DNA of 64,000 bases, from positions 124,001 through 188,000 of the forward strand of contig NZ_QAOW01000009.1 in assembly GCF_003051005.1 (NCBI RefSeq), written 5' to 3'. The translations under genes were made by a program, and so were the position numbers. The stretch comes from Rhodococcus sp. OK519. GTDB lineage: Bacteria > Actinomycetota > Actinomycetes > Mycobacteriales > Mycobacteriaceae. Under the pieces are notes generated by a model. That model saw only the letters and a list, made by a program, of their open reading frames with translations, was not told where the DNA came from and made no database searches. This document shows, piece by piece, positions 1 through 64,000 of the stretch; the first letter of the stretch is position 1; every line of letters starts with the position of its first letter.

Positions 1-813
1 CTCCGCAGCGGCGAGTTCGACAAGGTGGTGGCCGCGCGGGCCGTGCGCCTGACCGCCGACCAGCCGATCGACCCCGAGGCACTCGCGGCCCGCATGATCG
101 GCCGCCACGAGACGGCCAACGGGTTCGCCGTCGACCTCACCGCGGCGGGCGAGTCCTACCGCGGGCACACCCTTGTCGGATCCAGCCCCGAGATCCTGCT
201 GAGCCGCCGCGGCGACACCGTCACGTGCCGGCCGCTGGCGGGTTCGGCTCCTCGCCGCGCCGACCCGGGGGCCGACCGCGCGGAGGGCGCGGGACTGCTG
301 GCCTCGGCGAAGAACCTCGCCGAGCACGCGTACGTGGTGGAGTGGATCCGCGACGTGCTCGGACCGCTGTGTCCGGAGCTGGACGTGCCGGCCACGCCCG
401 AACTGACCCGCACCGGCGAACTGTGGCACCTCGCCAGTCCCATCCGCGGAAGACTGCTGGACCCGGCGACGACGTCGCTGGACCTCGCGAGACGACTGCA
501 CCCCACCCCCGCGGTGTGTGGCACGCCCACCGGGCCGGCGCTCGACGCCATCCGCGATGTCGAAGGTGACCGCCGCTTCTACGGCGGTGCCGTGGGCTGG
601 TGCGACGCGTCCGGCGACGGCGACTGGGTGGTCGCGATCCGCTGCGCCGAGATCGACGCCGACGGCACCTCGGCCCTCGCGTGGGCCGGCGGCGGGATCG
701 TCGCAGCCTCGGACCCCGACACCGAACTCGACGAGACCACCACGAAACTCGGCACTCTCCTCGGGGCACTCGGCGTGGACGCCCCGCCACCGACCCCGCG
801 GGTGATACCTTGA
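1..813 (+). CDS. Isochorismate synthase family protein (5' truncated by window edge)
   Basis: The frame is open from base 1, so the true start lies before the window; 270 codons are visible. The family converts chorismate to isochorismate (or related products) for menaquinone or siderophore synthesis in the cytosol. Visible family motifs are KVVAAR (visible residues 8-13), GSSPEILL (about 60), PLAGSAPRR, SAKNLAEH (about 102), HPTPAVCGTP (about 167) and FYGGAVGW (about 193), in the order expected for the chorismate-binding domain. The Glu and Gly-rich elements of the Mg-chorismate site are present. It could be a menaquinone-type or siderophore-type enzyme; neighbours do not decide this. Confidence 0.88.
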   Translation, partial: LRSGEFDKVVAARAVRLTADQPIDPEALAARMIGRHETANGFAVDLTAAGESYRGHTLVGSSPEILLSRRGDTVTCRPLAGSAPRRADPGADRAEGAGLLASAKNLAEHAYVVEWIRDVLGPLCPELDVPATPELTRTGELWHLASPIRGRLLDPATTSLDLARRLHPTPAVCGTPTGPALDAIRDVEGDRRFYGGAVGWCDASGDGDWVVAIRCAEIDADGTSALAWAGGGIVAASDPDTELDETTTKLGTLLGALGVDAPPPTPRVIP

Positions 814-825
814 CCCGGACATCAC

Positions 826-850
826 GTACGCACGAGTAGCACTCGCGTAC
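826..850. promoter_or_regulatory. Inverted repeat between isochorismate synthase and DUF2613 genes
   Basis: A 10-bp stem (right arm actcgcgtac) with a 2-nt bulge and a 3-nt loop sits 13 bp after the synthase stop. No T-tract follows, so it may be a weak terminator or an operator for the small DUF2613 gene. Confidence 0.35.
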
Positions 851-878
851 CCGGCGGCTTGACCATGGGAGATCCGAG

Positions 879-1052
879 ATGGCGAAGTTCCTTGTCCCCG
901 GCGTTGCCAGCGCTGTGATCGGTGCCGTCGTCGGTGTCGGTGCCGTCCTCGGGGTCACCGCGGCCGCCCAGGACAACACCCTCCCGGACATCGACCGCGC
1001 CGGAAACGCGCCCTCGTCGATCCTGAACCAGGTTGAGTACGGCAGCCGCTGA
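879..1052 (+). CDS. DUF2613 family small membrane/secreted protein
   Basis: A 57-residue protein beginning MAKFLVPGVASAVIGAVV, with one hydrophobic segment (about residues 4-30) and a short polar C-terminus ending NQVEYGSR. Sequence and position match DUF2613, a small actinobacterial family that precedes the arabinosyltransferase gene aftD in mycobacteria (Rv0236A next to Rv0236c, as I recall). The function is unknown; it probably sits in or across the membrane. Its last 20 bases overlap the predicted TTG start of aftD, which suggests coupled translation. Confidence 0.82.
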   Translation: MAKFLVPGVASAVIGAVVGVGAVLGVTAAAQDNTLPDIDRAGNAPSSILNQVEYGSR

Positions 1053-4000
1053 GCCCGCAGGCATCGCGCGTTCCCGCACGTCCCCCTCGTCCGGCGGTCA
1101 CGCCGACGGGGGGCTTTCTGTCGAACCCTCGACTGAACCACTGACCCGGCGCTGGCTTCTCGGCGCCGGGTTCGTCGCGTTGATCCTGTGTCTGCTGCAG
1201 TCGCCGGGCCTGGTGGTCGCCGACACGAAGTACGACCTCACCGAGAATCCGATCGGTTTCCTGACCCGTGCCGCCCACCAGTGGAGCAGCCTCGCCCCGC
1301 TGGGTCAGGTGCAGAACCAGGCCTATGGCTACTTCTTTCCGCACGGCCTCTTCTTCGCGTTCGGCGAGTTCCTGAACGTCCCCCCGTGGATCACGCAGCG
1401 CGTGTGGTGGGCGCTGCTGATCGTCGCCGGATTCTGGGGCGTCATCCGCGTCGCCGAGGCCCTCGGCATCGGCAGCCGCTCGTCCCGGATCATCGCGGCC
1501 GTCGCGTTCGCGCTGTCGCCGCGCGTGCTCACCACGATCGGGTCCATCTCGTCGGAGTCGCTGCCGATGATGCTGGCGCCGTGGGTGCTGCTGCCGGTGA
1601 TCCTGGCGACCTCCCCGACCTGGCGAGCCGACCGGACGCACAGCCTGGGCCGGCTCGCGGCGCAATCGGCGCTCGCGGTCGCGCTGATGGGCGCCGTCAA
1701 CGCCGTCGCCACCGCCGCCGCCTGCCTGGTCGCGGGGCTGTGGTGGATCGCGCACCGCCCCAACCGGCGCTGGTGGGTGTTCACCGCATGGTGGATCCCG
1801 TGCCTGCTGCTGGCGACCGTGTGGTGGATCGTCCCGCTGCTGCTGCTCGGCCAGGTGAGCCCGCCGTTCCTCGACTACATCGAATCGGCCGGCGTCACGA
1901 CCCAGTGGACGTCACTCACCGAGGTGCTGCGCGGCACCGACAGCTGGACGCCGTTCGTCTCCCCCGAACGCGTCGCGGGCACGGTCCTCGTGACGCAGCC
2001 GGTCGCCGTCGTCGCGACCGGGCTGATCGCCGCCGCGGGCCTCGCCGGCCTGTGCATGCGCCGCATGCCCGCGAAGGGACGGCTGACGCTGATCCTGCTG
2101 GTCGGCATCGCCGGTCTGGGCGCCGGCTACCTCGGCGACCTCGGCTCCCCGATCGCCGACCAGGTCCGCGACTTCCTGGACGGCACCGGTGCGCCACTGC
2201 GCAACGTCCACAAGCTCGAACCGCTGGTCCGGCTGCCGCTCGTCCTCGGCCTCGCGCACCTCCTCGCGAAGGTGCCGCTGCCCGGGTCCGTGCCGCTGCG
2301 CCGCTGGCGCACCGCGTTCGCGCACCCCGAGCGTGAGCCGATGGTCGCGGTCGCGACGCTACTGCTGGTCGCGCTCACCCTCACGACGTCGCTCGCTTGG
2401 TCCGGGCGTCTCGCCCCGCGCGGCGCGTACGACGAGGTGCCGTCGTACTGGCACGACGCGGCGCAGTGGCTCGAGGACCACGCCGCCGGGTCCGGCTCGG
2501 GCGCCGACGCCGAACGCGCCCTCGTCGTCCCCGGCGCCCCCTTCGGCGCGCAGGTGTGGGGCCTGACGCGCGACGAGCCGCTGCAGGCGCTCGTGTCCAC
2601 ACCGTGGGCGGTGCGCGACGCCGTCCCGCTCGTGCCGCCCGGCGCCATCCGCGCGCTCGACTCGGTGCAGCGCCTCATCGCCGACGGCCGCCCGTCCGCC
2701 GGCCTCGCCGACACCCTGCTCGGCCAGGGCATCCGCTACGTCGTCGTCCGCAACGACCTCGACCCCGAGACGTCCCGATCTGCGCGGCCGCTGCTGGTGC
2801 ACCAGACGGTCGACGGCTCGCCGGGCCTCGAGAAGGTGGCCCGGTTCGGGGAGGAGATCGTCCCGGACACCGTCGACGGCGTCGTGATCGACAGCGACCT
2901 GCGTCCCGGCTACCCGGCCATCGAGATCTACCGCGTCACCTCGCCGGGCGACGCGACACCGCCCGCCGGGCCGTACGCCGTCGATCTGGACCGGGTGCCC
3001 GTCGTGCAGGGCGGTTCCGAGTCGCTGCTGCGCCTCGCCGAGAACGGCACCGTCACAGGCCCCGCGCTGCTCGCGGCCGACGCGGCGCGCGCCGGACGCG
3101 ACGCCGGATCGGTGACCGTCACCGACACCCCCACCGACCGCGAGACCGACTTCGGCCAGGTCGACAACCACAGTTCAGCGCTGCGCAGCCCCGACGACCC
3201 GCGCCGCACCTACAACGCGGTCCCCGACTACCCGGTGCCGGGCGCGCCGCTGGTGCAGGGCGAATGGTCCGGCGCGGCGATCACCGTCTCCAGTTCGGCC
3301 TCCGACGCCACCCAACTGGGCGGCACCGCGCCTGGCAGCGGACCGGCCGCGACCGTCGACGGCGACCCGGCGACGGCGTGGCTGAGCAACGGCCTCGAGA
3401 CAGCCCGCGGCCAGTGGCTGCGCCTCGACCTCGACACCCCGATCACGCGCGGCATGCTGCACTTCACGACCAGCCCCGCCGCGTTCGGCCCGCCCGTGAA
3501 GTGGATCCGAATCGAGACGCCGAACGGTTCGACGTCGGTCAAGGTCGACAAGCCCGGCGAACCCGTCGACGTATCACTGCCGTCGGGCACGACACCGTGG
3601 CTGCGGATTCTCGCCACCCACACCGAGGACGGCTCCCCCGGCTACCAGTTCGGCGTCAGCGAGATCTCGATCGACGACTACTCGACCGGCAACCCGGTGC
3701 CCGTCCCGATCGTCCACCGCACCGTGCTGCCGGCGACGCCCGACGGCGCGCAGGTCCGCGGCTGGGATCTGGGGCAGGAACTGCCCGGGCGCGCGGGCTG
3801 CGCCGACGGCCCCGACCGGGTCCACTGCAGCGGCTCGCTGGTCTTGCCGCCCGAGGAGCCCGGCACGTTCAGCCGGACGCTGTCGGTGCCCGAATCGACC
3901 GTCGTCACACCGCAACTGACTCTGCGTCCGCGCCCCGGTGCGGCGCTCGAGGGCATCGTCACCGACCCTGCCGCGGTGTCGGCGCACGGCGCTGCCGACG

Positions 4001-5403
4001 GCGTCGAACTCCGCGGGACCGCCGCCGCGGCCGTCGACGGCGACGTGTCGACGTCGTGGACGGCACCCACCGACAGCGCGCAGCGCAAGGGCGGACTGCC
4101 GACGCTGACGATCCGGCTGCCGCAGCCCACGCTCGTGACCGGGCTGCGGCTGACCCCGAGCCCCGGCAGCCTGCCGGCGTCGCCGAGCCGGGTCGCGGTC
4201 AATCTCGGCAACGGCCCGCAAACCCGCGAGCTCGACAACGAGGAAGACCTCTCAGCACCGCAGACGATCCCGCTGGAACCGCAGGTCACCGACACGATCG
4301 TGCTGAGCCTCGTGAAATGGCACGACGTCCTCGACCGCACCGCGCTCGGCTTCCTGCAACTCCAGCCCGCCGGACTGTCAGAAGTGACCGTGCTCGGCGA
4401 CGGCGGCCGCCCCGTCCCGGGAACCGCGACCGCGCAGACCGATCGCACCGTCACTGTCGGCTGCGACATCGGCCCCACGATCTCCGTCGGCGGCACCCTC
4501 GTGCGCACGTCGATCACCGCTACCGCGCGGCAGTTGGCGTCGGGGCAGCCGGTGACCGCGACGCCGTGCGATCCCGCGCCCGCCCCGTTGCCCGCCGGAC
4601 GTCAGGACGTCGTGGTCGCCCCGGGCCCCGCTTTCACCGTCGACAACCTGCGCCTCGACGCCGCGCCTGCACCGCCGCCGGCCCCGCTGTCGTCGCCCAC
4701 CGTCGGCCGGTGGACCGAGAACCTGCGCGAACTCGACGTCGCAGCGTCCGGCACCGATCAGCTGCTGGTGGTGCCCGAGAGCACCAACGTCGGCTGGGTA
4801 GCGACCGCGCCGGACGGCACCGAATTGCAGCCCGTCGTCGTGGGCGGCTGGCAGCAGGGCTGGATCGTGCCCGCCGGAACGGACGGCGTCGTGACGCTCA
4901 CGTTCCCGTCCGACCGCTGGTACCGCGCGGGCATCGCGTTCGGTCTGCTGCTCCTGATCCCCCTCGTCCTGCTGGCGGCGGCGGCGCGGCGGCGCGAGCG
5001 CGAGACCGGGCCCGCCCCTCGGCCGTGGCACAGTGTCGTGGCCGCAGCCGTCGGCGTCGGGGCTGTCGCGACGCTGGTCGCGGGGCCTGTCGGCACGGCT
5101 ACCGCCGTGCTCGTCGCCGCCGCGGCGCTCGGGTTGTCACGGTGGCGGGGACAGGCGTTCGCGGCCCGGGTGCTCGTCGGTGTCGCCGGAGTTTCCACGG
5201 TGATCGCGTCGGCGCTGCTGTCGACCGGGCCGTGGCGGGCCGCCGACGGCTACGTGGGTCACTCGTTCCTGATTCAGCTGTTCGCGCTGATCGGCGTCGT
5301 CTGCGCCGGAGTGGCAGCACTGCCGCTGTCGCGGTCGCCGATGTGGCGGCGCTTCTCCCAGCGGTGGACGGCACGGCGGGCAGGGTCCTCGACCAGCGCG
5401 TAA
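1033..5403 (+). CDS. aftD: Alpha-(1->3)-arabinofuranosyltransferase AftD
   Basis: A 1456-residue GT-C membrane glycosyltransferase that adds arabinofuranose from decaprenylphosphoryl-arabinose to arabinogalactan/lipoarabinomannan on the periplasmic side. About a dozen membrane segments fill the first 430 residues; the acidic stretch VADTKYDL near residue 57 lies where GT-C enzymes carry their catalytic Asp. Two discoidin/carbohydrate-binding-like stretches follow (about 776-830, DGDPATAWLSNG; about 1001-1060, DGDVSTSWTAP), then C-terminal membrane helices from about 1299. The length matches mycobacterial AftD (about 1400). The start is uncertain: TTG at 1033 overlaps the DUF2613 gene, and a terminator-like hairpin lies inside the predicted 5' coding region. 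The 3' end overlaps the convergent acyltransferase by 130 bp. Confidence 0.92.
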   Translation: MSTAAAEPAGIARSRTSPSSGGHADGGLSVEPSTEPLTRRWLLGAGFVALILCLLQSPGLVVADTKYDLTENPIGFLTRAAHQWSSLAPLGQVQNQAYGYFFPHGLFFAFGEFLNVPPWITQRVWWALLIVAGFWGVIRVAEALGIGSRSSRIIAAVAFALSPRVLTTIGSISSESLPMMLAPWVLLPVILATSPTWRADRTHSLGRLAAQSALAVALMGAVNAVATAAACLVAGLWWIAHRPNRRWWVFTAWWIPCLLLATVWWIVPLLLLGQVSPPFLDYIESAGVTTQWTSLTEVLRGTDSWTPFVSPERVAGTVLVTQPVAVVATGLIAAAGLAGLCMRRMPAKGRLTLILLVGIAGLGAGYLGDLGSPIADQVRDFLDGTGAPLRNVHKLEPLVRLPLVLGLAHLLAKVPLPGSVPLRRWRTAFAHPEREPMVAVATLLLVALTLTTSLAWSGRLAPRGAYDEVPSYWHDAAQWLEDHAAGSGSGADAERALVVPGAPFGAQVWGLTRDEPLQALVSTPWAVRDAVPLVPPGAIRALDSVQRLIADGRPSAGLADTLLGQGIRYVVVRNDLDPETSRSARPLLVHQTVDGSPGLEKVARFGEEIVPDTVDGVVIDSDLRPGYPAIEIYRVTSPGDATPPAGPYAVDLDRVPVVQGGSESLLRLAENGTVTGPALLAADAARAGRDAGSVTVTDTPTDRETDFGQVDNHSSALRSPDDPRRTYNAVPDYPVPGAPLVQGEWSGAAITVSSSASDATQLGGTAPGSGPAATVDGDPATAWLSNGLETARGQWLRLDLDTPITRGMLHFTTSPAAFGPPVKWIRIETPNGSTSVKVDKPGEPVDVSLPSGTTPWLRILATHTEDGSPGYQFGVSEISIDDYSTGNPVPVPIVHRTVLPATPDGAQVRGWDLGQELPGRAGCADGPDRVHCSGSLVLPPEEPGTFSRTLSVPESTVVTPQLTLRPRPGAALEGIVTDPAAVSAHGAADGVELRGTAAAAVDGDVSTSWTAPTDSAQRKGGLPTLTIRLPQPTLVTGLRLTPSPGSLPASPSRVAVNLGNGPQTRELDNEEDLSAPQTIPLEPQVTDTIVLSLVKWHDVLDRTALGFLQLQPAGLSEVTVLGDGGRPVPGTATAQTDRTVTVGCDIGPTISVGGTLVRTSITATARQLASGQPVTATPCDPAPAPLPAGRQDVVVAPGPAFTVDNLRLDAAPAPPPAPLSSPTVGRWTENLRELDVAASGTDQLLVVPESTNVGWVATAPDGTELQPVVVGGWQQGWIVPAGTDGVVTLTFPSDRWYRAGIAFGLLLLIPLVLLAAAARRRERETGPAPRPWHSVVAAAVGVGAVATLVAGPVGTATAVLVAAAALGLSRWRGQAFAARVLVGVAGVSTVIASALLSTGPWRAADGYVGHSFLIQLFALIGVVCAGVAALPLSRSPMWRRFSQRWTARRAGSSTSA
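1082..1113 (+). terminator. Terminator-like hairpin inside the 5' end of aftD
   Basis: Arms of about 13 bp (CCCCC-CGT-CGGCG against CGCCG-ACG-GGGGG) with two single-base bulges and a 4-nt loop are followed by CTTTCT. It looks like an intrinsic terminator 30 bp after the DUF2613 stop, yet lies within the only open aftD frame. It may attenuate aftD transcription, or the aftD start may be mis-set. Confidence 0.45.
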
Positions 5404-6482
5404 CTGGCTGACGCCACCGCGATGCTCAGCACTGTGGTGACTGCGAGGACGAACCAGAAATTGCCGTTGAACGGGGCGATGCCGAACATCGGGAACACGA
5501 TCGTCAGCACCGCAAGATGCCAGATGAACAGGCTGTACGACCACCGTCCCACCGCGAGCGCGACCGGGCTCGCCAGGATCCGGTGCCGATGCCCGGCCAG
5601 GACCAGCGGTGCCAGCAGCGCGAAACTCATGATCGCGCCGAGCACGATCTTGGCGGCGTACTGCCACGGCTCGGCGCGGACGAGACCCTCCGGGCCGGCC
5701 AGCCACGTCGTCGACAACCCGAACGCGACCACCGCGATCGCCGCCATCCACACCCGATGCTCGGCGAGGCGGTGCACCCACGTCCCGCCGACCATCGCGA
5801 GTTCGGCGAGCAGCATGCCGGCCGCGAACCACGGGATGTACCCGGGCAGCCAGTTGTCGTGGTGGATGCCGTCGGGCGCCGGGATCGGCAGGAACGCCCA
5901 CACCAGGCACACCGATGCCAGCGCGAGCAGCACCGGCGCCCGGAACCGGGCGTTCGTGCCCCGCAGCTTCACCAAGGCCAGCGCGATGATCGGCAGCAAG
6001 ATGTAGAACGCCACCTCGACCGACAGACTCCACATCTGCGTCAGGCCCTCGGTGAGCGTGAGCGGCACGAACACCTGCAGCAGCGCCAGGTTCGACATCC
6101 ACACCGTCCAGCCGCCACCGGCGGCGGGGAGGAACGCGAGCACCAGGATCACCAGCACCCAGTACGCGGGCAGGATGCGGGCCGCGCGGTTGAACCAGTA
6201 CTTCAGGATCGTGGGCGACGGGCCGAGCCCCCGGGCCGACGCCGCGTGCGGACGCCACAGCAGAAAGCCGGACAGCGCGAAGAAGACCGCGACCGCGAGG
6301 TCGAACCGCCCCCAGATCCGGCCGATCACCGGATCACCGGTGGACCCCGTCTGAAACGCGACGTGGGTGACCAGAACACCGAAAGCGGCGAACCCGCGCA
6401 TCCCCTCGAGCGCGGGAACGAACGCCCGCGGATTGCCGACCGGGGCCGGCGTGGCGAGGTGTGAGCTGTTCATCGCCGTCAA
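5274..6482 (-). CDS. Acyltransferase 3 (OafA/NodX-type) membrane protein
   Basis: A 402-residue integral membrane acyltransferase of the acyltransferase-3 family, which O-acylates sugars or lipids at the cell surface. The N-terminal signature ALEGMRGFAAFGVLVTH carries the family Arg and His; FFALSGFLLWRP and SVEVAFYILLPI follow, then about ten membrane helices. It sits convergent to aftD, with a 130-bp 3' overlap; the last 23 residues, after the conserved VEDPARRAVHRWE region, lie antisense to aftD. The position matches Rv0228 of M. tuberculosis, as I recall, suggesting an envelope role. ATG 6482 and ATG 6473 are both possible starts. The substrate is not predictable. Confidence 0.88.
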   Translation of the reverse strand: MTAMNSSHLATPAPVGNPRAFVPALEGMRGFAAFGVLVTHVAFQTGSTGDPVIGRIWGRFDLAVAVFFALSGFLLWRPHAASARGLGPSPTILKYWFNRAARILPAYWVLVILVLAFLPAAGGGWTVWMSNLALLQVFVPLTLTEGLTQMWSLSVEVAFYILLPIIALALVKLRGTNARFRAPVLLALASVCLVWAFLPIPAPDGIHHDNWLPGYIPWFAAGMLLAELAMVGGTWVHRLAEHRVWMAAIAVVAFGLSTTWLAGPEGLVRAEPWQYAAKIVLGAIMSFALLAPLVLAGHRHRILASPVALAVGRWSYSLFIWHLAVLTIVFPMFGIAPFNGNFWFVLAVTTVLSIAVASASYALVEDPARRAVHRWEKRRHIGDRDSGSAATPAQTTPISANS

Positions 6483-6679
6483 GTGTGCCCGGGTCGTTGC
6501 AGAACCGAAAGAGCGACGTGAACGATCCCGAACGCCGGTGCTGACGCAAATGGGACAACGAGACTGTTAGTGTCTGGGCTCACGTGGTGTCGAGAAACGT
6601 CAGGCACCGTGCGACCCGTGCAGCGGGCACGCTGCCGGTGGGGGTATCTCAATTCAAGAACATTGAGTTAGGAGACAGC

Positions 6680-7831
6680 ATGGCCGAGCGCTCAGGCCCG
6701 AGCCGAATACTCGCGTGCATTCTGGTGGGCCTGGGGACCTTCCTGCTCGCCGTCGCGTTCCTCATTCCCGCGTACACCGTCGACAAGCTCAAGAAGACGC
6801 CGCTGGACCTCGAGGTCACCACCGTCGCCACCGGCAACGGTGACGTGCTCGACTCCAAGGCGCTGCTGGCGGGCAAGGCCGAGGTGAACACCAACGTGCC
6901 GATCGTCGCGCAGCGGTACGTCATCACCGAGCAGCCGTCCGACGCCGACGTGATCTCGCTCCAGGCCGGTCAGACGCTGATCCGCACCGACAAGCAGGGC
7001 GAGAGTGGTCTGCTGACCGCGACCGTCGACCGCCTCACCGCGGACCGCGTCAGCTCGATGCCGGTGGAGCCGCCCGTCGGCACCATCCAGACGTCGGCCG
7101 ACCAGCCGGCCGAAGAGGTTTCGCACACGGGTCTGCAGTACAAGTGGCCGTTCGACGCGGAAAAGAAGAGCTACCCCTACTTCGACCTGAATTCGCGCTC
7201 CACGCAGGACATCAATTTCGTTGAGGAAACCGAGATCAACGGAATGAAGGTGTACCACTACAACCAGAAGATCGAGCCGGTCGACCTGTCGAAGGTCGTC
7301 CCGTCGGCGCCCACCAACAAGCTGACGCTGCCGGCCAAGACGTGGGGCGTACCCGGCGACGACCAGCCCGTCACGATGATCCGCTGGTACCAGAACGAGC
7401 GCGACGTCTGGGTCGACCCGATCACCGGTGTCGTCATCCAGGGCCAGGAGAAGCTGTACCAGTACTACGCCCGCGACAAGGCCAAGCCCGAGGTCACGGT
7501 ACTGAAGGCGACGCTGCCGTTCGACGAGAGCACCATCGAGTACCAGATCGGTCAGGCCAAGGACGGCCAGGACAAGCTGTCGCTGTTCGGCCGCACCCTG
7601 CCGATCGTCGCCGGCATCCTCGGCGCCATCTCGCTGATCGCCGGCATCGTGCTGGGCCTGCGCGGTGGACGCGGCAACAAGGGCGCGACCGCCGGTGGCC
7701 CGGCGAACCCGCCGAGCGGATCCGGAACGGCACCCACGGGTGACCGCGACTGGACCACCGACAAGACCGAGGAATTCCCCACGGTCAACATGGACAAGGG
7801 CGGCTTCACCGAGCCGCCGCGCCAGCAGTAA
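6680..7831 (+). CDS. pgfA: DUF3068 membrane protein, PgfA-like
   Basis: A 383-residue DUF3068 protein. One N-terminal helix (about 11-33), a large extracytoplasmic domain and a second helix (about 306-328) precede a disordered Gly/Pro-rich cytoplasmic tail. In mycobacteria the DUF3068 protein PgfA (MSMEG_0317/Rv0227c) is periplasmic, interacts with MmpL3 and supports trehalose monomycolate trafficking and polar growth; orthology here rests on family and gene order. I chose ATG 6680, preceded by GGAGACAGC. The frame is open upstream to a GTG at 6584, but that stretch is not conserved-looking. A strong hairpin terminator follows the stop. Confidence 0.85.
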   Translation: MAERSGPSRILACILVGLGTFLLAVAFLIPAYTVDKLKKTPLDLEVTTVATGNGDVLDSKALLAGKAEVNTNVPIVAQRYVITEQPSDADVISLQAGQTLIRTDKQGESGLLTATVDRLTADRVSSMPVEPPVGTIQTSADQPAEEVSHTGLQYKWPFDAEKKSYPYFDLNSRSTQDINFVEETEINGMKVYHYNQKIEPVDLSKVVPSAPTNKLTLPAKTWGVPGDDQPVTMIRWYQNERDVWVDPITGVVIQGQEKLYQYYARDKAKPEVTVLKATLPFDESTIEYQIGQAKDGQDKLSLFGRTLPIVAGILGAISLIAGIVLGLRGGRGNKGATAGGPANPPSGSGTAPTGDRDWTTDKTEEFPTVNMDKGGFTEPPRQQ

Positions 7832-7841
7832 CAGGCGCTTA

Positions 7842-7883
7842 CGACAGAGCCCCCGCGCGGATCACCGCGCGGGGGCTCTGTCG
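7842..7883 (+). terminator. Strong hairpin terminator after pgfA-like gene
   Basis: A perfect 19-bp inverted repeat (left arm cgacagagcccccgcgcgg) with a 4-nt loop starts 10 bp after the DUF3068 stop. It lacks a long T-tract, as is common in high-GC actinobacteria. Its end runs into the 16-bp tandem repeats. Confidence 0.75.
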
Positions 7884-7943
7884 TTCGCCGTCACAGTCGT
7901 TCGCCGTCACAGTCGTTCGCCGTCACAGTCGTTCGCTGTCACA
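7880..7943. repeat. Four tandem copies of a 16-bp repeat
   Basis: The unit gtcgttcgccgtcaca occurs at 7880-7895, 7896-7911, 7912-7927 and 7928-7943, the last with one C-to-T change. It links the terminator to the stop codon of the convergent alcohol dehydrogenase gene. On the minus strand each unit contains a TGA. Confidence 0.95.
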
Positions 7944-8952
7944 TCGTCAGGACCATGCGGTAGCGCGCCCGGCCCTCGTCCATCGCCGCGTAGGCGTTCG
8001 CCGCGTCGGCCAGGGGACGCACCTCGATGCGGGCACGCACGCCCGACAGCACCGCGAAGTGCATGGTCTCCTCCACGTCGCGGGCGGTGCCGGACGGATG
8101 ACCGGTGACGCCGATCCCCGGCAGGATGAGCTGCATCGGGCTGATCGGCAGCGGGTCGGTGGTGGCGCCGATGACCACCAGCTCGCCCTGCGGCAGCAGC
8201 CCACCGACCGTGTCGGCCATCGCCTGCGAGTTCGCGGCCGTCGCGAGGACCACCGCCGCGCCGCCGAGCGCCTGCAGGGCCCCGGCGACGTCGTCTGCCG
8301 TCGAGTCGACGTAGTGGTGGGCGCCCAGCCGCTCGGCGTCCTCGCGTTTGCCGGCGCCGCGCGCGATCGCGATCGTCTCGAAGCCCATCGCGCGGGCGAA
8401 CTGCACACCGAGATGTCCGAGCCCGCCGACCCCGAGCACCGCGACCCGATCCCCGGGCCGCGCGCGGGTCTTCCGCAGGGCGTCGTATGTCGTGACGCCG
8501 GCGCAGCTGAGGGGTGCCGCCTCCGTGAAGGACAGTTCGTCAGGAATTCGCGCGAGCGCGTTGGCCGGGGCGATCACCGACTCGGCGTAGCCGCCGGGGT
8601 ACTGCCAGCTCGGCACCTGCAGATTCTCGCAGTGGATCAGCCTGCCCTGTCGGCACGGGACGCACCGGTTGCAGCAGCCGCCGAACCAGCCGACGGCCAC
8701 GCGCTCGCCCACCGAGTGGTCCTCGACGCCCTCCCCTAGTTCTGCGATCGTCCCGGCGATCTCGTGCCCCGGAGTGAGGGGCCACGTCATGCCGGGGAAT
8801 CCGCCGCTGACGAAGCCGTGGTCGGTACCGCAGACGCCGCACGCGGCTACCGCGATGCGGACGTGACCGGGGCCCGGGGACGTCGTCTCGACATCCACGA
8901 GCGTCAACGGTTCACCAGCGGATCGGACGTGCACTGCTCGATGAGTCGGCAT
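7939..8952 (-). CDS. Zinc-dependent alcohol dehydrogenase (MDR family)
   Basis: A 337-residue NAD(P)-dependent, zinc-containing alcohol dehydrogenase, probably cytosolic. The catalytic zinc site is CGVCGTD (C38/C41) with GHE (H63/E64); the structural zinc cysteines are at about 94, 97, 100 and 108. The Rossmann motif GVGGLGHLG lies near 176. The length is normal for the AdhA/AdhP class. The stop codon is inside the last of four 16-bp tandem repeats. The substrate is unknown, and neighbours (envelope genes) do not identify it. Confidence 0.9.
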   Translation of the reverse strand: MPTHRAVHVRSAGEPLTLVDVETTSPGPGHVRIAVAACGVCGTDHGFVSGGFPGMTWPLTPGHEIAGTIAELGEGVEDHSVGERVAVGWFGGCCNRCVPCRQGRLIHCENLQVPSWQYPGGYAESVIAPANALARIPDELSFTEAAPLSCAGVTTYDALRKTRARPGDRVAVLGVGGLGHLGVQFARAMGFETIAIARGAGKREDAERLGAHHYVDSTADDVAGALQALGGAAVVLATAANSQAMADTVGGLLPQGELVVIGATTDPLPISPMQLILPGIGVTGHPSGTARDVEETMHFAVLSGVRARIEVRPLADAANAYAAMDEGRARYRMVLTM

Positions 8953-9045
8953 CGCAACCTCGCGGGGGTGGGGCGGCCAGTCCGTCTCCCAGTCAAACGC
9001 GTCGGCCGGGGCCGTGACAAGGGCGATCTCCGACGACGGGACGCG

Positions 9046-10266
9046 CTAGCCGGTAGCGACGCGGTTCGCGCGAGCGCTGCGCAACGCCAGGACGGCGGCG
9101 ACGGCGGCGGTCACCGTCGCCGTCGTGGCTGCGACCGTGACGAACTGGGCGACGGTGTCGGCGACGGTGAACATCAGCACGGCCTCCACCGCGAGACCCA
9201 CCCACGCGACGATCGCCAGTTGCGTCCGCTCCGCCGCGATCGCCGACAGCAGCGCACCCTGCAGCACCGCGAGCGCGGCGCCGTTCCACGCGAACATCCA
9301 GAGGATGCCCTGCACGGGCGCATAGTCGTCGCCGAACAGCATCGTCGCGACCGGCGCGACCAGCGCCGCACCCACGACGAGCACGACACCCAACCCGACG
9401 AGGACCCCGAGCGCCGAGCGCACCGCGGTGGCCGAGTGCGCCGGGTTCGCCATCCGCGGATACAGCACCACCCCGATGGCCTGCGGCAGCCAGAACGCGG
9501 CCTTGGTCGCGACGGCGCCGGCCGCGTAAATGCCGGCGTCGGTGTCGGACAGCACCATCCGCGCGATCAGGAGATCCACCGACGACAGCGCGATCATCGC
9601 GAGTTGCACCTGCGACGCCCGCAGCACCGTGGCCACCCCGATGACGGCGGACGCGCCGGCGTCGTCGCCGCGCCGACGCTCGAGGAGGCGGGCGATGACG
9701 ACCATGACACCGGTGCCGACGGCCGCAGCGAGCAGCATCGCGCCGGGCCCACCGCCGGCCGCGAGGACCGCGACCGCGGGCACCACCTTCGCGACGCCCG
9801 CGCCGGCGAGCACGACGCTCAGTTCCCCGAAGCGGCCCGATCCCTGCAGCAGGCCCTGTTCGGTGGCGAGCAACACCAGTAGCGGCGCGGCGGCCAGCGC
9901 CCACAGGGTGGGTGCCAGGCCGGTGTCGAGGATCGCGGAAACCACCGGCACCAGCACCAGCGCGATCACGCCGACGATCGCGGCGCAGCGGTAGCCCAGT
10001 GCCCGCAGCGCGGCGGTGCCCTTGCCGTGCACCACCTCGCGGGCCACGACGCTCTGCAGCGCCAGGGCGGGCACCGCGAGCACCAACTGCGCGGCGAGCA
10101 GACTCGCGAATTCGCCGTACGACGAAGGCCCCAGCCAGCGCAACGCGACCAGTTGGAGGACGTAGGCCGCGACGTTCGCGGTCATCGAACCAGCGGTCAC
10201 CATCGTCATCCCGGCGACCGTGGAGCCGGTCAGCGATTGGCGTGGCATCCGCTCATGATGCACCAC
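9046..10266 (-). CDS. Polysaccharide flippase-like (MVF/MOP superfamily) membrane protein
   Basis: About 400 residues with roughly 12 hydrophobic segments and the N-terminal pattern of O-antigen/lipid-II flippases (TAGSMTANVAAYVLQLVALR, RWLGPSSYGEFASL). It probably translocates a lipid-linked saccharide or lipid across the membrane. It is divergent from the GT-C-like gene that starts at 10281, so the two share a very short promoter region. Start codons at 10266 and 10248 (MPRQSL) are both possible; the second leaves more room for a promoter. Substrate specificity cannot be read from the sequence. Confidence 0.78.
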   Translation of the reverse strand: MVHHERMPRQSLTGSTVAGMTMVTAGSMTANVAAYVLQLVALRWLGPSSYGEFASLLAAQLVLAVPALALQSVVAREVVHGKGTAALRALGYRCAAIVGVIALVLVPVVSAILDTGLAPTLWALAAAPLLVLLATEQGLLQGSGRFGELSVVLAGAGVAKVVPAVAVLAAGGGPGAMLLAAAVGTGVMVVIARLLERRRGDDAGASAVIGVATVLRASQVQLAMIALSSVDLLIARMVLSDTDAGIYAAGAVATKAAFWLPQAIGVVLYPRMANPAHSATAVRSALGVLVGLGVVLVVGAALVAPVATMLFGDDYAPVQGILWMFAWNGAALAVLQGALLSAIAAERTQLAIVAWVGLAVEAVLMFTVADTVAQFVTVAATTATVTAAVAAVLALRSARANRVATG

Positions 10267-10280
10267 GTACAGTGCCGCTC

Positions 10281-12047
10281 ATGACGTCACGGCACCCGTT
10301 TCTCGTGCGCGCCGTGCCATCGCTCTACAGCCTCGTGCTGGCGGCGCTGATCCTCGGTCCCCTGCTGGGCCCCGGCTATCTACTGATCCGCGACGCGGTG
10401 AGCACTCCCCGCTCGTACGTCACCGACTCGGCGCTGGGGCTGACGGATGCTGCCGCCCGCGCGGTTCCGCAGGACTGGCTGGTTGCGGTGCTGAGTTCCG
10501 TCGTCGACGGCGGCGTCCTGGTGAAGGCGATCATGTTCGCCGCACTGTGGCTGGCCGGGTGGGGTGCCGCCCGCATGGCCGCGGTCGCGTTGCCGGGCGC
10601 CGGGCTCGGACCGCAACTGGTGGCGTCGACTGTGATGCTGTGGAACCCGTACGTGGCCGAACGTGTGCTGCAAGGGCATTGGAGCCTGCTCACCGGATAC
10701 GCCGCGCTGCCGTGGGTCGTGTGCGCCGCGGTCGCGATCCGGCGCGGGCGCCCGGGCGCGTGGTGGGCGCTGGCGCTGTGCCTGGCGGCGGCGGGGCTGA
10801 CGCCGACCGGCGCGATCCTGGCGTTCGTCGTCGCGCTCGCCGTCCTCGCGGTTCCGGGTGGGCGCGGGGGCATCGCACCTCGACTGTTGTGGACGATGTT
10901 GCTGTTCGCTGCCGCGTCGGCGCCGTGGCTGACGGCGACCGCGCTGTCCGGGGGCGGCGGGACGTCCGATCCGGCGGGTGTCGCGGCGTTCGCGGCCCGC
11001 GCCGAACCCGGGCTGGGCACCATCGGCAGCCTCGCGGGCCTCGGCGGGATCTGGAACTCCACCGCCGTGCCCGAGTCGCGGACGTCGCTGTGGGCGCTGG
11101 CCGGGACGGCGGCGCTGCTCGCGGTCGTGGTCTGCGGACTGCCCGCGCTGTGGCGGCGACGACGCCACCCGGTGATCGTCGCGCTCGCGGTCCTCGCCGG
11201 TCTCGCGGTGCTGCTGCCCGCGCTCGGTGCGACCGGGTGGGGTCTGGCGGTCGGCGAGTGGGCCGCCCAGCAGGTGCCCGGCGCGGGACTGCTGCGCGAC
11301 AGCCAGAAGTGGGTGGCCCTCGCCGCGCCGCTGTACGCGCTGGCCGCGGCGGCCGGGGTCCGGTCGCTGTCCGCGCGGGTGTCGCTCCCCGCGACCGTCC
11401 CCGTCGCGGCGATCGCGGCCGTCGTGCTCGCGCTGCCCGACCTGGTGTGGGGCGTCGGCGGGGCACTGAAGCCGGTGCAGTATCCGGCGGCGTGGCAGCG
11501 CGCCGCCGCGCAACTGGAGGCGTCGAAGGAGGCCGGCGACGTCGCGGTGCTGCCCACCGGCATGTTCCGCAAGTTCCCCTACAGCGGCGACGCTCCCGTC
11601 CTGGATCCGGCGCCGCGGATGCTGCCGAGGGACGTCCTACAGACCGGGCAGCTGGTGGTGGGTGAGGCGTCGAGCGTCGCCGGCGAGGGCGCTCGCGCCA
11701 CGCGCGTCGAGAACCTGCTGCTCTCGGGTGCCGGACCGCAGGCGCTCGTCGACGAGAACGTCCGGTGGGTGCTCGTCGAACGCACCACGCCCGGTCCGCT
11801 CGGCGACTCGCAGCGCACCCTCGAACAGCTCGAGCCGGTGTTCGCCGACGACGAACTCGCGCTCTACCGGGTGCCGGGCAGCATCCCCCCGGACGCCAGG
11901 GAGGGTCGGGGCGAGGCACTCGCCGCGCACCTGCTCTGGGCGGCGCTGCTGGTGACCGGCGGGCTAGGCGTCCTGCAGGCCCACCGACGCGGCCGTCACG
12001 GTTTCGACGCCGGCGATGAGCCCCGACACGTGCCGTCCCGAGGCTGA
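10281..12047 (+). CDS. GT-C-like multi-pass membrane protein (Rv0226c-like)
   Basis: 588 residues with about ten hydrophobic segments up to about residue 410, then a soluble domain and a final helix. The pattern (long helices, VLQGHWSLLTGYAALPW loop, VPGAGLLRDSQKW) resembles GT-C type glycosyltransferases, and the position next to GT4 and methyltransferase genes matches Rv0226c as I recall. A role in cell-envelope glycan or lipid synthesis is inferred; no catalytic residue is certain. ATG 10281 is used because the upstream frame overlaps the divergent flippase-like gene. The 3' end overlaps the convergent glycosyltransferase by 84 bp. Confidence 0.75.
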   Translation: MTSRHPFLVRAVPSLYSLVLAALILGPLLGPGYLLIRDAVSTPRSYVTDSALGLTDAAARAVPQDWLVAVLSSVVDGGVLVKAIMFAALWLAGWGAARMAAVALPGAGLGPQLVASTVMLWNPYVAERVLQGHWSLLTGYAALPWVVCAAVAIRRGRPGAWWALALCLAAAGLTPTGAILAFVVALAVLAVPGGRGGIAPRLLWTMLLFAAASAPWLTATALSGGGGTSDPAGVAAFAARAEPGLGTIGSLAGLGGIWNSTAVPESRTSLWALAGTAALLAVVVCGLPALWRRRRHPVIVALAVLAGLAVLLPALGATGWGLAVGEWAAQQVPGAGLLRDSQKWVALAAPLYALAAAAGVRSLSARVSLPATVPVAAIAAVVLALPDLVWGVGGALKPVQYPAAWQRAAAQLEASKEAGDVAVLPTGMFRKFPYSGDAPVLDPAPRMLPRDVLQTGQLVVGEASSVAGEGARATRVENLLLSGAGPQALVDENVRWVLVERTTPGPLGDSQRTLEQLEPVFADDELALYRVPGSIPPDAREGRGEALAAHLLWAALLVTGGLGVLQAHRRGRHGFDAGDEPRHVPSRG

Positions 12048-13202
12048 CGCCGCCAGCACCGCGTGCACGCCCGCCGCGGTCTGTTCCCACGAGAACTCGT
12101 TCGCCCGCAGCCGCGCCTTGCGACCGAGGTCGGCGCGGAGTTCGGCGTCGAGCAGCAGCGATTCGACGGCGGATGCCAGCGCCGGCACGGCGGTCGCCCG
12201 ATCGGCCGCGGCGTCGTCGGAGTCGCCGCCGACCAGCAGGCCTGTGACCCCGTCGATGATCGAATCGGTGAGTCCCTTGGAACTGCGGTAGCCGACGGTG
12301 GGGACGCCGTGCTGCGCGGCCTCGATCACCGCGAGACCCCAGCCCTCCTTGCGCGACGGCATCACGTGCACCCACGACCGCGCGAGCAGTTCGTGTTTGC
12401 GAGCCTCCGGCACGTGCCCGTGGAAGGTGACCGCGTCGCCGATGCCGAGTTCGTCGGCCCGCTCGCGCAGGTTCTGCCCCCACCAGCCGCCGCCGATGAC
12501 GTCGAGGTGCAGTTCGGGGATGGTTCGGCGCAGCTGCGCGACGGCGGCGAGGGCGTCCTCGATCTGCTTGTGCGGCACCAGCCGCGACAGCACGCACACA
12601 CTCGGATGGGTGGTGCGGGTGTCGTCGCCACCGGGCGCGACCCCGACAGGAATCGCGTCGGCCCCGTTGCGCACCACGGCAACTCGGTCACGCTCGACGC
12701 CCAGGTCGGTGAGTTCGTCGGCCGACGGCAGCGACACAGTCAGGTACTGGCTGTCGCGGTGTACGCGCGGCGAGAGCCACGATTCGATCCACCAGCCGAC
12801 CCGCCCCATCAGGCGACCGGCGACCGGCCACTGCTCACGATGGCAGTGGTGGACCAGCACCGTGACGGGTGCGCCGGACACGGTCCGGGAGAAGAACGGG
12901 ATGCCGTTCTGGGTGTCGATGACGGCGTCGGGCCGCAGTCCGGCGAGCGGGCCCAGCCCGAGGCGTCCCGCGACGATCGCACCGAGCGCCCGCGGATACA
13001 CCGTGAGCCGGCCGCCGCCGCGCACGATCCGGATGCCGTCCACCGTCTCCTCGCGCGGGGCGCCGGGGTACCCGGCGGTGCGGAGGGTGACGTTGATGCC
13101 GCGGCGCGCGAGTCCGGCCCCGACTTCCTCGAGGTATCGCTCGCTGCCGCCGCCCTGGGGATGACCCGTGTCGCGCCAGCACAGCAGGAGAACCTCTCGC
13201 AC
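11964..13202 (-). CDS. GT4-family glycosyltransferase (Rv0225-like)
   Basis: A 412-residue GT-B fold glycosyltransferase. The N-terminus has the GT4 donor/acceptor pattern WRDTGHPQGGGSERYLEEVG; the C-terminal nucleotide-sugar part includes VCVLSRLVPHKQIEDAL and the E-x7-E motif within SRKEGWGLAVIEAAQHG (about 280-295). Glu and Lys/Arg retaining-type residues are present. It probably adds a hexose to a cell-envelope lipid at the inner face. It is divergent from the methyltransferase gene with about 130 bp between them, and convergent with the GT-C-like gene (84-bp overlap). Confidence 0.87.
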   Translation of the reverse strand: MREVLLLCWRDTGHPQGGGSERYLEEVGAGLARRGINVTLRTAGYPGAPREETVDGIRIVRGGGRLTVYPRALGAIVAGRLGLGPLAGLRPDAVIDTQNGIPFFSRTVSGAPVTVLVHHCHREQWPVAGRLMGRVGWWIESWLSPRVHRDSQYLTVSLPSADELTDLGVERDRVAVVRNGADAIPVGVAPGGDDTRTTHPSVCVLSRLVPHKQIEDALAAVAQLRRTIPELHLDVIGGGWWGQNLRERADELGIGDAVTFHGHVPEARKHELLARSWVHVMPSRKEGWGLAVIEAAQHGVPTVGYRSSKGLTDSIIDGVTGLLVGGDSDDAAADRATAVPALASAVESLLLDAELRADLGRKARLRANEFSWEQTAAGVHAVLAASASGRHVSGLIAGVETVTAASVGLQDA

Positions 13203-13334
13203 GTGCGTGCCCCCTCACCGGCTCGGACGGTCGCCTGCGACACACCTTATCGGCTGGACGTGGCGCACCCCACCGTCCCGAAGCGGAAAGCGGCGAACAG
13301 GACCGCGGTATGTCCGATCGCTAAGGTTCCTCCC

Positions 13335-14114
13335 GTGATCTCCGCCCGCGCACCGCGCGTGACCCGCCACTTCGCCCGCCGCGCGACCCTGAAGCGGTCC
13401 GTCGGACTGCTCAGTGACTTCCGGTACGAGCAGACCGAACCGGACCTGTTCTACGGCGCGCTCGCCCGCGACTCCGTCGAGTTGATCGGCGATCTCCACC
13501 GCGGCCTCACCGACGCCGACCTCACCGGCACCACCGTCCTCGACGTCGGCGGCGGCCCCGGCTACTTCGCGGACGCCTTCGGCAAGGCCGGCGCCCGGTA
13601 CGTCCCGGTCGAACCCGATCCGTCGGAGATGCACGCGGCCGGGCTCAGCGTCGGCGACTCGGTTCGCGGGTCCGGCCTGGCACTGCCGATCCGCACCGAC
13701 GCCGTGGACGTGTGCTTCTCGTCGAACGTCGCCGAGCACGTGTCCCAGCCGTGGGTGATGGCCGAGGAGATGCTGCGCGTCACCAAGCCCGGCGGCCTGA
13801 TGGTGCTGTCGTACACGCTGTGGTGGGGCCCGTTCGGCGGCCACGAGACCGGTCCGTGGCACTACCTCGGCGGCGAGTACGCGGCGCGGCGCTACCGGCG
13901 CAAGCTGGGCAAGGAGCCGAAGAACCGGTTCGGCGTGTCCCTCTTCGACATCGGCGCGAAGGACGGCCTGCGCTGGGCGAAGGAGCAGACCGGCGGCGAG
14001 GTCCTGGCCGCGTTCCCCCGCTACCACCCGCGCTGGGCGTGGTGGATGGTGAAGATCCCGGTGCTGCGAGAGTTGCTGGTCAGCAACCTCGTCCTGGTCG
14101 TCCGCAAGCACTGA
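13335..14114 (+). CDS. Class I SAM-dependent methyltransferase (Rv0224c-like)
   Basis: 259 residues. Motif I is VLDVGGGPGYFADAFG (about 68-83), followed by acidic strand 2 (VPVEPDPSEMHAAG) and the post-motif region VDVCFSSNVAEHV of methyltransferase type 11. The basic N-terminus may contact membrane lipid. GTG 13335 is chosen: the upstream open frame is antisense to the glycosyltransferase, and homologues of about 254 residues are expected. Order and family match Rv0224c as I recall, so an envelope sugar or lipid may be the substrate. Its last 35 bp overlap the convergent hydrolase gene, which marks the left edge of the catabolic block. Confidence 0.85.
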   Translation: MISARAPRVTRHFARRATLKRSVGLLSDFRYEQTEPDLFYGALARDSVELIGDLHRGLTDADLTGTTVLDVGGGPGYFADAFGKAGARYVPVEPDPSEMHAAGLSVGDSVRGSGLALPIRTDAVDVCFSSNVAEHVSQPWVMAEEMLRVTKPGGLMVLSYTLWWGPFGGHETGPWHYLGGEYAARRYRRKLGKEPKNRFGVSLFDIGAKDGLRWAKEQTGGEVLAAFPRYHPRWAWWMVKIPVLRELLVSNLVLVVRKH

Positions 14115-15330
14115 GCGCGTCGGCGAGTGCGACAGCGCCGGCCTCGGCATCATCGACCTCGACGTGTTCACTGGGCGAGTGCGAGACCCCTGACGGATTG
14201 CGGACGAAGAGCATCGCGGTGGGCACGGAGTCCTTGAGAACACCCGCATCGTGTCCCGCACCGGTGCCGAGCACCGGAGCGTCCGACAAGGTCGCGACAA
14301 GGACGTCGCGGAGTCCGGCGTCGAAGTCGACGGTCGGGCTGAACGACTCCTCGACCAGTACCGCGTCGCAGCCTTCCTCTGCGGCGAGCAGGATCGCGGC
14401 CTGACGGACCTGCTCCACCAGGACGGTCGTCACCGTGTCGTCGGGGTGGCGCACGTCGACCCACAGGTCTACCCGGGAAGCGATGACGTTGGTGCCGCCC
14501 GGCGTGGGAACCAGCCGACCGACCGTGGCGCGGGCGGCGGAATGCCCACGGGCGAGATCCCTGATCCGTGACACCAACCGGCCCGCCGCGACCATCGGAT
14601 CGCGGCGATCACACATCAGCGTGGTCCCGGCGTGATTGCCCTCGCCGGCGATCGTCACCCGCCACCGACCGTGCCCCAGGATGGACGATGCCACCGCGAC
14701 CGGTCGGTCGAGGTCGATCAGGCCGCGTCCCTGCTCCACGTGCAACTCCACGAACACTGCCATTCGCGCCAGCGCCTCGGGGTCGGGACCGAGGTGCGCC
14801 GGATCGAGCCCGCCGCGGGCAACGATCTCCGCGAAGGTGTTTCCGTCGGCATCGGTCAGCGCCCGGGCCCGATCGGGATCGATGGCTCCGGTCATCAGTC
14901 GGGACCCGAGGCAGGCCACCCCGAATCGCGACCCCTCCTCCTCGGGGAACACCACGATGGCGAGGGGTCGCCGGCCCAACGCTCCACGGCGGCGGAGAAC
15001 ATCGAACGCCACCAGCGCCGACGCCACCCCGAGAGGTCCGTCGAACGCGCCGCCGCCGGGCACCGAATCCAGGTGACTACCGGTGACGATCGCGTCGTCG
15101 TGAGACCCGTCAGGTGCATGCCAGGCCCAGATCGCACCGTTGCGATCGACCTCCACCTCCAGGCCGCGCTTCTCGGCGTGCGCGATGAACCACTCCCGCA
15201 GTTCGTGTTCGGCCGACGAGTGGACCGGTCGGGAGTATCCGCCACGCTGCGGGTCCCGTCCGATGTCCTCGATCTCCGCCAGCAGACCGGAGACCGTGTC
15301 GCCCTCGACCGCTGCAACCTTGTCGCTCAT
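14080..15330 (-). CDS. M20 Zn-dependent hydrolase, allantoate/N-carbamoyl-amino-acid hydrolase type
   Basis: A 416-residue binuclear-metal amidohydrolase of the HyuC/AllC group, which removes carbamoyl or ureido groups or opens related amides. Metal ligands are visible: H86 and D88 in GSHLDSVPGG, D97 in AFDGPLG, the E130-E132 cluster in FPEEEGSRFG, and H197 in ELHVEQG. A later His in GEGNHAGTT lies in the dimerisation/substrate domain. It is the last gene of the leftward operon; its ATG overlaps the stop of the FAD oxidoreductase by 4 bp (ATGA). The substrate is unknown but is probably the nitrogenous product of the upstream enzymes. Confidence 0.88.
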   Translation of the reverse strand: MSDKVAAVEGDTVSGLLAEIEDIGRDPQRGGYSRPVHSSAEHELREWFIAHAEKRGLEVEVDRNGAIWAWHAPDGSHDDAIVTGSHLDSVPGGGAFDGPLGVASALVAFDVLRRRGALGRRPLAIVVFPEEEGSRFGVACLGSRLMTGAIDPDRARALTDADGNTFAEIVARGGLDPAHLGPDPEALARMAVFVELHVEQGRGLIDLDRPVAVASSILGHGRWRVTIAGEGNHAGTTLMCDRRDPMVAAGRLVSRIRDLARGHSAARATVGRLVPTPGGTNVIASRVDLWVDVRHPDDTVTTVLVEQVRQAAILLAAEEGCDAVLVEESFSPTVDFDAGLRDVLVATLSDAPVLGTGAGHDAGVLKDSVPTAMLFVRNPSGVSHSPSEHVEVDDAEAGAVALADALSACGRPGRGC

Positions 15331-16496
15331 CGCATCTCACCCGCTCCCACGTACGGGTGCAGGCTGGACAGCAACTGCCCCTCGGCGAACCGTTCGAGCC
15401 GGAAGTCCGCCGCCGGGACATCCGTGTCCCGGCTGTCTCCGTCGACGATCAGGTCGGCCATCAGATCGCCCACCGCCGGGCTGATCTTGAATCCGTGACC
15501 GCTGAACCCGGCGGCGAGGAACAGCCCGTCGATCGGTGCCGGCGCGATGACCGGATTCCAGTCCGGGGTGATGTCGTAACAGCCCGCGTAGGTGTGTGCC
15601 ACCGATGCGTCCGGGAAGTCGAAGCGGTGCAACATCTTTGTTGCGGCCCGCTCCATCCCCGCCTCGCTGGCCTGATTGGAGTACGCGTCCGGGTCTGCGT
15701 ACTTGGGTGTGCTGTGGTCGCTGTTGCCGACCAGCAGCTCACCGGAGCCTTCGATTCGCACGTACTGCAGGCTCACCAGGTCCGACAGGGCAGGCAGGCC
15801 ACGTAGGGGTTCACCGGCGTCGACCATGAGCAGTTCGGAGCGCAGCGCTTCGATCGGCAGGTCGATGCCGACATCCGCCATCAGCCTGCCGGACCACCAC
15901 CCGGAGGCGACGACCACGGCGTCCGCCTCGAGGACCTCGCCGCTCGTCAGCTCCACACCGGTGGCGCGGTCTCCCGAGGTCAGCACCCGCGCCACGGGGG
16001 TGTTCTGCCGGACCTTCGCACCGGCAGACCGCGCCACCGCCCCGAAGTGCAGGGCGAGCTGGGAGGCATCCGCGTATCCACCGCGCGCCTCGTAGGAGAA
16101 GGCCGCGATGTCGTCGACGTTGAGCTGCGGCCACAATCCGGTCGCCCGTTCGTGGTCGATCATCTCCGCTTCGATCCCGAGCGACTGGTGCACGGCGGTG
16201 TTCGCGCGCAGCGCCTCCTCGTTCTCCGGCCCGACGGCGACCATGTAGCCCACCTGCCGGAACCCGACCTCGTCACCCAAGCGCTCGAAGGTCGGCAGGC
16301 TGCGCCACGCCATCGCGGCGATCGACGGGACGCCGTAGTGACAACGCACGATCCCGCTCGACTTGCCGGTCCCGCCGCTGGCGAGACTGTGGCGTTCGAG
16401 CACGAGTACCTCGCTGACGCCTCGCTCGGTGAGGGCGCGGGCGATCGACAGCCCGATCAGCCCACCCCCCACCACGATCACGCGCCGACCGGTCAT
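15327..16496 (-). CDS. FAD-dependent amine/amino-acid oxidoreductase (DAO, SoxB-like)
   Basis: A 389-residue DAO-superfamily flavoprotein. The FAD dinucleotide motif is VVVGGGLIGLSIARALTERG near residues 8-26; the motif LERHSLASGGTGKSSG and the C-terminal DGLFLAAGFSGHGFKISPAVG are typical of sarcosine/dimethylglycine/D-amino-acid oxidase relatives. It would oxidise a secondary or primary amine to imine with release of an aldehyde or keto acid. Both ends overlap neighbours by 4 bp (flavin reductase upstream, Zn-hydrolase downstream), so it is translationally coupled. Iminodiacetate-type oxidases belong to the same superfamily, but specificity is not determinable here. Confidence 0.87.
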   Translation of the reverse strand: MTGRRVIVVGGGLIGLSIARALTERGVSEVLVLERHSLASGGTGKSSGIVRCHYGVPSIAAMAWRSLPTFERLGDEVGFRQVGYMVAVGPENEEALRANTAVHQSLGIEAEMIDHERATGLWPQLNVDDIAAFSYEARGGYADASQLALHFGAVARSAGAKVRQNTPVARVLTSGDRATGVELTSGEVLEADAVVVASGWWSGRLMADVGIDLPIEALRSELLMVDAGEPLRGLPALSDLVSLQYVRIEGSGELLVGNSDHSTPKYADPDAYSNQASEAGMERAATKMLHRFDFPDASVAHTYAGCYDITPDWNPVIAPAPIDGLFLAAGFSGHGFKISPAVGDLMADLIVDGDSRDTDVPAADFRLERFAEGQLLSSLHPYVGAGEMR

Positions 16497-17086
16497 GACA
16501 ATGCTCCTTCAGATGCTGTGGAACCGACGGTGCTCGTCGGTACGGGCCCGTCGACACCGCTCGTCGGTACGGGCCCGTCGACACCGCTCGGCGACAGGGG
16601 CACGAGGGCGCGGACGCTGCCGGCGAGGTACACCAGCGGCTCGCGTTCGGTGTCCGCCTCGAGCCCGAGCACCCGGAGCAGCACGATGGTGTGGTCGCCC
16701 CCGGGCAGCAGGCTCTGCAGTTCACACTCGAGCCACACGCCGGCGCCCCTCACGAGCACGGCACCCTCCGGCGTCACCAGCGTCGCGATGTCGGCGAACC
16801 GGTCTCCCCCCTTCGATCCGAGGGCGCGACACACCGACCCCTGGTCCGCCGCCAGCACGCTGACGCCGAGGCGCGGCGCATCCTGCAGGCGCCGCCAGGT
16901 ACGCGAGCCGTTCATGACGCACACCGACACGAGCGGCGGATCCAGCGAGACCGCGGTGAACGAACTCGCGGCCATGCCGACCACCTCGCCCTCCAGTTCC
17001 GCGCACACCGCGGTGACCCCGGAGGCGATGTTCGCGAATGCAGCCCGCACCGCCGTCGGGTCGGTGCCGGTGGTGATTGATTTCAT
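16493..17086 (-). CDS. Flavin reductase (DIM6/NtaB family), monooxygenase component
   Basis: A 197-residue protein of the flavin-reductase-like FMN-binding domain family. Visible motifs are ASGVTAVCA, GMAASSFTAVSLDPPLVSVC (about 37-56) and GGDHTIVLLRVLG near 130. Such enzymes supply reduced flavin to a partner monooxygenase. The gene lies 54 bp after the acyl-CoA-dehydrogenase-fold gene, which lacks the dehydrogenase catalytic Glu, so the two probably form a two-component monooxygenase. GGGAGC precedes ATG 17086. The C-terminal tail contains a duplicated nine-residue unit (GVDGPVPTS twice), from a 27-bp tandem repeat. Confidence 0.85.
   Translation of the reverse strand: MKSITTGTDPTAVRAAFANIASGVTAVCAELEGEVVGMAASSFTAVSLDPPLVSVCVMNGSRTWRRLQDAPRLGVSVLAADQGSVCRALGSKGGDRFADIATLVTPEGAVLVRGAGVWLECELQSLLPGGDHTIVLLRVLGLEADTEREPLVYLAGSVRALVPLSPSGVDGPVPTSGVDGPVPTSTVGSTASEGALS
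16532..16590. repeat. 27-bp in-frame tandem duplication in flavin reductase tail
   Basis: Two identical 27-bp copies (16532-16558 and 16559-16585) plus five bases of a third encode repeated GVDGPVPTS in the dispensable-looking C-terminal tail. This is probably replication slippage. Confidence 0.92.
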
Positions 17087-17140
17087 GAGCGTGCTCCCAT
17101 GTCGTGATGTATCGAAGTCGGAGTGGCGCGGCGTGAACGG

Positions 17141-18316
17141 TCAGTCCTGGGCGGGAGTCAGGCCACCGTTTCCGTTGACCGAGAATCCCTGGGAGAGCAG
17201 GGATGCCCCGAGGTTGCGGGTGTAGTTGTCCACCCGGTAATGCAGCGAGAACGCGCGGGTGTCGCGGTAGAAGCGCTCCAGCGGGTAGGTCTTGAACATC
17301 GAGCGCGATCCGCAGATGTCGAGGCACCGCTGCGTGATCTCGAGGGCGACCGCCTTGGCGACGGTGAGCGCGTGGACTCCGCGGAACTCGCCCTCCGATC
17401 GCTGGCCGGCGTCCCACGCGGCGGCCGCGTGGAAGAGTCCCGCGCGGGCGGTCGAGAGCTTGGCGGCCAGTTCGCCGAGCTGGAACTGGATCAGTTCGCT
17501 GCCCGCCAGCTGCGGACGCTCGCGCACCCAGTCGACGGTGAAGTCGAAGGCGCCGCGGGCAGCACCGAGGTGGTTGGCCGCGAAGGCCAGCGTGAACGTG
17601 CGGGTGTCGTCGGTCTCCCACCAGCCCGGCTCACCGAAGATCGCGTCGTCGGGCAGCGCGTAGTCGGTCACCTTGACGGCCCAGCTGACCGTGGACCGCA
17701 TGCCGAGCACGTCCCAGTTGTCGATCAGCTCAACCTCGGGGACGTCGCGCGGCACGAGCACGGCGACGGTGCGGTAGTCGTAGTCCTCCGTGCCGGGCAT
17801 GGCGAGCCAGATGATGAAGTGCGAGGCGCCCGGCCCGAGGGAGGCAAAGTGCTTGGTGCAGTTGAGCACCCACTGGCCCTGCTCGTTGCGGACCAGCTGA
17901 CTGCTGGAGGTGCCGAGATTGTTCTTGCCGGGGACCGACTCACTGCCGACCGAGGCGACCAGCTCACCGGCCTCGGCGATCGGGACGACGTACTTGCGCA
18001 TCTGCTCCTCGGTAGCGGCATGCGCCAGCATGCCGAGGGCATGGGAGTGGACCTGGAACAGCTGCGCGGTCGGGGCATCGATCGCTGCTATCCGCTCGAT
18101 GAGCTCGTAGTACTCGGCGAAACCACCCTCGCTCCACAGGCCGGCGCCGCCCCACTTCTCGGGAAGCGTCAGCGCGAGCAGATCCGCCTCGTTCAGCTCG
18201 GCGAAGTTCTCGGTCGGGAAGATCGCCTCGTCGTCGTAGCGACGAGCGCGGTCGCGGAAGCCTTGGGCCAGGGCGTCGATGGCTGCGAGGCGCTTGGTCT
18301 GCTCGGGGGAGGTCAT
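17141..18316 (-). CDS. Acyl-CoA-dehydrogenase-fold flavin monooxygenase (DszC/SfnC-like), internal start
   Basis: 391 residues from an internal ATG with a strong ribosome site (GAAGGAG, 5 nt spacing). The fold is that of acyl-CoA dehydrogenases, including the C-terminal YPLERFYRDTRAFSLHYR. At the position where dehydrogenases have the catalytic Glu (IYEGTSE pattern), this protein reads SLHYRVDN, with Tyr about 360. The same replacement region is typical of DszC/SfnC-type and N-hydroxylating flavin monooxygenases. With the flavin reductase gene next door, an FMNH2-dependent monooxygenase is the best reading. There is no stop codon between the preceding MmgE/PrpD frame and this one, so a fused product is also possible. 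Confidence 0.82.
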   Translation of the reverse strand: MTSPEQTKRLAAIDALAQGFRDRARRYDDEAIFPTENFAELNEADLLALTLPEKWGGAGLWSEGGFAEYYELIERIAAIDAPTAQLFQVHSHALGMLAHAATEEQMRKYVVPIAEAGELVASVGSESVPGKNNLGTSSSQLVRNEQGQWVLNCTKHFASLGPGASHFIIWLAMPGTEDYDYRTVAVLVPRDVPEVELIDNWDVLGMRSTVSWAVKVTDYALPDDAIFGEPGWWETDDTRTFTLAFAANHLGAARGAFDFTVDWVRERPQLAGSELIQFQLGELAAKLSTARAGLFHAAAAWDAGQRSEGEFRGVHALTVAKAVALEITQRCLDICGSRSMFKTYPLERFYRDTRAFSLHYRVDNYTRNLGASLLSQGFSVNGNGGLTPAQD

Positions 18317-19732
18317 GTCTTCTCCTTCAGTGATGGTGATGGGGTCGTTGAGCGGATAGGTCAGCGGGGACAGCGGATCGACTGCGGTGAGGTCGCGGGT
18401 CACGGAAGGCAGGGGCCCGGCAGAGAAGGCGGCCCAGTGGTCGTCGGGGACGGCGGGGAACTTGGCCCGCACCACGTCCTCCCAGTACGGGTCGTCCGCA
18501 TCCCCCGCCGCGGTGCACAGGCCGCTGTCGAGCACGCGCCCGTCGGCCATCGTCACGGTGAGGCCGCTGCGGCGGACGGCGGGGAACTCGGCGTCGAGGT
18601 TCGGGTCGACGACGACGTCCACGAGGGCGGCCATCCGTGCGATCGCCGGATCACCGAGGTCGTCCGTGATCGACTCGAGCCCGAAGGCGCCGGTGGCCAG
18701 GTACGCGGCCAGCGGCCAGACCAGGTTGAACTGGGCTTCCTCGCTGGTCGACGGCACCATCCGCGCCAGGTCGGCCGCGGCCTGGAAGGTGCGCACCCGC
18801 ACGGCGGTCACCTCGTCGGGATCGAGTCGCTCCCGGCCGAGTTCGCGCAGGATCCGATCGGCACCGGTCAGCGCGGGATGTACCCAGCGGCAGCACGGGA
18901 ACGGCTTGACGTAGGTGCGCATCACGTGCCATTCGGCGCCGAGGTCGGTGCCGTCGCGGCGCGGGCGGCCGGCGACGAACTCGGAGCGGTGGGCGGTGAA
19001 GCCGGCCGCCGCGAGCTGGGCGCTGGTGACGCCGACGTGCGCTCCCCAGCCCATGGCGTCCTTGGCCATGGTGGGCTCGGCCACCGCCCGCATGATCAGG
19101 TCGACCGGCGCGTGGTACTCCGCCAACCCGAGGGCCGCGTCCACCTGCGCGGGCGACAGCTTCAGTAGACGGGCGCTCGCGGCGGCGGCGCCGACGGCCC
19201 CCCAGGTGCCACTGCTGTGGAAGAGCGGCCAGCGGTCGTGCTGCGCCATTGCAGCACGGATACCGACCTCGTAGCCGATCAGCGTGGCGAGGAGGAACTC
19301 CTCGTGGCTGGCGCCGGCCGCTTCGGCCGCCGCGAGCGCCGCCGGGATGATCACCGCTCCCGGGTGTCCCTTGGCGAGGGCGTGGCCGTCGTCGTAGTCG
19401 ACGGCGTTCATCACGGTGCCGTTCGCGAGCGCAGCGCCGGCCGCCGAGACGCGACGCCCGTCGAGCATGCAGGTGGCTTCGTTGCCACCCATCGCGGTCG
19501 TGACGTACTCGGTGATGATGCGGGCCGAGCGCAGCAGCGTGCCGGCCCGGGCCGCTACCGAGGCGTCGAGGGTGAGCATGCCCAGGCGTCGTCGCACTGC
19601 GGACGGTACCTGCTGCCAGGTAAGTCCCACGACAAACTCCAGGACGTCACTCACCGGCATATTTGCTTTATCCACAACTTGACTCGTCATATTTGCAACA
19701 CCAATCGGAAACGTCGATGTGTCGAGCGTCAT
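17141..19732 (-). CDS. MmgE/PrpD family protein, frame open into the downstream ACAD-like protein
   Basis: Residues 1-472 form a full-length MmgE/PrpD domain (VGLTWQQVPSAVRRRLGML, NGTVMNAVDYDDGHALAKGHPGA, and KPFPCCRWVHPALTGA near residue 275). The family includes 2-methylcitrate dehydratase, cis-aconitate decarboxylase and an iminodisuccinate epimerase. The start ATG 19732 overlaps the M20 stop (ATGA) and follows AGGAGG. The frame then runs without a stop through an internal ribosome site into the ACAD-fold protein, giving an 863-residue fused ORF. It may be a real fusion, a lost stop or frameshift, or two products from two starts. The first 30 codons are AT-richer than the surroundings and repeat GCAAATATG. 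Confidence 0.75.
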   Translation of the reverse strand: MTLDTSTFPIGVANMTSQVVDKANMPVSDVLEFVVGLTWQQVPSAVRRRLGMLTLDASVAARAGTLLRSARIITEYVTTAMGGNEATCMLDGRRVSAAGAALANGTVMNAVDYDDGHALAKGHPGAVIIPAALAAAEAAGASHEEFLLATLIGYEVGIRAAMAQHDRWPLFHSSGTWGAVGAAAASARLLKLSPAQVDAALGLAEYHAPVDLIMRAVAEPTMAKDAMGWGAHVGVTSAQLAAAGFTAHRSEFVAGRPRRDGTDLGAEWHVMRTYVKPFPCCRWVHPALTGADRILRELGRERLDPDEVTAVRVRTFQAAADLARMVPSTSEEAQFNLVWPLAAYLATGAFGLESITDDLGDPAIARMAALVDVVVDPNLDAEFPAVRRSGLTVTMADGRVLDSGLCTAAGDADDPYWEDVVRAKFPAVPDDHWAAFSAGPLPSVTRDLTAVDPLSPLTYPLNDPITITEGEDMTSPEQTKRLAAIDALAQGFRDRARRYDDEAIFPTENFAELNEADLLALTLPEKWGGAGLWSEGGFAEYYELIERIAAIDAPTAQLFQVHSHALGMLAHAATEEQMRKYVVPIAEAGELVASVGSESVPGKNNLGTSSSQLVRNEQGQWVLNCTKHFASLGPGASHFIIWLAMPGTEDYDYRTVAVLVPRDVPEVELIDNWDVLGMRSTVSWAVKVTDYALPDDAIFGEPGWWETDDTRTFTLAFAANHLGAARGAFDFTVDWVRERPQLAGSELIQFQLGELAAKLSTARAGLFHAAAAWDAGQRSEGEFRGVHALTVAKAVALEITQRCLDICGSRSMFKTYPLERFYRDTRAFSLHYRVDNYTRNLGASLLSQGFSVNGNGGLTPAQD

Positions 19733-20934
19733 CGGAGGTCCTCCTGATTCGGCAGGTGCACGGCAAGCTTCCCGGCGTGGCCGATGAGGGCGGCCAGCAG
19801 CGCCGTGCGCGGGACGACGGAATCGCGCGCAACCGCCTCGGCGCGGCTGCACTGGTCGAATGCGGTGGGCCCCAGACCGTCGAGCGCGAGCGGCGCGAAC
19901 TGTCCGACGAGGCTCGCATCCGAGCCGCCCGACTCGTCGATCCGGCGCAGGGCCAGGCCGGCTGCCGACGCCAGGTTCTCGGCGAGCGCGTACACCGGAT
20001 CCGTGACCGTCCGAGGAAGGGCGGGCCTGGTGATGCCGCCGGAGATCTCGACAGTGACACCGGCACCCGCACGCGCCTCGGCGCGGCGGCGCACCTCGTC
20101 GACCAGAGCCCGGCCCGCCGCGTCGTCGGGAGCCCGCAGATCGACGTGGAGTTCCGCATGGTCGGGGACGACCTGACGCGCCGTGCCGGAGCGCAGGATG
20201 CCGACGCTGCAGATGGTGCGCCTCGCTCGATCGGTGAGCGATTCGAGTTCCTCGACGAGCGGCGCCAGCGCATGCAAGGCGCTCGCTCCGGTGTCGTCGG
20301 TGCAGTGCGCCGTCCGGCCGTGCGCGGTGATGATCATGGCGCCGACCGCGCCACGAGAGACGATCACGCCCCCGTCGACCAGACCGGCTTCGAGGGCCAG
20401 GCACACATCCGTGCGGCGGCCCAGGTCCGCCAGCCAACCGCGACTGTCGACGCTGCCCAGTTCCTCGTCGGGGACCAGCGCGTAGGTGATCGATGCGACG
20501 CCCGGCACCGACGTCTCGAGCGCCGCTTCGATCGCGTGAACAGCCATCGCGAGAGCACATTTCATGTCACCGAGACCCGGCCCGGACATGGACGGCGCGT
20601 CCGTCACGATGGGCCAGTCGGCCGTCGCTCCCTCGGGCCACACCGTGTCGGCGTGCCCGAGCACGAGCAGTCGGAGCCCCGGGTCGCCGGTCTCGAGCGT
20701 GGCCTCGAACGCCTGGCCGCGGTCCGAGGCGATCGTGTGCCGGCGTGAGGTGAATCCCAGCGATTCGAGCCGCTCGGCGATCAGGTCACTCACCCGGTCG
20801 ACGCCCGCAGGAAGGAATGATCCGCTCTCGACCTCGGTGAGCCGGGTGGCCAGGTCGAGGATGCTCGGCAGCCGCGGCTCGAGCCGGGCGGCGAACTCGG
20901 CGACGGAGACGGGCGATGGTGTCGGTTCAGACAT
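19729..20934 (-). CDS. M20 family metallopeptidase, carboxypeptidase G2/ArgE-like
   Basis: 401 residues of the M20A/D type with a binuclear zinc site: H94 and D96 in GHADTVWPEG, D123 in GPGLGDMK, E157/E158 in VPDEELGS, and a late His in the C-terminal lid. Members cleave N-acyl or C-terminal amide bonds (acetylornithine, succinyl-diaminopimelate, folate glutamate). It is cytosolic; no signal peptide is visible. GGAGGAAGCC precedes ATG 20934. The start overlaps the DUF1028 stop by 8 bp and the stop overlaps the MmgE/PrpD start by 4 bp. It probably removes an acyl or amino-acid unit from the imported substrate. Confidence 0.86.
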   Translation of the reverse strand: MSEPTPSPVSVAEFAARLEPRLPSILDLATRLTEVESGSFLPAGVDRVSDLIAERLESLGFTSRRHTIASDRGQAFEATLETGDPGLRLLVLGHADTVWPEGATADWPIVTDAPSMSGPGLGDMKCALAMAVHAIEAALETSVPGVASITYALVPDEELGSVDSRGWLADLGRRTDVCLALEAGLVDGGVIVSRGAVGAMIITAHGRTAHCTDDTGASALHALAPLVEELESLTDRARRTICSVGILRSGTARQVVPDHAELHVDLRAPDDAAGRALVDEVRRRAEARAGAGVTVEISGGITRPALPRTVTDPVYALAENLASAAGLALRRIDESGGSDASLVGQFAPLALDGLGPTAFDQCSRAEAVARDSVVPRTALLAALIGHAGKLAVHLPNQEDLR

Positions 20935-21613
20935 CGGCTTCCTCCGCACCTGGGGCGACACCACGTGCGGCGTCGGGATCGATTGCGCGGCTGACATACT
21001 CGCCGGCGGCCGGGCCGTACAGCTCCCACAGTCGGCGAAGCTCGCGCAGCGGTTCCGGGTGCTCGTCGACTCGCAGGTCGACGAGCGGAAACTGTTCGCT
21101 GCCGTGCACCCGCAGGCAAGCGGACCGCAGCGGATCCGGTTCGCCGCCGGCGGCCAGACCTGCCTCCAGCGCACGCATCAGTCGCTCGCCCAGTTCCAGC
21201 CCGGCACTGCCGTCGAAGGCCGTGCTCGCGGCCCGGCCGACGACGTCACCGACGAGGATGTTGCCGGCGACGACGTGGTCGGCGGCGGTGACGACGGAAA
21301 CCCCGGCGGGGTCGACATGTGCACCCGTCCAACCGATTCCAGGTCCCCTGGTACCGATGGCCGCAAGCTGACGCCAGTCCGCGTGCACGCTCGAATGGCG
21401 CACGCCGTCGACGGCCTCGGCAGCGGTGGCTCCGCGGGCCATCAGATCGAGCAGGCGGGGTCCGAGGCGGGGGTCGGTGCGGTGCTGGGTGACGACGGCG
21501 CCGACGCCGGTGCGCAGCCACGGCACGCGGGCCCCGACGGCGACGTCGGAGGTTGCGGTCGCGACGCCGAGCTGACCGGTGACCTCGCACCGGGCCACTA
21601 TCGAATAGGTCAT
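20927..21613 (-). CDS. DUF1028 family protein (Ntn-hydrolase-like)
   Basis: 228 residues starting MTYSIVARCEVTGQLGVATA, the DUF1028 N-terminal pattern. The repeated Gly-rich strands (VGAVVTQHRTDPRLGPRLLD, AAIGTRGPGIGWTGAHV) fit the N-terminal-nucleophile hydrolase-like fold to which I recall this family being assigned. The activity is unknown; members often sit beside peptidases and amidohydrolases. ATG 21613 is chosen because it overlaps the ATPase stop as ATGA. A C-terminal extension resembles the peptidoglycan-binding-like tail seen in some members, but I am not certain of this. Confidence 0.82.
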   Translation of the reverse strand: MTYSIVARCEVTGQLGVATATSDVAVGARVPWLRTGVGAVVTQHRTDPRLGPRLLDLMARGATAAEAVDGVRHSSVHADWRQLAAIGTRGPGIGWTGAHVDPAGVSVVTAADHVVAGNILVGDVVGRAASTAFDGSAGLELGERLMRALEAGLAAGGEPDPLRSACLRVHGSEQFPLVDLRVDEHPEPLRELRRLWELYGPAAGEYVSRAIDPDAARGVAPGAEEADV

Positions 21614-22716
21614 CGGGTCACCGCCCACATGTCGGCGCTGCGCCACGACAGCCGGCACGGCGCACCGACCACGACGCTGGCGGGCAGCGTGCGGCTGGCC
21701 AGGTCGGCGGTGATCACCCGGCCGTCGGCGAGTTCGACGCGCACCGAGGTACGGGCACCGAGGAAGGCGATGTCCCGCGCGATTCCCTCGACCGAGAAGT
21801 CGGCACCCTCGGCGCCCCCGGCCTGCAGACCGACCACTTCGGGTCGCAGGATCAACGTGATGTTCTTGTCCGCCGGCACCTCACCTGCGCCGTCGACCCG
21901 CCCCTCCCCCACGCCGGGCACCGTCACGTCGAACCAGCCCGGGCCCGTCCCGGTGACAGTCCCGTCCAGGCTGTTGGAGGCGCCGACGAATCCGGCGGCG
22001 AAGCGGGTCGCCGGCTGGTGGTAGACCTCGGCGGGCGTCGCCACCTGCACCAGATCACCGTTCTGCATGAGGCCGACCCGGTCGGACATCGCGAACGCCT
22101 CCTCCTGGTCGTGGGTGACATAGACGAACGTGATGCCGAGCTCGTGCTGCACCGACTTGAGCAGCACCTGCATCTGGCGGCGCATCCGCAGGTCCAGCGC
22201 GCCGAGCGGCTCGTCCAGCAGAAGGACCCGGGGTCCGAGGACGAGCGAACGCGCCAACGCGACGCGCTGCTGCATGCCACCACTGAGCTGGCGTGGCCGA
22301 TGATTCTCCTTGCCGCTCAACTCGACCAGGTCGAGGAAACGGGACACCTTCTCCGCGACGACCTGCTTGCTCTCCTTGCGCTCGCGCAGCCCGAAGGCGA
22401 CGTTCTCGAAGACCGTCAGGTGCGGGAACAGCGCATAGTTCTGGAAGACCGTGTGCACCGGCCGCTTGTGTGGCGGCACCCCCTGGATTTCCTTGTCGTC
22501 CACGAGGATGCGTCCCGCATCGGACTGCTCGAGACCGGCGATCATCCGCAGTGTGGTGGTCTTGCCGCAGCCGCTGGGGCCGAGGAGCGAAAAGAACTCG
22601 CCTCCCTTGATGTCGAGGTTGATGCCCTTGACGACGTGGTGGTCGCCGAAGGAGCATGCGAGGTTCTCGAGCCTCAGCGAAGCCGGGCTGTAACCGGGGT
22701 CGGCGATGGTTGTCAT
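21610..22716 (-). CDS. ABC transporter ATP-binding protein, polyamine/PotA type
   Basis: 368 residues. Walker A is GPSGCGKTT (46-54), the Q-loop NYALFPHLTV follows, the signature is LSGGMQQR (144-151), Walker B is VLLLDEP (164-170), the switch His is in VTHDQEE, and a TOBE domain fills the C-terminus. It energises import of a cationic or carboxylated small molecule with the two adjacent permeases and the binding lipoprotein. ATG 22716 overlaps the permease stop by 4 bp; the frame upstream is antisense coding and was excluded. Confidence 0.93.
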   Translation of the reverse strand: MTTIADPGYSPASLRLENLACSFGDHHVVKGINLDIKGGEFFSLLGPSGCGKTTTLRMIAGLEQSDAGRILVDDKEIQGVPPHKRPVHTVFQNYALFPHLTVFENVAFGLRERKESKQVVAEKVSRFLDLVELSGKENHRPRQLSGGMQQRVALARSLVLGPRVLLLDEPLGALDLRMRRQMQVLLKSVQHELGITFVYVTHDQEEAFAMSDRVGLMQNGDLVQVATPAEVYHQPATRFAAGFVGASNSLDGTVTGTGPGWFDVTVPGVGEGRVDGAGEVPADKNITLILRPEVVGLQAGGAEGADFSVEGIARDIAFLGARTSVRVELADGRVITADLASRTLPASVVVGAPCRLSWRSADMWAVTR

Positions 22717-23525
22717 GCTGCTTCTTCTTCCGAGGTGACGCGGCGTGTCTGCTTGGAGGGCCAGAAGGAGGCCAACGCGACCAGACACATCAGGACGAGC
22801 GAGACGAACATGAAGGCGACGGCGATCGCGTTGATCTCCGGTGACGTGCCGTGGCGCGACAGGCTGAGGATGAGGACCGGTAGCGTCTCGGTCTCCGGTC
22901 CCGCCAGGAAGACGGTGCTGACGACGTCGTCGAAGGAGAACGTGAAGGACAGCAGCGCAGCGATGACGACGGCGGGCATCATCATCGGCCACAGCACCTT
23001 CAGGAACACTCGGCGCGGCGAAGCGCCCAGATCTGCCGCGGCCTCGTCGTACGTACCCGTCAGGGTCGCGAAGCGGGACTGGAGCACCAATGTCGCGTAG
23101 GCGGAACAGAACACGATGTGTCCGGCCACGACCGACCAGGTGCCGGTGGTGAGCCCGAGACGCTGGATGACCACCAGGATTCCCGCGGCGATGACGACTT
23201 CGGGGATCATCAGCCGGGCGTAGGTGAGGGTCTGCAACACGGCGCCGGCCCGCTTGGGCAGGCGGGAGACCGCCATCACCGCAGCCAGCGACAGGGCGAC
23301 CGCGACCACGGTGGACAGCAACGCGATCAGACAACTGGTGAGGAAGTCCTGACGCACCCGCGGGTCGGCGAACGCTCCGGTGATCCACTCGAGCGTCGCA
23401 CCGCCCCAGCCGACGAGGCTCTCGTCGGCGTTGAACGCGTTGACGATCACCATGCCGATAGGCAGGTAGAGGAAGGCGAGGACGGCAACTGTCACAGCCG
23501 CCGCGGGACTGATCCGGCGCTTCAT
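22713..23525 (-). CDS. ABC transporter permease, PotC-like
   Basis: 270 residues with six predicted membrane segments and the inner-membrane coupling motif EAAADLGASPRRVFLKVLWP near residue 160. It belongs to the binding-protein-dependent permease family. Start ATG 23525 overlaps the stop of the first permease (ATGA), and its own stop overlaps the ATPase start. It forms the second half of the heterodimeric channel. Confidence 0.92.
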   Translation of the reverse strand: MKRRISPAAAVTVAVLAFLYLPIGMVIVNAFNADESLVGWGGATLEWITGAFADPRVRQDFLTSCLIALLSTVVAVALSLAAVMAVSRLPKRAGAVLQTLTYARLMIPEVVIAAGILVVIQRLGLTTGTWSVVAGHIVFCSAYATLVLQSRFATLTGTYDEAAADLGASPRRVFLKVLWPMMMPAVVIAALLSFTFSFDDVVSTVFLAGPETETLPVLILSLSRHGTSPEINAIAVAFMFVSLVLMCLVALASFWPSKQTRRVTSEEEAA

Positions 23526-24469
23526 GTGATGTCCCCCAATCGATCCAGGCGCTTGCGTGAGGCGAACAGCACGGCGAGCATGACGACCATCAGCGTCGTT
23601 GCGATGGCGGCACCGAACGGATAGTTGCCGGTCGCGAGGAACTGCTCGGCCTCGACGTTGCCGACCATGAGGGTCTTGGAACCACCGAGGATGGCCGGGA
23701 TGGTGTACTCCCCGGTCGCCGGGATCCCGACCAGCAGCACGCCCGCGATGCTGCCGGGCATGGCCAGCTTCACGGTGATCTTCCAGAAGGCCCGGCGCCG
23801 GCTGAGCCCCATGTCTGCGGCCGCTTCCTGCAGGGCCGGGTCGATCCGGTCCAGCGCCATGAACATCGGCAGGATCATCAGCGGCAGGTAGCCGGCGACC
23901 ATGCCGACACCGATCGCGAAGGTGGAGTAGCCGAGCTGGGCGCCCTCCGGAACGATTCCGAAGAACGCGGCGACCTTCGAGACGACGCCGGTCGGCGACA
24001 GCAGTTCGAGCCAGGCGTAGGTGCGTACGACGAAGCTGATCCAGTACGGCACGATGACCGCGACCAGGAGCAGGGCCTTCACCCGGCCACTGGCACGGGC
24101 GATGGTGAGCGCGACCGGGAATCCGAGCACCACACACACCGCGGTCATGACGACTGTCATTGCGAGCGAACGCAACACGGCGCCGACGTAGGTGCTGCTG
24201 AAGAGCTCTCGGTAGTTCTCGAGCGTGAACCCCGACCGTACTTGGAAGGTGAGAAGGTCGAATTTCATGACGCTGTACACCGCGAGGAGCACGAGCGGGG
24301 CGACGAAGAAGGCGACGACGTACATCGTCATCGGCGCCGCGAGCAGGATTCCGGACGAGCGCCGAGGGCGTCGAGGCGCGCCTGCGCCGGTACGTGCCGG
24401 TGCGGGCGACGCACCCTCGACCCGGCGGCCCGGGGTGTCGGGGGGAGCCACTGTCGGAGCCTGGGTCAT
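23522..24469 (-). CDS. ABC transporter permease, PotB-like
   Basis: 315 residues beginning MTQAPTVAPPDTPGRR, with a disordered N-terminus, six membrane segments and the coupling motif EAAADMGLSRRRAFWKITVK near residue 210. ATG 24469 shares its A with the TGA stop of the binding-protein gene, so translation is coupled. It is the first half of the importer channel. Confidence 0.92.
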   Translation of the reverse strand: MTQAPTVAPPDTPGRRVEGASPAPARTGAGAPRRPRRSSGILLAAPMTMYVVAFFVAPLVLLAVYSVMKFDLLTFQVRSGFTLENYRELFSSTYVGAVLRSLAMTVVMTAVCVVLGFPVALTIARASGRVKALLLVAVIVPYWISFVVRTYAWLELLSPTGVVSKVAAFFGIVPEGAQLGYSTFAIGVGMVAGYLPLMILPMFMALDRIDPALQEAAADMGLSRRRAFWKITVKLAMPGSIAGVLLVGIPATGEYTIPAILGGSKTLMVGNVEAEQFLATGNYPFGAAIATTLMVVMLAVLFASRKRLDRLGDIT

Positions 24470-25521
24470 CAGGATGCCTTGATCCGGTTCCACATCTTGG
24501 CCCGCGCCTCGGTGTCCTCCGCCGACAGGAACTTCTCAGCCAGGAACTTCGAGGCCGTGTTCTGCTGGAGCGCAGGGTTTTCCAGGATCCTGGGCTCGAG
24601 GAACTGCTCGGCCGCCGGCATCAGGTAGGAGGCGCCGGTGTTGTTGATGAACCCGCCGTAGGTCTCCGGTTCGAGACGGGAATCGAGGAACCGCAGCGCC
24701 TCTTCGGTGTGCTTGCTGCCGGGCAGGAGAGCGACACCCTCGATGTAGCCGGGCGTGCCCTCCGTCGGCGAGACCCAGCCGAGCGAGGGGTCGTCGGCGC
24801 CCGCGAACGCGTAGTCGTAGCCGACCGCGATGAGCGCCGAACCGTCGGTCACCGACTTCGCCTGTCCCGTGCGCTGGAACGCGAGCAGGTGCGGCTTGAT
24901 CTCCTTGATCTTCGCCTCGGCCTCGGCGAGTTCACCGCTGTCGGTGGTGTTGATGTCGTAGCCGAGCGAGAGCAGGGCGATCGCCTGCACATCGAGGTCG
25001 TAGTCCGGCAGCACGATCTTGCCCGTCCACTGATCGGCGTTGTCGAAGAGCTCCTTCCACGACTTCGGAGGATTCGGGACCTTCTCCTTGTCGTAGATGA
25101 TCCCGACCTTGCCGAGATCGGTGGGGATACCCCACGGGAACTCGGCCCGGTATTCCTGCGGCATGTTCGCCAGGTTCGGAACCGTGGCGGGATCGAAATC
25201 GGCCAGCAGGTTACCGGCCTCCAGACGGGCGGCGGTGGCGTTGCCGACAGCGACGAGGTCGTAGACGCCCCTGTCCTTGGCCAACTGCGCAGCCAGAGCG
25301 GACGAGCCGCCGTCGGGCAACGCGAACTGCTCGATCTTGATCCCGGGGTTGGCGGCCTCGAAGTCCGCGATCTCGGTCTCTCCGACCCAGTCGCCGTAGT
25401 TGAGGAACTTCAGGGTCACACTGTCGGCATCGCCGGATCCTCCACCACACGCGGACAGCGCCGCGCCGAGCGCCACGCATGCGCTGGCGGCGGAAAGTAC
25501 TCGCAAGGTCTTGGCACGCAT
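24469..25521 (-). CDS. Substrate-binding lipoprotein of polyamine-type ABC importer (PotD-like)
   Basis: 350 residues. A signal peptide ends in the lipobox LSAC (Cys25), so the mature protein is membrane-anchored outside. The mature part has the spermidine/putrescine-binding fold (LKFLNYGDWVGETEIADFEA, DLVAVGNATAARL, PWGIPTDLGKVGIIYDKEKV). The family binds polyamines, but also other amines, opines and carboxylates. It is the first gene of the long leftward operon, with GAGGGG before ATG 25521. Two palindromes with GTTGC/GCAAC arms separate it from the divergent IclR gene. Confidence 0.9.
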   Translation of the reverse strand: MRAKTLRVLSAASACVALGAALSACGGGSGDADSVTLKFLNYGDWVGETEIADFEAANPGIKIEQFALPDGGSSALAAQLAKDRGVYDLVAVGNATAARLEAGNLLADFDPATVPNLANMPQEYRAEFPWGIPTDLGKVGIIYDKEKVPNPPKSWKELFDNADQWTGKIVLPDYDLDVQAIALLSLGYDINTTDSGELAEAEAKIKEIKPHLLAFQRTGQAKSVTDGSALIAVGYDYAFAGADDPSLGWVSPTEGTPGYIEGVALLPGSKHTEEALRFLDSRLEPETYGGFINNTGASYLMPAAEQFLEPRILENPALQQNTASKFLAEKFLSAEDTEARAKMWNRIKAS

Positions 25522-25542
25522 GACCCCTCATTTCTGTTGTCA

Positions 25543-25566
25543 TTATCGCAACCACAGTTGCCGTAT
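25543..25566. promoter_or_regulatory. Candidate IclR operator 1 (near importer promoter)
   Basis: The core GCAAC-CACA-GTTGC at 25548-25561 is a perfect palindrome, with partial symmetry extending to ttat/gtat on each side. It lies just upstream of the binding-protein gene in the divergent region. Confidence 0.5.
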
Positions 25567-25648
25567 GGACACTTGAAGTATTCGGCGGCGGTGTGCCCGG
25601 TCGGTGTCGTGATCGTTACAAGTTCGTTTCGTATGTTGCGAATAAGCC

Positions 25649-25673
25649 AATTGCTGTTGCGCCAACTGCAATT
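25649..25673. promoter_or_regulatory. Candidate IclR operator 2 (just before the regulator gene)
   Basis: A 25-bp imperfect palindrome with arms AATTGCTGTTGC and CAACTGCAATT ends next to the ATG at 25675. It shares GTTGC/CAAC elements with operator 1, which fits autoregulation and control of both divergent units. Confidence 0.5.
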
Positions 25674-25674
25674 C

Positions 25675-26484
25675 ATGACGAAAGCTCGTGCCATGCCACC
25701 CACACGCGACACCAGCATTCGCCGCGGGCTGGAAGTCCTGATGACTCTCCAGACCCGCCGCGCCCGTGAGAGCGGCGGACTCGGCGTCACTCAACTCGCC
25801 GAGATCCTCGACATGGACAAGAGCCAGATCTCGCGCAGCCTCAAGGTCCTCACCGAGTACGGCATGGTCGACCGAGACCCCAAGACACGCGCGTTCCGGC
25901 TGGGATGGCGGATCTTCAACATGGCGCAGGTCAGTGGCGACCAGCGCCTGCTGGAGTGCGCGGGCGGGGTCCTCGACGGACTGCTCAACCGACTGGACGA
26001 GTCGGTGTACCTCTCGGTGCGATCCGGATACGACGCGCTGACCGTGGCCGAGCGGACCGCCAACCACTCGATTCAGGCGATGCCCGCGCATTGGGCGCTG
26101 CATTCGACGTCCGTGGGTCGGGTACTCCTCACCGACCGAACCTCCGCCGAGATCCGCGAAATGTATGCCGGACAGCGGCTTCACAGTGCGCGCGAGGGTG
26201 GCGTCAGGTCCGTCGACGACCTCGTGGACGCCGTCTCCCGGGCCCGGGAGGACGGGTACTCCATCGTCGTGGACGAGTTCGAGGCCGGGTTGGCGGCCGT
26301 CGGCGTCCCGGTCCGTGACTATCGGGGGATGCTCATCGCCTCGCTCGGCGTCTCCGGGCCGACGTTCCGCCTGGAACCGAAGATCGAACAGGCCGTCACC
26401 GATCTACGGGAGGCCGCGCAGGAACTCGAGGACCTCCTCGCGCTCCGGAACGGTGAACGCTTCTCGCTCGGGCGGGACGCATGA
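25675..26484 (+). CDS. IclR family transcriptional regulator
   Basis: 269 residues: an N-terminal winged helix (about 33-65, LGVTQLAEILDMDKSQISRS) and a C-terminal IclR effector domain (HSIQAMPAHWALHSTSVGRV, DEFEAGLAAVGVPV). ATG 25675 and ATG 25693 are both possible; neither has a clear ribosome site. It is divergent from the importer operon and coupled by ATGA to the nitrilase gene, so it is the likely local regulator responding to the substrate or a breakdown product. Confidence 0.88.
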   Translation: MTKARAMPPTRDTSIRRGLEVLMTLQTRRARESGGLGVTQLAEILDMDKSQISRSLKVLTEYGMVDRDPKTRAFRLGWRIFNMAQVSGDQRLLECAGGVLDGLLNRLDESVYLSVRSGYDALTVAERTANHSIQAMPAHWALHSTSVGRVLLTDRTSAEIREMYAGQRLHSAREGGVRSVDDLVDAVSRAREDGYSIVVDEFEAGLAAVGVPVRDYRGMLIASLGVSGPTFRLEPKIEQAVTDLREAAQELEDLLALRNGERFSLGRDA

Positions 26485-27317
26485 GCGGGCAGGCGCACGT
26501 CGCGGTGGTGCAACTGGCTCCCCGTCTCCTCGATTTCGAAGCCAACGTGAACGCCACCGTCTGCGCGATCGAGACCGCTCGTGCGCGAGGAGCCGACATC
26601 GTCGTCCTCCCCGAGTTGTGCCTGAGCGGCTACATGTTCGACACCATGGACGAAGCCCGTTCGTGCGCAATCAAACCCGAACATCCGGTCTTCACTCGCT
26701 GGGCGCGGGCGCTCGCGGGATCTCCGGGAGTGGTCGTGGGCGGGTTCGCGGAGCGATCCGGCCCGGAGCTCCACATCAGCGCCGCGGTCGTCGACGCGAC
26801 GGGCGTCCGTGCCGTCTACCGGAAGACCCATCTGTGGAACAGTGAGAAGCGATTCTTCGCCGCAGGCACCGAGGCCCCTCCGGTCATCGACACCGCCTTC
26901 GGTCGGGTGGGCGTGCTGATCTGCTACGACCTGGAGTTCCCCGAGATGGCGCGCAGTCTGGCAATGCGGGGCGCCGACCTGATCGTCGTCCCGACGAACT
27001 GGGCACTGGACGCCCGCCCGTACGGGGACGAACCCCCGCAGGTGATGCTGGCCCGCGCCGCCGCGCGGATCAACCACGTCCATGTCGCGTGCGCGGACCG
27101 CGCCGGCCGGGAACGAGACCAGGAGTTCACGGGCGGTTCGGCCATCATCGACACGGCCGGATGGGTGCTCGACACGCCCGATGCCGACGGGTTCGCCCAC
27201 GCCACGCTGACGTTGTCGAGTGCGCGAGATCGGCAGATCTCCGGCGTCAACCACGTTTTCGGCGATCGCCGGCCCGAGCTTTACACCGAGGTGTACCGGA
27301 CCGCAGACACGGCGTGA
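26481..27317 (+). CDS. Carbon-nitrogen hydrolase (nitrilase superfamily)
   Basis: 278 residues with the Glu-Lys-Cys triad: E45 in LPELCLSGY, K115 in YRKTHLW, and C148 in LICYDLEFPE. The family hydrolyses amides, nitriles or N-carbamoyl groups in the cytosol. The length fits amidase/carbamoylase-like members. It is cotranscribed with the IclR gene (4-bp overlap), so it probably acts on a pathway intermediate such as an amide or N-carbamoyl amino acid. Confidence 0.88.
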   Translation: MSGQAHVAVVQLAPRLLDFEANVNATVCAIETARARGADIVVLPELCLSGYMFDTMDEARSCAIKPEHPVFTRWARALAGSPGVVVGGFAERSGPELHISAAVVDATGVRAVYRKTHLWNSEKRFFAAGTEAPPVIDTAFGRVGVLICYDLEFPEMARSLAMRGADLIVVPTNWALDARPYGDEPPQVMLARAAARINHVHVACADRAGRERDQEFTGGSAIIDTAGWVLDTPDADGFAHATLTLSSARDRQISGVNHVFGDRRPELYTEVYRTADTA

Positions 27318-27351
27318 GCCACCCGACCGTCAGCGAGACGACACGGGAGAT

Positions 27352-28533
27352 TCAGCAGAGCCCGGATGCCCCTTCACCTGCGCCGAGTCGGTCGAAGAAC
27401 CCGACCGTGTCGTCGTAGGCTGCCGGCACCGTCGGCGTGTGCTCGAGCCCCTCGTACGTGCGATAGCCGACAGAAGATCCATTCGCGCAGAGAGTTTCGA
27501 CGAGCGCGCGTGATCCGGGTTCGGCGACTGCGGTGTCGCCGGTGCCCTGCAGGACCAGCGTGGGCACGGCGAGCTTCAGCTGCGCCGGTTCCTGCGTCTC
27601 CAGGTAGGCGACGAGCGCGTCGACGTCGGCGTCGGGCTTCATGATCCGGTCCACGGGCACGGTAGCCGCGACAGCGTCGATGGATCCGGTGCAACTCGTG
27701 TAGGCGGTATCCACGAGCGGCTTCGCGGAGTCGGCGACGTAGTCCTCGGCGCGCAGGTCAGGGTCGGCGGCCTGCGCCCCGAGCAGAATCAGTGGGAGAT
27801 AGCCGAGCGCGAGGCGCACGTCGGGCCCACCCACGGCGAAGTACTGCGGCGTCTGGCTCGTGTTGTTGCCGGGGGCGATGGCCACCGCTCCGCGCAGATC
27901 CAGTTCCGGTGCACGCTCGGCGCCCCGGGCCGCGGTGAACAGTGCCGCGTGGCCGCCCTGGCTATGTCCCGCGACGTACCAGGTCTTGCCGATCGCGGGA
28001 TCGAGAGATCGGCCGGCCCGGACGATGTCGACGACGGCGTCGGCCTCGGAATCCCCGTTGACGTAGGGATGCAGCCCCGGCGTTCCCAAGCCGACGTAGT
28101 CGGTCTGGACGACGACGTACCCGGCCTGGACGAAGCGGTCCAGCGTCTGCGAGATGTACACCAGGTACTCGCCGTCCGGGCCGTCGACGGTGCCCGAGGA
28201 CGGGGCACAGGCGTCGGCCACACCGGTGGTGCCGTGCGCCCAGCTGATCACCGGCCAGCCTCCCTCCGGCGCCGGCCCGGGAGGCATCGACACCGAGCCC
28301 GACACGACCGTGGAATTGCCCCGCGGATCCTGGGACAGATACGTGATCAGTTCGCTGCGCGCCGCGCTGGGTAGAACGGCGTTGCCGCTCAACGGCTGGC
28401 TGCTCAGCAGCTGCCCGTAGCCAGGTGCTGCCGGTGCTGCCGGTGCTTCCTCTGCCGCGCCCTGGCCGGAACAGCCGGCCACCACGAGGGCTGCGGCGAC
28501 GGCGAGCACCGCACTCATTTTCGTTGTCTTCAC
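27352..28533 (-). CDS. Secreted lipase-family lipoprotein (alpha/beta hydrolase)
   Basis: 393 residues. The signal peptide ends in the lipobox VVAGC (Cys21), and a low-complexity Ala/Pro linker follows. The nucleophile elbow is GHSQGG (Ser near 190), with an oxyanion-hole strand VISWAHGTTGVADAC. It matches secretory lipases (LIP family). GTG 28533 follows AGGAG; ATG 28518 is an alternative. It is divergent from a TetR gene, with a palindrome between them. Confidence 0.87.
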   Translation of the reverse strand: MKTTKMSAVLAVAAALVVAGCSGQGAAEEAPAAPAAPGYGQLLSSQPLSGNAVLPSAARSELITYLSQDPRGNSTVVSGSVSMPPGPAPEGGWPVISWAHGTTGVADACAPSSGTVDGPDGEYLVYISQTLDRFVQAGYVVVQTDYVGLGTPGLHPYVNGDSEADAVVDIVRAGRSLDPAIGKTWYVAGHSQGGHAALFTAARGAERAPELDLRGAVAIAPGNNTSQTPQYFAVGGPDVRLALGYLPLILLGAQAADPDLRAEDYVADSAKPLVDTAYTSCTGSIDAVAATVPVDRIMKPDADVDALVAYLETQEPAQLKLAVPTLVLQGTGDTAVAEPGSRALVETLCANGSSVGYRTYEGLEHTPTVPAAYDDTVGFFDRLGAGEGASGLC

Positions 28534-28560
28534 CCGGAGATCTCCTGTAGGTCACATAGC

Positions 28561-28578
28561 CTAGGTCAGTTGGCCTAG
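28561..28578. promoter_or_regulatory. Candidate TetR operator between lipase and TetR genes
   Basis: The near-palindrome CTAGGtCAgtTGgCCTAG (CTAGGNCANNTGNCCTAG) lies in the 80-bp divergent gap, 28 bp from the lipase start and 35 bp from the TetR start. It is well placed to control both. Confidence 0.5.
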
Positions 28579-28613
28579 TCGGGCACGATAGCGCCTTTCG
28601 TAAGCTGACGGCC

Positions 28614-29246
28614 ATGAATTCGCCGAACGGCCGACAAGCGCTGATCGATTCCGCCGAACGCCTGGTCGCGGAGCGCGGCCTGCACGGGGTGTCGGCGCGC
28701 GAGGTCATGCGCGCCGCGGGCCAGCGCAATCACGGCGCGATCGTGTACTACTTCGGCTCGTGGGACGGACTGCTCCGCACGGTGTGGACGGAGCGCACCG
28801 CCACCGTCGACCTGCAGACCGAGCTGATTCACGCGGCGGTCGAGTCGGACGATCGCCTCGCCGCACTCGCATGGGCGTACGTGCACCCGTTCGTCGCCGA
28901 GGTGGCCGCGCGGACGCCGTCGTACTGGGCGCGTTTCAACGAGCAGTGGCTGACCGGGATCCGTGCGGACTTCGTGGACACACCCGACCCCCTGGTGCCG
29001 AACGATCCGAGCTACCCGAGGATTGCCGGGCTCGAACCGCTGCAGGCACTGTTCGGACTCATCGCCGACGAGATGACACATCTCGACCCGCCGAACCGCG
29101 CTGCGCGGGTGGCGCTCGCGGCCAGGTTCGTCGTGTCCGCTCTGGCCGCATGGGAACGCGACTTCATCGGCGGCGTCTGGCGCGATCTGTCGACATACGA
29201 AACCGAATTGACCGCGCTGACGGTGTCCCTGCTCCGCACCCCGTGA
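28614..29246 (+). CDS. TetR family transcriptional regulator
   Basis: 210 residues. The N-terminal helix-turn-helix is visible (ALIDSAERLVAERGLHGVSA, then REVMRAAGQRNHGAIVYYFG, residues about 9-50); the C-terminal ligand domain is family-typical but not diagnostic. It is divergent from the secreted lipase gene and probably controls it, and itself, through the intervening palindrome. It is separated from the ROK gene by only 27 bp. Confidence 0.88.
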   Translation: MNSPNGRQALIDSAERLVAERGLHGVSAREVMRAAGQRNHGAIVYYFGSWDGLLRTVWTERTATVDLQTELIHAAVESDDRLAALAWAYVHPFVAEVAARTPSYWARFNEQWLTGIRADFVDTPDPLVPNDPSYPRIAGLEPLQALFGLIADEMTHLDPPNRAARVALAARFVVSALAAWERDFIGGVWRDLSTYETELTALTVSLLRTP

Positions 29247-29273
29247 GCACCGCCCGCAACTAATCTCGAAGCC

Positions 29274-30161
29274 ATGACCGCACTCGCGCTCGACGTCGGC
29301 GGTACCAAGATCGCAGCGGCGCTCGTCGGCGCCGACGGGCGGCCACACGGCGTGGTGACCGTCCAGACGCCCACGGCGGGCGTGTGGGACACATGTGCGG
29401 CACTGCTCGCGGACGTCCCGCGCGGCGCCACGGTGACGTCGGTCGGCATCGCGTCGGCCGGCCCGGTGGACACCGCCGCGGGCACCGTCGCGCCAGTCAA
29501 CATCGCCGAGTGGCGCGACGGGTTCCCGATCGTCGACGCGGTCGGTGCACTGTTCCCGGGCGCGACCGTGCGCCTCGCGTTGGACGGCGCGGCCGCCGCA
29601 CTGGCCGAGCACCGCCTGGGCGCGGGCCGTGGCCTTCCCGATCTGCTCGGGGTCGTCGTGTCGACGGGGGTCGGCGGCGGGGTGATCCGCGGCGGCCGGA
29701 TCGAGGGCGGGCGCACCGGCAACGCGGGCCACATCGGGCACATGGTCGTTCCGGGCGGCGACGAACGCTGCGCGTGCGGCGCTGTCGGCTGCCTCGAGAC
29801 CGCCGCGAGCGGGACGGCGGCGCTGCGCTGGGCGCGGGCCAGCGGGTGGAGCGGCGCCACGGGCGCCGATCTGGCGGTCGACGCCGAACTCGGCGAACCT
29901 ACGGCGGCCGCGGCGCTCGAGCGGGCCGGGATCGCGCTCGGACAGTCCTTCGCGTCGGCTGCGGCCCTGCTCGACGTCGACCTCGTCGTGGTCGGTGGCG
30001 GCTTCGCGCAGTCGGGCCCCGCACTGTGGAGTCCGATGACGACGGCGGCGGCCGCTCAGGCCCGCCTGTCGTTCGTGCGCGAACTGCGCATCGTGCCCGC
30101 CGAACTCAGCGTTCTCGGCACGCTGACCGGCGCCGGCCTGCTCGCGATCGACCCCGTCTGA
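29274..30161 (+). CDS. ROK family sugar kinase
   Basis: 295 residues. The ATP phosphate-1 motif is DVGGTK (7-12); GHIGHM (about 152) and the zinc motif CACGAVGCLE (about 166) mark the ROK family. The usual NDANAAALGE stretch reads LDGAAAALAE, so the catalytic Asp is kept while the preceding Asn is changed. It is probably a glucokinase- or N-acetyl-sugar-kinase-like enzyme. No HTH domain is present, so it is a kinase rather than a ROK repressor. Confidence 0.85.
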   Translation: MTALALDVGGTKIAAALVGADGRPHGVVTVQTPTAGVWDTCAALLADVPRGATVTSVGIASAGPVDTAAGTVAPVNIAEWRDGFPIVDAVGALFPGATVRLALDGAAAALAEHRLGAGRGLPDLLGVVVSTGVGGGVIRGGRIEGGRTGNAGHIGHMVVPGGDERCACGAVGCLETAASGTAALRWARASGWSGATGADLAVDAELGEPTAAAALERAGIALGQSFASAAALLDVDLVVVGGGFAQSGPALWSPMTTAAAAQARLSFVRELRIVPAELSVLGTLTGAGLLAIDPV

Positions 30162-30194
30162 CCGCTGCATCGAGCGGCACCTATTCACACTGGC

Positions 30195-30208
30195 TGTAAC
30201 GTGTTCTA
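30195..30208. promoter_or_regulatory. KstR-type operator upstream of aldehyde dehydrogenase gene
   Basis: TGTAACGTGTTCTA fits the mycobacterial/rhodococcal KstR consensus TNNAACNNGTTNNA on both strands. It lies 40 bp before the ATG at 30248, in a position to overlap the promoter. Confidence 0.6.
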
Positions 30209-30247
30209 GTGTGACCCAGGGCACTCCACAAGAGCGAGGATGAACAG

Positions 30248-31696
30248 ATGACCGACTACGACAAACTCTTCATCGGCGGACGATGGGTCGCGCCGGCCAC
30301 CGACCAGCGGCTGGAGGTGTTCTCCCCCGCCACCGAGGAGCGTGTCGGCAGTGTTCCCGTCGCGGCGCCCGCGGACATCGACGCCGCCGTCGCCGCGGCC
30401 CGCGGCGCACTCGAATCGGGCGCGTGGGCCGAGACCACGCCCGCACAGCGCGGCGAGATCCTCGCCAAGGCCGCCAAGCTCATCGAGGAGCGCAGCGCAG
30501 AACTCGTCTCCACCATCTCCGGCGAGATGGGCGCACCGGCGTCCGGTGTCGAGACGATGCAGAAGATCATGTCGCTCGCGACCCTCAACTACTACGCGGG
30601 CCTCGCAAACGAGTTCGCGTGGGAGGAGACCCGCACGGGCCCGTTCGGCCAGACCAAGGTCTACCGTGAGCCGGTCGGCGTCGTCGGCGCGGTCATCGCA
30701 TGGAACGTCCCACTGTTCCTCGCGGTGAACAAGCTGGCCCCGGCCCTGCTCGCCGGTTGCACCGTGGTGCTCAAGCCCGCGCCGGAGACCCCGCTCAACG
30801 CGAACATGCTCGCCGACATCTTCACCGAGGCGGGCCTGCCCGAGGGCGTGCTGTCGATCGTGCCGGGCGGCGCCGAGACCGGCGAGTACCTCGTCTCGCA
30901 CCCCGAAATCGACAAGGTCACCTTCACCGGTAGCACCGCTGTCGGGCGCAAGATCGGCGCAATCGCGGCCGAGCAACTCAAGCGCTGCTCGCTCGAGCTC
31001 GGCGGCAAGTCCGCCGCGATCCTCCTCGAGGACATGGACGTCGCGGCCACCATGCCGATGCTGGTGATGTCGGGCCTGATGAACTCCGGCCAGGCGTGCG
31101 TCGGCCAGACCCGCATCCTCGCGCCGCGCTCGCGCTACGACGAGATCATCGAGGCGATGGTGCAGTTCGCCGGGTTCATGCCCGTCGGCCTGCCCGACGA
31201 CCCGGCCGCGCAGCTGGGCCCGCTGATCACCGAGAAGCAGCGCGACAAGGTCCTCGGCTACATCGAGAAGGGCAAGGCCGAAGGCGCCCGCGTCGTCCTC
31301 GGCGGCGGCACCCCGGCCGCGCTGAAGACGGGCTGGTACGTCGAGCCGACCATCTTCGCCGACGTCGACAACACGATGACGATCGCCCGCGAGGAGATCT
31401 TCGGTCCCGTCCTGTCGGTGATCCCCTACGACACCCTCGACGAGGCAATCCAGATCGCCAACGACTCGGACTACGGCCTCGCCGGCTCGGTGTACACCAC
31501 CGACATCGAGAAGGGCATCGAGGTCGCGAAGCAGATCCGCACCGGCACGTACGCCATCAACTGGTACGCGTTCGATCCGGGCTCACCGTTCGGCGGCTAC
31601 AAGAACTCCGGCATCGGCCGCGAGAGCGGCCCGGAAGGACTCGCGGCCTACTGCGAGCTCAAGTCCGTCCTCATGCCGCCCGGCTACACCGGCTAG
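30248..31696 (+). CDS. Aldehyde dehydrogenase (Rv0223c-like)
   Basis: 482 residues, NAD(P)-dependent. FTGSTAVGR is near 226; catalytic base E250 is in ELGGKSAAIL; catalytic C284 is in SGQACVGQTR; the C-terminal FGGYKNSGIGRESG completes the family pattern. GAGCGAGGATGAACAG precedes ATG 30248. The order matches Rv0223c of M. tuberculosis, which as I recall belongs to the KstR sterol regulon; the operator here supports the same control. The substrate may be a sterol- or lipid-derived aldehyde. Confidence 0.92.
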   Translation: MTDYDKLFIGGRWVAPATDQRLEVFSPATEERVGSVPVAAPADIDAAVAAARGALESGAWAETTPAQRGEILAKAAKLIEERSAELVSTISGEMGAPASGVETMQKIMSLATLNYYAGLANEFAWEETRTGPFGQTKVYREPVGVVGAVIAWNVPLFLAVNKLAPALLAGCTVVLKPAPETPLNANMLADIFTEAGLPEGVLSIVPGGAETGEYLVSHPEIDKVTFTGSTAVGRKIGAIAAEQLKRCSLELGGKSAAILLEDMDVAATMPMLVMSGLMNSGQACVGQTRILAPRSRYDEIIEAMVQFAGFMPVGLPDDPAAQLGPLITEKQRDKVLGYIEKGKAEGARVVLGGGTPAALKTGWYVEPTIFADVDNTMTIAREEIFGPVLSVIPYDTLDEAIQIANDSDYGLAGSVYTTDIEKGIEVAKQIRTGTYAINWYAFDPGSPFGGYKNSGIGRESGPEGLAAYCELKSVLMPPGYTG

Positions 31697-31792
31697 AACG
31701 ATGCACTTACGGGCGCGGCTCTCGAACACCTCGGGGGCCGCGCCCGACGCGTTCGCCAGGCAGGGCGTGTGCCACGCGCCTAGCCTGGGGCG

Positions 31793-32746
31793 ATGACGGC
31801 GACCTCCCCCGAGTCATCCGGCGGCGAGAGCACCCTCACCGTCATCGTGGCGTTCGTCGCGAATGCACTGATCGCTGTGGCCAAATCGGTGGCAGCAGTG
31901 CTCACCGGTTCGGCATCGATGGTCGCCGAGGCGACGCACTCCTGGGCCGACACCGGCAACGAGATTCTGCTGCTCGTCGCCGACCGTCGAGCCCGCAAGA
32001 CACCCGACGGCGTACACCCCCTCGGTTTCGGCCGGGAGGCCTACATCTGGTCGCTGTTCGCAGCCCTCGGCCTGTTCGCGGTCGGTGCAGGGGTGTCGAT
32101 CACACACGGTATCCAGGAACTGGTGCATCCGGCGCCCGCGTCGGACTTCGGTGTCGCGTACGCGGTCCTCGGGATCGCCTTCGTGCTCGAGGCGATCTCG
32201 TTCCGGCAGGCATTCAAGCAGCTGCGCGGCGAAGCCCACGACGCGCATCGCGACGTCCTCGAGCACGCGCTGCTCACGTCGGATCCGACGGTGCGAGCGG
32301 TGTTCGCGGAGGACGCGGCCGCCCTGATCGGCCTGGTCATCGCGTTCGCGGGTGTGCTCGCGCACCAGGTCACGGGCTCGCCGGTGCCCGACGCGATCGG
32401 GTCCATCGCGGTCGGTGTCCTGCTCGGGGTGATCGCGCTCGTCCTGCTCGACCGCAACCGGCGCTTCCTCGTCGGCGAACCCGGCACCCCGGAACTGCGG
32501 ACCCAGGCGGTCGCGAAGCTGCTGAGCTACCCCGAGGTCGAGCGCGTGACCTACCTGCGGATGGAGTTCCTCGGGCCGCACCAGGTGTACCTCGTCGCGA
32601 GCGTCGACCTCGTCGGCGACTTCGCCGAATCCCGCATCGCGCACACGCTTCGTGACATCGAGGCCCGGATCACCACCGAAACCTCGGCGGTTCGGAAGGC
32701 GGTGCTGACGCTCTCGACGCCGGAGGAACCGGACCTGACCGTCTGA
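31793..32746 (+). CDS. Cation diffusion facilitator (cation efflux) family transporter
   Basis: 317 residues with five to six hydrophobic segments. The metal-site motif ATHSWADTGNE (about 42-52) corresponds to the family HSxxD; a cytoplasmic C-terminal domain of about 100 residues follows (ELRTQAVAKLLSYPEVERVT). It exports a divalent metal such as Zn, Co, Fe or Mn, coupled to protons. No metal-responsive site is visible upstream, so specificity is open. Confidence 0.87.
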   Translation: MTATSPESSGGESTLTVIVAFVANALIAVAKSVAAVLTGSASMVAEATHSWADTGNEILLLVADRRARKTPDGVHPLGFGREAYIWSLFAALGLFAVGAGVSITHGIQELVHPAPASDFGVAYAVLGIAFVLEAISFRQAFKQLRGEAHDAHRDVLEHALLTSDPTVRAVFAEDAAALIGLVIAFAGVLAHQVTGSPVPDAIGSIAVGVLLGVIALVLLDRNRRFLVGEPGTPELRTQAVAKLLSYPEVERVTYLRMEFLGPHQVYLVASVDLVGDFAESRIAHTLRDIEARITTETSAVRKAVLTLSTPEEPDLTV

Positions 32747-32789
32747 TCGTCTGACGTGGTCCGCCCGCGCGAGTAGAACTGGAAGGAGC

Positions 32790-34811
32790 GTGGCCGATAC
32801 GGACGGAGCAGCCGTGGACCCTCCCGACAGTCCCGCTTCTCGGGACGCGGAGACCAGCGGCCGACTCGAGCCCGTCCTACCCGAGAGGCTCAGCTACCGG
32901 ATCAAGTGCCGACTCCTCGGTCCGCCGCTGACGAGTGCACGCCTGCACCAGGAACGGCTGTCGAAGACGACCGCGCTGGGCGTGCTCTCCCCCGACTGCA
33001 TCTCGTCGTCCGCGTACGGCCCGGAGCAGGTGCTGATCGAACTGCTGCCCTTCGCGGCGCTCGCCGCCTTCACTCTGCTGTTGCCGATCACGGGCGTCAT
33101 CCTCGTCATCCTGCTGCTGCTGACGCTGTCGTATCGGCAGGTGGTGATGCTCTACACGCATGCCGGCGGCTCGTATGTGGTGGCACGGGACAACTTCGGC
33201 CCCAAGACCGCCCAGATCGCCGCGGTCGCGCTGCTCATCGACTACGTGGTGACGGTGGCGGTGCAGTCGGCAGCCGGCACGGTCGCGGTGGTGTCCGCCG
33301 TGCCGGCGCTGGGCCCGTACAGCCTGGAGATCACCGTTGGGGCGGTGCTGCTGCTCGCGTACGGCAACCTGCGCGGGCTCAAGGAGGCCGGGCGCGCCTT
33401 CGCCTTCCCGATGTATTTCTTCGCCGCTTCGATCGCCGTGGTGATCGTCGTCGGCGTGATCCAGGTCCTCACCGGCAACCTCGACCGGATCGACCCGACT
33501 TCCCTGGACGGCACCGTCGAGATCGCGCACGGCGACGGCCTCGTGATGGGAGCGACGGTGCTGGTGCTGCTACGGGCCTTCGCGAACGGCGGCACGTCGC
33601 TGACCGGCCTCGAGGCGATCAGCAACGGGGTGAGCGCCTTCCAGAAACCCGAGGGGGCGAACGCCCGTCGTGCGCTCGTGATCATGGCGTCCGTCCTCGC
33701 GTTCCTCGTCAGCGGTGTCGCGCTGCTCGCCTACCTCACACACGCCACCCCGTACGCGGCCGGCTACCCGTCGGTGATCAGTCAGGAGGCGCGGATCGTC
33801 TTCGGCTCCGGCATGCTCGGCGACGTCCTGTTCGTCGTCGTGCAAACGGCCACCGCGCTGATCCTGTTCACCGGCGCCAACACCAGCTTCAACGGCTTCC
33901 CGTTCCTTGCCAGCTTCGTCGCCGACGATGCCTTCCTCCCGAGGCAGTTGCGTCGTCGCGGGCACCGGTTGGTGTTCTCGAACGCGATCATCGTGCTGAC
34001 GGCCGTCGCTATAGTGCTGCTGATCGTGACCGACGCCAAGGTCAACTCGTTGGTGCCGTTCTACGCGATCGGCGTGTTCACCGGGTTCACGATGGCCGGG
34101 CTGGGGATGGCGCGGCACTACCAGCGGGAGAAGGGGCGCGGGTGGCAGCGCAACGTGGCGCTCAACCTGGCGGCCGGGATCACGTCGGCGATCGTGGTGG
34201 GGATCTTCGCGATCGCCAAGTTCACCGAGGGCGCATGGGTGGTCGTGCTCGTGTTCCCGACACTCGTGTTCGTGCTGATCCGGCTCAACCGCGAGTACCG
34301 CGACGAGGCCGCCGAACTACGCGAACTCGGTGACGCCGAGGCCGACGCAGAGGCCGTGTACTCGCACCACATCGTGATCGTCATGGTGGACGCGTACGAC
34401 CTCGCCACGATCGAGGCCCTGCGGTACGGACGCAGCCTGCGCCCCAGCGAACTGCGGGCGGTGCACTTCGTCCTCGACTCCGCCCACGCCGCACACCTCA
34501 AACGCGAGTGGGAGGACAGCGATCTCGAGGTTCCCTTGGAGTTGATCGATTGCCCGGACCGCCGCCTCGGCCACGCCACGCTGGAGATGATCGCCCGCGC
34601 CCGCGCACCCCGCACCGAGATCAGCATCCTGCTGCCCCGACGCATCTACGGCTCGGCCCTGGGCCGATTGCTGCACGACCACACCGCCGACCACATCGCC
34701 AAGATCATCAGCGACCTCCCTCATGCCGTCGCGATCATCGTCCCGTACGACACCACGAGCCGACGCGGCGTCCTGCGCTCCCCGCCCCCGCCGCCGTCCG
34801 CCAGAGGCTGA
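32790..34811 (+). CDS. APC superfamily permease (amino acid transporter-like)
   Basis: 673 residues: an N-terminal cytoplasmic stretch (about 75), 12 membrane helices, then a cytoplasmic domain of about 170 residues that begins after ELGDAEADAEAVYSHHIVI. The LSPDCISSSAYGPEQVL entry motif and EAISNGVSAFQKPEG fit APC-type amino acid/cation symporters; long C-terminal domains occur in relatives involved in regulation. GTG 32790 follows GGAAGGAGC. Substrate unknown. Confidence 0.85.
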   Translation: MADTDGAAVDPPDSPASRDAETSGRLEPVLPERLSYRIKCRLLGPPLTSARLHQERLSKTTALGVLSPDCISSSAYGPEQVLIELLPFAALAAFTLLLPITGVILVILLLLTLSYRQVVMLYTHAGGSYVVARDNFGPKTAQIAAVALLIDYVVTVAVQSAAGTVAVVSAVPALGPYSLEITVGAVLLLAYGNLRGLKEAGRAFAFPMYFFAASIAVVIVVGVIQVLTGNLDRIDPTSLDGTVEIAHGDGLVMGATVLVLLRAFANGGTSLTGLEAISNGVSAFQKPEGANARRALVIMASVLAFLVSGVALLAYLTHATPYAAGYPSVISQEARIVFGSGMLGDVLFVVVQTATALILFTGANTSFNGFPFLASFVADDAFLPRQLRRRGHRLVFSNAIIVLTAVAIVLLIVTDAKVNSLVPFYAIGVFTGFTMAGLGMARHYQREKGRGWQRNVALNLAAGITSAIVVGIFAIAKFTEGAWVVVLVFPTLVFVLIRLNREYRDEAAELRELGDAEADAEAVYSHHIVIVMVDAYDLATIEALRYGRSLRPSELRAVHFVLDSAHAAHLKREWEDSDLEVPLELIDCPDRRLGHATLEMIARARAPRTEISILLPRRIYGSALGRLLHDHTADHIAKIISDLPHAVAIIVPYDTTSRRGVLRSPPPPPSARG

Positions 34812-34869
34812 TGGGCGCTAGCTGCCCGCCTCGCCGATCGATCCGGGCTGTCCCGTGCTTCGCCCGAAT

Positions 34870-35724
34870 TCAGCGGTTGCCGCTGTAGCGCAGGAACTTC
34901 CAGGCATACGGGACGAGTCGGGACACCGGAACCGGCCGCGGCCAGGCGTCGGGGCGGAAGTACGCGTCCGAGCCGCCGTCGACGAAGACGACACTCCCGC
35001 ACAGGAAGTTCGCCGCGTCGGACAGCATGAACACCACCCAGTCGCCGAGTTGACCGGCATCGCCGAAGCCCCCGACCGGCACCGGGAAGCGTCGGATCAC
35101 CTTGGCCTCCGACGGCGTCGACAGCTGCTTCTCGAGCAGTGGGGTCATGATCGCGCCCGGGGCGAGGACGTTGAGCCGGATCCCGGCACCCGCCCACTCC
35201 TGCGTCGTGGCGTGACGACGAACCCAGCGGGTGACAGCGATCTTCGATCCGGCGTACATCATCGGCGGGGCAGTCTTCCCGAACAGGCGCACCGTGCGCG
35301 CCGCCTTCGCGGTGTCGCCGGACAGCAGCGCCTTGACGGTGCGACGCGGCACCGCAGGCGTCGTGGTCGTCGAGTTACTGCCGAAGACAACCACTTTCGC
35401 GCTGCCCGACGCGGCCAGTGCGGCGCGCCAACCGTCGAGCAGTTCGACGACGCCCAGGTAGTTCACCGACGCGATCAGTGGCAGCCGATCGGCGCCGGGG
35501 ACCGGCCCGACACCCGCCGCCAGCACCGCGCCGTCCAGCTTTCCGCCGGCGAGCGAAAGCACCTCCCGCACGGCGCCGCGCCGGCCCTCGCCGGTGGACA
35601 GATCCGCGACCACGTCGGCCGCCTGGATGTCGACGCCGATCACGGTGTGCCCGGCCGCCGTCAGCTTGTCCACGACGGCGCGTCCCATGCCAGACGCCGA
35701 ACCTGTGACCGCGTAGACCCCCAT
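34870..35724 (-). CDS. SDR family oxidoreductase
   Basis: 284 residues. The NAD(P) motif is TGSASGMGRA (about 7-16). The catalytic Tyr and Lys appear as MMYAGSKIAVTRW, and a Ser is earlier in VVVFGSNS. ATG 35724 follows GGGGAG and is preferred over a longer frame starting at 35796. It is probably a 3-alpha-hydroxysteroid or alcohol dehydrogenase-like enzyme; the SSP-type sequence GSNSTTTTPAVP is notable. Confidence 0.88.
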   Translation of the reverse strand: MGVYAVTGSASGMGRAVVDKLTAAGHTVIGVDIQAADVVADLSTGEGRRGAVREVLSLAGGKLDGAVLAAGVGPVPGADRLPLIASVNYLGVVELLDGWRAALAASGSAKVVVFGSNSTTTTPAVPRRTVKALLSGDTAKAARTVRLFGKTAPPMMYAGSKIAVTRWVRRHATTQEWAGAGIRLNVLAPGAIMTPLLEKQLSTPSEAKVIRRFPVPVGGFGDAGQLGDWVVFMLSDAANFLCGSVVFVDGGSDAYFRPDAWPRPVPVSRLVPYAWKFLRYSGNR

Positions 35725-35816
35725 GGATGCACTCCCCACACGACGGCGCGCCGGACCGAGGACCGTCCTCGACGGGGCCGTCACCAAGATCGACACGCTA
35801 CGCCTGCCCCGGCGAA

Positions 35817-35855
35817 AGCTGAAGGGTCCGTTCGATGTGAACGGACCCTTCAGCT
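35817..35855 (-). terminator. Hairpin terminator after cysE
   Basis: A perfect 17-bp inverted repeat (agctgaagggtccgttc) with a 5-nt loop lies 28 bp past the cysE stop in the minus direction, followed by TTTCG. It separates cysE from the SDR gene. Confidence 0.8.
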
Positions 35856-35863
35856 GGAATGCC

Positions 35864-35893
35864 TGGTTCAGATATACGTGGTTCAGATATACA
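35864..35893. repeat. 15-bp tandem duplication over the cysE stop codon
   Basis: The 14-base block tggttcagatatac occurs at 35864-35877 and 35879-35892. The second copy contains the cysE stop and last codons (TyrIle-stop), so the gene end has been duplicated. Confidence 0.9.
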
Positions 35894-36461
35894 TTGCCGG
35901 ATCGATGTACGACGTCGGATCCACCAGCTGCTCGTGCTGCTTGCGCGGCCGCACCGCCGCCGGGATGCCCGTGGCGATGTGGTCGGCCGGGACGTCACGG
36001 GTGACGACGGCGTTCGCGCCGATCGCGCTGTCGTCGCCGATCACGAGCGGCCCGAGGACCTTCGCGCCGGCGCCGATCGTGACGCGGTTGCCGATCGTGG
36101 GGTGCCGCTTGGCCTTCGCCAGCGACCGGCCACCGAGGGTGACGCCGTGGTAGATCATGACGTCGTCGCCGATCTCGGTGGTCTCCCCGATCACGACACC
36201 CATACCGTGGTCGATGAAGAACCGTCGGCCGATCGTGGCGCCCGGATGGATCTCGACGCCCGTGAGAAACCGAGTGAACTGGGCCAGCATCCGGGCGGGG
36301 CCACGCAGCGCGGGCTTGGCCCACATGCGGTGCGCCACCCGGTACGACCAGATGGCGTGCAGGCCCGAGTACACGACGGCGTTCTCGGCGTTGCTGCGCG
36401 CGGCCGGATCCTGGCCTCTTGCTGCCTGGAGATCCTCCCGGATCGTGCGCAGGACACTCAC
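35883..36461 (-). CDS. cysE: Serine O-acetyltransferase
   Basis: 192 residues, the short EpsC/CysE form. It transfers acetyl from acetyl-CoA to L-serine for cysteine synthesis. Left-handed beta-helix hexapeptides are visible ([50 protein letters not shown]), with catalytic His and Asp in FFIDHGMG. It starts 5 bp after the cysK stop, so the two form a cysK-cysE operon. The C-terminal tail, which normally contacts CysK, ends [12 protein letters not shown]; the terminal Ile is the usual CysK-binding residue. Confidence 0.95.
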
Positions 36462-36466
36462 AATGC

Positions 36467-37399
36467 TCAGCCTCGGATGTGTTCGAACAGCGGGGTGGAG
36501 ATGTAGCGCTCACCGAAGTCGGGCACGACGACGACGATCGTCTTGCCGGCGTTCTCGGGACGCTTGGCCAGCTCGAGCGCCCCCCACACGTTCGCGCCGG
36601 ACGAGATGCCGCCGAGGATGCCCTCGTCGGTGCCGAGGCTGCGAGCGACGCGGATCGCGTCCTCGAACTCGACGTCGATGATCTCGTCGTAGATCTCGCG
36701 ATCGAGGACCTCGGGCACGAAGTTGGCGCCGATGCCCTGGATCTTGTGCGGGCCGGGCTGGCCGCCGTTGAGGATCGGCGAATCAGCCGGCTCCACGCCG
36801 ACGATCGTGACCTCGGGGTTGTACTTGCGCAGCGTCCGCCCGGCGCCCGTGAGGGTGCCGCCCGTGCCGATGCCGGCGACGAAGATGTCGACGGTGCCGT
36901 CGGTGTCGGCCCAGATCTCCTCGCCCGTGGTGCGCTCGTGGACCTCCGGGTTGGCGGCGTTCGCGAACTGGCGCGCCAGGACGGCGTTCTCGGTCTGTCC
37001 GACGAGCTCCTCGGCCTTCTTGACGGCACCGGCCATGCCCTCGGAGCCCGGGGTCAGGACGATCTCGGCGCCGAACGCGCGGAGCATGACGCGACGCTCG
37101 GTGGACATCGTCTCGGGCATCGTCAGAATGACCTTGTAGCCGCGGGCCGCGCCGACCATGGCGAGCGCGATGCCGGTGTTGCCCGACGTGCCCTCGACGA
37201 TGGTGCCGCCCGGCTTCAGGTCACCGGATGCCTCGGCGGCATCGATGATCGCGACACCGATGCGATCCTTGACGCTGTTGGCCGGGTTGTAGAACTCGAG
37301 CTTCGCCACGACCTGGGCGCCGAGGCCCTCGGTGAGACGGTTCAGGCGCACCAGCGGGGTGCGTCCCACCAGCTCGGTGACGTTGTTGTAGATCCCCAT
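36467..37399 (-). CDS. cysK: Cysteine synthase A (O-acetylserine sulfhydrylase)
   Basis: 310 residues, PLP-dependent. PLP lysine K44 is in NSVKDRIG; the phosphate/substrate loop TSGNTG is at 71-76; GTGGTLTG and the C-terminal region are normal. ATG 37399 is chosen because it follows AGAGGA and gives the standard 310-residue length; an upstream ATG at 37453 would add 18 residues. It converts O-acetylserine and sulfide to cysteine and is paired with cysE downstream. Confidence 0.95.
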
Positions 37400-37564
37400 G
37401 CCGGATCCTCTCGTGGCCACGTCGGCAGCCGGGTCGATGTCAGGTTGGTTCATTGCACCATCCTGCCGTGAACGGAACTCCACCGGGTCCGCGCAGGTAC
37501 GAACGTATACGCACGTCGACAAAGTGGGCGGAGTGGGACGATTCCACAACTACCCCCTCGAACG

Positions 37565-37611
37565 CCGAATGTCACACCGGTTCAGTCCAACTGAACCGAT
37601 GTGACATTCGG
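37565..37611. repeat. Long inverted repeat between pckG and cysK
   Basis: Two 22-bp arms (ccgaatgtcacaccggttca and its near-complement) with a 3-nt loop and one mismatch lie 20 bp after the pckG stop. It probably terminates pckG; there is no T-tract. The arms include TGTCACA/TGTGACA elements. Confidence 0.75.
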
Positions 37612-37631
37612 TCACACACACAGAGCGGGGA

Positions 37632-39461
37632 TCAGCCCAGGCGCTGCTTCAGAGCCTCGAACTCGTCGCGGATGCCCGACGGCACCTTCTCGCCGAGGAA
37701 CTCGAACCATTCCTCGATGAGCGGCAGCTCCGCCTTCCACTCCTCGACGTCGACCGCGAGGGCCTCGTCGACATCAGCGGCGTCGACGTCCAGGCCGTCG
37801 AGAGCGAGGTCGGCAGCGGTCGGCACGAAACCGATCGGGGTGCTGACGGCGTCGGCCTTGTGCTCGATGCGGTCGATGATCCACTTGAGCACGCGGGAGT
37901 TCTCACCGAAACCGGGCCACAGGAAGCGGCCGTCGTCGCCACGACGGAACCAGTTCACGTAGAAGATCTTGGGGAGCTTCTCCGAGTCGGCGTTCTTGCC
38001 GAGGTTGATCCAGTGGTTCAGGTAGTCGCCGGCGTTGTAGCCGAGGAACGGCAGCATCGCCATCGGGTCGCGGCGGACGGCGCCGACCTTGCCCTCGGCA
38101 GCGGCGGTCTGCTCGGACGACAGGGTCGCGCCGAGGAAGGTGCCGTGCTGCCAGTCGAAGGACTCGCTGACCAGCGGAACCGTGGTCTTGCGACGGCCAC
38201 CGAACAGGATTGCCGAGATCGGCACACCCTGCGGGTCGTCCCACTCGGGGGCCAGGATCGGGCACTGCGACATCGGGGTGCAGTAGCGCGAGTTCGGGTG
38301 GGCAGCATTGGTGCCGGACTCGGGGGTCCAGTCGTTGCCCTTCCAGTCGATCAGGTGCTCGGGAGTGTTCTCGAGGCCCTCCCACCACACGTCACCGTCG
38401 TCGGTCAGGCCGACGTTGGTGTACAGCGTGTTGCCGGCCTCGACCGTCTTCATCGCGTTGGGGTTGGAGGCGTGGTTGGTGCCCGGCGCGACGCCGAAGA
38501 AACCGAACTCCGGGTTCACGGCGTACAGGCGGCCGTCCTCACCGAAACGCATCCACGCGATGTCGTCGCCGAGGGTCTCGGCACGCCAGCCCGGGATGGT
38601 CGGCTGGATCATCGCGAGGTTGGTCTTGCCACATGCCGACGGGAATGCCGCGGCGACGTAGTAGGCCTTGTCCTCGGGCGAGATCAGCTTGAGGATCAGC
38701 ATGTGCTCGGCCAGCCAGCCCTCGTCGTGGGCCATGGCCGACGCGATACGCAGCGAGTAGCACTTCTTGCCGAGCAGGGCGTTTCCGCCGTAGCCGGAGC
38801 CGTAGCTCCAGATCTCACGATCCTCGGGGAAGTGGGTGATGTACTTGGTGTCGTTGCAGGGCCAGGGAACATCAGCGACGTCGCCGACCAGCGGTGCGCC
38901 GACCGAGTGCAGGGCCTTCACGAACGGACGATCGGTGCCCAGCTTCTCGAGCGCGGCCTTGCCCATGCGGGTCATGATGCGCATCGACACGACGACGTAC
39001 TCGGAGTCGGTGATCTCGACGCCCAGCTTCGGGTCGTCGGCGCCGAGGGGGCCCATGCAGAACGGCACCACGTACATGGTGCGACCGCGCATGCTGCCGC
39101 GGTACAGGTCCGTCATGAGGGCCCGCATCTCGGTCGGGGCCATCCAGTTGTTGGTCGGGCCCGCGTCGATCTGCTCCTTGGAGCAGATGTAGGTGCGGGA
39201 CTCGACGCGCGCGACGTCGGACGGATCGGAGTTGCCGAGGAACGAGTTCGGCTTCTTCTCCTCGTTGAGACGGGTGAACGTCCCGGCCTCGACCAGCTGA
39301 TCGGTGAGGCGCTCCCACTCCTCGTCGGAGCCGTCGGCGAAGACGACCCGGTCGGGCTGGGTCAGCTCGGCAACCTCGCGCACCCAGGCCAGCAGCTCGC
39401 TGTGCTCCGTGGGGGGCGTGCCGTCAGTTCCGTTCAGACCGGGAATGGTCGCTGAGGTCAT
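37632..39461 (-). CDS. pckG: Phosphoenolpyruvate carboxykinase (GTP)
   Basis: 609 residues, the normal length for the GTP-dependent class. It interconverts oxaloacetate and PEP with GTP for gluconeogenesis. The nucleotide loop FPSACGKTN (near 271-279) carries the hyper-reactive Cys of this class; [11 protein letters not shown] upstream is leader only. Start ATG 39461 follows CCAGGAGAG and gives the standard N-terminus. Upstream is a roughly 180-nt untranslated stretch with a strong hairpin. Matches Rv0211. Confidence 0.96.
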
Positions 39462-39752
39462 CAAACTCTCCTGGGGTGGGGCCGGGAACCGGGGCGACCA
39501 CATCAGCCCCGCGCAGAGCGGGGCTGAGAGGTTGAACCGATTTCCCCCTCTCGGCGGGGTGCAGCCCGCCCACTCCGTCCCGCCCACGTACGTCACCGCG
39601 GACAACGAACGAAGGACACGGGTGCCGGGTGTCCTAGCTATAGAGGTTAACGCCGCGCGTCCGGGTTGGGGGAACCGGGTGTCGTCGGTTAGGTCACAGG
39701 AACGATTCAGACGACGCCGCCTGGTGGTAGTCGGTGGGGACCTGCGGGTTTC
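39462..39752. promoter_or_regulatory. Intergenic region with long pckG leader
   Basis: 291 bp without a gene. On the minus strand it holds a possible -10 (TATAGC near 39635-39645), GC-rich runs and one strong hairpin at 39504-39526. No ORF with a good start is visible. A long structured 5' leader for pckG is inferred. Confidence 0.4.
39504..39526 (-). promoter_or_regulatory. Stem-loop in the pckG 5' leader
   Basis: A perfect 9-bp stem (cagccccgc / gcggggctg) with a 5-nt loop lies 43 bp before the pckG start. It could be a leader terminator or an RNA structure that modulates translation. Confidence 0.45.
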
Positions 39753-40109
39753 CTACCCTCCGAGGGTGCCGCCATCGGTACATTCCCACCGTTCCCGACC
39801 GTCCGCATCGCGGTGGAACTCCCATGCCGAGTACTCGCCTCCGTCCACGCCACTGCCGACGATGACGATGTGGTCGGCGCTGCCGTCACCGTCGGTGTCG
39901 GTCGCGACGACGAGAGCGTCGTCCACCTCGAGCGTCTGGGTGTCGAGCACACCGTCTCCGTCGATGTCGAAGGCGACGTCGGTGAGCCGCACCGCGCCGG
40001 AATCGGCGCCGAAGGTGTCCGGGTCGATCTCCGGACCGGGCATCTCCGATAGATCCACTGTGCTGATCACGCTGCCTCCCGCTGCAATGGCCGATACAAC
40101 TGTCGTCAC
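39753..40109 (-). CDS. Small protein with two DxDxDG calcium-loop motifs
   Basis: 118 residues with no signal peptide. DIDGDGVLDTQTLEVDD (about 48-64) and DTDGDGSADH (about 71-80) resemble EF-hand/thrombospondin-type-3 calcium loops; a Trp-containing C-terminal part follows. I recall related actinobacterial proteins as DUF6802. ATG 40109 is clear. It lies between pckG and the GTPase-associated gene, all on the minus strand. The function is unknown. Confidence 0.7.
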   Translation of the reverse strand: MTTVVSAIAAGGSVISTVDLSEMPGPEIDPDTFGADSGAVRLTDVAFDIDGDGVLDTQTLEVDDALVVATDTDGDGSADHIVIVGSGVDGGEYSAWEFHRDADGRERWECTDGGTLGG

Positions 40110-40126
40110 TGCCTTGGACGCGGCAC

Positions 40127-41548
40127 CTACCCGCTCGGTTCCATCATGTTCCCGGCGTTCCCGAACGCTGCCAGCACCTCGACGAGAGCTGCCCGATCCC
40201 GTTCACACGCCGCGAGCCGCCCGCCGCGCTGAGCCCCGACCCGCCGGATCTCCGCATCGATCGACGCGATCTCGGCGTCGGCGGTCGCGGCCGCCGCGCG
40301 ACCGTCGGCGATCACTCGCGCCCCGACGGCCGCCTCGGTCTCGAGCAGCCGGGCGAGCACCCGCTGCTCGAGTTGCGCGCGCAGGCCCGCCGTCGCATCC
40401 GACGCCCACTGCCGCAGGTGCGCCCGGTCGGCGACGAGACGACGCGATCGCGCGAGCCACCACGCGGCAGCACCGCCGAGGGCGAGCGTGACAGGGATGG
40501 TCGCGATGTCGAGCGCCGGGACCATCGACAGCGGGGCCACCGCCAGCCTGCCGAGACCCACGCCGGCCGATGCGCCGACGATCACCATCATCCGATCCTC
40601 GACACCGCGGTACCTGGGCTCAGGCGGCGACATCGGCGATGCCGGCCCACCTGGCGCAACCGACCCACCGGTCACACCGGCCCGGCGCCCGAGGTCGTCC
40701 AGCCGGTCGCCCGTGACCGTGTCGATGTCCGAGGTGACCGCGGCGGCGAGGTGCGCGAAGCGGTCGGGGAAGACGGTCAACTCCCGTCGTCCCGCACGGT
40801 CGAGTGCGGTGCGCACGACGGTCGACAGTTCGCGAGTACGGACGCCCACCGCGTGCACGAGATCGATGCGGGTGCGCTGGACGTCCGCCCGCACCTGCGC
40901 CGACAGTTCCGCCCGCCCGGTTCCGCGCTCCGCCAGCAATCGGGTGCGCCGTTCACGCAGCGCGGCCGCGTCGTCGTCACGGATCGCGGTGGCGGTCTCC
41001 GCGATCAGCCGGCAGGTCTGTTCGACGAGCGAGACGGCGCCGCGCCGACGATTCCGGTCGCCGATCACACCCGACGGCTCGTCGACCGCCTCGCGCGCCG
41101 CTCGAAGAAGGTCGGACCGGTCCAGGATGCGGGCGCCGGCGAAGCGGGGCGAGTGCGCCCGCAGCAACGCCTCGTCGCGCCCACGCACATCGCCGGGCAA
41201 GGCGGCGGCGTCGTTGTCGGTGTCGTCGTCGTCGGACATCGTGAACAAGACCAGATCGACGTCGGTCGTCTCGGCGTCCAGAACGGACAACTCGTCGCGT
41301 CCGAGCACCGAGAGATGGTCGAGGACGAACACGACCAGCGCGGCGGCGTCCGACGCATCGGCGGCCTGTGCGTGGCTCGCGAGGGCGGCGAGGACACGAC
41401 TCGTATCGACGCCGCGCACCGCGACGACGCGGACGGCCCGAGGCTCGACGCTGCCGCCGCCACGCCACCGGCCGATGCCGTCGGGGTTCCAGCGTTCGAC
41501 GATCCGCTGCGCGTCGGCGGTGAACCCGGGAACGTCTCCGCTGGTCAC
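40127..41548 (-). CDS. Rv0210-like membrane protein, partner of adjacent GTPase
   Basis: 473 residues. A dynamin-like organisation without its own P-loop: an N-terminal nucleotide-domain-like half (VFVLDHLSVLGRDELSVLDA), a long helical region (200-300), two hydrophobic segments (about 318-372) and a terminal coiled coil. Its ATG overlaps the stop of the P-loop GTPase by 4 bp. The pair corresponds to Rv0210/Rv0209 next to pckA as I recall. The function is unknown; membrane remodelling or a role tied to the neighbouring MmpL3 region is only an inference. Confidence 0.7.
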   Translation of the reverse strand: MTSGDVPGFTADAQRIVERWNPDGIGRWRGGGSVEPRAVRVVAVRGVDTSRVLAALASHAQAADASDAAALVVFVLDHLSVLGRDELSVLDAETTDVDLVLFTMSDDDDTDNDAAALPGDVRGRDEALLRAHSPRFAGARILDRSDLLRAAREAVDEPSGVIGDRNRRRGAVSLVEQTCRLIAETATAIRDDDAAALRERRTRLLAERGTGRAELSAQVRADVQRTRIDLVHAVGVRTRELSTVVRTALDRAGRRELTVFPDRFAHLAAAVTSDIDTVTGDRLDDLGRRAGVTGGSVAPGGPASPMSPPEPRYRGVEDRMMVIVGASAGVGLGRLAVAPLSMVPALDIATIPVTLALGGAAAWWLARSRRLVADRAHLRQWASDATAGLRAQLEQRVLARLLETEAAVGARVIADGRAAAATADAEIASIDAEIRRVGAQRGGRLAACERDRAALVEVLAAFGNAGNMMEPSG

Positions 41549-42294
41549 CGGGCTGGTCCCGCCGCAACCGCCCTGCGCGTGCGGGCCCGACGCTCCGCGA
41601 TTTCACGCCGACGCCGGTCCCCCGCGCCGTCGCCGGCGACGAGTGCGGCAGATTCCGCCGCCGCGAGCACGGCCCGGTCGCTGCGCAGGAAGCACTCGAT
41701 ACCGTCGCGGACCGCGCCGTCGGGATCTGCCGCGCCCACCGTCGCCAGCGCATCGAGTGCGATATGGATGCGACGGGCCCGGACGACGCGAATGGCGTGG
41801 TCGACCACGGCGTGGACCGCGTCTGCTGCGGTCCCGTCGGCGCGCGGGACGGTCCGCACACCGGCCTCGGCGGCGGCCGTGTTCGCGGCCCACACGGCCT
41901 CGTCCCACGAACCGAGGGTGTCCGCCTTGTTCAGCACGGCGACGGTTGATCCGGACGGCGCGGCGGCGAGTGCGCGGACGTCGGGAGTGTGCAGCGCGCC
42001 GGTGAACACGTAGACCACGACGTCGGGGCCGGCCTCCGGGTCGGGCCGACCCGGCGCATCGACGGCCGGCGCCTCGACGACGTTGGCGAAACCGGACCGT
42101 TCGAGCAGTGAGACCACGGTGCTGCGTCCGACACCGGCACGGCCCATCACCTGGACCCCGACCGGTCGGCGCAGCTCGTCGAGCGTGTGCGCCGGCACAC
42201 CGGGCACGTCACCGACCGATCGTGCGAATTCCGCGAACTCGGATGTCCCAACCCCGGATGTCCCAACCCCGGATGTCCCGGATACGTCCCCCAT
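41545..42294 (-). CDS. P-loop GTPase-like protein (Rv0209-like)
   Basis: 249 residues. Walker A GRAGVGRST (51-59) and the G4 motif NKAD (122-125) show a TRAFAC-type GTPase core; the rest is short, lacking a clear helical stalk. The N-terminus has two 5-residue repeats from 15-bp tandem repeats (ggatgtcccaacccc). Four-base overlap couples it to the Rv0210-like gene. It probably forms a two-protein dynamin-like system with it. Confidence 0.75.
   Translation of the reverse strand: MGDVSGTSGVGTSGVGTSEFAEFARSVGDVPGVPAHTLDELRRPVGVQVMGRAGVGRSTVVSLLERSGFANVVEAPAVDAPGRPDPEAGPDVVVYVFTGALHTPDVRALAAAPSGSTVAVLNKADTLGSWDEAVWAANTAAAEAGVRTVPRADGTAADAVHAVVDHAIRVVRARRIHIALDALATVGAADPDGAVRDGIECFLRSDRAVLAAAESAALVAGDGAGDRRRREIAERRARTRRAVAAGPAR
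42241..42279. repeat. 15-bp tandem repeats at the GTPase N-terminus
   Basis: ggatgtcccaacccc occurs at 42241-42255 and 42256-42270 with a partial third copy. It encodes the repeated GTSGV at the N-terminus. Confidence 0.9.
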
Positions 42295-42340
42295 CGTGTG
42301 CCCCTCCCCTGGCGTCCCCCGACCCCGGTCGCCGATTGTG

Positions 42341-42386
42341 TCAGTGTGGCGATTTCCACGGCATCAGTGTGGCGATTTCCACGGCG
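42341..42386. repeat. 23-bp tandem repeat in the divergent region before trmB
   Basis: Two copies of tcagtgtggcgatttccacg(gc)a/g lie at 42341-42363 and 42364-42386. Each contains a weak palindrome (GTGGcgatttCCAC), so both could be protein-binding sites upstream of trmB and the divergent GTPase gene. Confidence 0.85.
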
Positions 42387-42448
42387 AGGGTGCGCGTGCA
42401 CACGGGCAACGACTTCAGGGAAGGGCGACTACCAGGAGGAACGGCGAA

Positions 42449-42517
42449 ATGGCGCGCCGCGCCGCGCACGAGCCGATCAAAGACTCCATAGTATCTTTCG
42501 ACCGAGTCGGCTCGTGA
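42449..42517 (+). CDS. 22-residue upstream peptide coupled to trmB
   Basis: MARRAAHEPIKDSIVSFDRV followed by GS and TGA. The ORF has a strong ribosome site (AGGAGGA, 8 nt before ATG), and its TGA overlaps a GTG at 42514 in the trmB frame as GTGA. It may be a leader peptide that couples translation into trmB. I have not seen it described. Confidence 0.5.
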   Translation: MARRAAHEPIKDSIVSFDRVGS

Positions 42518-42543
42518 TCACGCCCATACGTGACAATGGTCGG

Positions 42544-43317
42544 GTGAACGACGCCGATCAGGACACTCCCGACACCTCGAACGACGACCTCGAGACCCTC
42601 GAAACTTCTGCCGCAGACGAGTCTGCAGGTGCGTCGAAGGGCTCGCGTCTGTACCCGCGGGTGACGAGTTTCCGTTCGCGCCGCGGTTCGCTCACCGAAC
42701 CTCAGCAGGGTGCGTGGGATCGGATGTGGCCGAAGATCGGCCAAGACGTCGGCGACGACCTGATCGACACCACCGCGTGGTTCGAGCGTGAGGCACCGCT
42801 GATCGTCGAGATCGGTTCGGGCACCGGCACGGCGACGGCCGCGATGGCGAAGGCCGAACCGCACGTCAACCTCATCGCGGTCGAGGTCTACCGCCCCGGG
42901 CTGGCGCAGTTGTTGCAACTCGTCGAGCGAAACGAACTCACGAACGTGCGCGTGCTGCGCGGCGACGCGGTCGAGGTGCTCGAGCACATGGTGGCTCCCG
43001 AGTCCTTGACCGGCGTCCGAGTCTTCTTCCCGGATCCGTGGCCGAAGGCGCGCCATCACAAGCGCCGCCTGCTCCAGGGCCCCACGTTCGCGCTCATCGC
43101 GAGCCGTCTGAAGCCCGGTGGCGTCCTGCACGTGGCAACCGACCACGCCGACTACGCCGAGGCGATCCGGGAGGCCGGCGACGCCGAGCCGCTGCTCACC
43201 GAGCTCGATTGGGAGTCGCCGATGACGCACGAGCGTCCGGTGACGAAGTTCGAAGACAAGGCACACAAGGTCGGAAGCACGATCACCGAACTCATCTGGG
43301 GGAAGATCAAGCCATGA
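42544..43317 (+). CDS. trmB: tRNA (guanine-N7-)-methyltransferase
   Basis: 257 residues from GTG 42544 (267 from GTG 42514). It methylates G46 in the tRNA variable loop. Motif I is VEIGSGTGTATAAMA; FFPDPWPKARHHKRRL is the TrmB signature. GTG 42514 is supported by overlap with an upstream peptide stop; 42544 gives the more usual length. It overlaps the NYN gene by ATGA. Order matches Rv0208c. Confidence 0.93.
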   Translation: MNDADQDTPDTSNDDLETLETSAADESAGASKGSRLYPRVTSFRSRRGSLTEPQQGAWDRMWPKIGQDVGDDLIDTTAWFEREAPLIVEIGSGTGTATAAMAKAEPHVNLIAVEVYRPGLAQLLQLVERNELTNVRVLRGDAVEVLEHMVAPESLTGVRVFFPDPWPKARHHKRRLLQGPTFALIASRLKPGGVLHVATDHADYAEAIREAGDAEPLLTELDWESPMTHERPVTKFEDKAHKVGSTITELIWGKIKP

Positions 43318-43997
43318 GTCTCAGCGAAGGCACGTCCGACACCGATCTGACGCGCGGCTCCAACGACGGCAGCGTGCGAGAGAACAAGCGTGTGCTCCTG
43401 GTGTGGGACGCACCGAACCTCGACATGGGTCTCGGCGCGATCCTGGGCGGGCGTCCGACGGCCGCCTACCGGCCGCGCTTCGACGCCCTGGGCCGTTGGC
43501 TGCTGTCCCGCACGGCCGAGCTCTCGGCCACCGAAACTGCGAACCTCGAGGCCGAAGCCACCGTCTTCACGAACATCGCCCCTGGTAGCGCGGATGTTGT
43601 CCGCCCCTGGGTCGAGGCCTTGCGTAATGTGGGTTTCGCGGTGTTCGCCAAGCCGAAGGTGGAGGAGGACAGCGACGTCGATGCCGACATGCTCCGCCAC
43701 ATCGAGCTCCGCCGTGGTGAGGGTCTGGCCGGCGTCATGGTCGCCTCCGCTGACGGGCAGGCGTTCCGTGAGCCGTTGGAGGGCATCGCAGCAGCCGGCG
43801 TACCGGTGCAGGTCCTCGGGTTCCGCGAGCACGCCAGCTGGGCGGTCTCGTCCGAGATCCTGGACTTCGTCGATCTCGAGGACATTCCGGGTGTCTTCCG
43901 TGAGCCTCTGCCACGGGTGAGCCTCGAGTCCCTGCCCGACGAGGGTGCTTGGCTGCAGCCGTTCCGTCCACTGTCCGCGCTGCTCGTCGGGCGCTGA
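43314..43997 (+). CDS. NYN-domain-like protein (Rv0207c-like)
   Basis: 227 residues. VLLVWDAPNLDMGLG (about 28-42) and DVDADMLRHIE provide the acidic residues of the NYN/PIN-like nuclease fold; MVASADGQAFREPLEG is a further strand/acidic motif. A ribonuclease activity is possible but not shown. It lies between trmB (ATGA overlap) and mmpL3 (11 bp), as in mycobacteria. Confidence 0.8.
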   Translation: MSLSEGTSDTDLTRGSNDGSVRENKRVLLVWDAPNLDMGLGAILGGRPTAAYRPRFDALGRWLLSRTAELSATETANLEAEATVFTNIAPGSADVVRPWVEALRNVGFAVFAKPKVEEDSDVDADMLRHIELRRGEGLAGVMVASADGQAFREPLEGIAAAGVPVQVLGFREHASWAVSSEILDFVDLEDIPGVFREPLPRVSLESLPDEGAWLQPFRPLSALLVGR

Positions 43998-44008
43998 GGA
44001 GTCCATAC

Positions 44009-46645
44009 GTGTTCGCTCGCTGGGGAGATCTGGTCTACCGAGCCCGATTCACCGTCATCGCGGTGATGGTGGCCGGGCTGTTGGCGTTGGGTGCCTACGG
44101 CTCCGGGCTCAACGACCACCTCAGTCAGAGCGGTTGGGACGATCCCGGCTCGGAGTCGGTGGCGGCCGCGAAACTCGCGGACGGCACGTTCGGCCGGGAC
44201 ACCAACGGCGACGTCGTCGCGATGTACACGGCGCCCGAGGGCAAGACTGTCGACGATCCGGCGTTCAGCGCGCAAGTCACCGCCAGCCTGACGGACCTGC
44301 TGCAATCGCATCCCGACGAGGTCGCGAAGATCAACGGCAGCTATTTCGTGCTGCCGAACACGCCTCGCCTGCCGTCGATGGCGACCGCGGACCGCACGCA
44401 CGCGATCGCGAGCATCGCGTTGAAGGGCGACAACGACACCGCGATCACCAACAACTTCCGCGAGATCAAGGACTCGTTCCAGATCGACGGCGTCGAGGTC
44501 CAACTCGCGGGCATGCAACCGGTCGCGAGCGCCATCAACGACACGATGGCCAACGACATCCACCGCATGGAGATCCTCGCGATCCCGGCGGTCGCGATCC
44601 TGTTGTTCTTCGTGTTCGGCGGTGTCATCGCGGCCGCCCTCCCGCTGATCGTCGGCGGCCTGACGATCCTCGGCGCCAACGGGATCGTCCGGGTGATCAC
44701 GCACTTCACCGAGGTCAACGCGTTCGTCGCGTCTGTCGTCTCGCTGATCGGCCTCGGTTTGGCGATCGACTACGGCCTGTTCATCGTCAGCCGGTTCCGC
44801 GAGGAACTCGGCGACGGGTACGACACGCGGACGGCGGTGCGCCGCAGCGTCATGACGGCGGGCCGGACCGTGATGTTCTCCGCGACCATGATCGCCGTCA
44901 GTATCGGCGGCCTGATCCTGTTCCCGCAGGGCTTCCTCAAATCGGTGGCGTACGGCGCGGTCGCGACGGTCCTGCTGGCGGCAATCACCTCGGTCACGGT
45001 CCTACCCGCCCTCCTCAGCATCATCGGCAGACGCATCGACAAGTTCGGCCTCAAGAAATTCGGTCAGATCAAGTCGACCGAGGAGATCGAATCCAGTCGG
45101 TGGGGTCGGCTCACCCGCTGGGTCATGCGCAACCCACTCCGGGTGACGATCCCGATCGTGATCGGCCTGCTTCTCCTCATCATCCCGATCACCGGCATCA
45201 AGTTCGGCGGCATCAACGAGGACTATCTCCCCACCGGCAATTCGGCGCGCGTCGCGCAGGAACAATTCGACGAGCTGTTCCCCGGTAACCGCACCGAGCC
45301 GGTGAAACTGGTACTCCAAGGCGCCGACGGCACCGAGGTCGGCCAGATTCTCAAGACTGCGAGCGGCGCACCCGGCCTGGTCGAGAAGTTCTCGATCACC
45401 GGCCCGGCAAAGGACGGCGTTCAGGTCCTCAAGGCCGGTCTGGTGGACCGCAACGACTCCGCCGAAACCATCGACTACCTGCGCGCGATGCCCGTTCCGG
45501 ACAGCGTGCAGGTACTCGTCGGCGGTACGCCCGCGATCGAGCAGGACAGCATCAGTGCGCTGCTCGACAATTTGCCGCTCATGGTCGCCACGGTCCTGAT
45601 CCTGACGACACTGTTGATGTTCCTCGCGTTCGGTTCGATCGTGCTGCCGATCAAGGCCGTGCTGATGAGCGCGCTGGGGCTCGGCGCGACCCTCGGAATC
45701 CTGACGTGGATCTTCGTGGACGGCCACGGGGCGGGCCTGCTCAACTTCACGCCGGGACCCATCACGTCGCCGGTCCTCGTGCTGATCGTTGCGATCATCT
45801 ACGGCCTGTCGATCGACTACGAGGTGTTCCTGATCTCCCGGATGGTGGAGGCCCGCTCGCAGGGCGCGAGCACCACCGAGGCCATCCGGATCGGCACCGC
45901 ACACACCGGTCGCATCATCACCGCGGCCGCCCTGATCCTCATCGTCGTCACGGGCGCCTTCGGCTTCTCCGACCTGGTGATGATGAAGTACATCGCGTAC
46001 GGCATGATCGCGGCGCTCATCATCGATGCCACCGTGATCCGGATGTTCCTGGTGCCGGCCGTCATGAAACTCCTGGGCGACGACTGCTGGTGGGCGCCGG
46101 CGTGGATGAAGCGGATCCAGCAGAAGATCGGGCTGGGCGAGCCGATCCTGGACAGCGAACTCGTCCCCTCCGATGTCCCGGAACTGACGGCCACCGACAC
46201 CCCGGCACCGGCTCCCGTCGCGGTCGCTGCAGCGGCCCCGGTCGGCGATCGTGATCCGGACCCGCTGACGATGCCGCTCCCGCGCATTTCGGCGGCACCG
46301 CGTGCCCGCTCGAGCGACCCGGCGCCGGCACCGCGCGCCGAGCGTCCGGCACCCACACAGGCCCCGGCGCCGGCACCCACGCCGCCGCAGCCCGAGGTCC
46401 GGTCGCGTCCTGCCGACGGTCCTGCCGACGGCGAAGAAGTCGCATGGCTCGCGGCGCTCAAGGCCCCGAACACGGCAGCAATGCCGACGGTGCACCCGCA
46501 GGCAGTGCAGTCACAGGTGCAGTCGCCCGCCGAGAACGGCCCGGCCGAGGATCAGAACGACGTCGACAACACCGGCCGTCACCGCGACAACGACAAGGCC
46601 GTGAGCGTCAGCGAACTCCTGGCCCGTCACCGCGACGACGACTGA
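44009..46645 (+). CDS. mmpL3: MmpL3-type trehalose monomycolate exporter (RND superfamily)
   Basis: 878 residues, 12 membrane helices, two periplasmic porter domains and a disordered Pro/Ala-rich cytosolic tail (about 720-878). The proton-relay Asp-Tyr pairs are present in AIDYGLF (D254/Y255) and SIDYEVF (D603/Y604). Genomic position next to trmB and the NYN-like gene matches Rv0206c. It exports trehalose monomycolate for the outer membrane. GTG 44009 is chosen with GAGGA upstream; a longer frame would overlap the NYN gene. A short 12-bp repeat duplicates PADG in the tail. Confidence 0.94.
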   Translation: MFARWGDLVYRARFTVIAVMVAGLLALGAYGSGLNDHLSQSGWDDPGSESVAAAKLADGTFGRDTNGDVVAMYTAPEGKTVDDPAFSAQVTASLTDLLQSHPDEVAKINGSYFVLPNTPRLPSMATADRTHAIASIALKGDNDTAITNNFREIKDSFQIDGVEVQLAGMQPVASAINDTMANDIHRMEILAIPAVAILLFFVFGGVIAAALPLIVGGLTILGANGIVRVITHFTEVNAFVASVVSLIGLGLAIDYGLFIVSRFREELGDGYDTRTAVRRSVMTAGRTVMFSATMIAVSIGGLILFPQGFLKSVAYGAVATVLLAAITSVTVLPALLSIIGRRIDKFGLKKFGQIKSTEEIESSRWGRLTRWVMRNPLRVTIPIVIGLLLLIIPITGIKFGGINEDYLPTGNSARVAQEQFDELFPGNRTEPVKLVLQGADGTEVGQILKTASGAPGLVEKFSITGPAKDGVQVLKAGLVDRNDSAETIDYLRAMPVPDSVQVLVGGTPAIEQDSISALLDNLPLMVATVLILTTLLMFLAFGSIVLPIKAVLMSALGLGATLGILTWIFVDGHGAGLLNFTPGPITSPVLVLIVAIIYGLSIDYEVFLISRMVEARSQGASTTEAIRIGTAHTGRIITAAALILIVVTGAFGFSDLVMMKYIAYGMIAALIIDATVIRMFLVPAVMKLLGDDCWWAPAWMKRIQQKIGLGEPILDSELVPSDVPELTATDTPAPAPVAVAAAAPVGDRDPDPLTMPLPRISAAPRARSSDPAPAPRAERPAPTQAPAPAPTPPQPEVRSRPADGPADGEEVAWLAALKAPNTAAMPTVHPQAVQSQVQSPAENGPAEDQNDVDNTGRHRDNDKAVSVSELLARHRDDD

Positions 46646-46649
46646 ACAG

Positions 46650-47324
46650 TCAGCCCAGCATCTTGCGCAGCGTGGTGCCGAACGGGTAGCGCGCGGTGAC
46701 CGATCCGAAGCGCACGCGGCCGCCGACCACGAGGTGCAGCGGCCCGTACGGTGGGCCGCTGCGCACCTTGTTCGATGCCGAACCGCCGACGGTTTCGATG
46801 TCGTTGAGGTCGGCGGTCGCCTGCTCCGGCAGGATCAGCGTGATCGATCCGCAGTAGTCGTCGATGGTCAGGTGAACCACCTGGGTCTGCATGACGGCCT
46901 CGGTGAAGTCGAGTGTCGTACTGCCCATTCGGGAATCGAGGTGCAGCGCCGGGGGCACGTTCCATCGTCCCTTGCGCGTGATCGTCGACATTCGTCCGCG
47001 GATGACGAGTGGCTGCTGGGTCGGGTAACCGGCCGGCGGGGCGGCGACGGGTTCCGCTGACATCGGCGCCGCGGGAACGGGCCGGGCCTGGCCCGGATGG
47101 GCGGGCGGCGGGTATCCCCCGCTCACGTACGCCGGGTTGATCTGCATGCCGGGCAGGTCCGCCAGGACGGCGTTGAGTTCACCGCGGGTCTTCGCAGCCA
47201 ACACGGTATCCATGCGTTCGGTGAACTCGCCGAGCCAGAGCATCCCCTGCCCCACCGCGCGTTGGAGCAGTTCGCCGACATACTCGCGTTCGGCATCGGA
47301 CACTCGAAGATCTTTGGCCTCCAT
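46650..47324 (-). CDS. DUF1707 SHOCT-like / LiaF-like C-terminal protein
   Basis: 224 residues. The N-terminus (LRVSDAEREYVGELLQRAVG, then LDTVLAAKTRGEL-like) is DUF1707; a Pro-rich linker (70-105) is followed by a beta-rich LiaF-like domain (MSTITRKGRWNVP to the end). No membrane helix is clear. Such proteins are linked to envelope-stress responses. It is convergent with mmpL3, only 4 bp away, and on the same strand as the AI-2E family gene. Confidence 0.83.
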   Translation of the reverse strand: MEAKDLRVSDAEREYVGELLQRAVGQGMLWLGEFTERMDTVLAAKTRGELNAVLADLPGMQINPAYVSGGYPPPAHPGQARPVPAAPMSAEPVAAPPAGYPTQQPLVIRGRMSTITRKGRWNVPPALHLDSRMGSTTLDFTEAVMQTQVVHLTIDDYCGSITLILPEQATADLNDIETVGGSASNKVRSGPPYGPLHLVVGGRVRFGSVTARYPFGTTLRKMLG

Positions 47325-47339
47325 GAGGCCAACGATAAT

Positions 47340-48545
47340 TCAGTCGCGCGGCGGCGCAGGTCCACCGCCCGGCGGCCCGTCAGGTTCGTCGGGTGTCGCC
47401 GGGAACAACGGGATCGAGGGGTCGGAGCGGGCGAGGGATTCGTAGACCTCCTCGGCCGCGTCGTCGTCGCTCGCACACAGCGACCGGATGGCGGTGTTCA
47501 GGAAGGCGACGATCGGCACGGCGAGCAGACCGCCGACGATTCCGGCGAGGACGATGCCCGTGGTGATCGCGAGAACCACCGCGAGCGGGTGCAGGCGGAC
47601 CGCCCGCCCCAGCAGCAGTGGCTGCAGCACGTGCCCCTCGAGCTGCATGATGCCGATGATGATGCCGAGCACGATCAGCGCGGTCAGCAGTCCCTTGGTG
47701 ACCAGTGCGACGAGCACCGCGAGGAAGCCGGTCACGAACGCGCCGACGATCGGGATGAACGCGCCGATGAAGACGAGCGACGCCAGCGGAAGGGCGAGCG
47801 GTACGCCGAGGATCGCGAGCCCGGCGCCGATGCCGATCGCGTCGACCGCCGCGACGGCGACCGTGGCCCGCGTGTAGTGGACCAGCGAGTTGAAGCCCTG
47901 CCGGCCGGCCAGCCGGACTCGGCTGCGGGTGCTCCTCGGAACGATGCGGGTGACGAACTCCCACACCTGGTCGCCGCCGTAGAGGAAGAACACGAGAGTG
48001 AACAGGGTGAGGAACGCGCCCGCGAAGATCTCGCCGATCACGGTCGCGGTCGTGAGCGCACCGCTGGTGAGGGCCTCTTGGTTGGACTGGATCGCCTTGA
48101 CGACGTTGTCGCCGGCATGGTGGATCTGGTCGTCGCTGAAGTGCAGTGGACCTTCGGTCAGCCATTCCTGCGCCTTGGTGACGCTGGTCGTGAACTGGTC
48201 GCTGAGGTCGGGCAGTCCTTCGACGAACTGTTGCACGACGAACGAGAGGATCGCGCCGACGATCCCGATCGCTCCGACGACGGCGATCAGCACGGCGGCG
48301 GACCTGGGAACCCCGCGGCCGTTCAGCCGGTCGACGAGTGGCATGAGGAACGCGGCGAGCAGGAGCGCGAGCGCGACGGGAATGACGACGACGTCGAGTG
48401 TGGAAACCACATATCCCAGCGCCAGCAGCCCGGCGAACAGGACGAGGAGCCGCCACGTCCAGGCGGCTCCTACTCGAACGAGGGGGTGGACGGAGTCCGC
48501 TGACTGCGGCTGCGCGCCGGCCTCCCCCGACTGGCTGTCGCTCAC
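47340..48545 (-). CDS. AI-2E transporter family (PerM-type) membrane protein
   Basis: 401 residues with about eight hydrophobic segments. The mid-protein GFNSLVHYTRATVAVAAVDA and C-terminal LGIIIGIMQLEGHVLQPLLLG are diagnostic for the family. Position next to mmpL3 fits Rv0205 as I recall. Function in actinobacteria is poorly defined; AI-2 export is not implied by the family name. The gene is divergent from the adenylate cyclase. Confidence 0.88.
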   Translation of the reverse strand: MSDSQSGEAGAQPQSADSVHPLVRVGAAWTWRLLVLFAGLLALGYVVSTLDVVVIPVALALLLAAFLMPLVDRLNGRGVPRSAAVLIAVVGAIGIVGAILSFVVQQFVEGLPDLSDQFTTSVTKAQEWLTEGPLHFSDDQIHHAGDNVVKAIQSNQEALTSGALTTATVIGEIFAGAFLTLFTLVFFLYGGDQVWEFVTRIVPRSTRSRVRLAGRQGFNSLVHYTRATVAVAAVDAIGIGAGLAILGVPLALPLASLVFIGAFIPIVGAFVTGFLAVLVALVTKGLLTALIVLGIIIGIMQLEGHVLQPLLLGRAVRLHPLAVVLAITTGIVLAGIVGGLLAVPIVAFLNTAIRSLCASDDDAAEEVYESLARSDPSIPLFPATPDEPDGPPGGGPAPPRD

Positions 48546-48654
48546 CGGGCGAGCCTATCCGGAGGGGTGCCGGCCACGGCGGAGAAACGACCGTCGGCCG
48601 CGGCAACCGTGTGCACTGCCGGGCTGCGAGGTATGTCCCGTAAATTATGGGATC

Positions 48655-50169
48655 GTGTGGGCATCGTATCGAGCAGTGACGCTGACGATCAGGAGTCGTT
48701 GGCCTCTCTACATGCTCTCGATGGCCGGGGCGAACCTGATCGGAGCCGTCCTCGTCTTCGCGTTCGTCCGCTACGGCATCCCCATTCCGGAGTCTGCGGA
48801 CATCATCAACGACCGGGTCAGGAACGTCGCGATCTTCGGCGCCTACCTGGTGTTCGCGGGTGTCGTGAGCCTCGCGGCGGCCGCGATCATGCTGCGGACG
48901 GTGATCCGGTGGCAACTGCGCGGGGGTCCGCCGACGCGCGCCGAGCAGATGGCCGCGCTGCACGCACCGTTGCGCCAGGCCATAGTGCACCTGGCCCTGT
49001 GGTTCCTCGGTGGCGTGATCTTCGTGTTCCTCACGGTCGAGGAAATGCCCGAACTGTCCATCGCCGTCGTCGTCACCGTCGGCATGGCCGCCACCACCAC
49101 GTTCGGTTTCACCTACATGCTGGGCGAACGGATCCTGCGTCCCGTCGCGGCGCAGGCCCTGAGCGAGGGCCAGTTCGACCGGACGATGGCGCCGGGTGTC
49201 GGTACGCGTCTGGCCATGACCTGGGGCCTGGGCACGTTGATGCCGGTCATCGGCATCATCCTGCTGTGTGTCACGCAGCTGACCACCGATCTGGAGTTCG
49301 CGCCGAGCGCGCTCGCGTGGGCGATCCTGCTGCTGTCGATCATGGCGATCGGCCAGGCGTTCGCCCTGTCGATGCTGACGGCGAGCCAGATCTCGGATCC
49401 GATCCGGCAGCTGCGCCGCGCGATCGAGCGGGCGCAGAAGGGCGAGACGGACGTGCGGGTCGAGGTGTTCGACGGCTCGGAGATCGGACGCCTGCAGGTG
49501 GGCTTCAACCGCATGATGCGCGAGGCCGACGAGCGGCGCCTGCTGCGCGAGCTGTTCGGCCAGCACGTCGGCGAGGACGTCGCGCGTCGGGCCCTGCAGT
49601 TCGGAACCGAGCTGGGCGGCGAGACCCGATTCGTCGCGGTCCTGTTCGTAGACATGGTCGGCTCGACCGGCGCGGCGGCGGAGCGGCCGCCGAGCGAGGT
49701 CGTCGAGTTGCTCAACGAGTTCTTCCGGGTCGTCGTCGACGTCGTCGACCGGCACCACGGCTTCGTCAACAAGTTCATGGGTGACGCCGCGCTCGCGATC
49801 TTCGGCGCCCCGCTGGACCGGCCCGACGCCCCCACCGCCGCGCTCGCGGCCGCTCGCGAACTGCGGTTCGCGCTCAACGAGATCACCGGCCTCGACATCG
49901 GTATCGGGGTGTCCGCGGGTCTGGCCGTCGCCGGCAACATCGGCGCGGCCGAGCGCTTCGAGTACACGGTGATCGGCGACCCGGTCAACGAGGCGTCGCG
50001 ACTGACGGAGCTGGCGAAGCTGCGGCCGAGCCGCGTCCTCGCGTCGACCAGCGCGCTGTACTTCGCGGACGACGAGGAACAGGCGCACTGGGAACTGGGC
50101 GATCAGGTCCAGCTTCGGGGCCGACGCCGGAACACGCACCTGGCGTGGCCGGTGTTGTATCCGGAGTGA
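48655..50169 (+). CDS. Membrane-anchored class III adenylate cyclase with HAMP domain
   Basis: About 504 residues. Six hydrophobic segments fill the first 240; a HAMP-like linker (SDPIRQLRRAIERAQKGETD, about 250-275) leads to the catalytic domain. Metal Asp residues are D333 in LFVDMVGST and D377 in KFMGDAALAIFG; the substrate region YTVIGDPVNEASRL is present, so adenylate is the likely substrate. A TAAATT hexamer 8 nt before GTG 48655 suggests a leaderless transcript starting there; the start is otherwise uncertain. Divergent from the AI-2E gene. Confidence 0.85.
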   Translation: MWASYRAVTLTIRSRWPLYMLSMAGANLIGAVLVFAFVRYGIPIPESADIINDRVRNVAIFGAYLVFAGVVSLAAAAIMLRTVIRWQLRGGPPTRAEQMAALHAPLRQAIVHLALWFLGGVIFVFLTVEEMPELSIAVVVTVGMAATTTFGFTYMLGERILRPVAAQALSEGQFDRTMAPGVGTRLAMTWGLGTLMPVIGIILLCVTQLTTDLEFAPSALAWAILLLSIMAIGQAFALSMLTASQISDPIRQLRRAIERAQKGETDVRVEVFDGSEIGRLQVGFNRMMREADERRLLRELFGQHVGEDVARRALQFGTELGGETRFVAVLFVDMVGSTGAAAERPPSEVVELLNEFFRVVVDVVDRHHGFVNKFMGDAALAIFGAPLDRPDAPTAALAAARELRFALNEITGLDIGIGVSAGLAVAGNIGAAERFEYTVIGDPVNEASRLTELAKLRPSRVLASTSALYFADDEEQAHWELGDQVQLRGRRRNTHLAWPVLYPE

Positions 50170-50170
50170 C

Positions 50171-51277
50171 GTGAGGAAACTTCGTTACCCTGATCTCGTG
50201 GTACAGCCGGAGCCCGCCGTAGGAGGCGGCGACACAGATCGGCCGCGTGGTCGATTCTGGTGGCTCAAGTGGGTCGCCGGCGCCGTTCTGGTGGCGTTGC
50301 TCGTCGGCGAGGGCATCTATCTGTGGCCGCGGCTGCACGAGTCGTGGCAGGCGCTGGCCGAGATTCACTGGGGTTGGGTGGCGCTGTGCGTCCTGGCCCA
50401 GGCCGTCTCCCTCAGCGGCTACGGCCGGGTGCAGAAACAGTTGCTGCGCGCCGGTGGAGTGTCGGTGAGTCAGCGGAAGTCGGTCGCGGTGATCTACGGG
50501 TCGACGGCGATGGCGTTGACACTGCCTGCGGGACAGGTGTTCTCCACCGCCTTCACCTACAAGGAGACGCGGCGCTGGGGCGCGAGCCCCGTGGTGGCGT
50601 CGTGGCAGCTGGCGATCTCCGGGGTGATCGCCGCCGCGGGACTGGCTCTGGTCGGGGTGACCGGCGCGCTGCTGGTCGGCGGTTCGGTGAGCCCCTTCAC
50701 GCTCCTCTTCTCGGTCGTGGGACTCGCCGCCCTGCTGTACGCGGGCCGGTATGTCTCGTCGCACCCGGACTCGATCGAGAACGCGGCCCGCTGGGTACTC
50801 GGCCGCGTGAACTCGGTGCGGGGCAAGCCGGCGAGCACCGGGATGAACATGGTCCGGACGACGATCGAGCAACTCGACTCGGTGCAACTCGGCAAGCGCG
50901 ACGCCGCCCTCACGCTGGGCTGGTCGGCGGTGCATCGCACGGCCGACATCGTGTGCCTGGGCGCAGCCTGTTTCGCGATCGGCGCCGAACCCGTGCTCGC
51001 CGGTCTGCTGATCGCGTTCGCGGCGGGCAAGGCGGTCGCGACAATTCCCGGGGCGCCGGGTGGCCTGGTGTACGTCGATGCGACGCTCATCGCGACCCTC
51101 ACGACGGCGGCGAGCATCAGCGCGTCGCAGGCGGTCGCGGCGGCGTTCGTCTACCGCGGGGTGAGCTTCATCCTGGTCGCGATCGTCGGCTGGATCGTCT
51201 TCGCATTCCTGTTCCGTGGGCACGGCCAGCAGTCCGAGACCCCGTCGTACGACGTCGAACTGGAGCGCAACGACTGA
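50171..51277 (+). CDS. Lysylphosphatidylglycerol synthase TM region-like (UPF0104) membrane protein
   Basis: 368 residues with about seven hydrophobic segments and the motifs STAMALTLPAGQVFSTAFTY and PGAPGGLVYVDA of the flippase-like LPG synthase TM family. It may flip or transfer a lipid. It starts 1 bp after the cyclase stop (GTG 50171), so the two are probably cotranscribed. A downstream GTG at 50200 is an alternative. No soluble aminoacyltransferase domain is present. Confidence 0.82.
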   Translation: MRKLRYPDLVVQPEPAVGGGDTDRPRGRFWWLKWVAGAVLVALLVGEGIYLWPRLHESWQALAEIHWGWVALCVLAQAVSLSGYGRVQKQLLRAGGVSVSQRKSVAVIYGSTAMALTLPAGQVFSTAFTYKETRRWGASPVVASWQLAISGVIAAAGLALVGVTGALLVGGSVSPFTLLFSVVGLAALLYAGRYVSSHPDSIENAARWVLGRVNSVRGKPASTGMNMVRTTIEQLDSVQLGKRDAALTLGWSAVHRTADIVCLGAACFAIGAEPVLAGLLIAFAAGKAVATIPGAPGGLVYVDATLIATLTTAASISASQAVAAAFVYRGVSFILVAIVGWIVFAFLFRGHGQQSETPSYDVELERND

Positions 51278-51284
51278 CTCCGCG

Positions 51285-51977
51285 TCACCCGGCCAGATCT
51301 GCGGCCATGGCTTCGAGGTGGGCGCGGCTGATACGCGCGGCCGCCTCGACGTCTCCCGCCGCGATCGCCGCCACGAGCGCGGCGTGCTCGTCGGCGTTCG
51401 GTTCAGTGGGCCGGTCCCGGTCCCGGAGCCCCAGTAGACCGATCATGTCCACCATCGCGTCGGCGACACGGGGCACGAACGTGTCGAACAGTTCGGCCAG
51501 CACCGGGTTGTGCGCGGCGGTGACGATCGCCCGGTGCACCGCGGTGTCGGCGTCGACGAATTCTCGATCGGGCGCATCCGCTGCCGCCGCGCGGTGCTCG
51601 AGGGCGCGACGCATGGTCGCGATGTCCTCCTCGGTGGCGCGCACGGCAGCCAGGCGCGCCGCCTCGATCTCGATCGCTGCCCGAACCTCGACGACGGCCG
51701 CGATGGCCTCGCGCTGGAGCACACCCTCCCAACCGTCGTTCTCCGGTGCGGTGCGCTGGACGAACACCCCGGAACCCTGCCGCGCGCGCAACATGCCCTG
51801 ACCCGCGAGCATGCGCAGCGCCTCACGGATCGTGGACCTGCCGACGCCGAGTTCGACGGCCAACGTCGTCTCGCCCGGCAGCTTCGCGCCGACTTCCCAC
51901 TCCCCGGCCGCCAAACGACGTCGTAGCTGTTCGGCGGCCTGATCGGCGAGCAGGTTCCGGCTGAGCGCGGCGGTCAA
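51285..51977 (-). CDS. GntR/FadR-type transcriptional regulator
   Basis: 230 residues. The winged helix spans about 12-70 (GAKLPGETTLAVELGVGRST, then IREALRMLAGQGMLRARQG); the FCD effector domain follows with its metal-type Asp/His residues (DADTAVHRAIVTAAHNPVL). The start is a TTG at 51977, fixed by GAGGAG 5 nt upstream. A perfect operator-like TTGTC-T-GACAA lies 15 bp upstream, exactly over the -35 of the divergent leuA promoter, so this protein probably controls itself and leuA. Confidence 0.88.
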   Translation of the reverse strand: MTAALSRNLLADQAAEQLRRRLAAGEWEVGAKLPGETTLAVELGVGRSTIREALRMLAGQGMLRARQGSGVFVQRTAPENDGWEGVLQREAIAAVVEVRAAIEIEAARLAAVRATEEDIATMRRALEHRAAAADAPDREFVDADTAVHRAIVTAAHNPVLAELFDTFVPRVADAMVDMIGLLGLRDRDRPTEPNADEHAALVAAIAAGDVEAAARISRAHLEAMAADLAG

Positions 51978-51991
51978 TCGATCTCCTCAGG

Positions 51992-52020
51992 TTGTCTGAC
52001 AAGTTGTTTTCCTCTAGCTT
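51992..52020 (+). promoter_or_regulatory. leuA promoter overlapped by GntR operator
   Basis: TTGTCT (51992-51997) and TAGCTT (52015-52020) form -35 and -10 boxes with 17-bp spacing. The -35 lies inside the perfect palindrome TTGTCTGACAA (51992-52002), a classic FadR-subfamily GntR operator shape. Confidence 0.65.
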
Positions 52021-52027
52021 AACCACC

Positions 52028-52072
52028 ATGACGTTCCGCGGACTGCTTCTCGGTCGCCGCGGCGGGGCCTGA
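52028..52072 (+). CDS. leuL: leuA leader peptide
   Basis: A 14-residue [17 protein letters not shown], with three consecutive Leu codons (CTG CTT CTC). It starts 7 nt after the -10 box, so its mRNA is probably leaderless. Such Leu-run peptides control leuA by ribosome-mediated attenuation in actinobacteria. Confidence 0.75.
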
Positions 52073-52094
52073 ACGAACCGGCACCCCGCCGCGG
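52057..52094 (+). promoter_or_regulatory. leuA attenuator hairpin
   Basis: A perfect 11-bp stem (ccgcggcgggg / ccccgccgcgg) begins inside the leader peptide and ends 49 bp before the leuA ATG. Alternative pairing with a following CGCGG/CCGCG element is possible, as expected for an attenuator switch. Confidence 0.6.
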
Positions 52095-52143
52095 GGTTCC
52101 GCCGCGCCGGTCGATCCTTTCGATCCGCACAGGAGCCACCGTC

Positions 52144-53832
52144 ATGATCTGGAATCGCCAACGCCCGTCGTCCATGCCCAGCCACCGCTACCGCCCGCAC
52201 TACGAGCGGGTATCGGTGCCGCTCGTCGAACGCTCGTGGCCCACCGCCCACACCACCGTCGCCCCGCTGTGGGTGCCGGTCGACCTGCGCGACGGCAACC
52301 AAGCACTCGCCGAACCGATGGACCCGACCCGCAAGCGTCGATTCTTCGAACTCATGATCGGCATGGGGTACAAGGAGATCGAGGTCGGCTACCCGTCGGC
52401 CAGCCAGACCGACTTCGACTTCGTCCGAGACCTGGCCGAGCACGGCCTGGTGCCGGACGACGTCACGATCGTCGTGTTCACCGCCGCCCGAACCGATCTC
52501 GTCGAGCGCACCTTCGAGTCGGTGCGCGGACTTCCGAACGTCGTGGTGCACATGTACACCGCGACGGCACCGACGTGGCGCGACGTCGTTCTCGGCCACG
52601 ATCGGGACGCACTGCACCGCTTGATCTTCGACGCCGCGCAGGACGTCGCACGCTGCGGCGATCGCCAACCGGGCGTGCGCTTCGAGTTCTCTCCCGAGGT
52701 GTTCAACCTGACCGAACCCGATTACGTGCTACAGGTGTGCGACAGCCTCACCGACCTCTGGGATGCGTCGCCGGACCGTCCCGTGATCCACAATCTTCCT
52801 GCGACGGTCGAGATCTCGACGCCCAACGTGTACGCCGACCAGATCGAGTACATGCACCGGAACCTGGCTCGCCGCGAGTCGGTGATCCTGTCGGTGCACC
52901 CGCACAACGACCGGGGTACGGGTGTCGCATGCGCAGAACTGGCGGTACTGGCCGGTGCACAGCGCGTCGAGGGGTGCCTGTTCGGCAACGGCGAACGGAC
53001 CGGCAACGTCGACCTGGTGACGCTGGCACTCAATCTGCACGCGCAAGGTGTCGACCCGATGATCGACTTCTCGGACATCGACGAGGTCCGGCGAATCGTG
53101 GAGTACTGCAACAGGATCGACGTACACGCCCGACACCCGTACGGTGGGGACCTGGTGTACACGGCCTTCTCGGGTACCCATCAGGACGCAATCAAGAAGG
53201 GCTTCGCGCATCACTACGCGTCGGCGGAGGCGGGCGGCGTCGATCCGGGACAGGCGCCGTGGGACGTGCCGTACCTGCCGATCGACCCACAAGACGTGGG
53301 ACGCGACTACGAGGCCGTCATCCGGGTGAACAGCCAGTCCGGAAAGGGCGGGATCGCCTACCTGCTGCAGGAGGGCTACGGTCTCGATCTGCCGAGGCCG
53401 CTGCAGATCGACTTCGCCAAGCGGGTTCAGCACGCCACCGACGACAGTGGCGCCGAGATCACGGCAGAACAGTTGTGGGAATTGCTTTTCGCGGAGTACG
53501 GGTTCGACGGCAAGCTGGGCCCGTGGTCAGTCGATCATGGCGACGGCGGGGATCACCTGCGGGTGCACGCCGAATTCGACGGCGTGGCTGTCGACGGCGC
53601 CGCGTTCGCCGGTGGCCCCGTCGAGGCCCTCACCAAGATCCTGGCCGATCACGGCAGGCCGGTGGAGGTGCTCTCACTCGCGCAGCAGTCGGTGGGCGCC
53701 GGCAGCGCGGGACGGGCGGCGACGTTCGCCCTGTGCAGCAGCAACGGGGTCACGCGCTGGGGCATCGGATTCGACCAGTCGGTGACAGCGTCCGCATTGC
53801 AGGCGGTCCTGTCCGCCGGGGCCGGAAGCTGA
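52144..53832 (+). CDS. leuA: 2-isopropylmalate synthase
   Basis: 562 residues, the LeuA2-like length class. It condenses acetyl-CoA and 2-oxoisovalerate, first step of leucine synthesis. The TIM-barrel start DLRDGNQAL has R49/D50; metal ligands H252 and H254 are in HPHNDRGTG. The C-terminal regulatory LeuA dimer domain spans about 440-562, so leucine feedback is expected. AGGAGCC precedes ATG 52144. It is preceded by a Leu leader peptide and followed by a strong terminator. Confidence 0.95.
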
Positions 53833-53838
53833 CGACGA

Positions 53839-53881
53839 CTCCGGCCGGAACACAGCTCACCCGAGCGTGTTCCGGCCGGAG
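53839..53881. terminator. Bidirectional hairpin terminator between leuA and secreted-protein gene
   Basis: A perfect 15-bp stem (ctccggccggaacac) plus an inner 4-bp stem, 6 bp after leuA and 9 bp before the convergent stop. No T-tract is present on either strand. Confidence 0.75.
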
Positions 53882-53889
53882 CCACCCGG

Positions 53890-54498
53890 TCAGCTCAGGT
53901 TCGCGGACAGCATGCTGCTGCCGGCACCACTCTTCAGCAGGTCGGCGATGATGGCGCTGCCACCGTCCATGTTGATGGTGGCGCTGCCGAGATCGAGCGC
54001 CTGACCGAGGCTGCCGAAGCCGCCCGGAGAGAAGACGACCTGGTAGCTGTAGGACAGCACTGCATCCTGGGCGGTGGCATCGAAGCACGCGCCGACGACG
54101 GCGTAGGCGCCCGGGGTGATCTCCTTGATCAGTCCGGTGTTGCCCTCGCCGCCGGTCGTGCTCTCCACGGTCGGCTCCGCGTCCGAGGTCGGGTTGCCGA
54201 CGTAGTAGACCTTGCTGATGAGCTCCCCGAATCCGGGCCACTGATCCGTCGGCAGCGCGGCGAGCGGCAGCGCGTCGGTGGCGTTGAGCACGATGGGCAG
54301 GCACATGGAGTTCTGGCCGGTGCTCGTCTGCGTGACGGTCATGTCGATGACGCCGCCGACGACGTTCGCCGAGATCTTGGGGGCCGGCACCTCGGCCACC
54401 GGGTCGGCGGATGCGATACCCGGTGCAACCAGGGCGAGCGCACCTGCAGTCGCTGCAGCGGCGCCTACACAACGGGCAATGGTCGACTTCTTGGACAA
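53890..54498 (-). CDS. Secreted protein of unknown function
   Basis: 202 residues. A clear Sec signal peptide (basic start, hydrophobic 11-27) ends at ASA-DP (about 31/32). The mature domain is polar and beta-rich, with cysteines in MCLPIVLN and VGACFDAT that could form a disulfide. It is predicted exported and may be surface- or medium-located. Similar small secreted proteins occur in Rhodococcus, but I do not recognise a functional family. Convergent with leuA. Confidence 0.8.
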   Translation of the reverse strand: MSKKSTIARCVGAAAATAGALALVAPGIASADPVAEVPAPKISANVVGGVIDMTVTQTSTGQNSMCLPIVLNATDALPLAALPTDQWPGFGELISKVYYVGNPTSDAEPTVESTTGGEGNTGLIKEITPGAYAVVGACFDATAQDAVLSYSYQVVFSPGGFGSLGQALDLGSATINMDGGSAIIADLLKSGAGSSMLSANLS

Positions 54499-54797
54499 CT
54501 GCTTCTCCTCGCCTCAACGGAAATCACTGTTCATCACAGTTCCGCCGGAGCCGAGATCTCGGTTGGCAGAACCGGATTCGAAACACCCCACCAACGTTCG
54601 CGGGGATGGAGCACCAAAGCAGGCCGAACGTATCACGGAAACCTACTGAACGGTAGTAAGAATTTCGGCCTTCGGGACAAACGGGGTGAGGCCTCGGCGA
54701 GTGACGCGCATCACCACTGGTTGCGGAATGACGGCGACGGTGCGACCGTTGTAACCACAGTCTTTGAAGTTTCAACTACTTGCCCTCGGGAGCACAC
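54499..54797. promoter_or_regulatory. Divergent intergenic region between secreted protein and YceI genes
   Basis: 299 bp, AT-richer than its surroundings. It contains a weak inverted repeat CTAC-tgaacg-GTAG near 54643-54656 on the secreted-gene side and the palindrome at 54764-54775 on the yceI side. No ORF or RNA gene is evident. Confidence 0.4.
54764..54775. promoter_or_regulatory. Palindrome before yceI (possible MarR-type operator)
   Basis: TTGAA-GT-TTCAA lies 22 bp upstream of the yceI ATG. Similar TTGAA/TTCAA palindromes are used by MarR-family regulators next to yceI genes; no marR gene is adjacent here. Confidence 0.45.
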
Positions 54798-55352
54798 ATG
54801 ACCACTGCCGCCACCGCCCTGCCGAACCTCACCGCCGGAACCTGGGCCATCGACCCCACTCACTCGACCGTCGGCTTCGTGGTCCGACACCTCGTGGTGA
54901 GCAAGGTCCGTGGCACGTTCAATGACTTCACCGGTGCGATCACGGTCGCCGAGGACGGCACCCCGTCCGTGCAGGCCGAGATCCAGGTCGCGTCCATCGA
55001 CACCAACAACGAGCAGCGTGACGGCCACATCAAGTCGGCCGACTTCTTCGACGTCGAGCAGTTCCCGACCGCCACGTTCGTCTCCACCGGCGTCCGCCCG
55101 GCCGGCTCCAACTTCGTCGTCGAGGGCGAGTTCACGCTCCACGGCGTCACCAAGCCCGTCGAGCTGGCGCTCGAGTTCCTCGGAGTCAACCCGGGCATGG
55201 GCAACGGCCCGGTCGCCGGCTTCGAGGCCACCACCACGATCAACCGCAAGGACTTCGGCATCAGCATCGAGATGCCGCTCGAGGGTGGCGGCGCCGTCGT
55301 CGGCGACAAGATCACCATCAACCTCGAGCTCGAGGCCGGCCTGCAGGCCTGA
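54798..55352 (+). CDS. YceI family protein
   Basis: 184 residues without a signal peptide. The lipocalin-like YceI fold is shown by WAIDPTHSTVGFVVRHLVVS (N-terminus), FFDVEQFPTATF and GVTKPVELALEF. Members bind polyisoprenoids or other amphiphiles. ATG 54798 follows CGGGAG; an upstream ATG-like start at 54780 would add six residues. A U-tract terminator follows. Confidence 0.92.
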   Translation: MTTAATALPNLTAGTWAIDPTHSTVGFVVRHLVVSKVRGTFNDFTGAITVAEDGTPSVQAEIQVASIDTNNEQRDGHIKSADFFDVEQFPTATFVSTGVRPAGSNFVVEGEFTLHGVTKPVELALEFLGVNPGMGNGPVAGFEATTTINRKDFGISIEMPLEGGGAVVGDKITINLELEAGLQA

Positions 55353-55366
55353 TCCTCGCCTGAACG

Positions 55367-55413
55367 ACGCACTCGCTGCGGCCACATCCCTCGGCCGTAG
55401 CGGGTGCGTTTTT
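55367..55413 (+). terminator. Intrinsic terminator after yceI
   Basis: Arms acgcactcgctgcggcc and ggccgtagcgggtgcgt (with a G-U/A mismatch or two) form a 17-bp stem followed by TTTTT. It is the clearest U-tract terminator in the window. Confidence 0.88.
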
Positions 55414-55424
55414 CCATTCCCGAA

Positions 55425-56930
<1,506 letters not shown>

Positions 56931-56945
56931 CTATAAGTTGAAAGT

Positions 56946-56974
56946 GGAAGGGATCGAGATTCGATCCTCCTTCC
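56946..56974 (-). terminator. Hairpin terminator after phospholipase C gene
   Basis: A stem of about 12 bp (ggaag-ggatcga / tcgatcc-cttcc) with a 3-nt loop and a small bulge lies 15 bp past the plc stop, followed by ACTTTC in the minus direction. It separates plc from the rox promoter. Confidence 0.65.
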
Positions 56975-56988
56975 GGCTCGGCCGTGCG

Positions 56989-59154
56989 CTAGGACCCGAG
57001 CATCGACGTCGGCAGCGCCGCCGACCCGGTCGCGGGAGGTTGCGGCAGGAGCGTCAGACCCCCGGTGGCTGCCACCTCCACGGAGGGCTGGCTGACACTC
57101 TCCGAGCCGTTCTCGATGTGCCCCATCCACCCTCGCCGAAACGCCGGATCCTCGGTGAGTGTGAGAGCGGCGTCGTACCACCCCTGCTGCGAGGCAGCGA
57201 TCCAGTAATGTTCCTCTCCCGCCGCCACCACGACGGAACTTCCTGTGAGCGTGGCGGTTACGTCACTCGCACCCTCGTTGGCCACGGCCACCCGCAACGT
57301 TCGATCGAGTGGATCGATCGTCGTGCGCACCTGCACCGTCGCGCCCGGCCCGGCCCCCGAACCGGCAAACTCACGACGGAAGCCGTTGGGGCCGACGATC
57401 GTCAAGTTATAGCCGTCACCCGGAACCGCAACATCGTGGCCCACGTCGCCGAGCACGTCGAAGTGTCGGGGCAGATCGAACTCGCCCGCATACGGGAACA
57501 ACGCCAGGTGCACACTCTCGGCGCCGGTGTTGCGCATCGCCACCGACAGCACCTTCGATCCGGCGTCGAATACCGCGTTCGCGTCGGGCTGGTACGGAAT
57601 CGCCCGTGCTGGGCGGGAACCGCTCTCCTGCAACGGCATCCGCTGATGCTCCGGGGGAGCAGGCTTCCAGCGCGGGGTCAGGGGCGGGGCGGGCGGCGGT
57701 GGGGTGACTGACGGCCGGGCACGTGGGGTGTCGAAGTCGAACGTCGACGTCAGATCGCCCGCGACGGTACGCCGCCACCCGCTGATCTCCGGTTGGGTGA
57801 ATCCGAACCGCTTCTCCAGGAACTGCGTGATCGAGGTGTGATCGAACACCTGGGAGCACACGTATCCGCCGACGGTCCACGGCGAGATCACCGTCATCGG
57901 CACGCGCGGGCCGAACCCGAGCGGCTTGTCGCCGACATACTCGTCGGCGACGTCGCGCGGCGGGAGGGGCGGCGGTACGTGGTCGTAGTAGCCGTCGTTC
58001 TCGTCGAAGTTGAGGAATACCGCCGTCTTCGACCAGATTTCGGGGTCGGAGGCGATCGCGTCGAGCACCTTGTAGACCAGCGTGGCACTCGACGCCGGCG
58101 ACGACGTCATCGGGTGCTCGCAGTCCACGGCCGACGGCACCAGGTACGACACCTGCGGCAGGGTGCCTGCCTCGACGTCGGCGCGGAACACGTCGGCGAG
58201 CGTGCCGGGCCGTTCCCGTCGCAGCGCCCGGTCGTACAGCCGACGGTCGGACGGATCGAGGCGTGCGACACCGTCGTCGAGGCATCGCAGCAGCAGGTTC
58301 TGGACGTCGGGCGACAGCAGCGGCAGCGCCGCGTACAGCGCTGCGAGTGTGGGGAACTGGTACGGCACCAACACCGGATGCCCGAGCAGTCCGTGCACGA
58401 TCTCCTTGAACCGCACGAAGTATTCGAGGTTGTTGTCGGTGAAGTTGTCCCATTCCTGGTAGGTCCGCCAGCTGATGCCGGCTGTCTCGAGCCGTTCGGG
58501 AACCGTCGTCCAGGTGTATCCGCTGTGCCAGGGCATGTACGAGTCGTTGGTGACGGCACGCGAACCGTTCGACTCGAACCCGGTGTATCCGCTGATCCAG
58601 TAGTTGCGGTTGGGTGCGGTCGAGGTGGGCACCGAGCAGTGGTAGGCGTCGCAGACGGTGAACGACTCGGCCAGTTCGAACTGGAAGGGGATGTCCTGGC
58701 GGTCGTAGTGCGCCATCGTCGCGGCCGTCTTCGCCGTGATCCACCCGTCGTGCCAGCCGTCGGCGATCGCGGCCTGACCGCCGGCCCACTCGTGGTCGAG
58801 GGCGTCGACGTTCTGGATGTCCATGCGCTGCGCGTCTGCCGATTCCCTGATCGGGTACGGCACGACCACGGACGTGCGGTCGGGCTGTTCGTACACGGTC
58901 CGGCCGGTACGCAGTCGCAGCGCGTTGGGATCACCGAATCCTCGTACACCGCGGAGGGTTCCGAAGTAGTGGTCGAAGGCCCGGTTCTCCTGCATCAGCA
59001 GGACGACGTGCTCGATCGAGTCCAGTCCGCCCGGCGGCACCGGCGACGCGAGCGCGGCCTGCAGGGACGGTGGCAGCAGCGATCCGGCCGCCGCTACGCC
59101 CACGGCGCCGGCACCCAGGGACATGAACCGTCTGCGGGACATCTCGAACGTCAC
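56989..59154 (-). CDS. Tat-exported phospholipase C, phosphocholine-specific
   Basis: 721 residues. A twin-arginine signal (SRRRFMSLGAGAV, R7-R9) and a hydrophobic stretch precede the phosphoesterase domain (DSIEHVVLLMQENRAFDHYF, about 45-64; HDGWITAKTA; NFDENDGYYDHVPPP), followed by two C-terminal DUF756-type beta domains (about 510-690). It hydrolyses phosphatidylcholine or sphingomyelin outside the cell, as in PlcA-D of M. tuberculosis and PlcH of Pseudomonas. GTG 59154 follows CAGGAGG; ATG 59142 is the alternative. Confidence 0.92.
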   Translation of the reverse strand: MTFEMSRRRFMSLGAGAVGVAAAGSLLPPSLQAALASPVPPGGLDSIEHVVLLMQENRAFDHYFGTLRGVRGFGDPNALRLRTGRTVYEQPDRTSVVVPYPIRESADAQRMDIQNVDALDHEWAGGQAAIADGWHDGWITAKTAATMAHYDRQDIPFQFELAESFTVCDAYHCSVPTSTAPNRNYWISGYTGFESNGSRAVTNDSYMPWHSGYTWTTVPERLETAGISWRTYQEWDNFTDNNLEYFVRFKEIVHGLLGHPVLVPYQFPTLAALYAALPLLSPDVQNLLLRCLDDGVARLDPSDRRLYDRALRRERPGTLADVFRADVEAGTLPQVSYLVPSAVDCEHPMTSSPASSATLVYKVLDAIASDPEIWSKTAVFLNFDENDGYYDHVPPPLPPRDVADEYVGDKPLGFGPRVPMTVISPWTVGGYVCSQVFDHTSITQFLEKRFGFTQPEISGWRRTVAGDLTSTFDFDTPRARPSVTPPPPAPPLTPRWKPAPPEHQRMPLQESGSRPARAIPYQPDANAVFDAGSKVLSVAMRNTGAESVHLALFPYAGEFDLPRHFDVLGDVGHDVAVPGDGYNLTIVGPNGFRREFAGSGAGPGATVQVRTTIDPLDRTLRVAVANEGASDVTATLTGSSVVVAAGEEHYWIAASQQGWYDAALTLTEDPAFRRGWMGHIENGSESVSQPSVEVAATGGLTLLPQPPATGSAALPTSMLGS

Positions 59155-59328
59155 GTCTGGACCTCCTGGACAAGACGAATACGACACGCTTGCGCGGAGG
59201 TTATCGAACGCGTGAGCGCCCCGGAGGCGGATTCGTCGCACCCGCGATGAGTTTCGCGAGCAGGCCCGGTCTGTATGGCTGAGGCTCCACGCATCGGGTG
59301 TGGAGCGGCCACACGATCGGAGCCCGTC

Positions 59329-59760
59329 ATGACCGCCGCCTTCCCCCACACCCGCACCGCCCCCGGTACCGCCACCGTGTCGCCACGTGCACGGCTCGTC
59401 GGCCTCGTCGTCACCGGCCTGGTGGTGGCATTTCTCGTGTCCGACGCCGTCATCCACCTCGCGAACATCCAGGCGGTCCGGGACTCGATGGTCGAGTACG
59501 GCTTCCCCGACTACGCGCCGTACGTGATGGGAATCGTGATGCTCGTGTGTCTGGCGCTGTACCTGCTGCCGGTCACGTCGATCCTCGGCGCCGTCCTGCT
59601 CACCGGCTATCTGGGCGGTGCGGTCGCGTGCAACATCCTCACCGAGCAGCCACTGTTCTCGACGATTCTGTCCCCGGTGTACGTCGGCATCTTCGTGTGG
59701 GGCGGGCTGTACCTGCGCGACGCCCGTGTCCGCACGATCATGCCGCTGGTCCGGGGGTGA
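59329..59760 (+). CDS. DoxX-like family membrane protein
   Basis: 143 residues with four hydrophobic segments; VSDAVIHLANIQAVRDSMVE, then YGFPDYAPYVMGIVMLVCL, and AVLLTGYLGGAVACNI are characteristic of DoxX-like proteins. Start ATG 59329 follows CGGAGC; an upstream ATG at 59275 would add 18 unlikely residues. Function is undefined; relatives are linked to oxidative stress or lipid binding. Confidence 0.85.
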   Translation: MTAAFPHTRTAPGTATVSPRARLVGLVVTGLVVAFLVSDAVIHLANIQAVRDSMVEYGFPDYAPYVMGIVMLVCLALYLLPVTSILGAVLLTGYLGGAVACNILTEQPLFSTILSPVYVGIFVWGGLYLRDARVRTIMPLVRG

Positions 59761-59820
59761 GAGTCCACGCCTTACGACGGTGAGGACGGCCACTCCGCGG
59801 CTCGGCATAGGCTGATCGTC

Positions 59821-60210
59821 GTGAAGAAATACCTGCCTGCCGCCGTCGTCGACATCCTGTTCGTCGCCATCTTCGCCGCACTCGGCCGGAGGAGCCACGA
59901 GGAGGCCTCGACCATCGGTGGCCTGCTCACCACTGCGTGGCCGTTCCTGACCGGTCTCGCGGCGGGCTGGCTCGCCACGTTGGCGCTGTACCGCGACAAG
60001 TTCGATCCGCGACTGATGGTTCCGACCGGCGTGATCGTCTGGCTGTCGGCACTGGTGGTCGGCATGCTGCTGCGCGTGGTCAGCGACCAGGGCACCGCGT
60101 TCTCGTTCGTTCTCGTCGCGGCGTCGTTCCTCGCGCTGTTCCTGATCGGCTGGCGCGCTCTGTACCAAGCGGTCCGGAAGCGTCGTACTCTCGCCGGATC
60201 CCGCCGGTGA
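59821..60210 (+). CDS. DUF3054 family membrane protein
   Basis: 129 residues, GTG start, four hydrophobic segments. VVDILFVAIFAALGRRSHEE and TAWPFLTGLAAGWLATLALY, plus a late PTGVIVWLSALVVGMLLR, match DUF3054. The function is unknown. It lies 32 bp before the peptide transporter and may be cotranscribed. Confidence 0.83.
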   Translation: MKKYLPAAVVDILFVAIFAALGRRSHEEASTIGGLLTTAWPFLTGLAAGWLATLALYRDKFDPRLMVPTGVIVWLSALVVGMLLRVVSDQGTAFSFVLVAASFLALFLIGWRALYQAVRKRRTLAGSRR

Positions 60211-60242
60211 ACAACCGGAACGGCGAGACCCCCGGAGGCGCG

Positions 60243-61709
60243 ATGATTTCGAAGCTCGAACCGCAGGACACCGAGCCCGACCGGGGCTTCTTCGGACAAC
60301 CGTTCGCGCTCGCGAACCTGTTCGGCGTCGAGATGTGGGAACGCTTCTCGTTCTACGGCATGCAGGGCATCCTGCTGTACTACCTGTACTACCAGGCGAG
60401 CGAGGGTGGGCTCGGCCTCGACAAGGAAGCTGCCACCAGCATCGTCGGCGCCTACGGCGGCACGGTCTACCTGTCGACGATCCTCGGCGCATGGATCGCG
60501 GACCGCCTCCTCGGCTCCGAGCGCACCCTGTTCTACTCCGCGTGCCTGATCATGTTGGGCCACATCAGCTTGGCGATCATCCCGGGACTCGCGGGCGTCG
60601 GCGTCGGACTCGTCCTCATCGCGGTCGGCAGCGGCGGGCTCAAGGCGAACGCCACGTCGCTCGTCGGGGACCTGTACGCCCCGGGCGACGAACGCCGCGA
60701 CGCGGGCTTCTCGATCTTCTACATGGGCATCAACGTCGGTGGCCTGATCGGTCCGCTGCTCACCGGGTGGGCGCAGAAGAACTGGGGCTTCCACGTCGGA
60801 TTCGCGCTCGCCGCAGTCGGAATGGCGTTGGGCCTCATCCAGTACACGCTCGGGCGCAAGCACCTGCGCGGGATCGGCGCTGCCGCCCCCAACCCGCTGC
60901 CGGTGACCGCTCGGCCGCGGGTCGCGGTCATCGCGATCATCGCTGTCGTCGTCGTGCTGCTGTTCTCCCTCACCGGGGTGATCTCTACCGGCAACATCTC
61001 GGAGATCGTCGTCGCGCTCACGATCGTCGCCGCGGTCGCCTACTTCGCGGTGATCCTGACGAGTCGACGCATCAGCCCCACCGAGCGCAGTCGGGTGTTC
61101 GCGTTCATCCCGATGTTCATCGCGAGCGCGGCGTTCTGGTCGCTGTTCCAGCAGCAGTTCACCACCGTCGCGATCTACGCCGACACCCGCCTCGACCGCA
61201 ACCTGTTCGGCTGGGAGTTCCCACCCACCTGGGTGCAGTCCATCAATCCGGTGTTCATCATCATCTTCGCCGGTGTGTTCGCGACGCTGTGGACCAAACT
61301 GGGGACCCGCCAGCCGTCGTCGCCGATCAAGTTCGCGCTCGGCACCGGCATCATGGGCCTGGCGTTCCTGTGCTTCATCCCGATGAGCGGCGGCGGCCCC
61401 AACAGTGCTCCACTGTTCGGTCTGGCCGGGATCCTGCTGCTCTTCACGTTCGCCGAACTGCTGCTCTCCCCGGTGGGCTTGTCGCTGTCCACCAAGCTCG
61501 CGCCGGCCGCGTTCCACACCCAGATGGTTGCGCTGTTCTTCCTCTCGGTGGCGCTGGGGTCGAGCCTGGCCGGGACCTTGTCGCGCTTCTACGACGAGGA
61601 CAACGAGGTGCCGTACTTCGCGACCATCGGCCTCGCGTCCATCGCCATCGGCGTGGTTCTGGCCGTGTTGTCACCGTGGATCCGACGCCTCATGCGCGGG
61701 GTCAACTGA
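60243..61709 (+). CDS. POT family proton-dependent oligopeptide transporter
   Basis: 488 residues, 12-14 membrane helices. The POT/PTR signature is visible: NLFGVEMWERFSFYGMQGIL (E-x2-E-R-F-x-Y-Y/F-G motif), FYMGINVGGLIGPLLTGW and a second-half FQQQFTT. It imports di- and tripeptides with protons. CCGGAGGCGCG precedes ATG 60243. A C-rich stretch and a large palindrome follow the stop. Confidence 0.93.
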   Translation: MISKLEPQDTEPDRGFFGQPFALANLFGVEMWERFSFYGMQGILLYYLYYQASEGGLGLDKEAATSIVGAYGGTVYLSTILGAWIADRLLGSERTLFYSACLIMLGHISLAIIPGLAGVGVGLVLIAVGSGGLKANATSLVGDLYAPGDERRDAGFSIFYMGINVGGLIGPLLTGWAQKNWGFHVGFALAAVGMALGLIQYTLGRKHLRGIGAAAPNPLPVTARPRVAVIAIIAVVVVLLFSLTGVISTGNISEIVVALTIVAAVAYFAVILTSRRISPTERSRVFAFIPMFIASAAFWSLFQQQFTTVAIYADTRLDRNLFGWEFPPTWVQSINPVFIIIFAGVFATLWTKLGTRQPSSPIKFALGTGIMGLAFLCFIPMSGGGPNSAPLFGLAGILLLFTFAELLLSPVGLSLSTKLAPAAFHTQMVALFFLSVALGSSLAGTLSRFYDEDNEVPYFATIGLASIAIGVVLAVLSPWIRRLMRGVN

Positions 61710-61710
61710 C

Positions 61711-61760
61711 CCCCGCGCCACCCCGCCCCGTCCCCCCGTCCCGCCCCGTCCCCCCGCCCC
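61711..61760 (-). repeat. G-quadruplex-forming repeat after the POT gene
   Basis: Eight runs of three to six C on the plus strand (G on the minus) occur within 50 bp, including two copies of an 17-nt unit (cccgccccgtccccccg at 61722 and 61740). The minus strand could fold as a G-quadruplex next to the palindrome. Confidence 0.75.
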
Positions 61761-61825
61761 GCGTTTTGCGCACTTATCGCGAGAATTCCTGCCCCGAATC
61801 CGCGACAAGTGCGCAAAACGCGGGG
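61757..61825. repeat. Large palindrome (19-bp arms) between POT gene and phosphatase fragment
   Basis: Perfect arms ccccgcgttttgcgcactt and its complement flank a 31-nt centre that holds an inner TCGCG/CGCGA pair. It ends 11 bp from the stop of a truncated gene. It may be a bidirectional terminator or a small dispersed repeat. Confidence 0.85.
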
Positions 61826-61836
61826 TCGACGGACCA

Positions 61837-61965
61837 TCAAGTCCCGGACGTAGCGGGAATCCGACACGCCTGACGATGTCCGACGCCGGTCAGGCCGGGA
61901 TCGACACGCCCCTCCGCGACCGCGACGTGCTCCGGCAGCGCGTGTCGGACAAAGATCAACTGCAT
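61837..61965 (-). pseudogene. Truncated histidine phosphatase (phosphoglycerate mutase family)
   Basis: Only 42 codons remain: MQLIFVRHALPEHVAVAEGR, then VDPGLTGVGHRQACRIPATS and a stop. The RHG-type phosphohistidine motif (VRHALPEHV) is intact, but the rest of the roughly 200-residue domain is missing. It starts 2 bp after the SDR stop, as if in an operon. The break point is next to the large palindrome, which probably marks a deletion or insertion. Confidence 0.72.
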
Positions 61966-61967
61966 GC

Positions 61968-62705
61968 TCAGGCCCCGTATCCGGACGCGCCGGCCCGACT
62001 GAGCACCATCTTCGACAGCACCGCCCGATCCGACAGCCGCAGCACCGCGTCGACGAGTTCGACGACGTCGTTCACGGTGAGCATCGTGTCGGCGGGGATG
62101 CGGTCCTTGGTCCACTCCGACATGTCGGTGTCGACGTAGCCCGGCGCGATCGCCGTCGCGGAGATGCCGCTGCCCGACTCCTCCGCGTTGAGCGTCTCGA
62201 CGAGAGACAGCAGCGCGGCCTTGGTGGCCCCGTACACCGCGAGGTTCGCCTCGGCATACACGCCGGTGATCGACGACACCGCAACCACTTTCGCGCCGCG
62301 CCCGGGGTTCTCCTCCGCGCCCTTGCGCAGCAGTGGGAGCGCACGCTGCAACAACGCGAACGGCGCCGTCAGGTTCACCGCGACGGTCTTGTCGAACCGG
62401 CGCATCGGGAACTCCCCGATCGATCCGGCCGTACCTACTCCGGCGTTCAGGATCAGCGCGCGTAAGGATCCGAAGTGTTCCTCGTGGGCGGCCACAAGCG
62501 CATGCGATGCTTCGGGATCGGCCATGTCGGCGGCCACCACGACGACGTCCGTCGCGCCGGCATCCCTCAACCCGGCCGCGACCTGGTCGAGCCGGGTCCG
62601 GTCGCGGGCCGTGATCGTCAGCCCGTAGCCCCGCTCGGCGAGCCGACGGGCGATCCCCAGCCCGATTCCCCGTGACGCACCGGTGACCAGCGCACTGTCG
62701 GTCAT
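61968..62705 (-). CDS. SDR family oxidoreductase
   Basis: 245 residues. NAD(P) motif TGASRGIGLGIA (about 8-19), NAG in LILNAGVG, and the catalytic Ser (VVAVSSITGV) and YGATK. It is coupled by ATGA to the phosphotransferase upstream. Its neighbours (phosphotransferase, acyl-CoA dehydrogenase) suggest a lipid or short-chain acid pathway. Confidence 0.92.
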   Translation of the reverse strand: MTDSALVTGASRGIGLGIARRLAERGYGLTITARDRTRLDQVAAGLRDAGATDVVVVAADMADPEASHALVAAHEEHFGSLRALILNAGVGTAGSIGEFPMRRFDKTVAVNLTAPFALLQRALPLLRKGAEENPGRGAKVVAVSSITGVYAEANLAVYGATKAALLSLVETLNAEESGSGISATAIAPGYVDTDMSEWTKDRIPADTMLTVNDVVELVDAVLRLSDRAVLSKMVLSRAGASGYGA

Positions 62706-63730
62706 CGATGCCCCTCCACCGCAGCCAGTCCGGCAGCGACGAGCGGCGGTACCGCCTCGCACGCGTGCGCGAATCCCTCGCCCGTCGTGGCTCCGGCGCG
62801 ATGTCGATGCGTGATGCCCTCGGCGATCACCGCGAGCTTGAAGTTGGCGAGACCCAGATAGAAGCCCCAATGGTCGAGGTTTCGGCCGGTCGCCGTCGAA
62901 TACTGCTGCGCCATAGCGTCGGCCGACGGCAACCGTGCACTCGTCCACGCTGCTGGTTCACCGAGGATGACGTCGAGCGCGGGATGCCGGTAGACGCACA
63001 TCTGCGCGAGGTCGGCGAGCGGATCGCCGAGTGTGGACAGTTCCCAGTCCACCACGGCGAGCAGGCGGCCCGGGTCTTCGGCGGCGACAAGCGTGTTGTC
63101 GATCCGGTAGTCACCGTGAACGATTGCGGTCTGTGACTGCTCGGGGACCGAGTCCGCGAGTCGCGCATGCAACCGGTCCAGGTCGGGAAGCTCCCGGGTC
63201 TTGACCCGGTCCCACTGCCGCGCCCACAACTCCACCTGGCGTGTCAGGTAGCCGCCGGGGCGACCGAACGACTCGAGTCCCACCGCGCGATGGTCGACGG
63301 CGTGCAGCGCGGCGAGTACCCGCACCAGTTCACCTACGCACGAATCGATCTCGGAGCCGGTGAGCGTGTCGAGATCATCGACGGTGCGGATCACCCGACC
63401 GTCGACGAAGCCGGTGACCGCGAAGGGTGCACCCATCACCGCATCGTCTTCGCACAGCGCGATGGTGGGCGCCACGGGGACCGCCGATCCCTGCAGCGCT
63501 GCGCAGACCCGGAACTCGCGGGCGACATCGTGCGCCGACGGCGTCAGGCCCGCGGTCGGCGGCCGGCGCAGCACCCAGCGGGACGCGTCGTCGGACACCT
63601 CGAACGTGAGGTTCGACTTGCCGCCCGAGATCAGTCGGGCCCGCAGGTCCCCCGCCGTCGTCACCCCTCGATCGTCGAAGAAATGTTGCAGTGCAGCCAG
63701 ATCCAGACCGTCGAGTTCTGCAATCTTCAT
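62702..63730 (-). CDS. Aminoglycoside-phosphotransferase-like kinase (ACAD10/11 N-domain type)
   Basis: 342 residues. The kinase core is visible: LISGGKSNLTFEV near 34, IVHGDYRIDNTL (catalytic Asp, near 205) and VVDWELSTLGDP (Mg-binding Asp, near 228). In acyl-CoA metabolism this family phosphorylates 4-hydroxy acids or similar, paired with an ACAD as in human ACAD10/11. Both ends overlap neighbours by ATGA, so it is in an operon with the ACAD and SDR. Confidence 0.9.
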   Translation of the reverse strand: MKIAELDGLDLAALQHFFDDRGVTTAGDLRARLISGGKSNLTFEVSDDASRWVLRRPPTAGLTPSAHDVAREFRVCAALQGSAVPVAPTIALCEDDAVMGAPFAVTGFVDGRVIRTVDDLDTLTGSEIDSCVGELVRVLAALHAVDHRAVGLESFGRPGGYLTRQVELWARQWDRVKTRELPDLDRLHARLADSVPEQSQTAIVHGDYRIDNTLVAAEDPGRLLAVVDWELSTLGDPLADLAQMCVYRHPALDVILGEPAAWTSARLPSADAMAQQYSTATGRNLDHWGFYLGLANFKLAVIAEGITHRHRAGATTGEGFAHACEAVPPLVAAGLAAVEGHR

Positions 63731-64000
63731 GCCCGCCCCTCCTCGCGCGCGGCCCGTTTCGCCTTGCCGACGACGCGCTTCGCGAGCGCCCAGCGGTGCA
63801 CCTCGGACGGACCGTCGTACACCCGGAACGGGCGCACCTCACGGGACAGCCTGGCTAGCGGCAGATCACCGGACACGCCCATGCCACCGCACATCTGGAT
63901 GGACCGGTCGACGATCCGGAAGATCGCCTCCGACCCGAAAGCCTTGGCAATCGACGTCGAATCCGACGCGGCACCGCCCTGGTCGAGTTCCCAGCACGCG
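63727..64000 (-). CDS. Acyl-CoA dehydrogenase (C-terminal part; gene continues past window)
   Basis: The 90 visible C-terminal codons read CWELDQGGAASDSTSIAKAF through GSEAIFRIVDRSIQMCGGMG to RVYDGPSEVHRWALAKRVVG and a stop overlapping the kinase start. The catalytic region has YDGPSE rather than YEGT, as in ACAD10/11-type enzymes whose catalytic acid is the Asp. With the kinase next door it likely handles 4-hydroxy- or branched acyl-CoA. Confidence 0.88.
   Translation of the reverse strand, partial: ACWELDQGGAASDSTSIAKAFGSEAIFRIVDRSIQMCGGMGVSGDLPLARLSREVRPFRVYDGPSEVHRWALAKRVVGKAKRAAREEGRA

Follow-up and report, generated by a model that had tools for sequence, protein, structure and literature searches.

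Several described systems resemble parts of the locus reported here. The N-methylglutamate pathway runs through GMAS, MgsABC and an oxidation step, and histidine utilisation proceeds by HutF and then by hydrolysis of N-formylglutamate. Iminodisuccinate (IDS) epimerase and cis-aconitate decarboxylase are MmgE/PrpD proteins, and DszC, SfnB and HsaA are ACAD-fold two-component monooxygenases that depend on a separate flavin reductase and lack the dehydrogenase Glu. The NTA/EDTA monooxygenase pathway uses a luciferase-family FMNH2 monooxygenase. Plasmid clusters that combine RidA, DUF1028, M20 and an importer occur in Pantoea, Roseivivax, Paracoccaceae La 6 and others. In a study on methylamine-using mycobacteria (PMC5023230), the N-methylglutamate dehydrogenase step is assigned to MgdA-D, listed elsewhere in the genomes, and not to a DAO flavoprotein of the kind described below. 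The locus of Rhodococcus sp. OK519 consists of parts of known kinds in a combination that is not known; no pathway with its gene set was found in the open-access papers searched, in line with the first-pass annotation, which had recognised no named pathway with exactly these genes.

An accessory island in a few Prescottella species

Within the window (the whole stretch of 64,000 nucleotides analysed), a leftward operon and a divergent pair of IclR and nitrilase genes span positions 14080-27317. Domain searches recovered here all the families named in the first-pass annotation, together with the divergent arrangement that it had described:

14080..15330, minus strand, M20 amidohydrolase (M20C), NF006770, hut-linked (591 bits, cut-off 372; neighbours, tree)
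15327..16496, minus strand, DAO flavoprotein, of a family found after putative N-methylglutamate synthase genes (PF01266, neighbours, tree)
16493..17086, minus strand, flavin reductase, HsaB/HpaC type (PF01613, 1e-35; NCBIfam models below cut-off)
17141..18316, minus strand, ACAD-fold part of the frame held in common with MmgE/PrpD, putative flavin monooxygenase (internal ATG at 18316)
18317..19732, minus strand, MmgE/PrpD part of the shared frame (PF03972 and PF19305)
19729..20934, minus strand, M20 peptidase, carboxypeptidase G2-like (nearest solved chain carboxypeptidase G2, 1.6e-21)
20927..21613, minus strand, DUF1028 protein, possible Ntn-type hydrolase (PF06267, 202 bits)
21610..22716, minus strand, ABC ATPase, PotA type (ABC_tran and TOBE_2; PotA models best but below cut-off)
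22713..23525, minus strand, ABC permease 2, PotC type (BPD_transp_1)
23522..24469, minus strand, ABC permease 1, PotB type (BPD_transp_1)
24469..25521, minus strand, substrate-binding lipoprotein, PotD type (SBP_bac_8)
25693..26484, plus strand, IclR-type regulator (PF01614 and PF09339; start codon chosen by us)
26481..27317, plus strand, nitrilase-superfamily carbon-nitrogen hydrolase (PF00795, 5.5e-41; 3ivz, 1.7e-41)

The entire block lies between the same flanking genes in 3 of the 14 genomes of the genus, and in 11 the flanking genes are directly adjacent and the block is absent. It is therefore a discrete accessory island, with the limits originally drawn, and this whole-block presence or absence supports the proposal of one dedicated uptake-and-degradation unit. 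Gene content and gene order are unchanged in the two other carriers, so the arrangement is not due to chance. Identity among carriers is 67-98% over the aligned parts, lowest for the flavin reductase (67%) and 88-89% for IclR (aligned part only). The island belongs to a few species of Prescottella (Rhodococcus equi group): close MmgE homologues were restricted to the block carriers (3/14 genus genomes), a contig scan for close relatives of the ACAD part returned two loci, both Prescottella/R. hoagii, and at E 1e-60 this part was found in a single genome of 396 in the phylum, its own. A foreign origin was not supported by composition, the GC content of the island being inside the range of its surroundings, and neither a tRNA nor any RNA gene reaching the gathering threshold turned up in the island.

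Six of the nine junctions in the leftward operon are 4-base ATGA overlaps (PERM1/PERM2, PERM2/ATPase, ATPase/DUF1028, M20/MmgE, reductase/DAO and DAO/M20C), which bears out the earlier description of frames joined mostly in this way. The binding protein and PERM1 genes overlap by 1 base and DUF1028 and M20 by 8 bases, and a 54-base gap separates the MmgE-ACAD frame from the flavin reductase. A crude scan detected no sigma-70-like promoters (0.7 in shuffled sequences) and no excess of terminator-like sites (three versus 3.5 in shuffles).

Shared frame, importer and hydrolases

The MmgE/PrpD and ACAD-fold proteins occupy one continuous stop-free frame (17141-19732, 863 residues), and this holds in all three carriers, each of which also conserves a ribosome-binding-like site, AAGGAGAA, upstream of the internal ATG at 18316. 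The ten leftward frames counted in the first-pass annotation are thus correct only because these two, which it lists as two proteins, share a frame. An AlphaFold model of the shared-frame protein, from a three-row alignment, reached a mean pLDDT of 32. The solved structure nearest to the MmgE/PrpD part is IDS epimerase, as anticipated, at a distant 2.2e-20, with B. subtilis IRG1 close behind (2.9e-19). Both domains of these enzymes are present in the island protein, which differs from them in its distance and in sharing a frame with a monooxygenase. A search of open-access papers for MmgE/PrpD together with a transporter, catabolism and glycine betaine returned nothing. The ACAD-fold part has a Tyr aligned to the Glu that serves as the catalytic base of acyl-CoA dehydrogenases. 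A classical dehydrogenase was rejected for lack of this base, and the protein is therefore best read as a putative flavin monooxygenase. The missing Glu and the reductase in the operon support the oxygenase pair proposed earlier, and a flavin reductase is also present in each of the three top related plasmid clusters. The island shares these two traits with DszC, SfnB and HsaA, but its ACAD part falls below all model cut-offs and has its frame in common with MmgE/PrpD.

The importer has the four-gene PotABCD make-up, including a PotD-type binding protein whose nearest solved chains are mostly polyamine-binding proteins of that type. By domains, models and nearest structures it is of the polyamine type, in agreement with the suggested polyamine-like import, and it misses the curated Pot equivalog cut-offs (PotA 362/482, PotB 195/348, PotC 173/326 and PotD 56/582 bits). 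In the alignment to E. coli PotD the binding protein retains acidic and aromatic positions, presumably those that act in substrate binding; its AlphaFold model, also from three rows, had a mean pLDDT of 36. The DUF1028 protein, which has a solved relative (2imh), is one that we take to be a possible Ntn-type hydrolase; its Thr2 is invariant (35/35 aligned). The literature search returned nothing on DUF1028. The carboxypeptidase G2-like M20 scored 169 bits against the curated NF004788, below the cut-off of 349. The RidA-containing plasmid clusters resemble the island in placing DUF1028 close to an M20, in many cases together with an importer of the polyamine type. However, the ArgE-like M20s compared are only 25-27% identical to that of the island (42% for La 6), the island has no RidA, and the clusters have no annotated or matched MmgE or NF006770 M20. 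Outside the genus, DUF1028 neighbourhoods at the order level (20 regions) bear scant likeness to the island, with one weak M20 match. No single hypothesis accounts for all the hydrolases of the island.

The amine oxidase and the terminal amidohydrolase

A glutamate-synthase-like gene (putative MgsC) directly precedes the family DAO in 18 of 24 other loci; the remaining six have no MgsC nearby, and three of them adjoin a GbcB-like reductase. The island DAO groups with those of two complete glnT/GMAS-MgsABC-DAO-M20-regulator operons (support 92/89), the island clade itself having support of only 81/67. The names GMAS and MgsABC are ours, given from the order of the genes and from their domains (GATase, GXGXG and glutamate synthase domains, and a type III glutamine synthetase that scores over its cut-off), and no curated model among the matches of these genes names methylamine or N-methylglutamate. 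This family link makes oxidation of a secondary amine, as the first-pass annotation had it, likely for the DAO. The island differs from the N-methylglutamate pathway, with whose putative operons it shares the DAO family, in that domain and model searches found neither GMAS nor MgsABC among its genes; putative copies lie elsewhere in the same genome, ~9 kb from a second DAO.

The terminal M20C is also above the cut-off of TIGR01879 (hydantoinase/carbamoylase), and among solved chains an N-carbamoyl-L-amino acid hydrolase comes closest to it. Yet its family, curated as “allantoate amidohydrolase”, adjoins hutF in 29 of the 30 other loci examined (the best 29 of 112 matching genomes plus a paralogue in the same genome). 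Judged by these neighbours, it is the putative occupant of the N-formylglutamate slot of histidine breakdown, a better reading than the carbamoylase proposed earlier. The genome has no PF05013 formylglutamase. The island differs from histidine utilisation in having no hutF, and other hut genes were not seen among its genes. M20s of this family follow the DAO in three MgsC-linked genomes, all above the NF006770 cut-off, and two of these fall on different tree branches.

Candidate substrates and glutamate as the end product

The DNA itself shows the unit with its genes, the frame that two of them share, the family memberships and the neighbourhood links; from these we infer the reactions, their order, the regulation and glutamate as the product. 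The links of the DAO to putative N-methylglutamate synthase and of M20C to hutF make glutamate the most likely end, with the two enzymes most likely converting an N-methyl- or N-formyl-glutamate-type intermediate into it. Our favoured reading, held at somewhat less than even confidence, is that the island imports a nitrogen-rich amine-type compound and degrades it to glutamate through the DAO and the NF006770 M20. The PotABCD-type importer of this 13.2-kb island would take up a cationic, amide-bearing or N-substituted compound, and the DUF1028 protein, the carboxypeptidase G2-like M20 and the divergent nitrilase-type enzyme would trim its amide bonds. The fused MmgE/PrpD-monooxygenase could then isomerise and oxygenate the skeleton with reduced flavin supplied by the reductase, the DAO would oxidise N-methyl (or N-alkyl) glutamate, and M20C would remove a formyl-type group from the glutamate nitrogen, giving glutamate and a one-carbon acid. 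IclR may control the island genes. Of the earlier interpretation, this retains the unit, the amine-oxidising DAO, the oxygenase pair and the polyamine-type importer, and changes the carbamoylase into a hut-linked M20 and places MmgE and ACAD in one frame.

Breakdown of an aminopolycarboxylate or opine, in which MmgE/PrpD would epimerise an IDS- or opine-like secondary amine to be cleaved by the monooxygenase or the DAO, with glutamate as one possible product, seems unlikely. The IDS epimerase likeness, the secondary-amine oxidases within the DAO family and a related Paracoccaceae plasmid cluster (L182), with an NtaA-named monooxygenase beside M20, DUF1028 and PotABCD, are consistent with it. 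However, that likeness is distant and nearly equalled by IRG1, the importer is of the polyamine type, and the hut-type M20C would be left unexplained. NTA/IDS-type substrates found no support besides the MmgE similarity and that one cluster, and no luciferase-family FMNH2 monooxygenase was present among the island proteins scanned. A role in the breakdown of betaine or methylated amines, with the island as the actinobacterial relative of clusters that join MmgE/PrpD to a nitrilase and a betaine importer in Paracoccus, Ancylobacter, haloarchaea and other actinobacteria, is quite improbable. Of 12 such loci examined, 8 have a carbon-nitrogen hydrolase close to the MmgE homologue, and the two actinobacterial ones among these also have an IclR gene, but the cluster MmgE proteins are only 33-43% identical to that of the island, their importers are of the betaine type, and DUF1028, the carboxypeptidase G2-like M20 and the NF006770 M20 were not seen in the loci scanned for them.

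The matches of M20C to NF006770 and TIGR01879 and its nearest solved chain would also suit a ureide or hydantoin pathway ending in a true allantoate or N-carbamoyl-amino-acid amidohydrolase. We consider this very improbable given the hutF linkage and the island's want of a hydantoinase; allantoinase was above cut-off in none of the 14 genus genomes, the present one included, and on this count the allantoin pathway was rejected. On chemical grounds, homarine, N-methylhistidine/anserine, imidazole propionate, opines and N-methylpyrrolidone were weighed as substrates; no gene-level signature of any of them is present here, and we propose none of them.

Under the favoured reading of an amine degraded to glutamate, a bolder and rather doubtful extension is that the DAO-M20 pair is a formaldehyde-sparing actinobacterial finish to the N-methylglutamate pathway. 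The N-methyl group would be oxidised to N-formyl and the M20 would release formate and glutamate, a finish borrowed by the island, with its two-start MmgE/PrpD-monooxygenase fusion, for a new pathway on an imported N-methylated or N-formyl-generating amine. The open-access literature searched did not link N-formylglutamate to N-methylglutamate. If the reading is right, the island would serve as a test case from nature for two enzymes maintained in a single frame by means of an internal start, the public annotation name of NF006770, “allantoate amidohydrolase”, would be corrected, the intermediates would come down to a short list (N-methylglutamate, N-formylglutamate and N-formyl-N-methylglutamate), and one-carbon units would be recovered from N-methylglutamate without free formaldehyde.

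The catabolic island and its place in the genus

The block at 14080..27317 is a real, discrete catabolic island made of known parts. Its source genome (G000, 5.28 Mb; the window is G000:C9:124001-188000) was compared with the others of the genus, taken as Prescottella since the scan gave Rhodococcus hoagii AcN21-7 and Prescottella equi DSM 20307 as its nearest named relatives. To the right of the block, a ROK gene and the adjoining aldehyde dehydrogenase gene are present in 14/14 genus genomes, and the methyltransferase gene of the left flank is found at 1500 bases or less from ROK in 11/14, with a spacing of about 25-120 bases in eight of them and about 920-930 in three. The block lies between methyltransferase and ROK in 3/14 genomes (G000 and the two other carriers, G252 and G253), and a close MmgE copy is confined to the same three. 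Gene order is identical in all carriers, with identities of 67-98% over the aligned parts (88-89% for IclR). Extra lipase-like and TetR genes (27352-29246) separate the nitrilase from ROK in G000; they are not found there in the other two carriers. The limits proposed by the first-pass annotation coincide with the ends of the island, and all the families it named were recovered by Pfam and NCBIfam.

No copy of the whole gene set was found outside the genus. The ACAD part has close relatives only in Prescottella/R. hoagii, and at E 1e-60 none but the own genome had it among 396 phylum genomes. At E 1e-40, MmgE was present in 4/298 order genomes, the own included; the three other loci have neighborhoods that differ from the island, two of them having IclR and a carbon-nitrogen hydrolase in common with it.

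Operon layout and the uptake and oxygenase genes

Neighboring genes of the leftward operon share 1 to 8 bases at 8/9 junctions, with a single 54-base gap at the remaining one. Four of the frames are listed here.

14080..15330, leftward, M20C, terminal M20 amidohydrolase of family NF006770
15327..16496, leftward, DAO
17141..19732, leftward, MmgE/PrpD-ACAD frame
19729..20934, leftward, M20, carboxypeptidase G2-like

MmgE/PrpD and the ACAD protein had been listed as two proteins; instead of two frames, a single one runs from 19732 to 17141 with no stop. It is stop-free in both other carriers too; a 12-base in-frame deletion sets their junction apart, while AAGGAGAA and the ATG that opens the ACAD part are conserved in 3/3 carriers. 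We infer that the two parts are fused and that a second start lies inside the frame, so that both a fused and a free monooxygenase could be made. The SfnB, DszC and acyl-CoA dehydrogenase models match the ACAD part, all below cut-off, and a Tyr is aligned with the catalytic Glu of solved dehydrogenases, a position covered by two of the five alignments shown. The related plasmid clusters ranked highest (the best 3 of 1369 matching records) all have a flavin reductase nearby. Judged from sequence, the ACAD part is a putative two-component monooxygenase.

Among solved chains, MmgE/PrpD is nearest to IDS epimerase (2.2e-20) and B. subtilis IRG1 (2.9e-19), two proteins whose active-site residues are reportedly the same (PMC7347537). 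A carbon-nitrogen hydrolase was found near MmgE homologues (33-43% identity) in 8/12 examined loci, and all eight loci with this pair also have betaine-type importers, so the MmgE/PrpD and nitrilase part of the island resembles another widespread cluster formed by these three components. This cluster (loci L161, L162, L047, L048, L051 and L077-L079) appears in actinobacteria, proteobacteria and haloarchaea, in some also with DUF6282 or amidohydrolase and FAD/Fe-S oxidase.

The importer has a Pot make-up, with 4/4 proteins below the Pot equivalog cut-offs, and alignment of its binding protein with E. coli PotD places acidic and aromatic residues at positions that we take to be polyamine binding. 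Nine DUF1028 plasmid loci (two from Pantoea) were examined, and M20 was nearby in 8/9, RidA in 8/9 and an importer of Pot or ABC type in 6/9. One of them, the Paracoccaceae (La 6) cluster L182, contains the best plasmid match of the island M20 (41-42%), together with DUF1028, PotABCD, a flavin reductase and two monooxygenases. A plasmid trio RidA-DUF1028-M20 (named ArgE), frequently plus a polyamine-type importer, was seen at L082, L083 and L189-L193. Among 20 DUF1028 regions of the order, the association of DUF1028, M20 and importer is nearly absent (one weak M20). Thr2 of DUF1028 is kept in 35/35 aligned proteins, the preceding residue being no start in two (L008 and L012), and its conservation would fit an Ntn-type hydrolase.

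DAO, the NF006770 family and glutamate

DAO was detected (E 1e-50) in 25/298 order genomes. An MgsC-like gene directly adjoins it in 18/24 loci outside the own genome and does not in 6/24. The operon order is type III glutamine synthetase (GMAS position), GATase, GXGXG and glutamate-synthase-domain genes, followed by DAO. The labels GMAS and MgsABC derive from domain make-up and order, matching the mycobacterial cluster of PMC5023230; none of the curated models scanned on these genes gives them those names. An NF006770-family M20 comes directly after DAO, with an HTH-cupin gene next, in three genomes (G646, G241 and G068), while in G172 DAO is followed by the HTH-cupin regulator, without M20. 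The DAO tree (31 rows) places the island DAO with the copies of G646 and G241 (support 92/89), with 81/67 for the island clade. In the M20C tree (36 rows, L143 left out), the island M20C forms a 100/100 group with the copy of G068 and a hutF-linked one from Arthrobacter, and the G241 copy is in a different branch. These placements suggest that the DAO and M20 families came together on more than one occasion.

In the database, NF006770 is called allantoate amidohydrolase. Apart from the island, 30 loci were considered (the own paralogue and the top 29 of the 112 genomes with a match, from 200 searched), and hutF adjoins the NF006770 member in 29/30 (L052 and L114-L142, the exception being L141). 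The own paralogue sits between an NCS1 permease and hutF. Among lower-scoring loci, those covered were the three M20s beside DAO, where there is no hutF, and the Arthrobacter locus, which has it. PF05013 formylglutamase was absent from the own genome and present in 9/31 searched genomes, counting a weak and partial match in carrier G253; allantoinase above cut-off was likewise absent from the own genome (0/14 in the genus, 6/31 in all). The role of the hutF-adjacent M20 is likely N-formylglutamate hydrolysis. In these actinobacteria the family is probably misnamed, the enzyme probably being an N-formylglutamate deformylase. Three putative N-methylglutamate operons (L143, L144 and L146) carry an extra hut-type M20 behind DAO, possibly a formate-releasing variant of methylamine metabolism.

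Taken together, DAO and M20C point to N-methyl- or N-formyl-glutamate. Against this reading, PMC5023230 gives MgdA-D as the candidate N-methylglutamate dehydrogenase of its mycobacteria, and GbcB-like reductases adjoin three DAO loci. The reading originally proposed, a system for uptake and degradation, is sharpened in favor of glutamate as the proposed final product. Of most interest is the DAO-M20 pair, found too in operons resembling N-methylglutamate operons.
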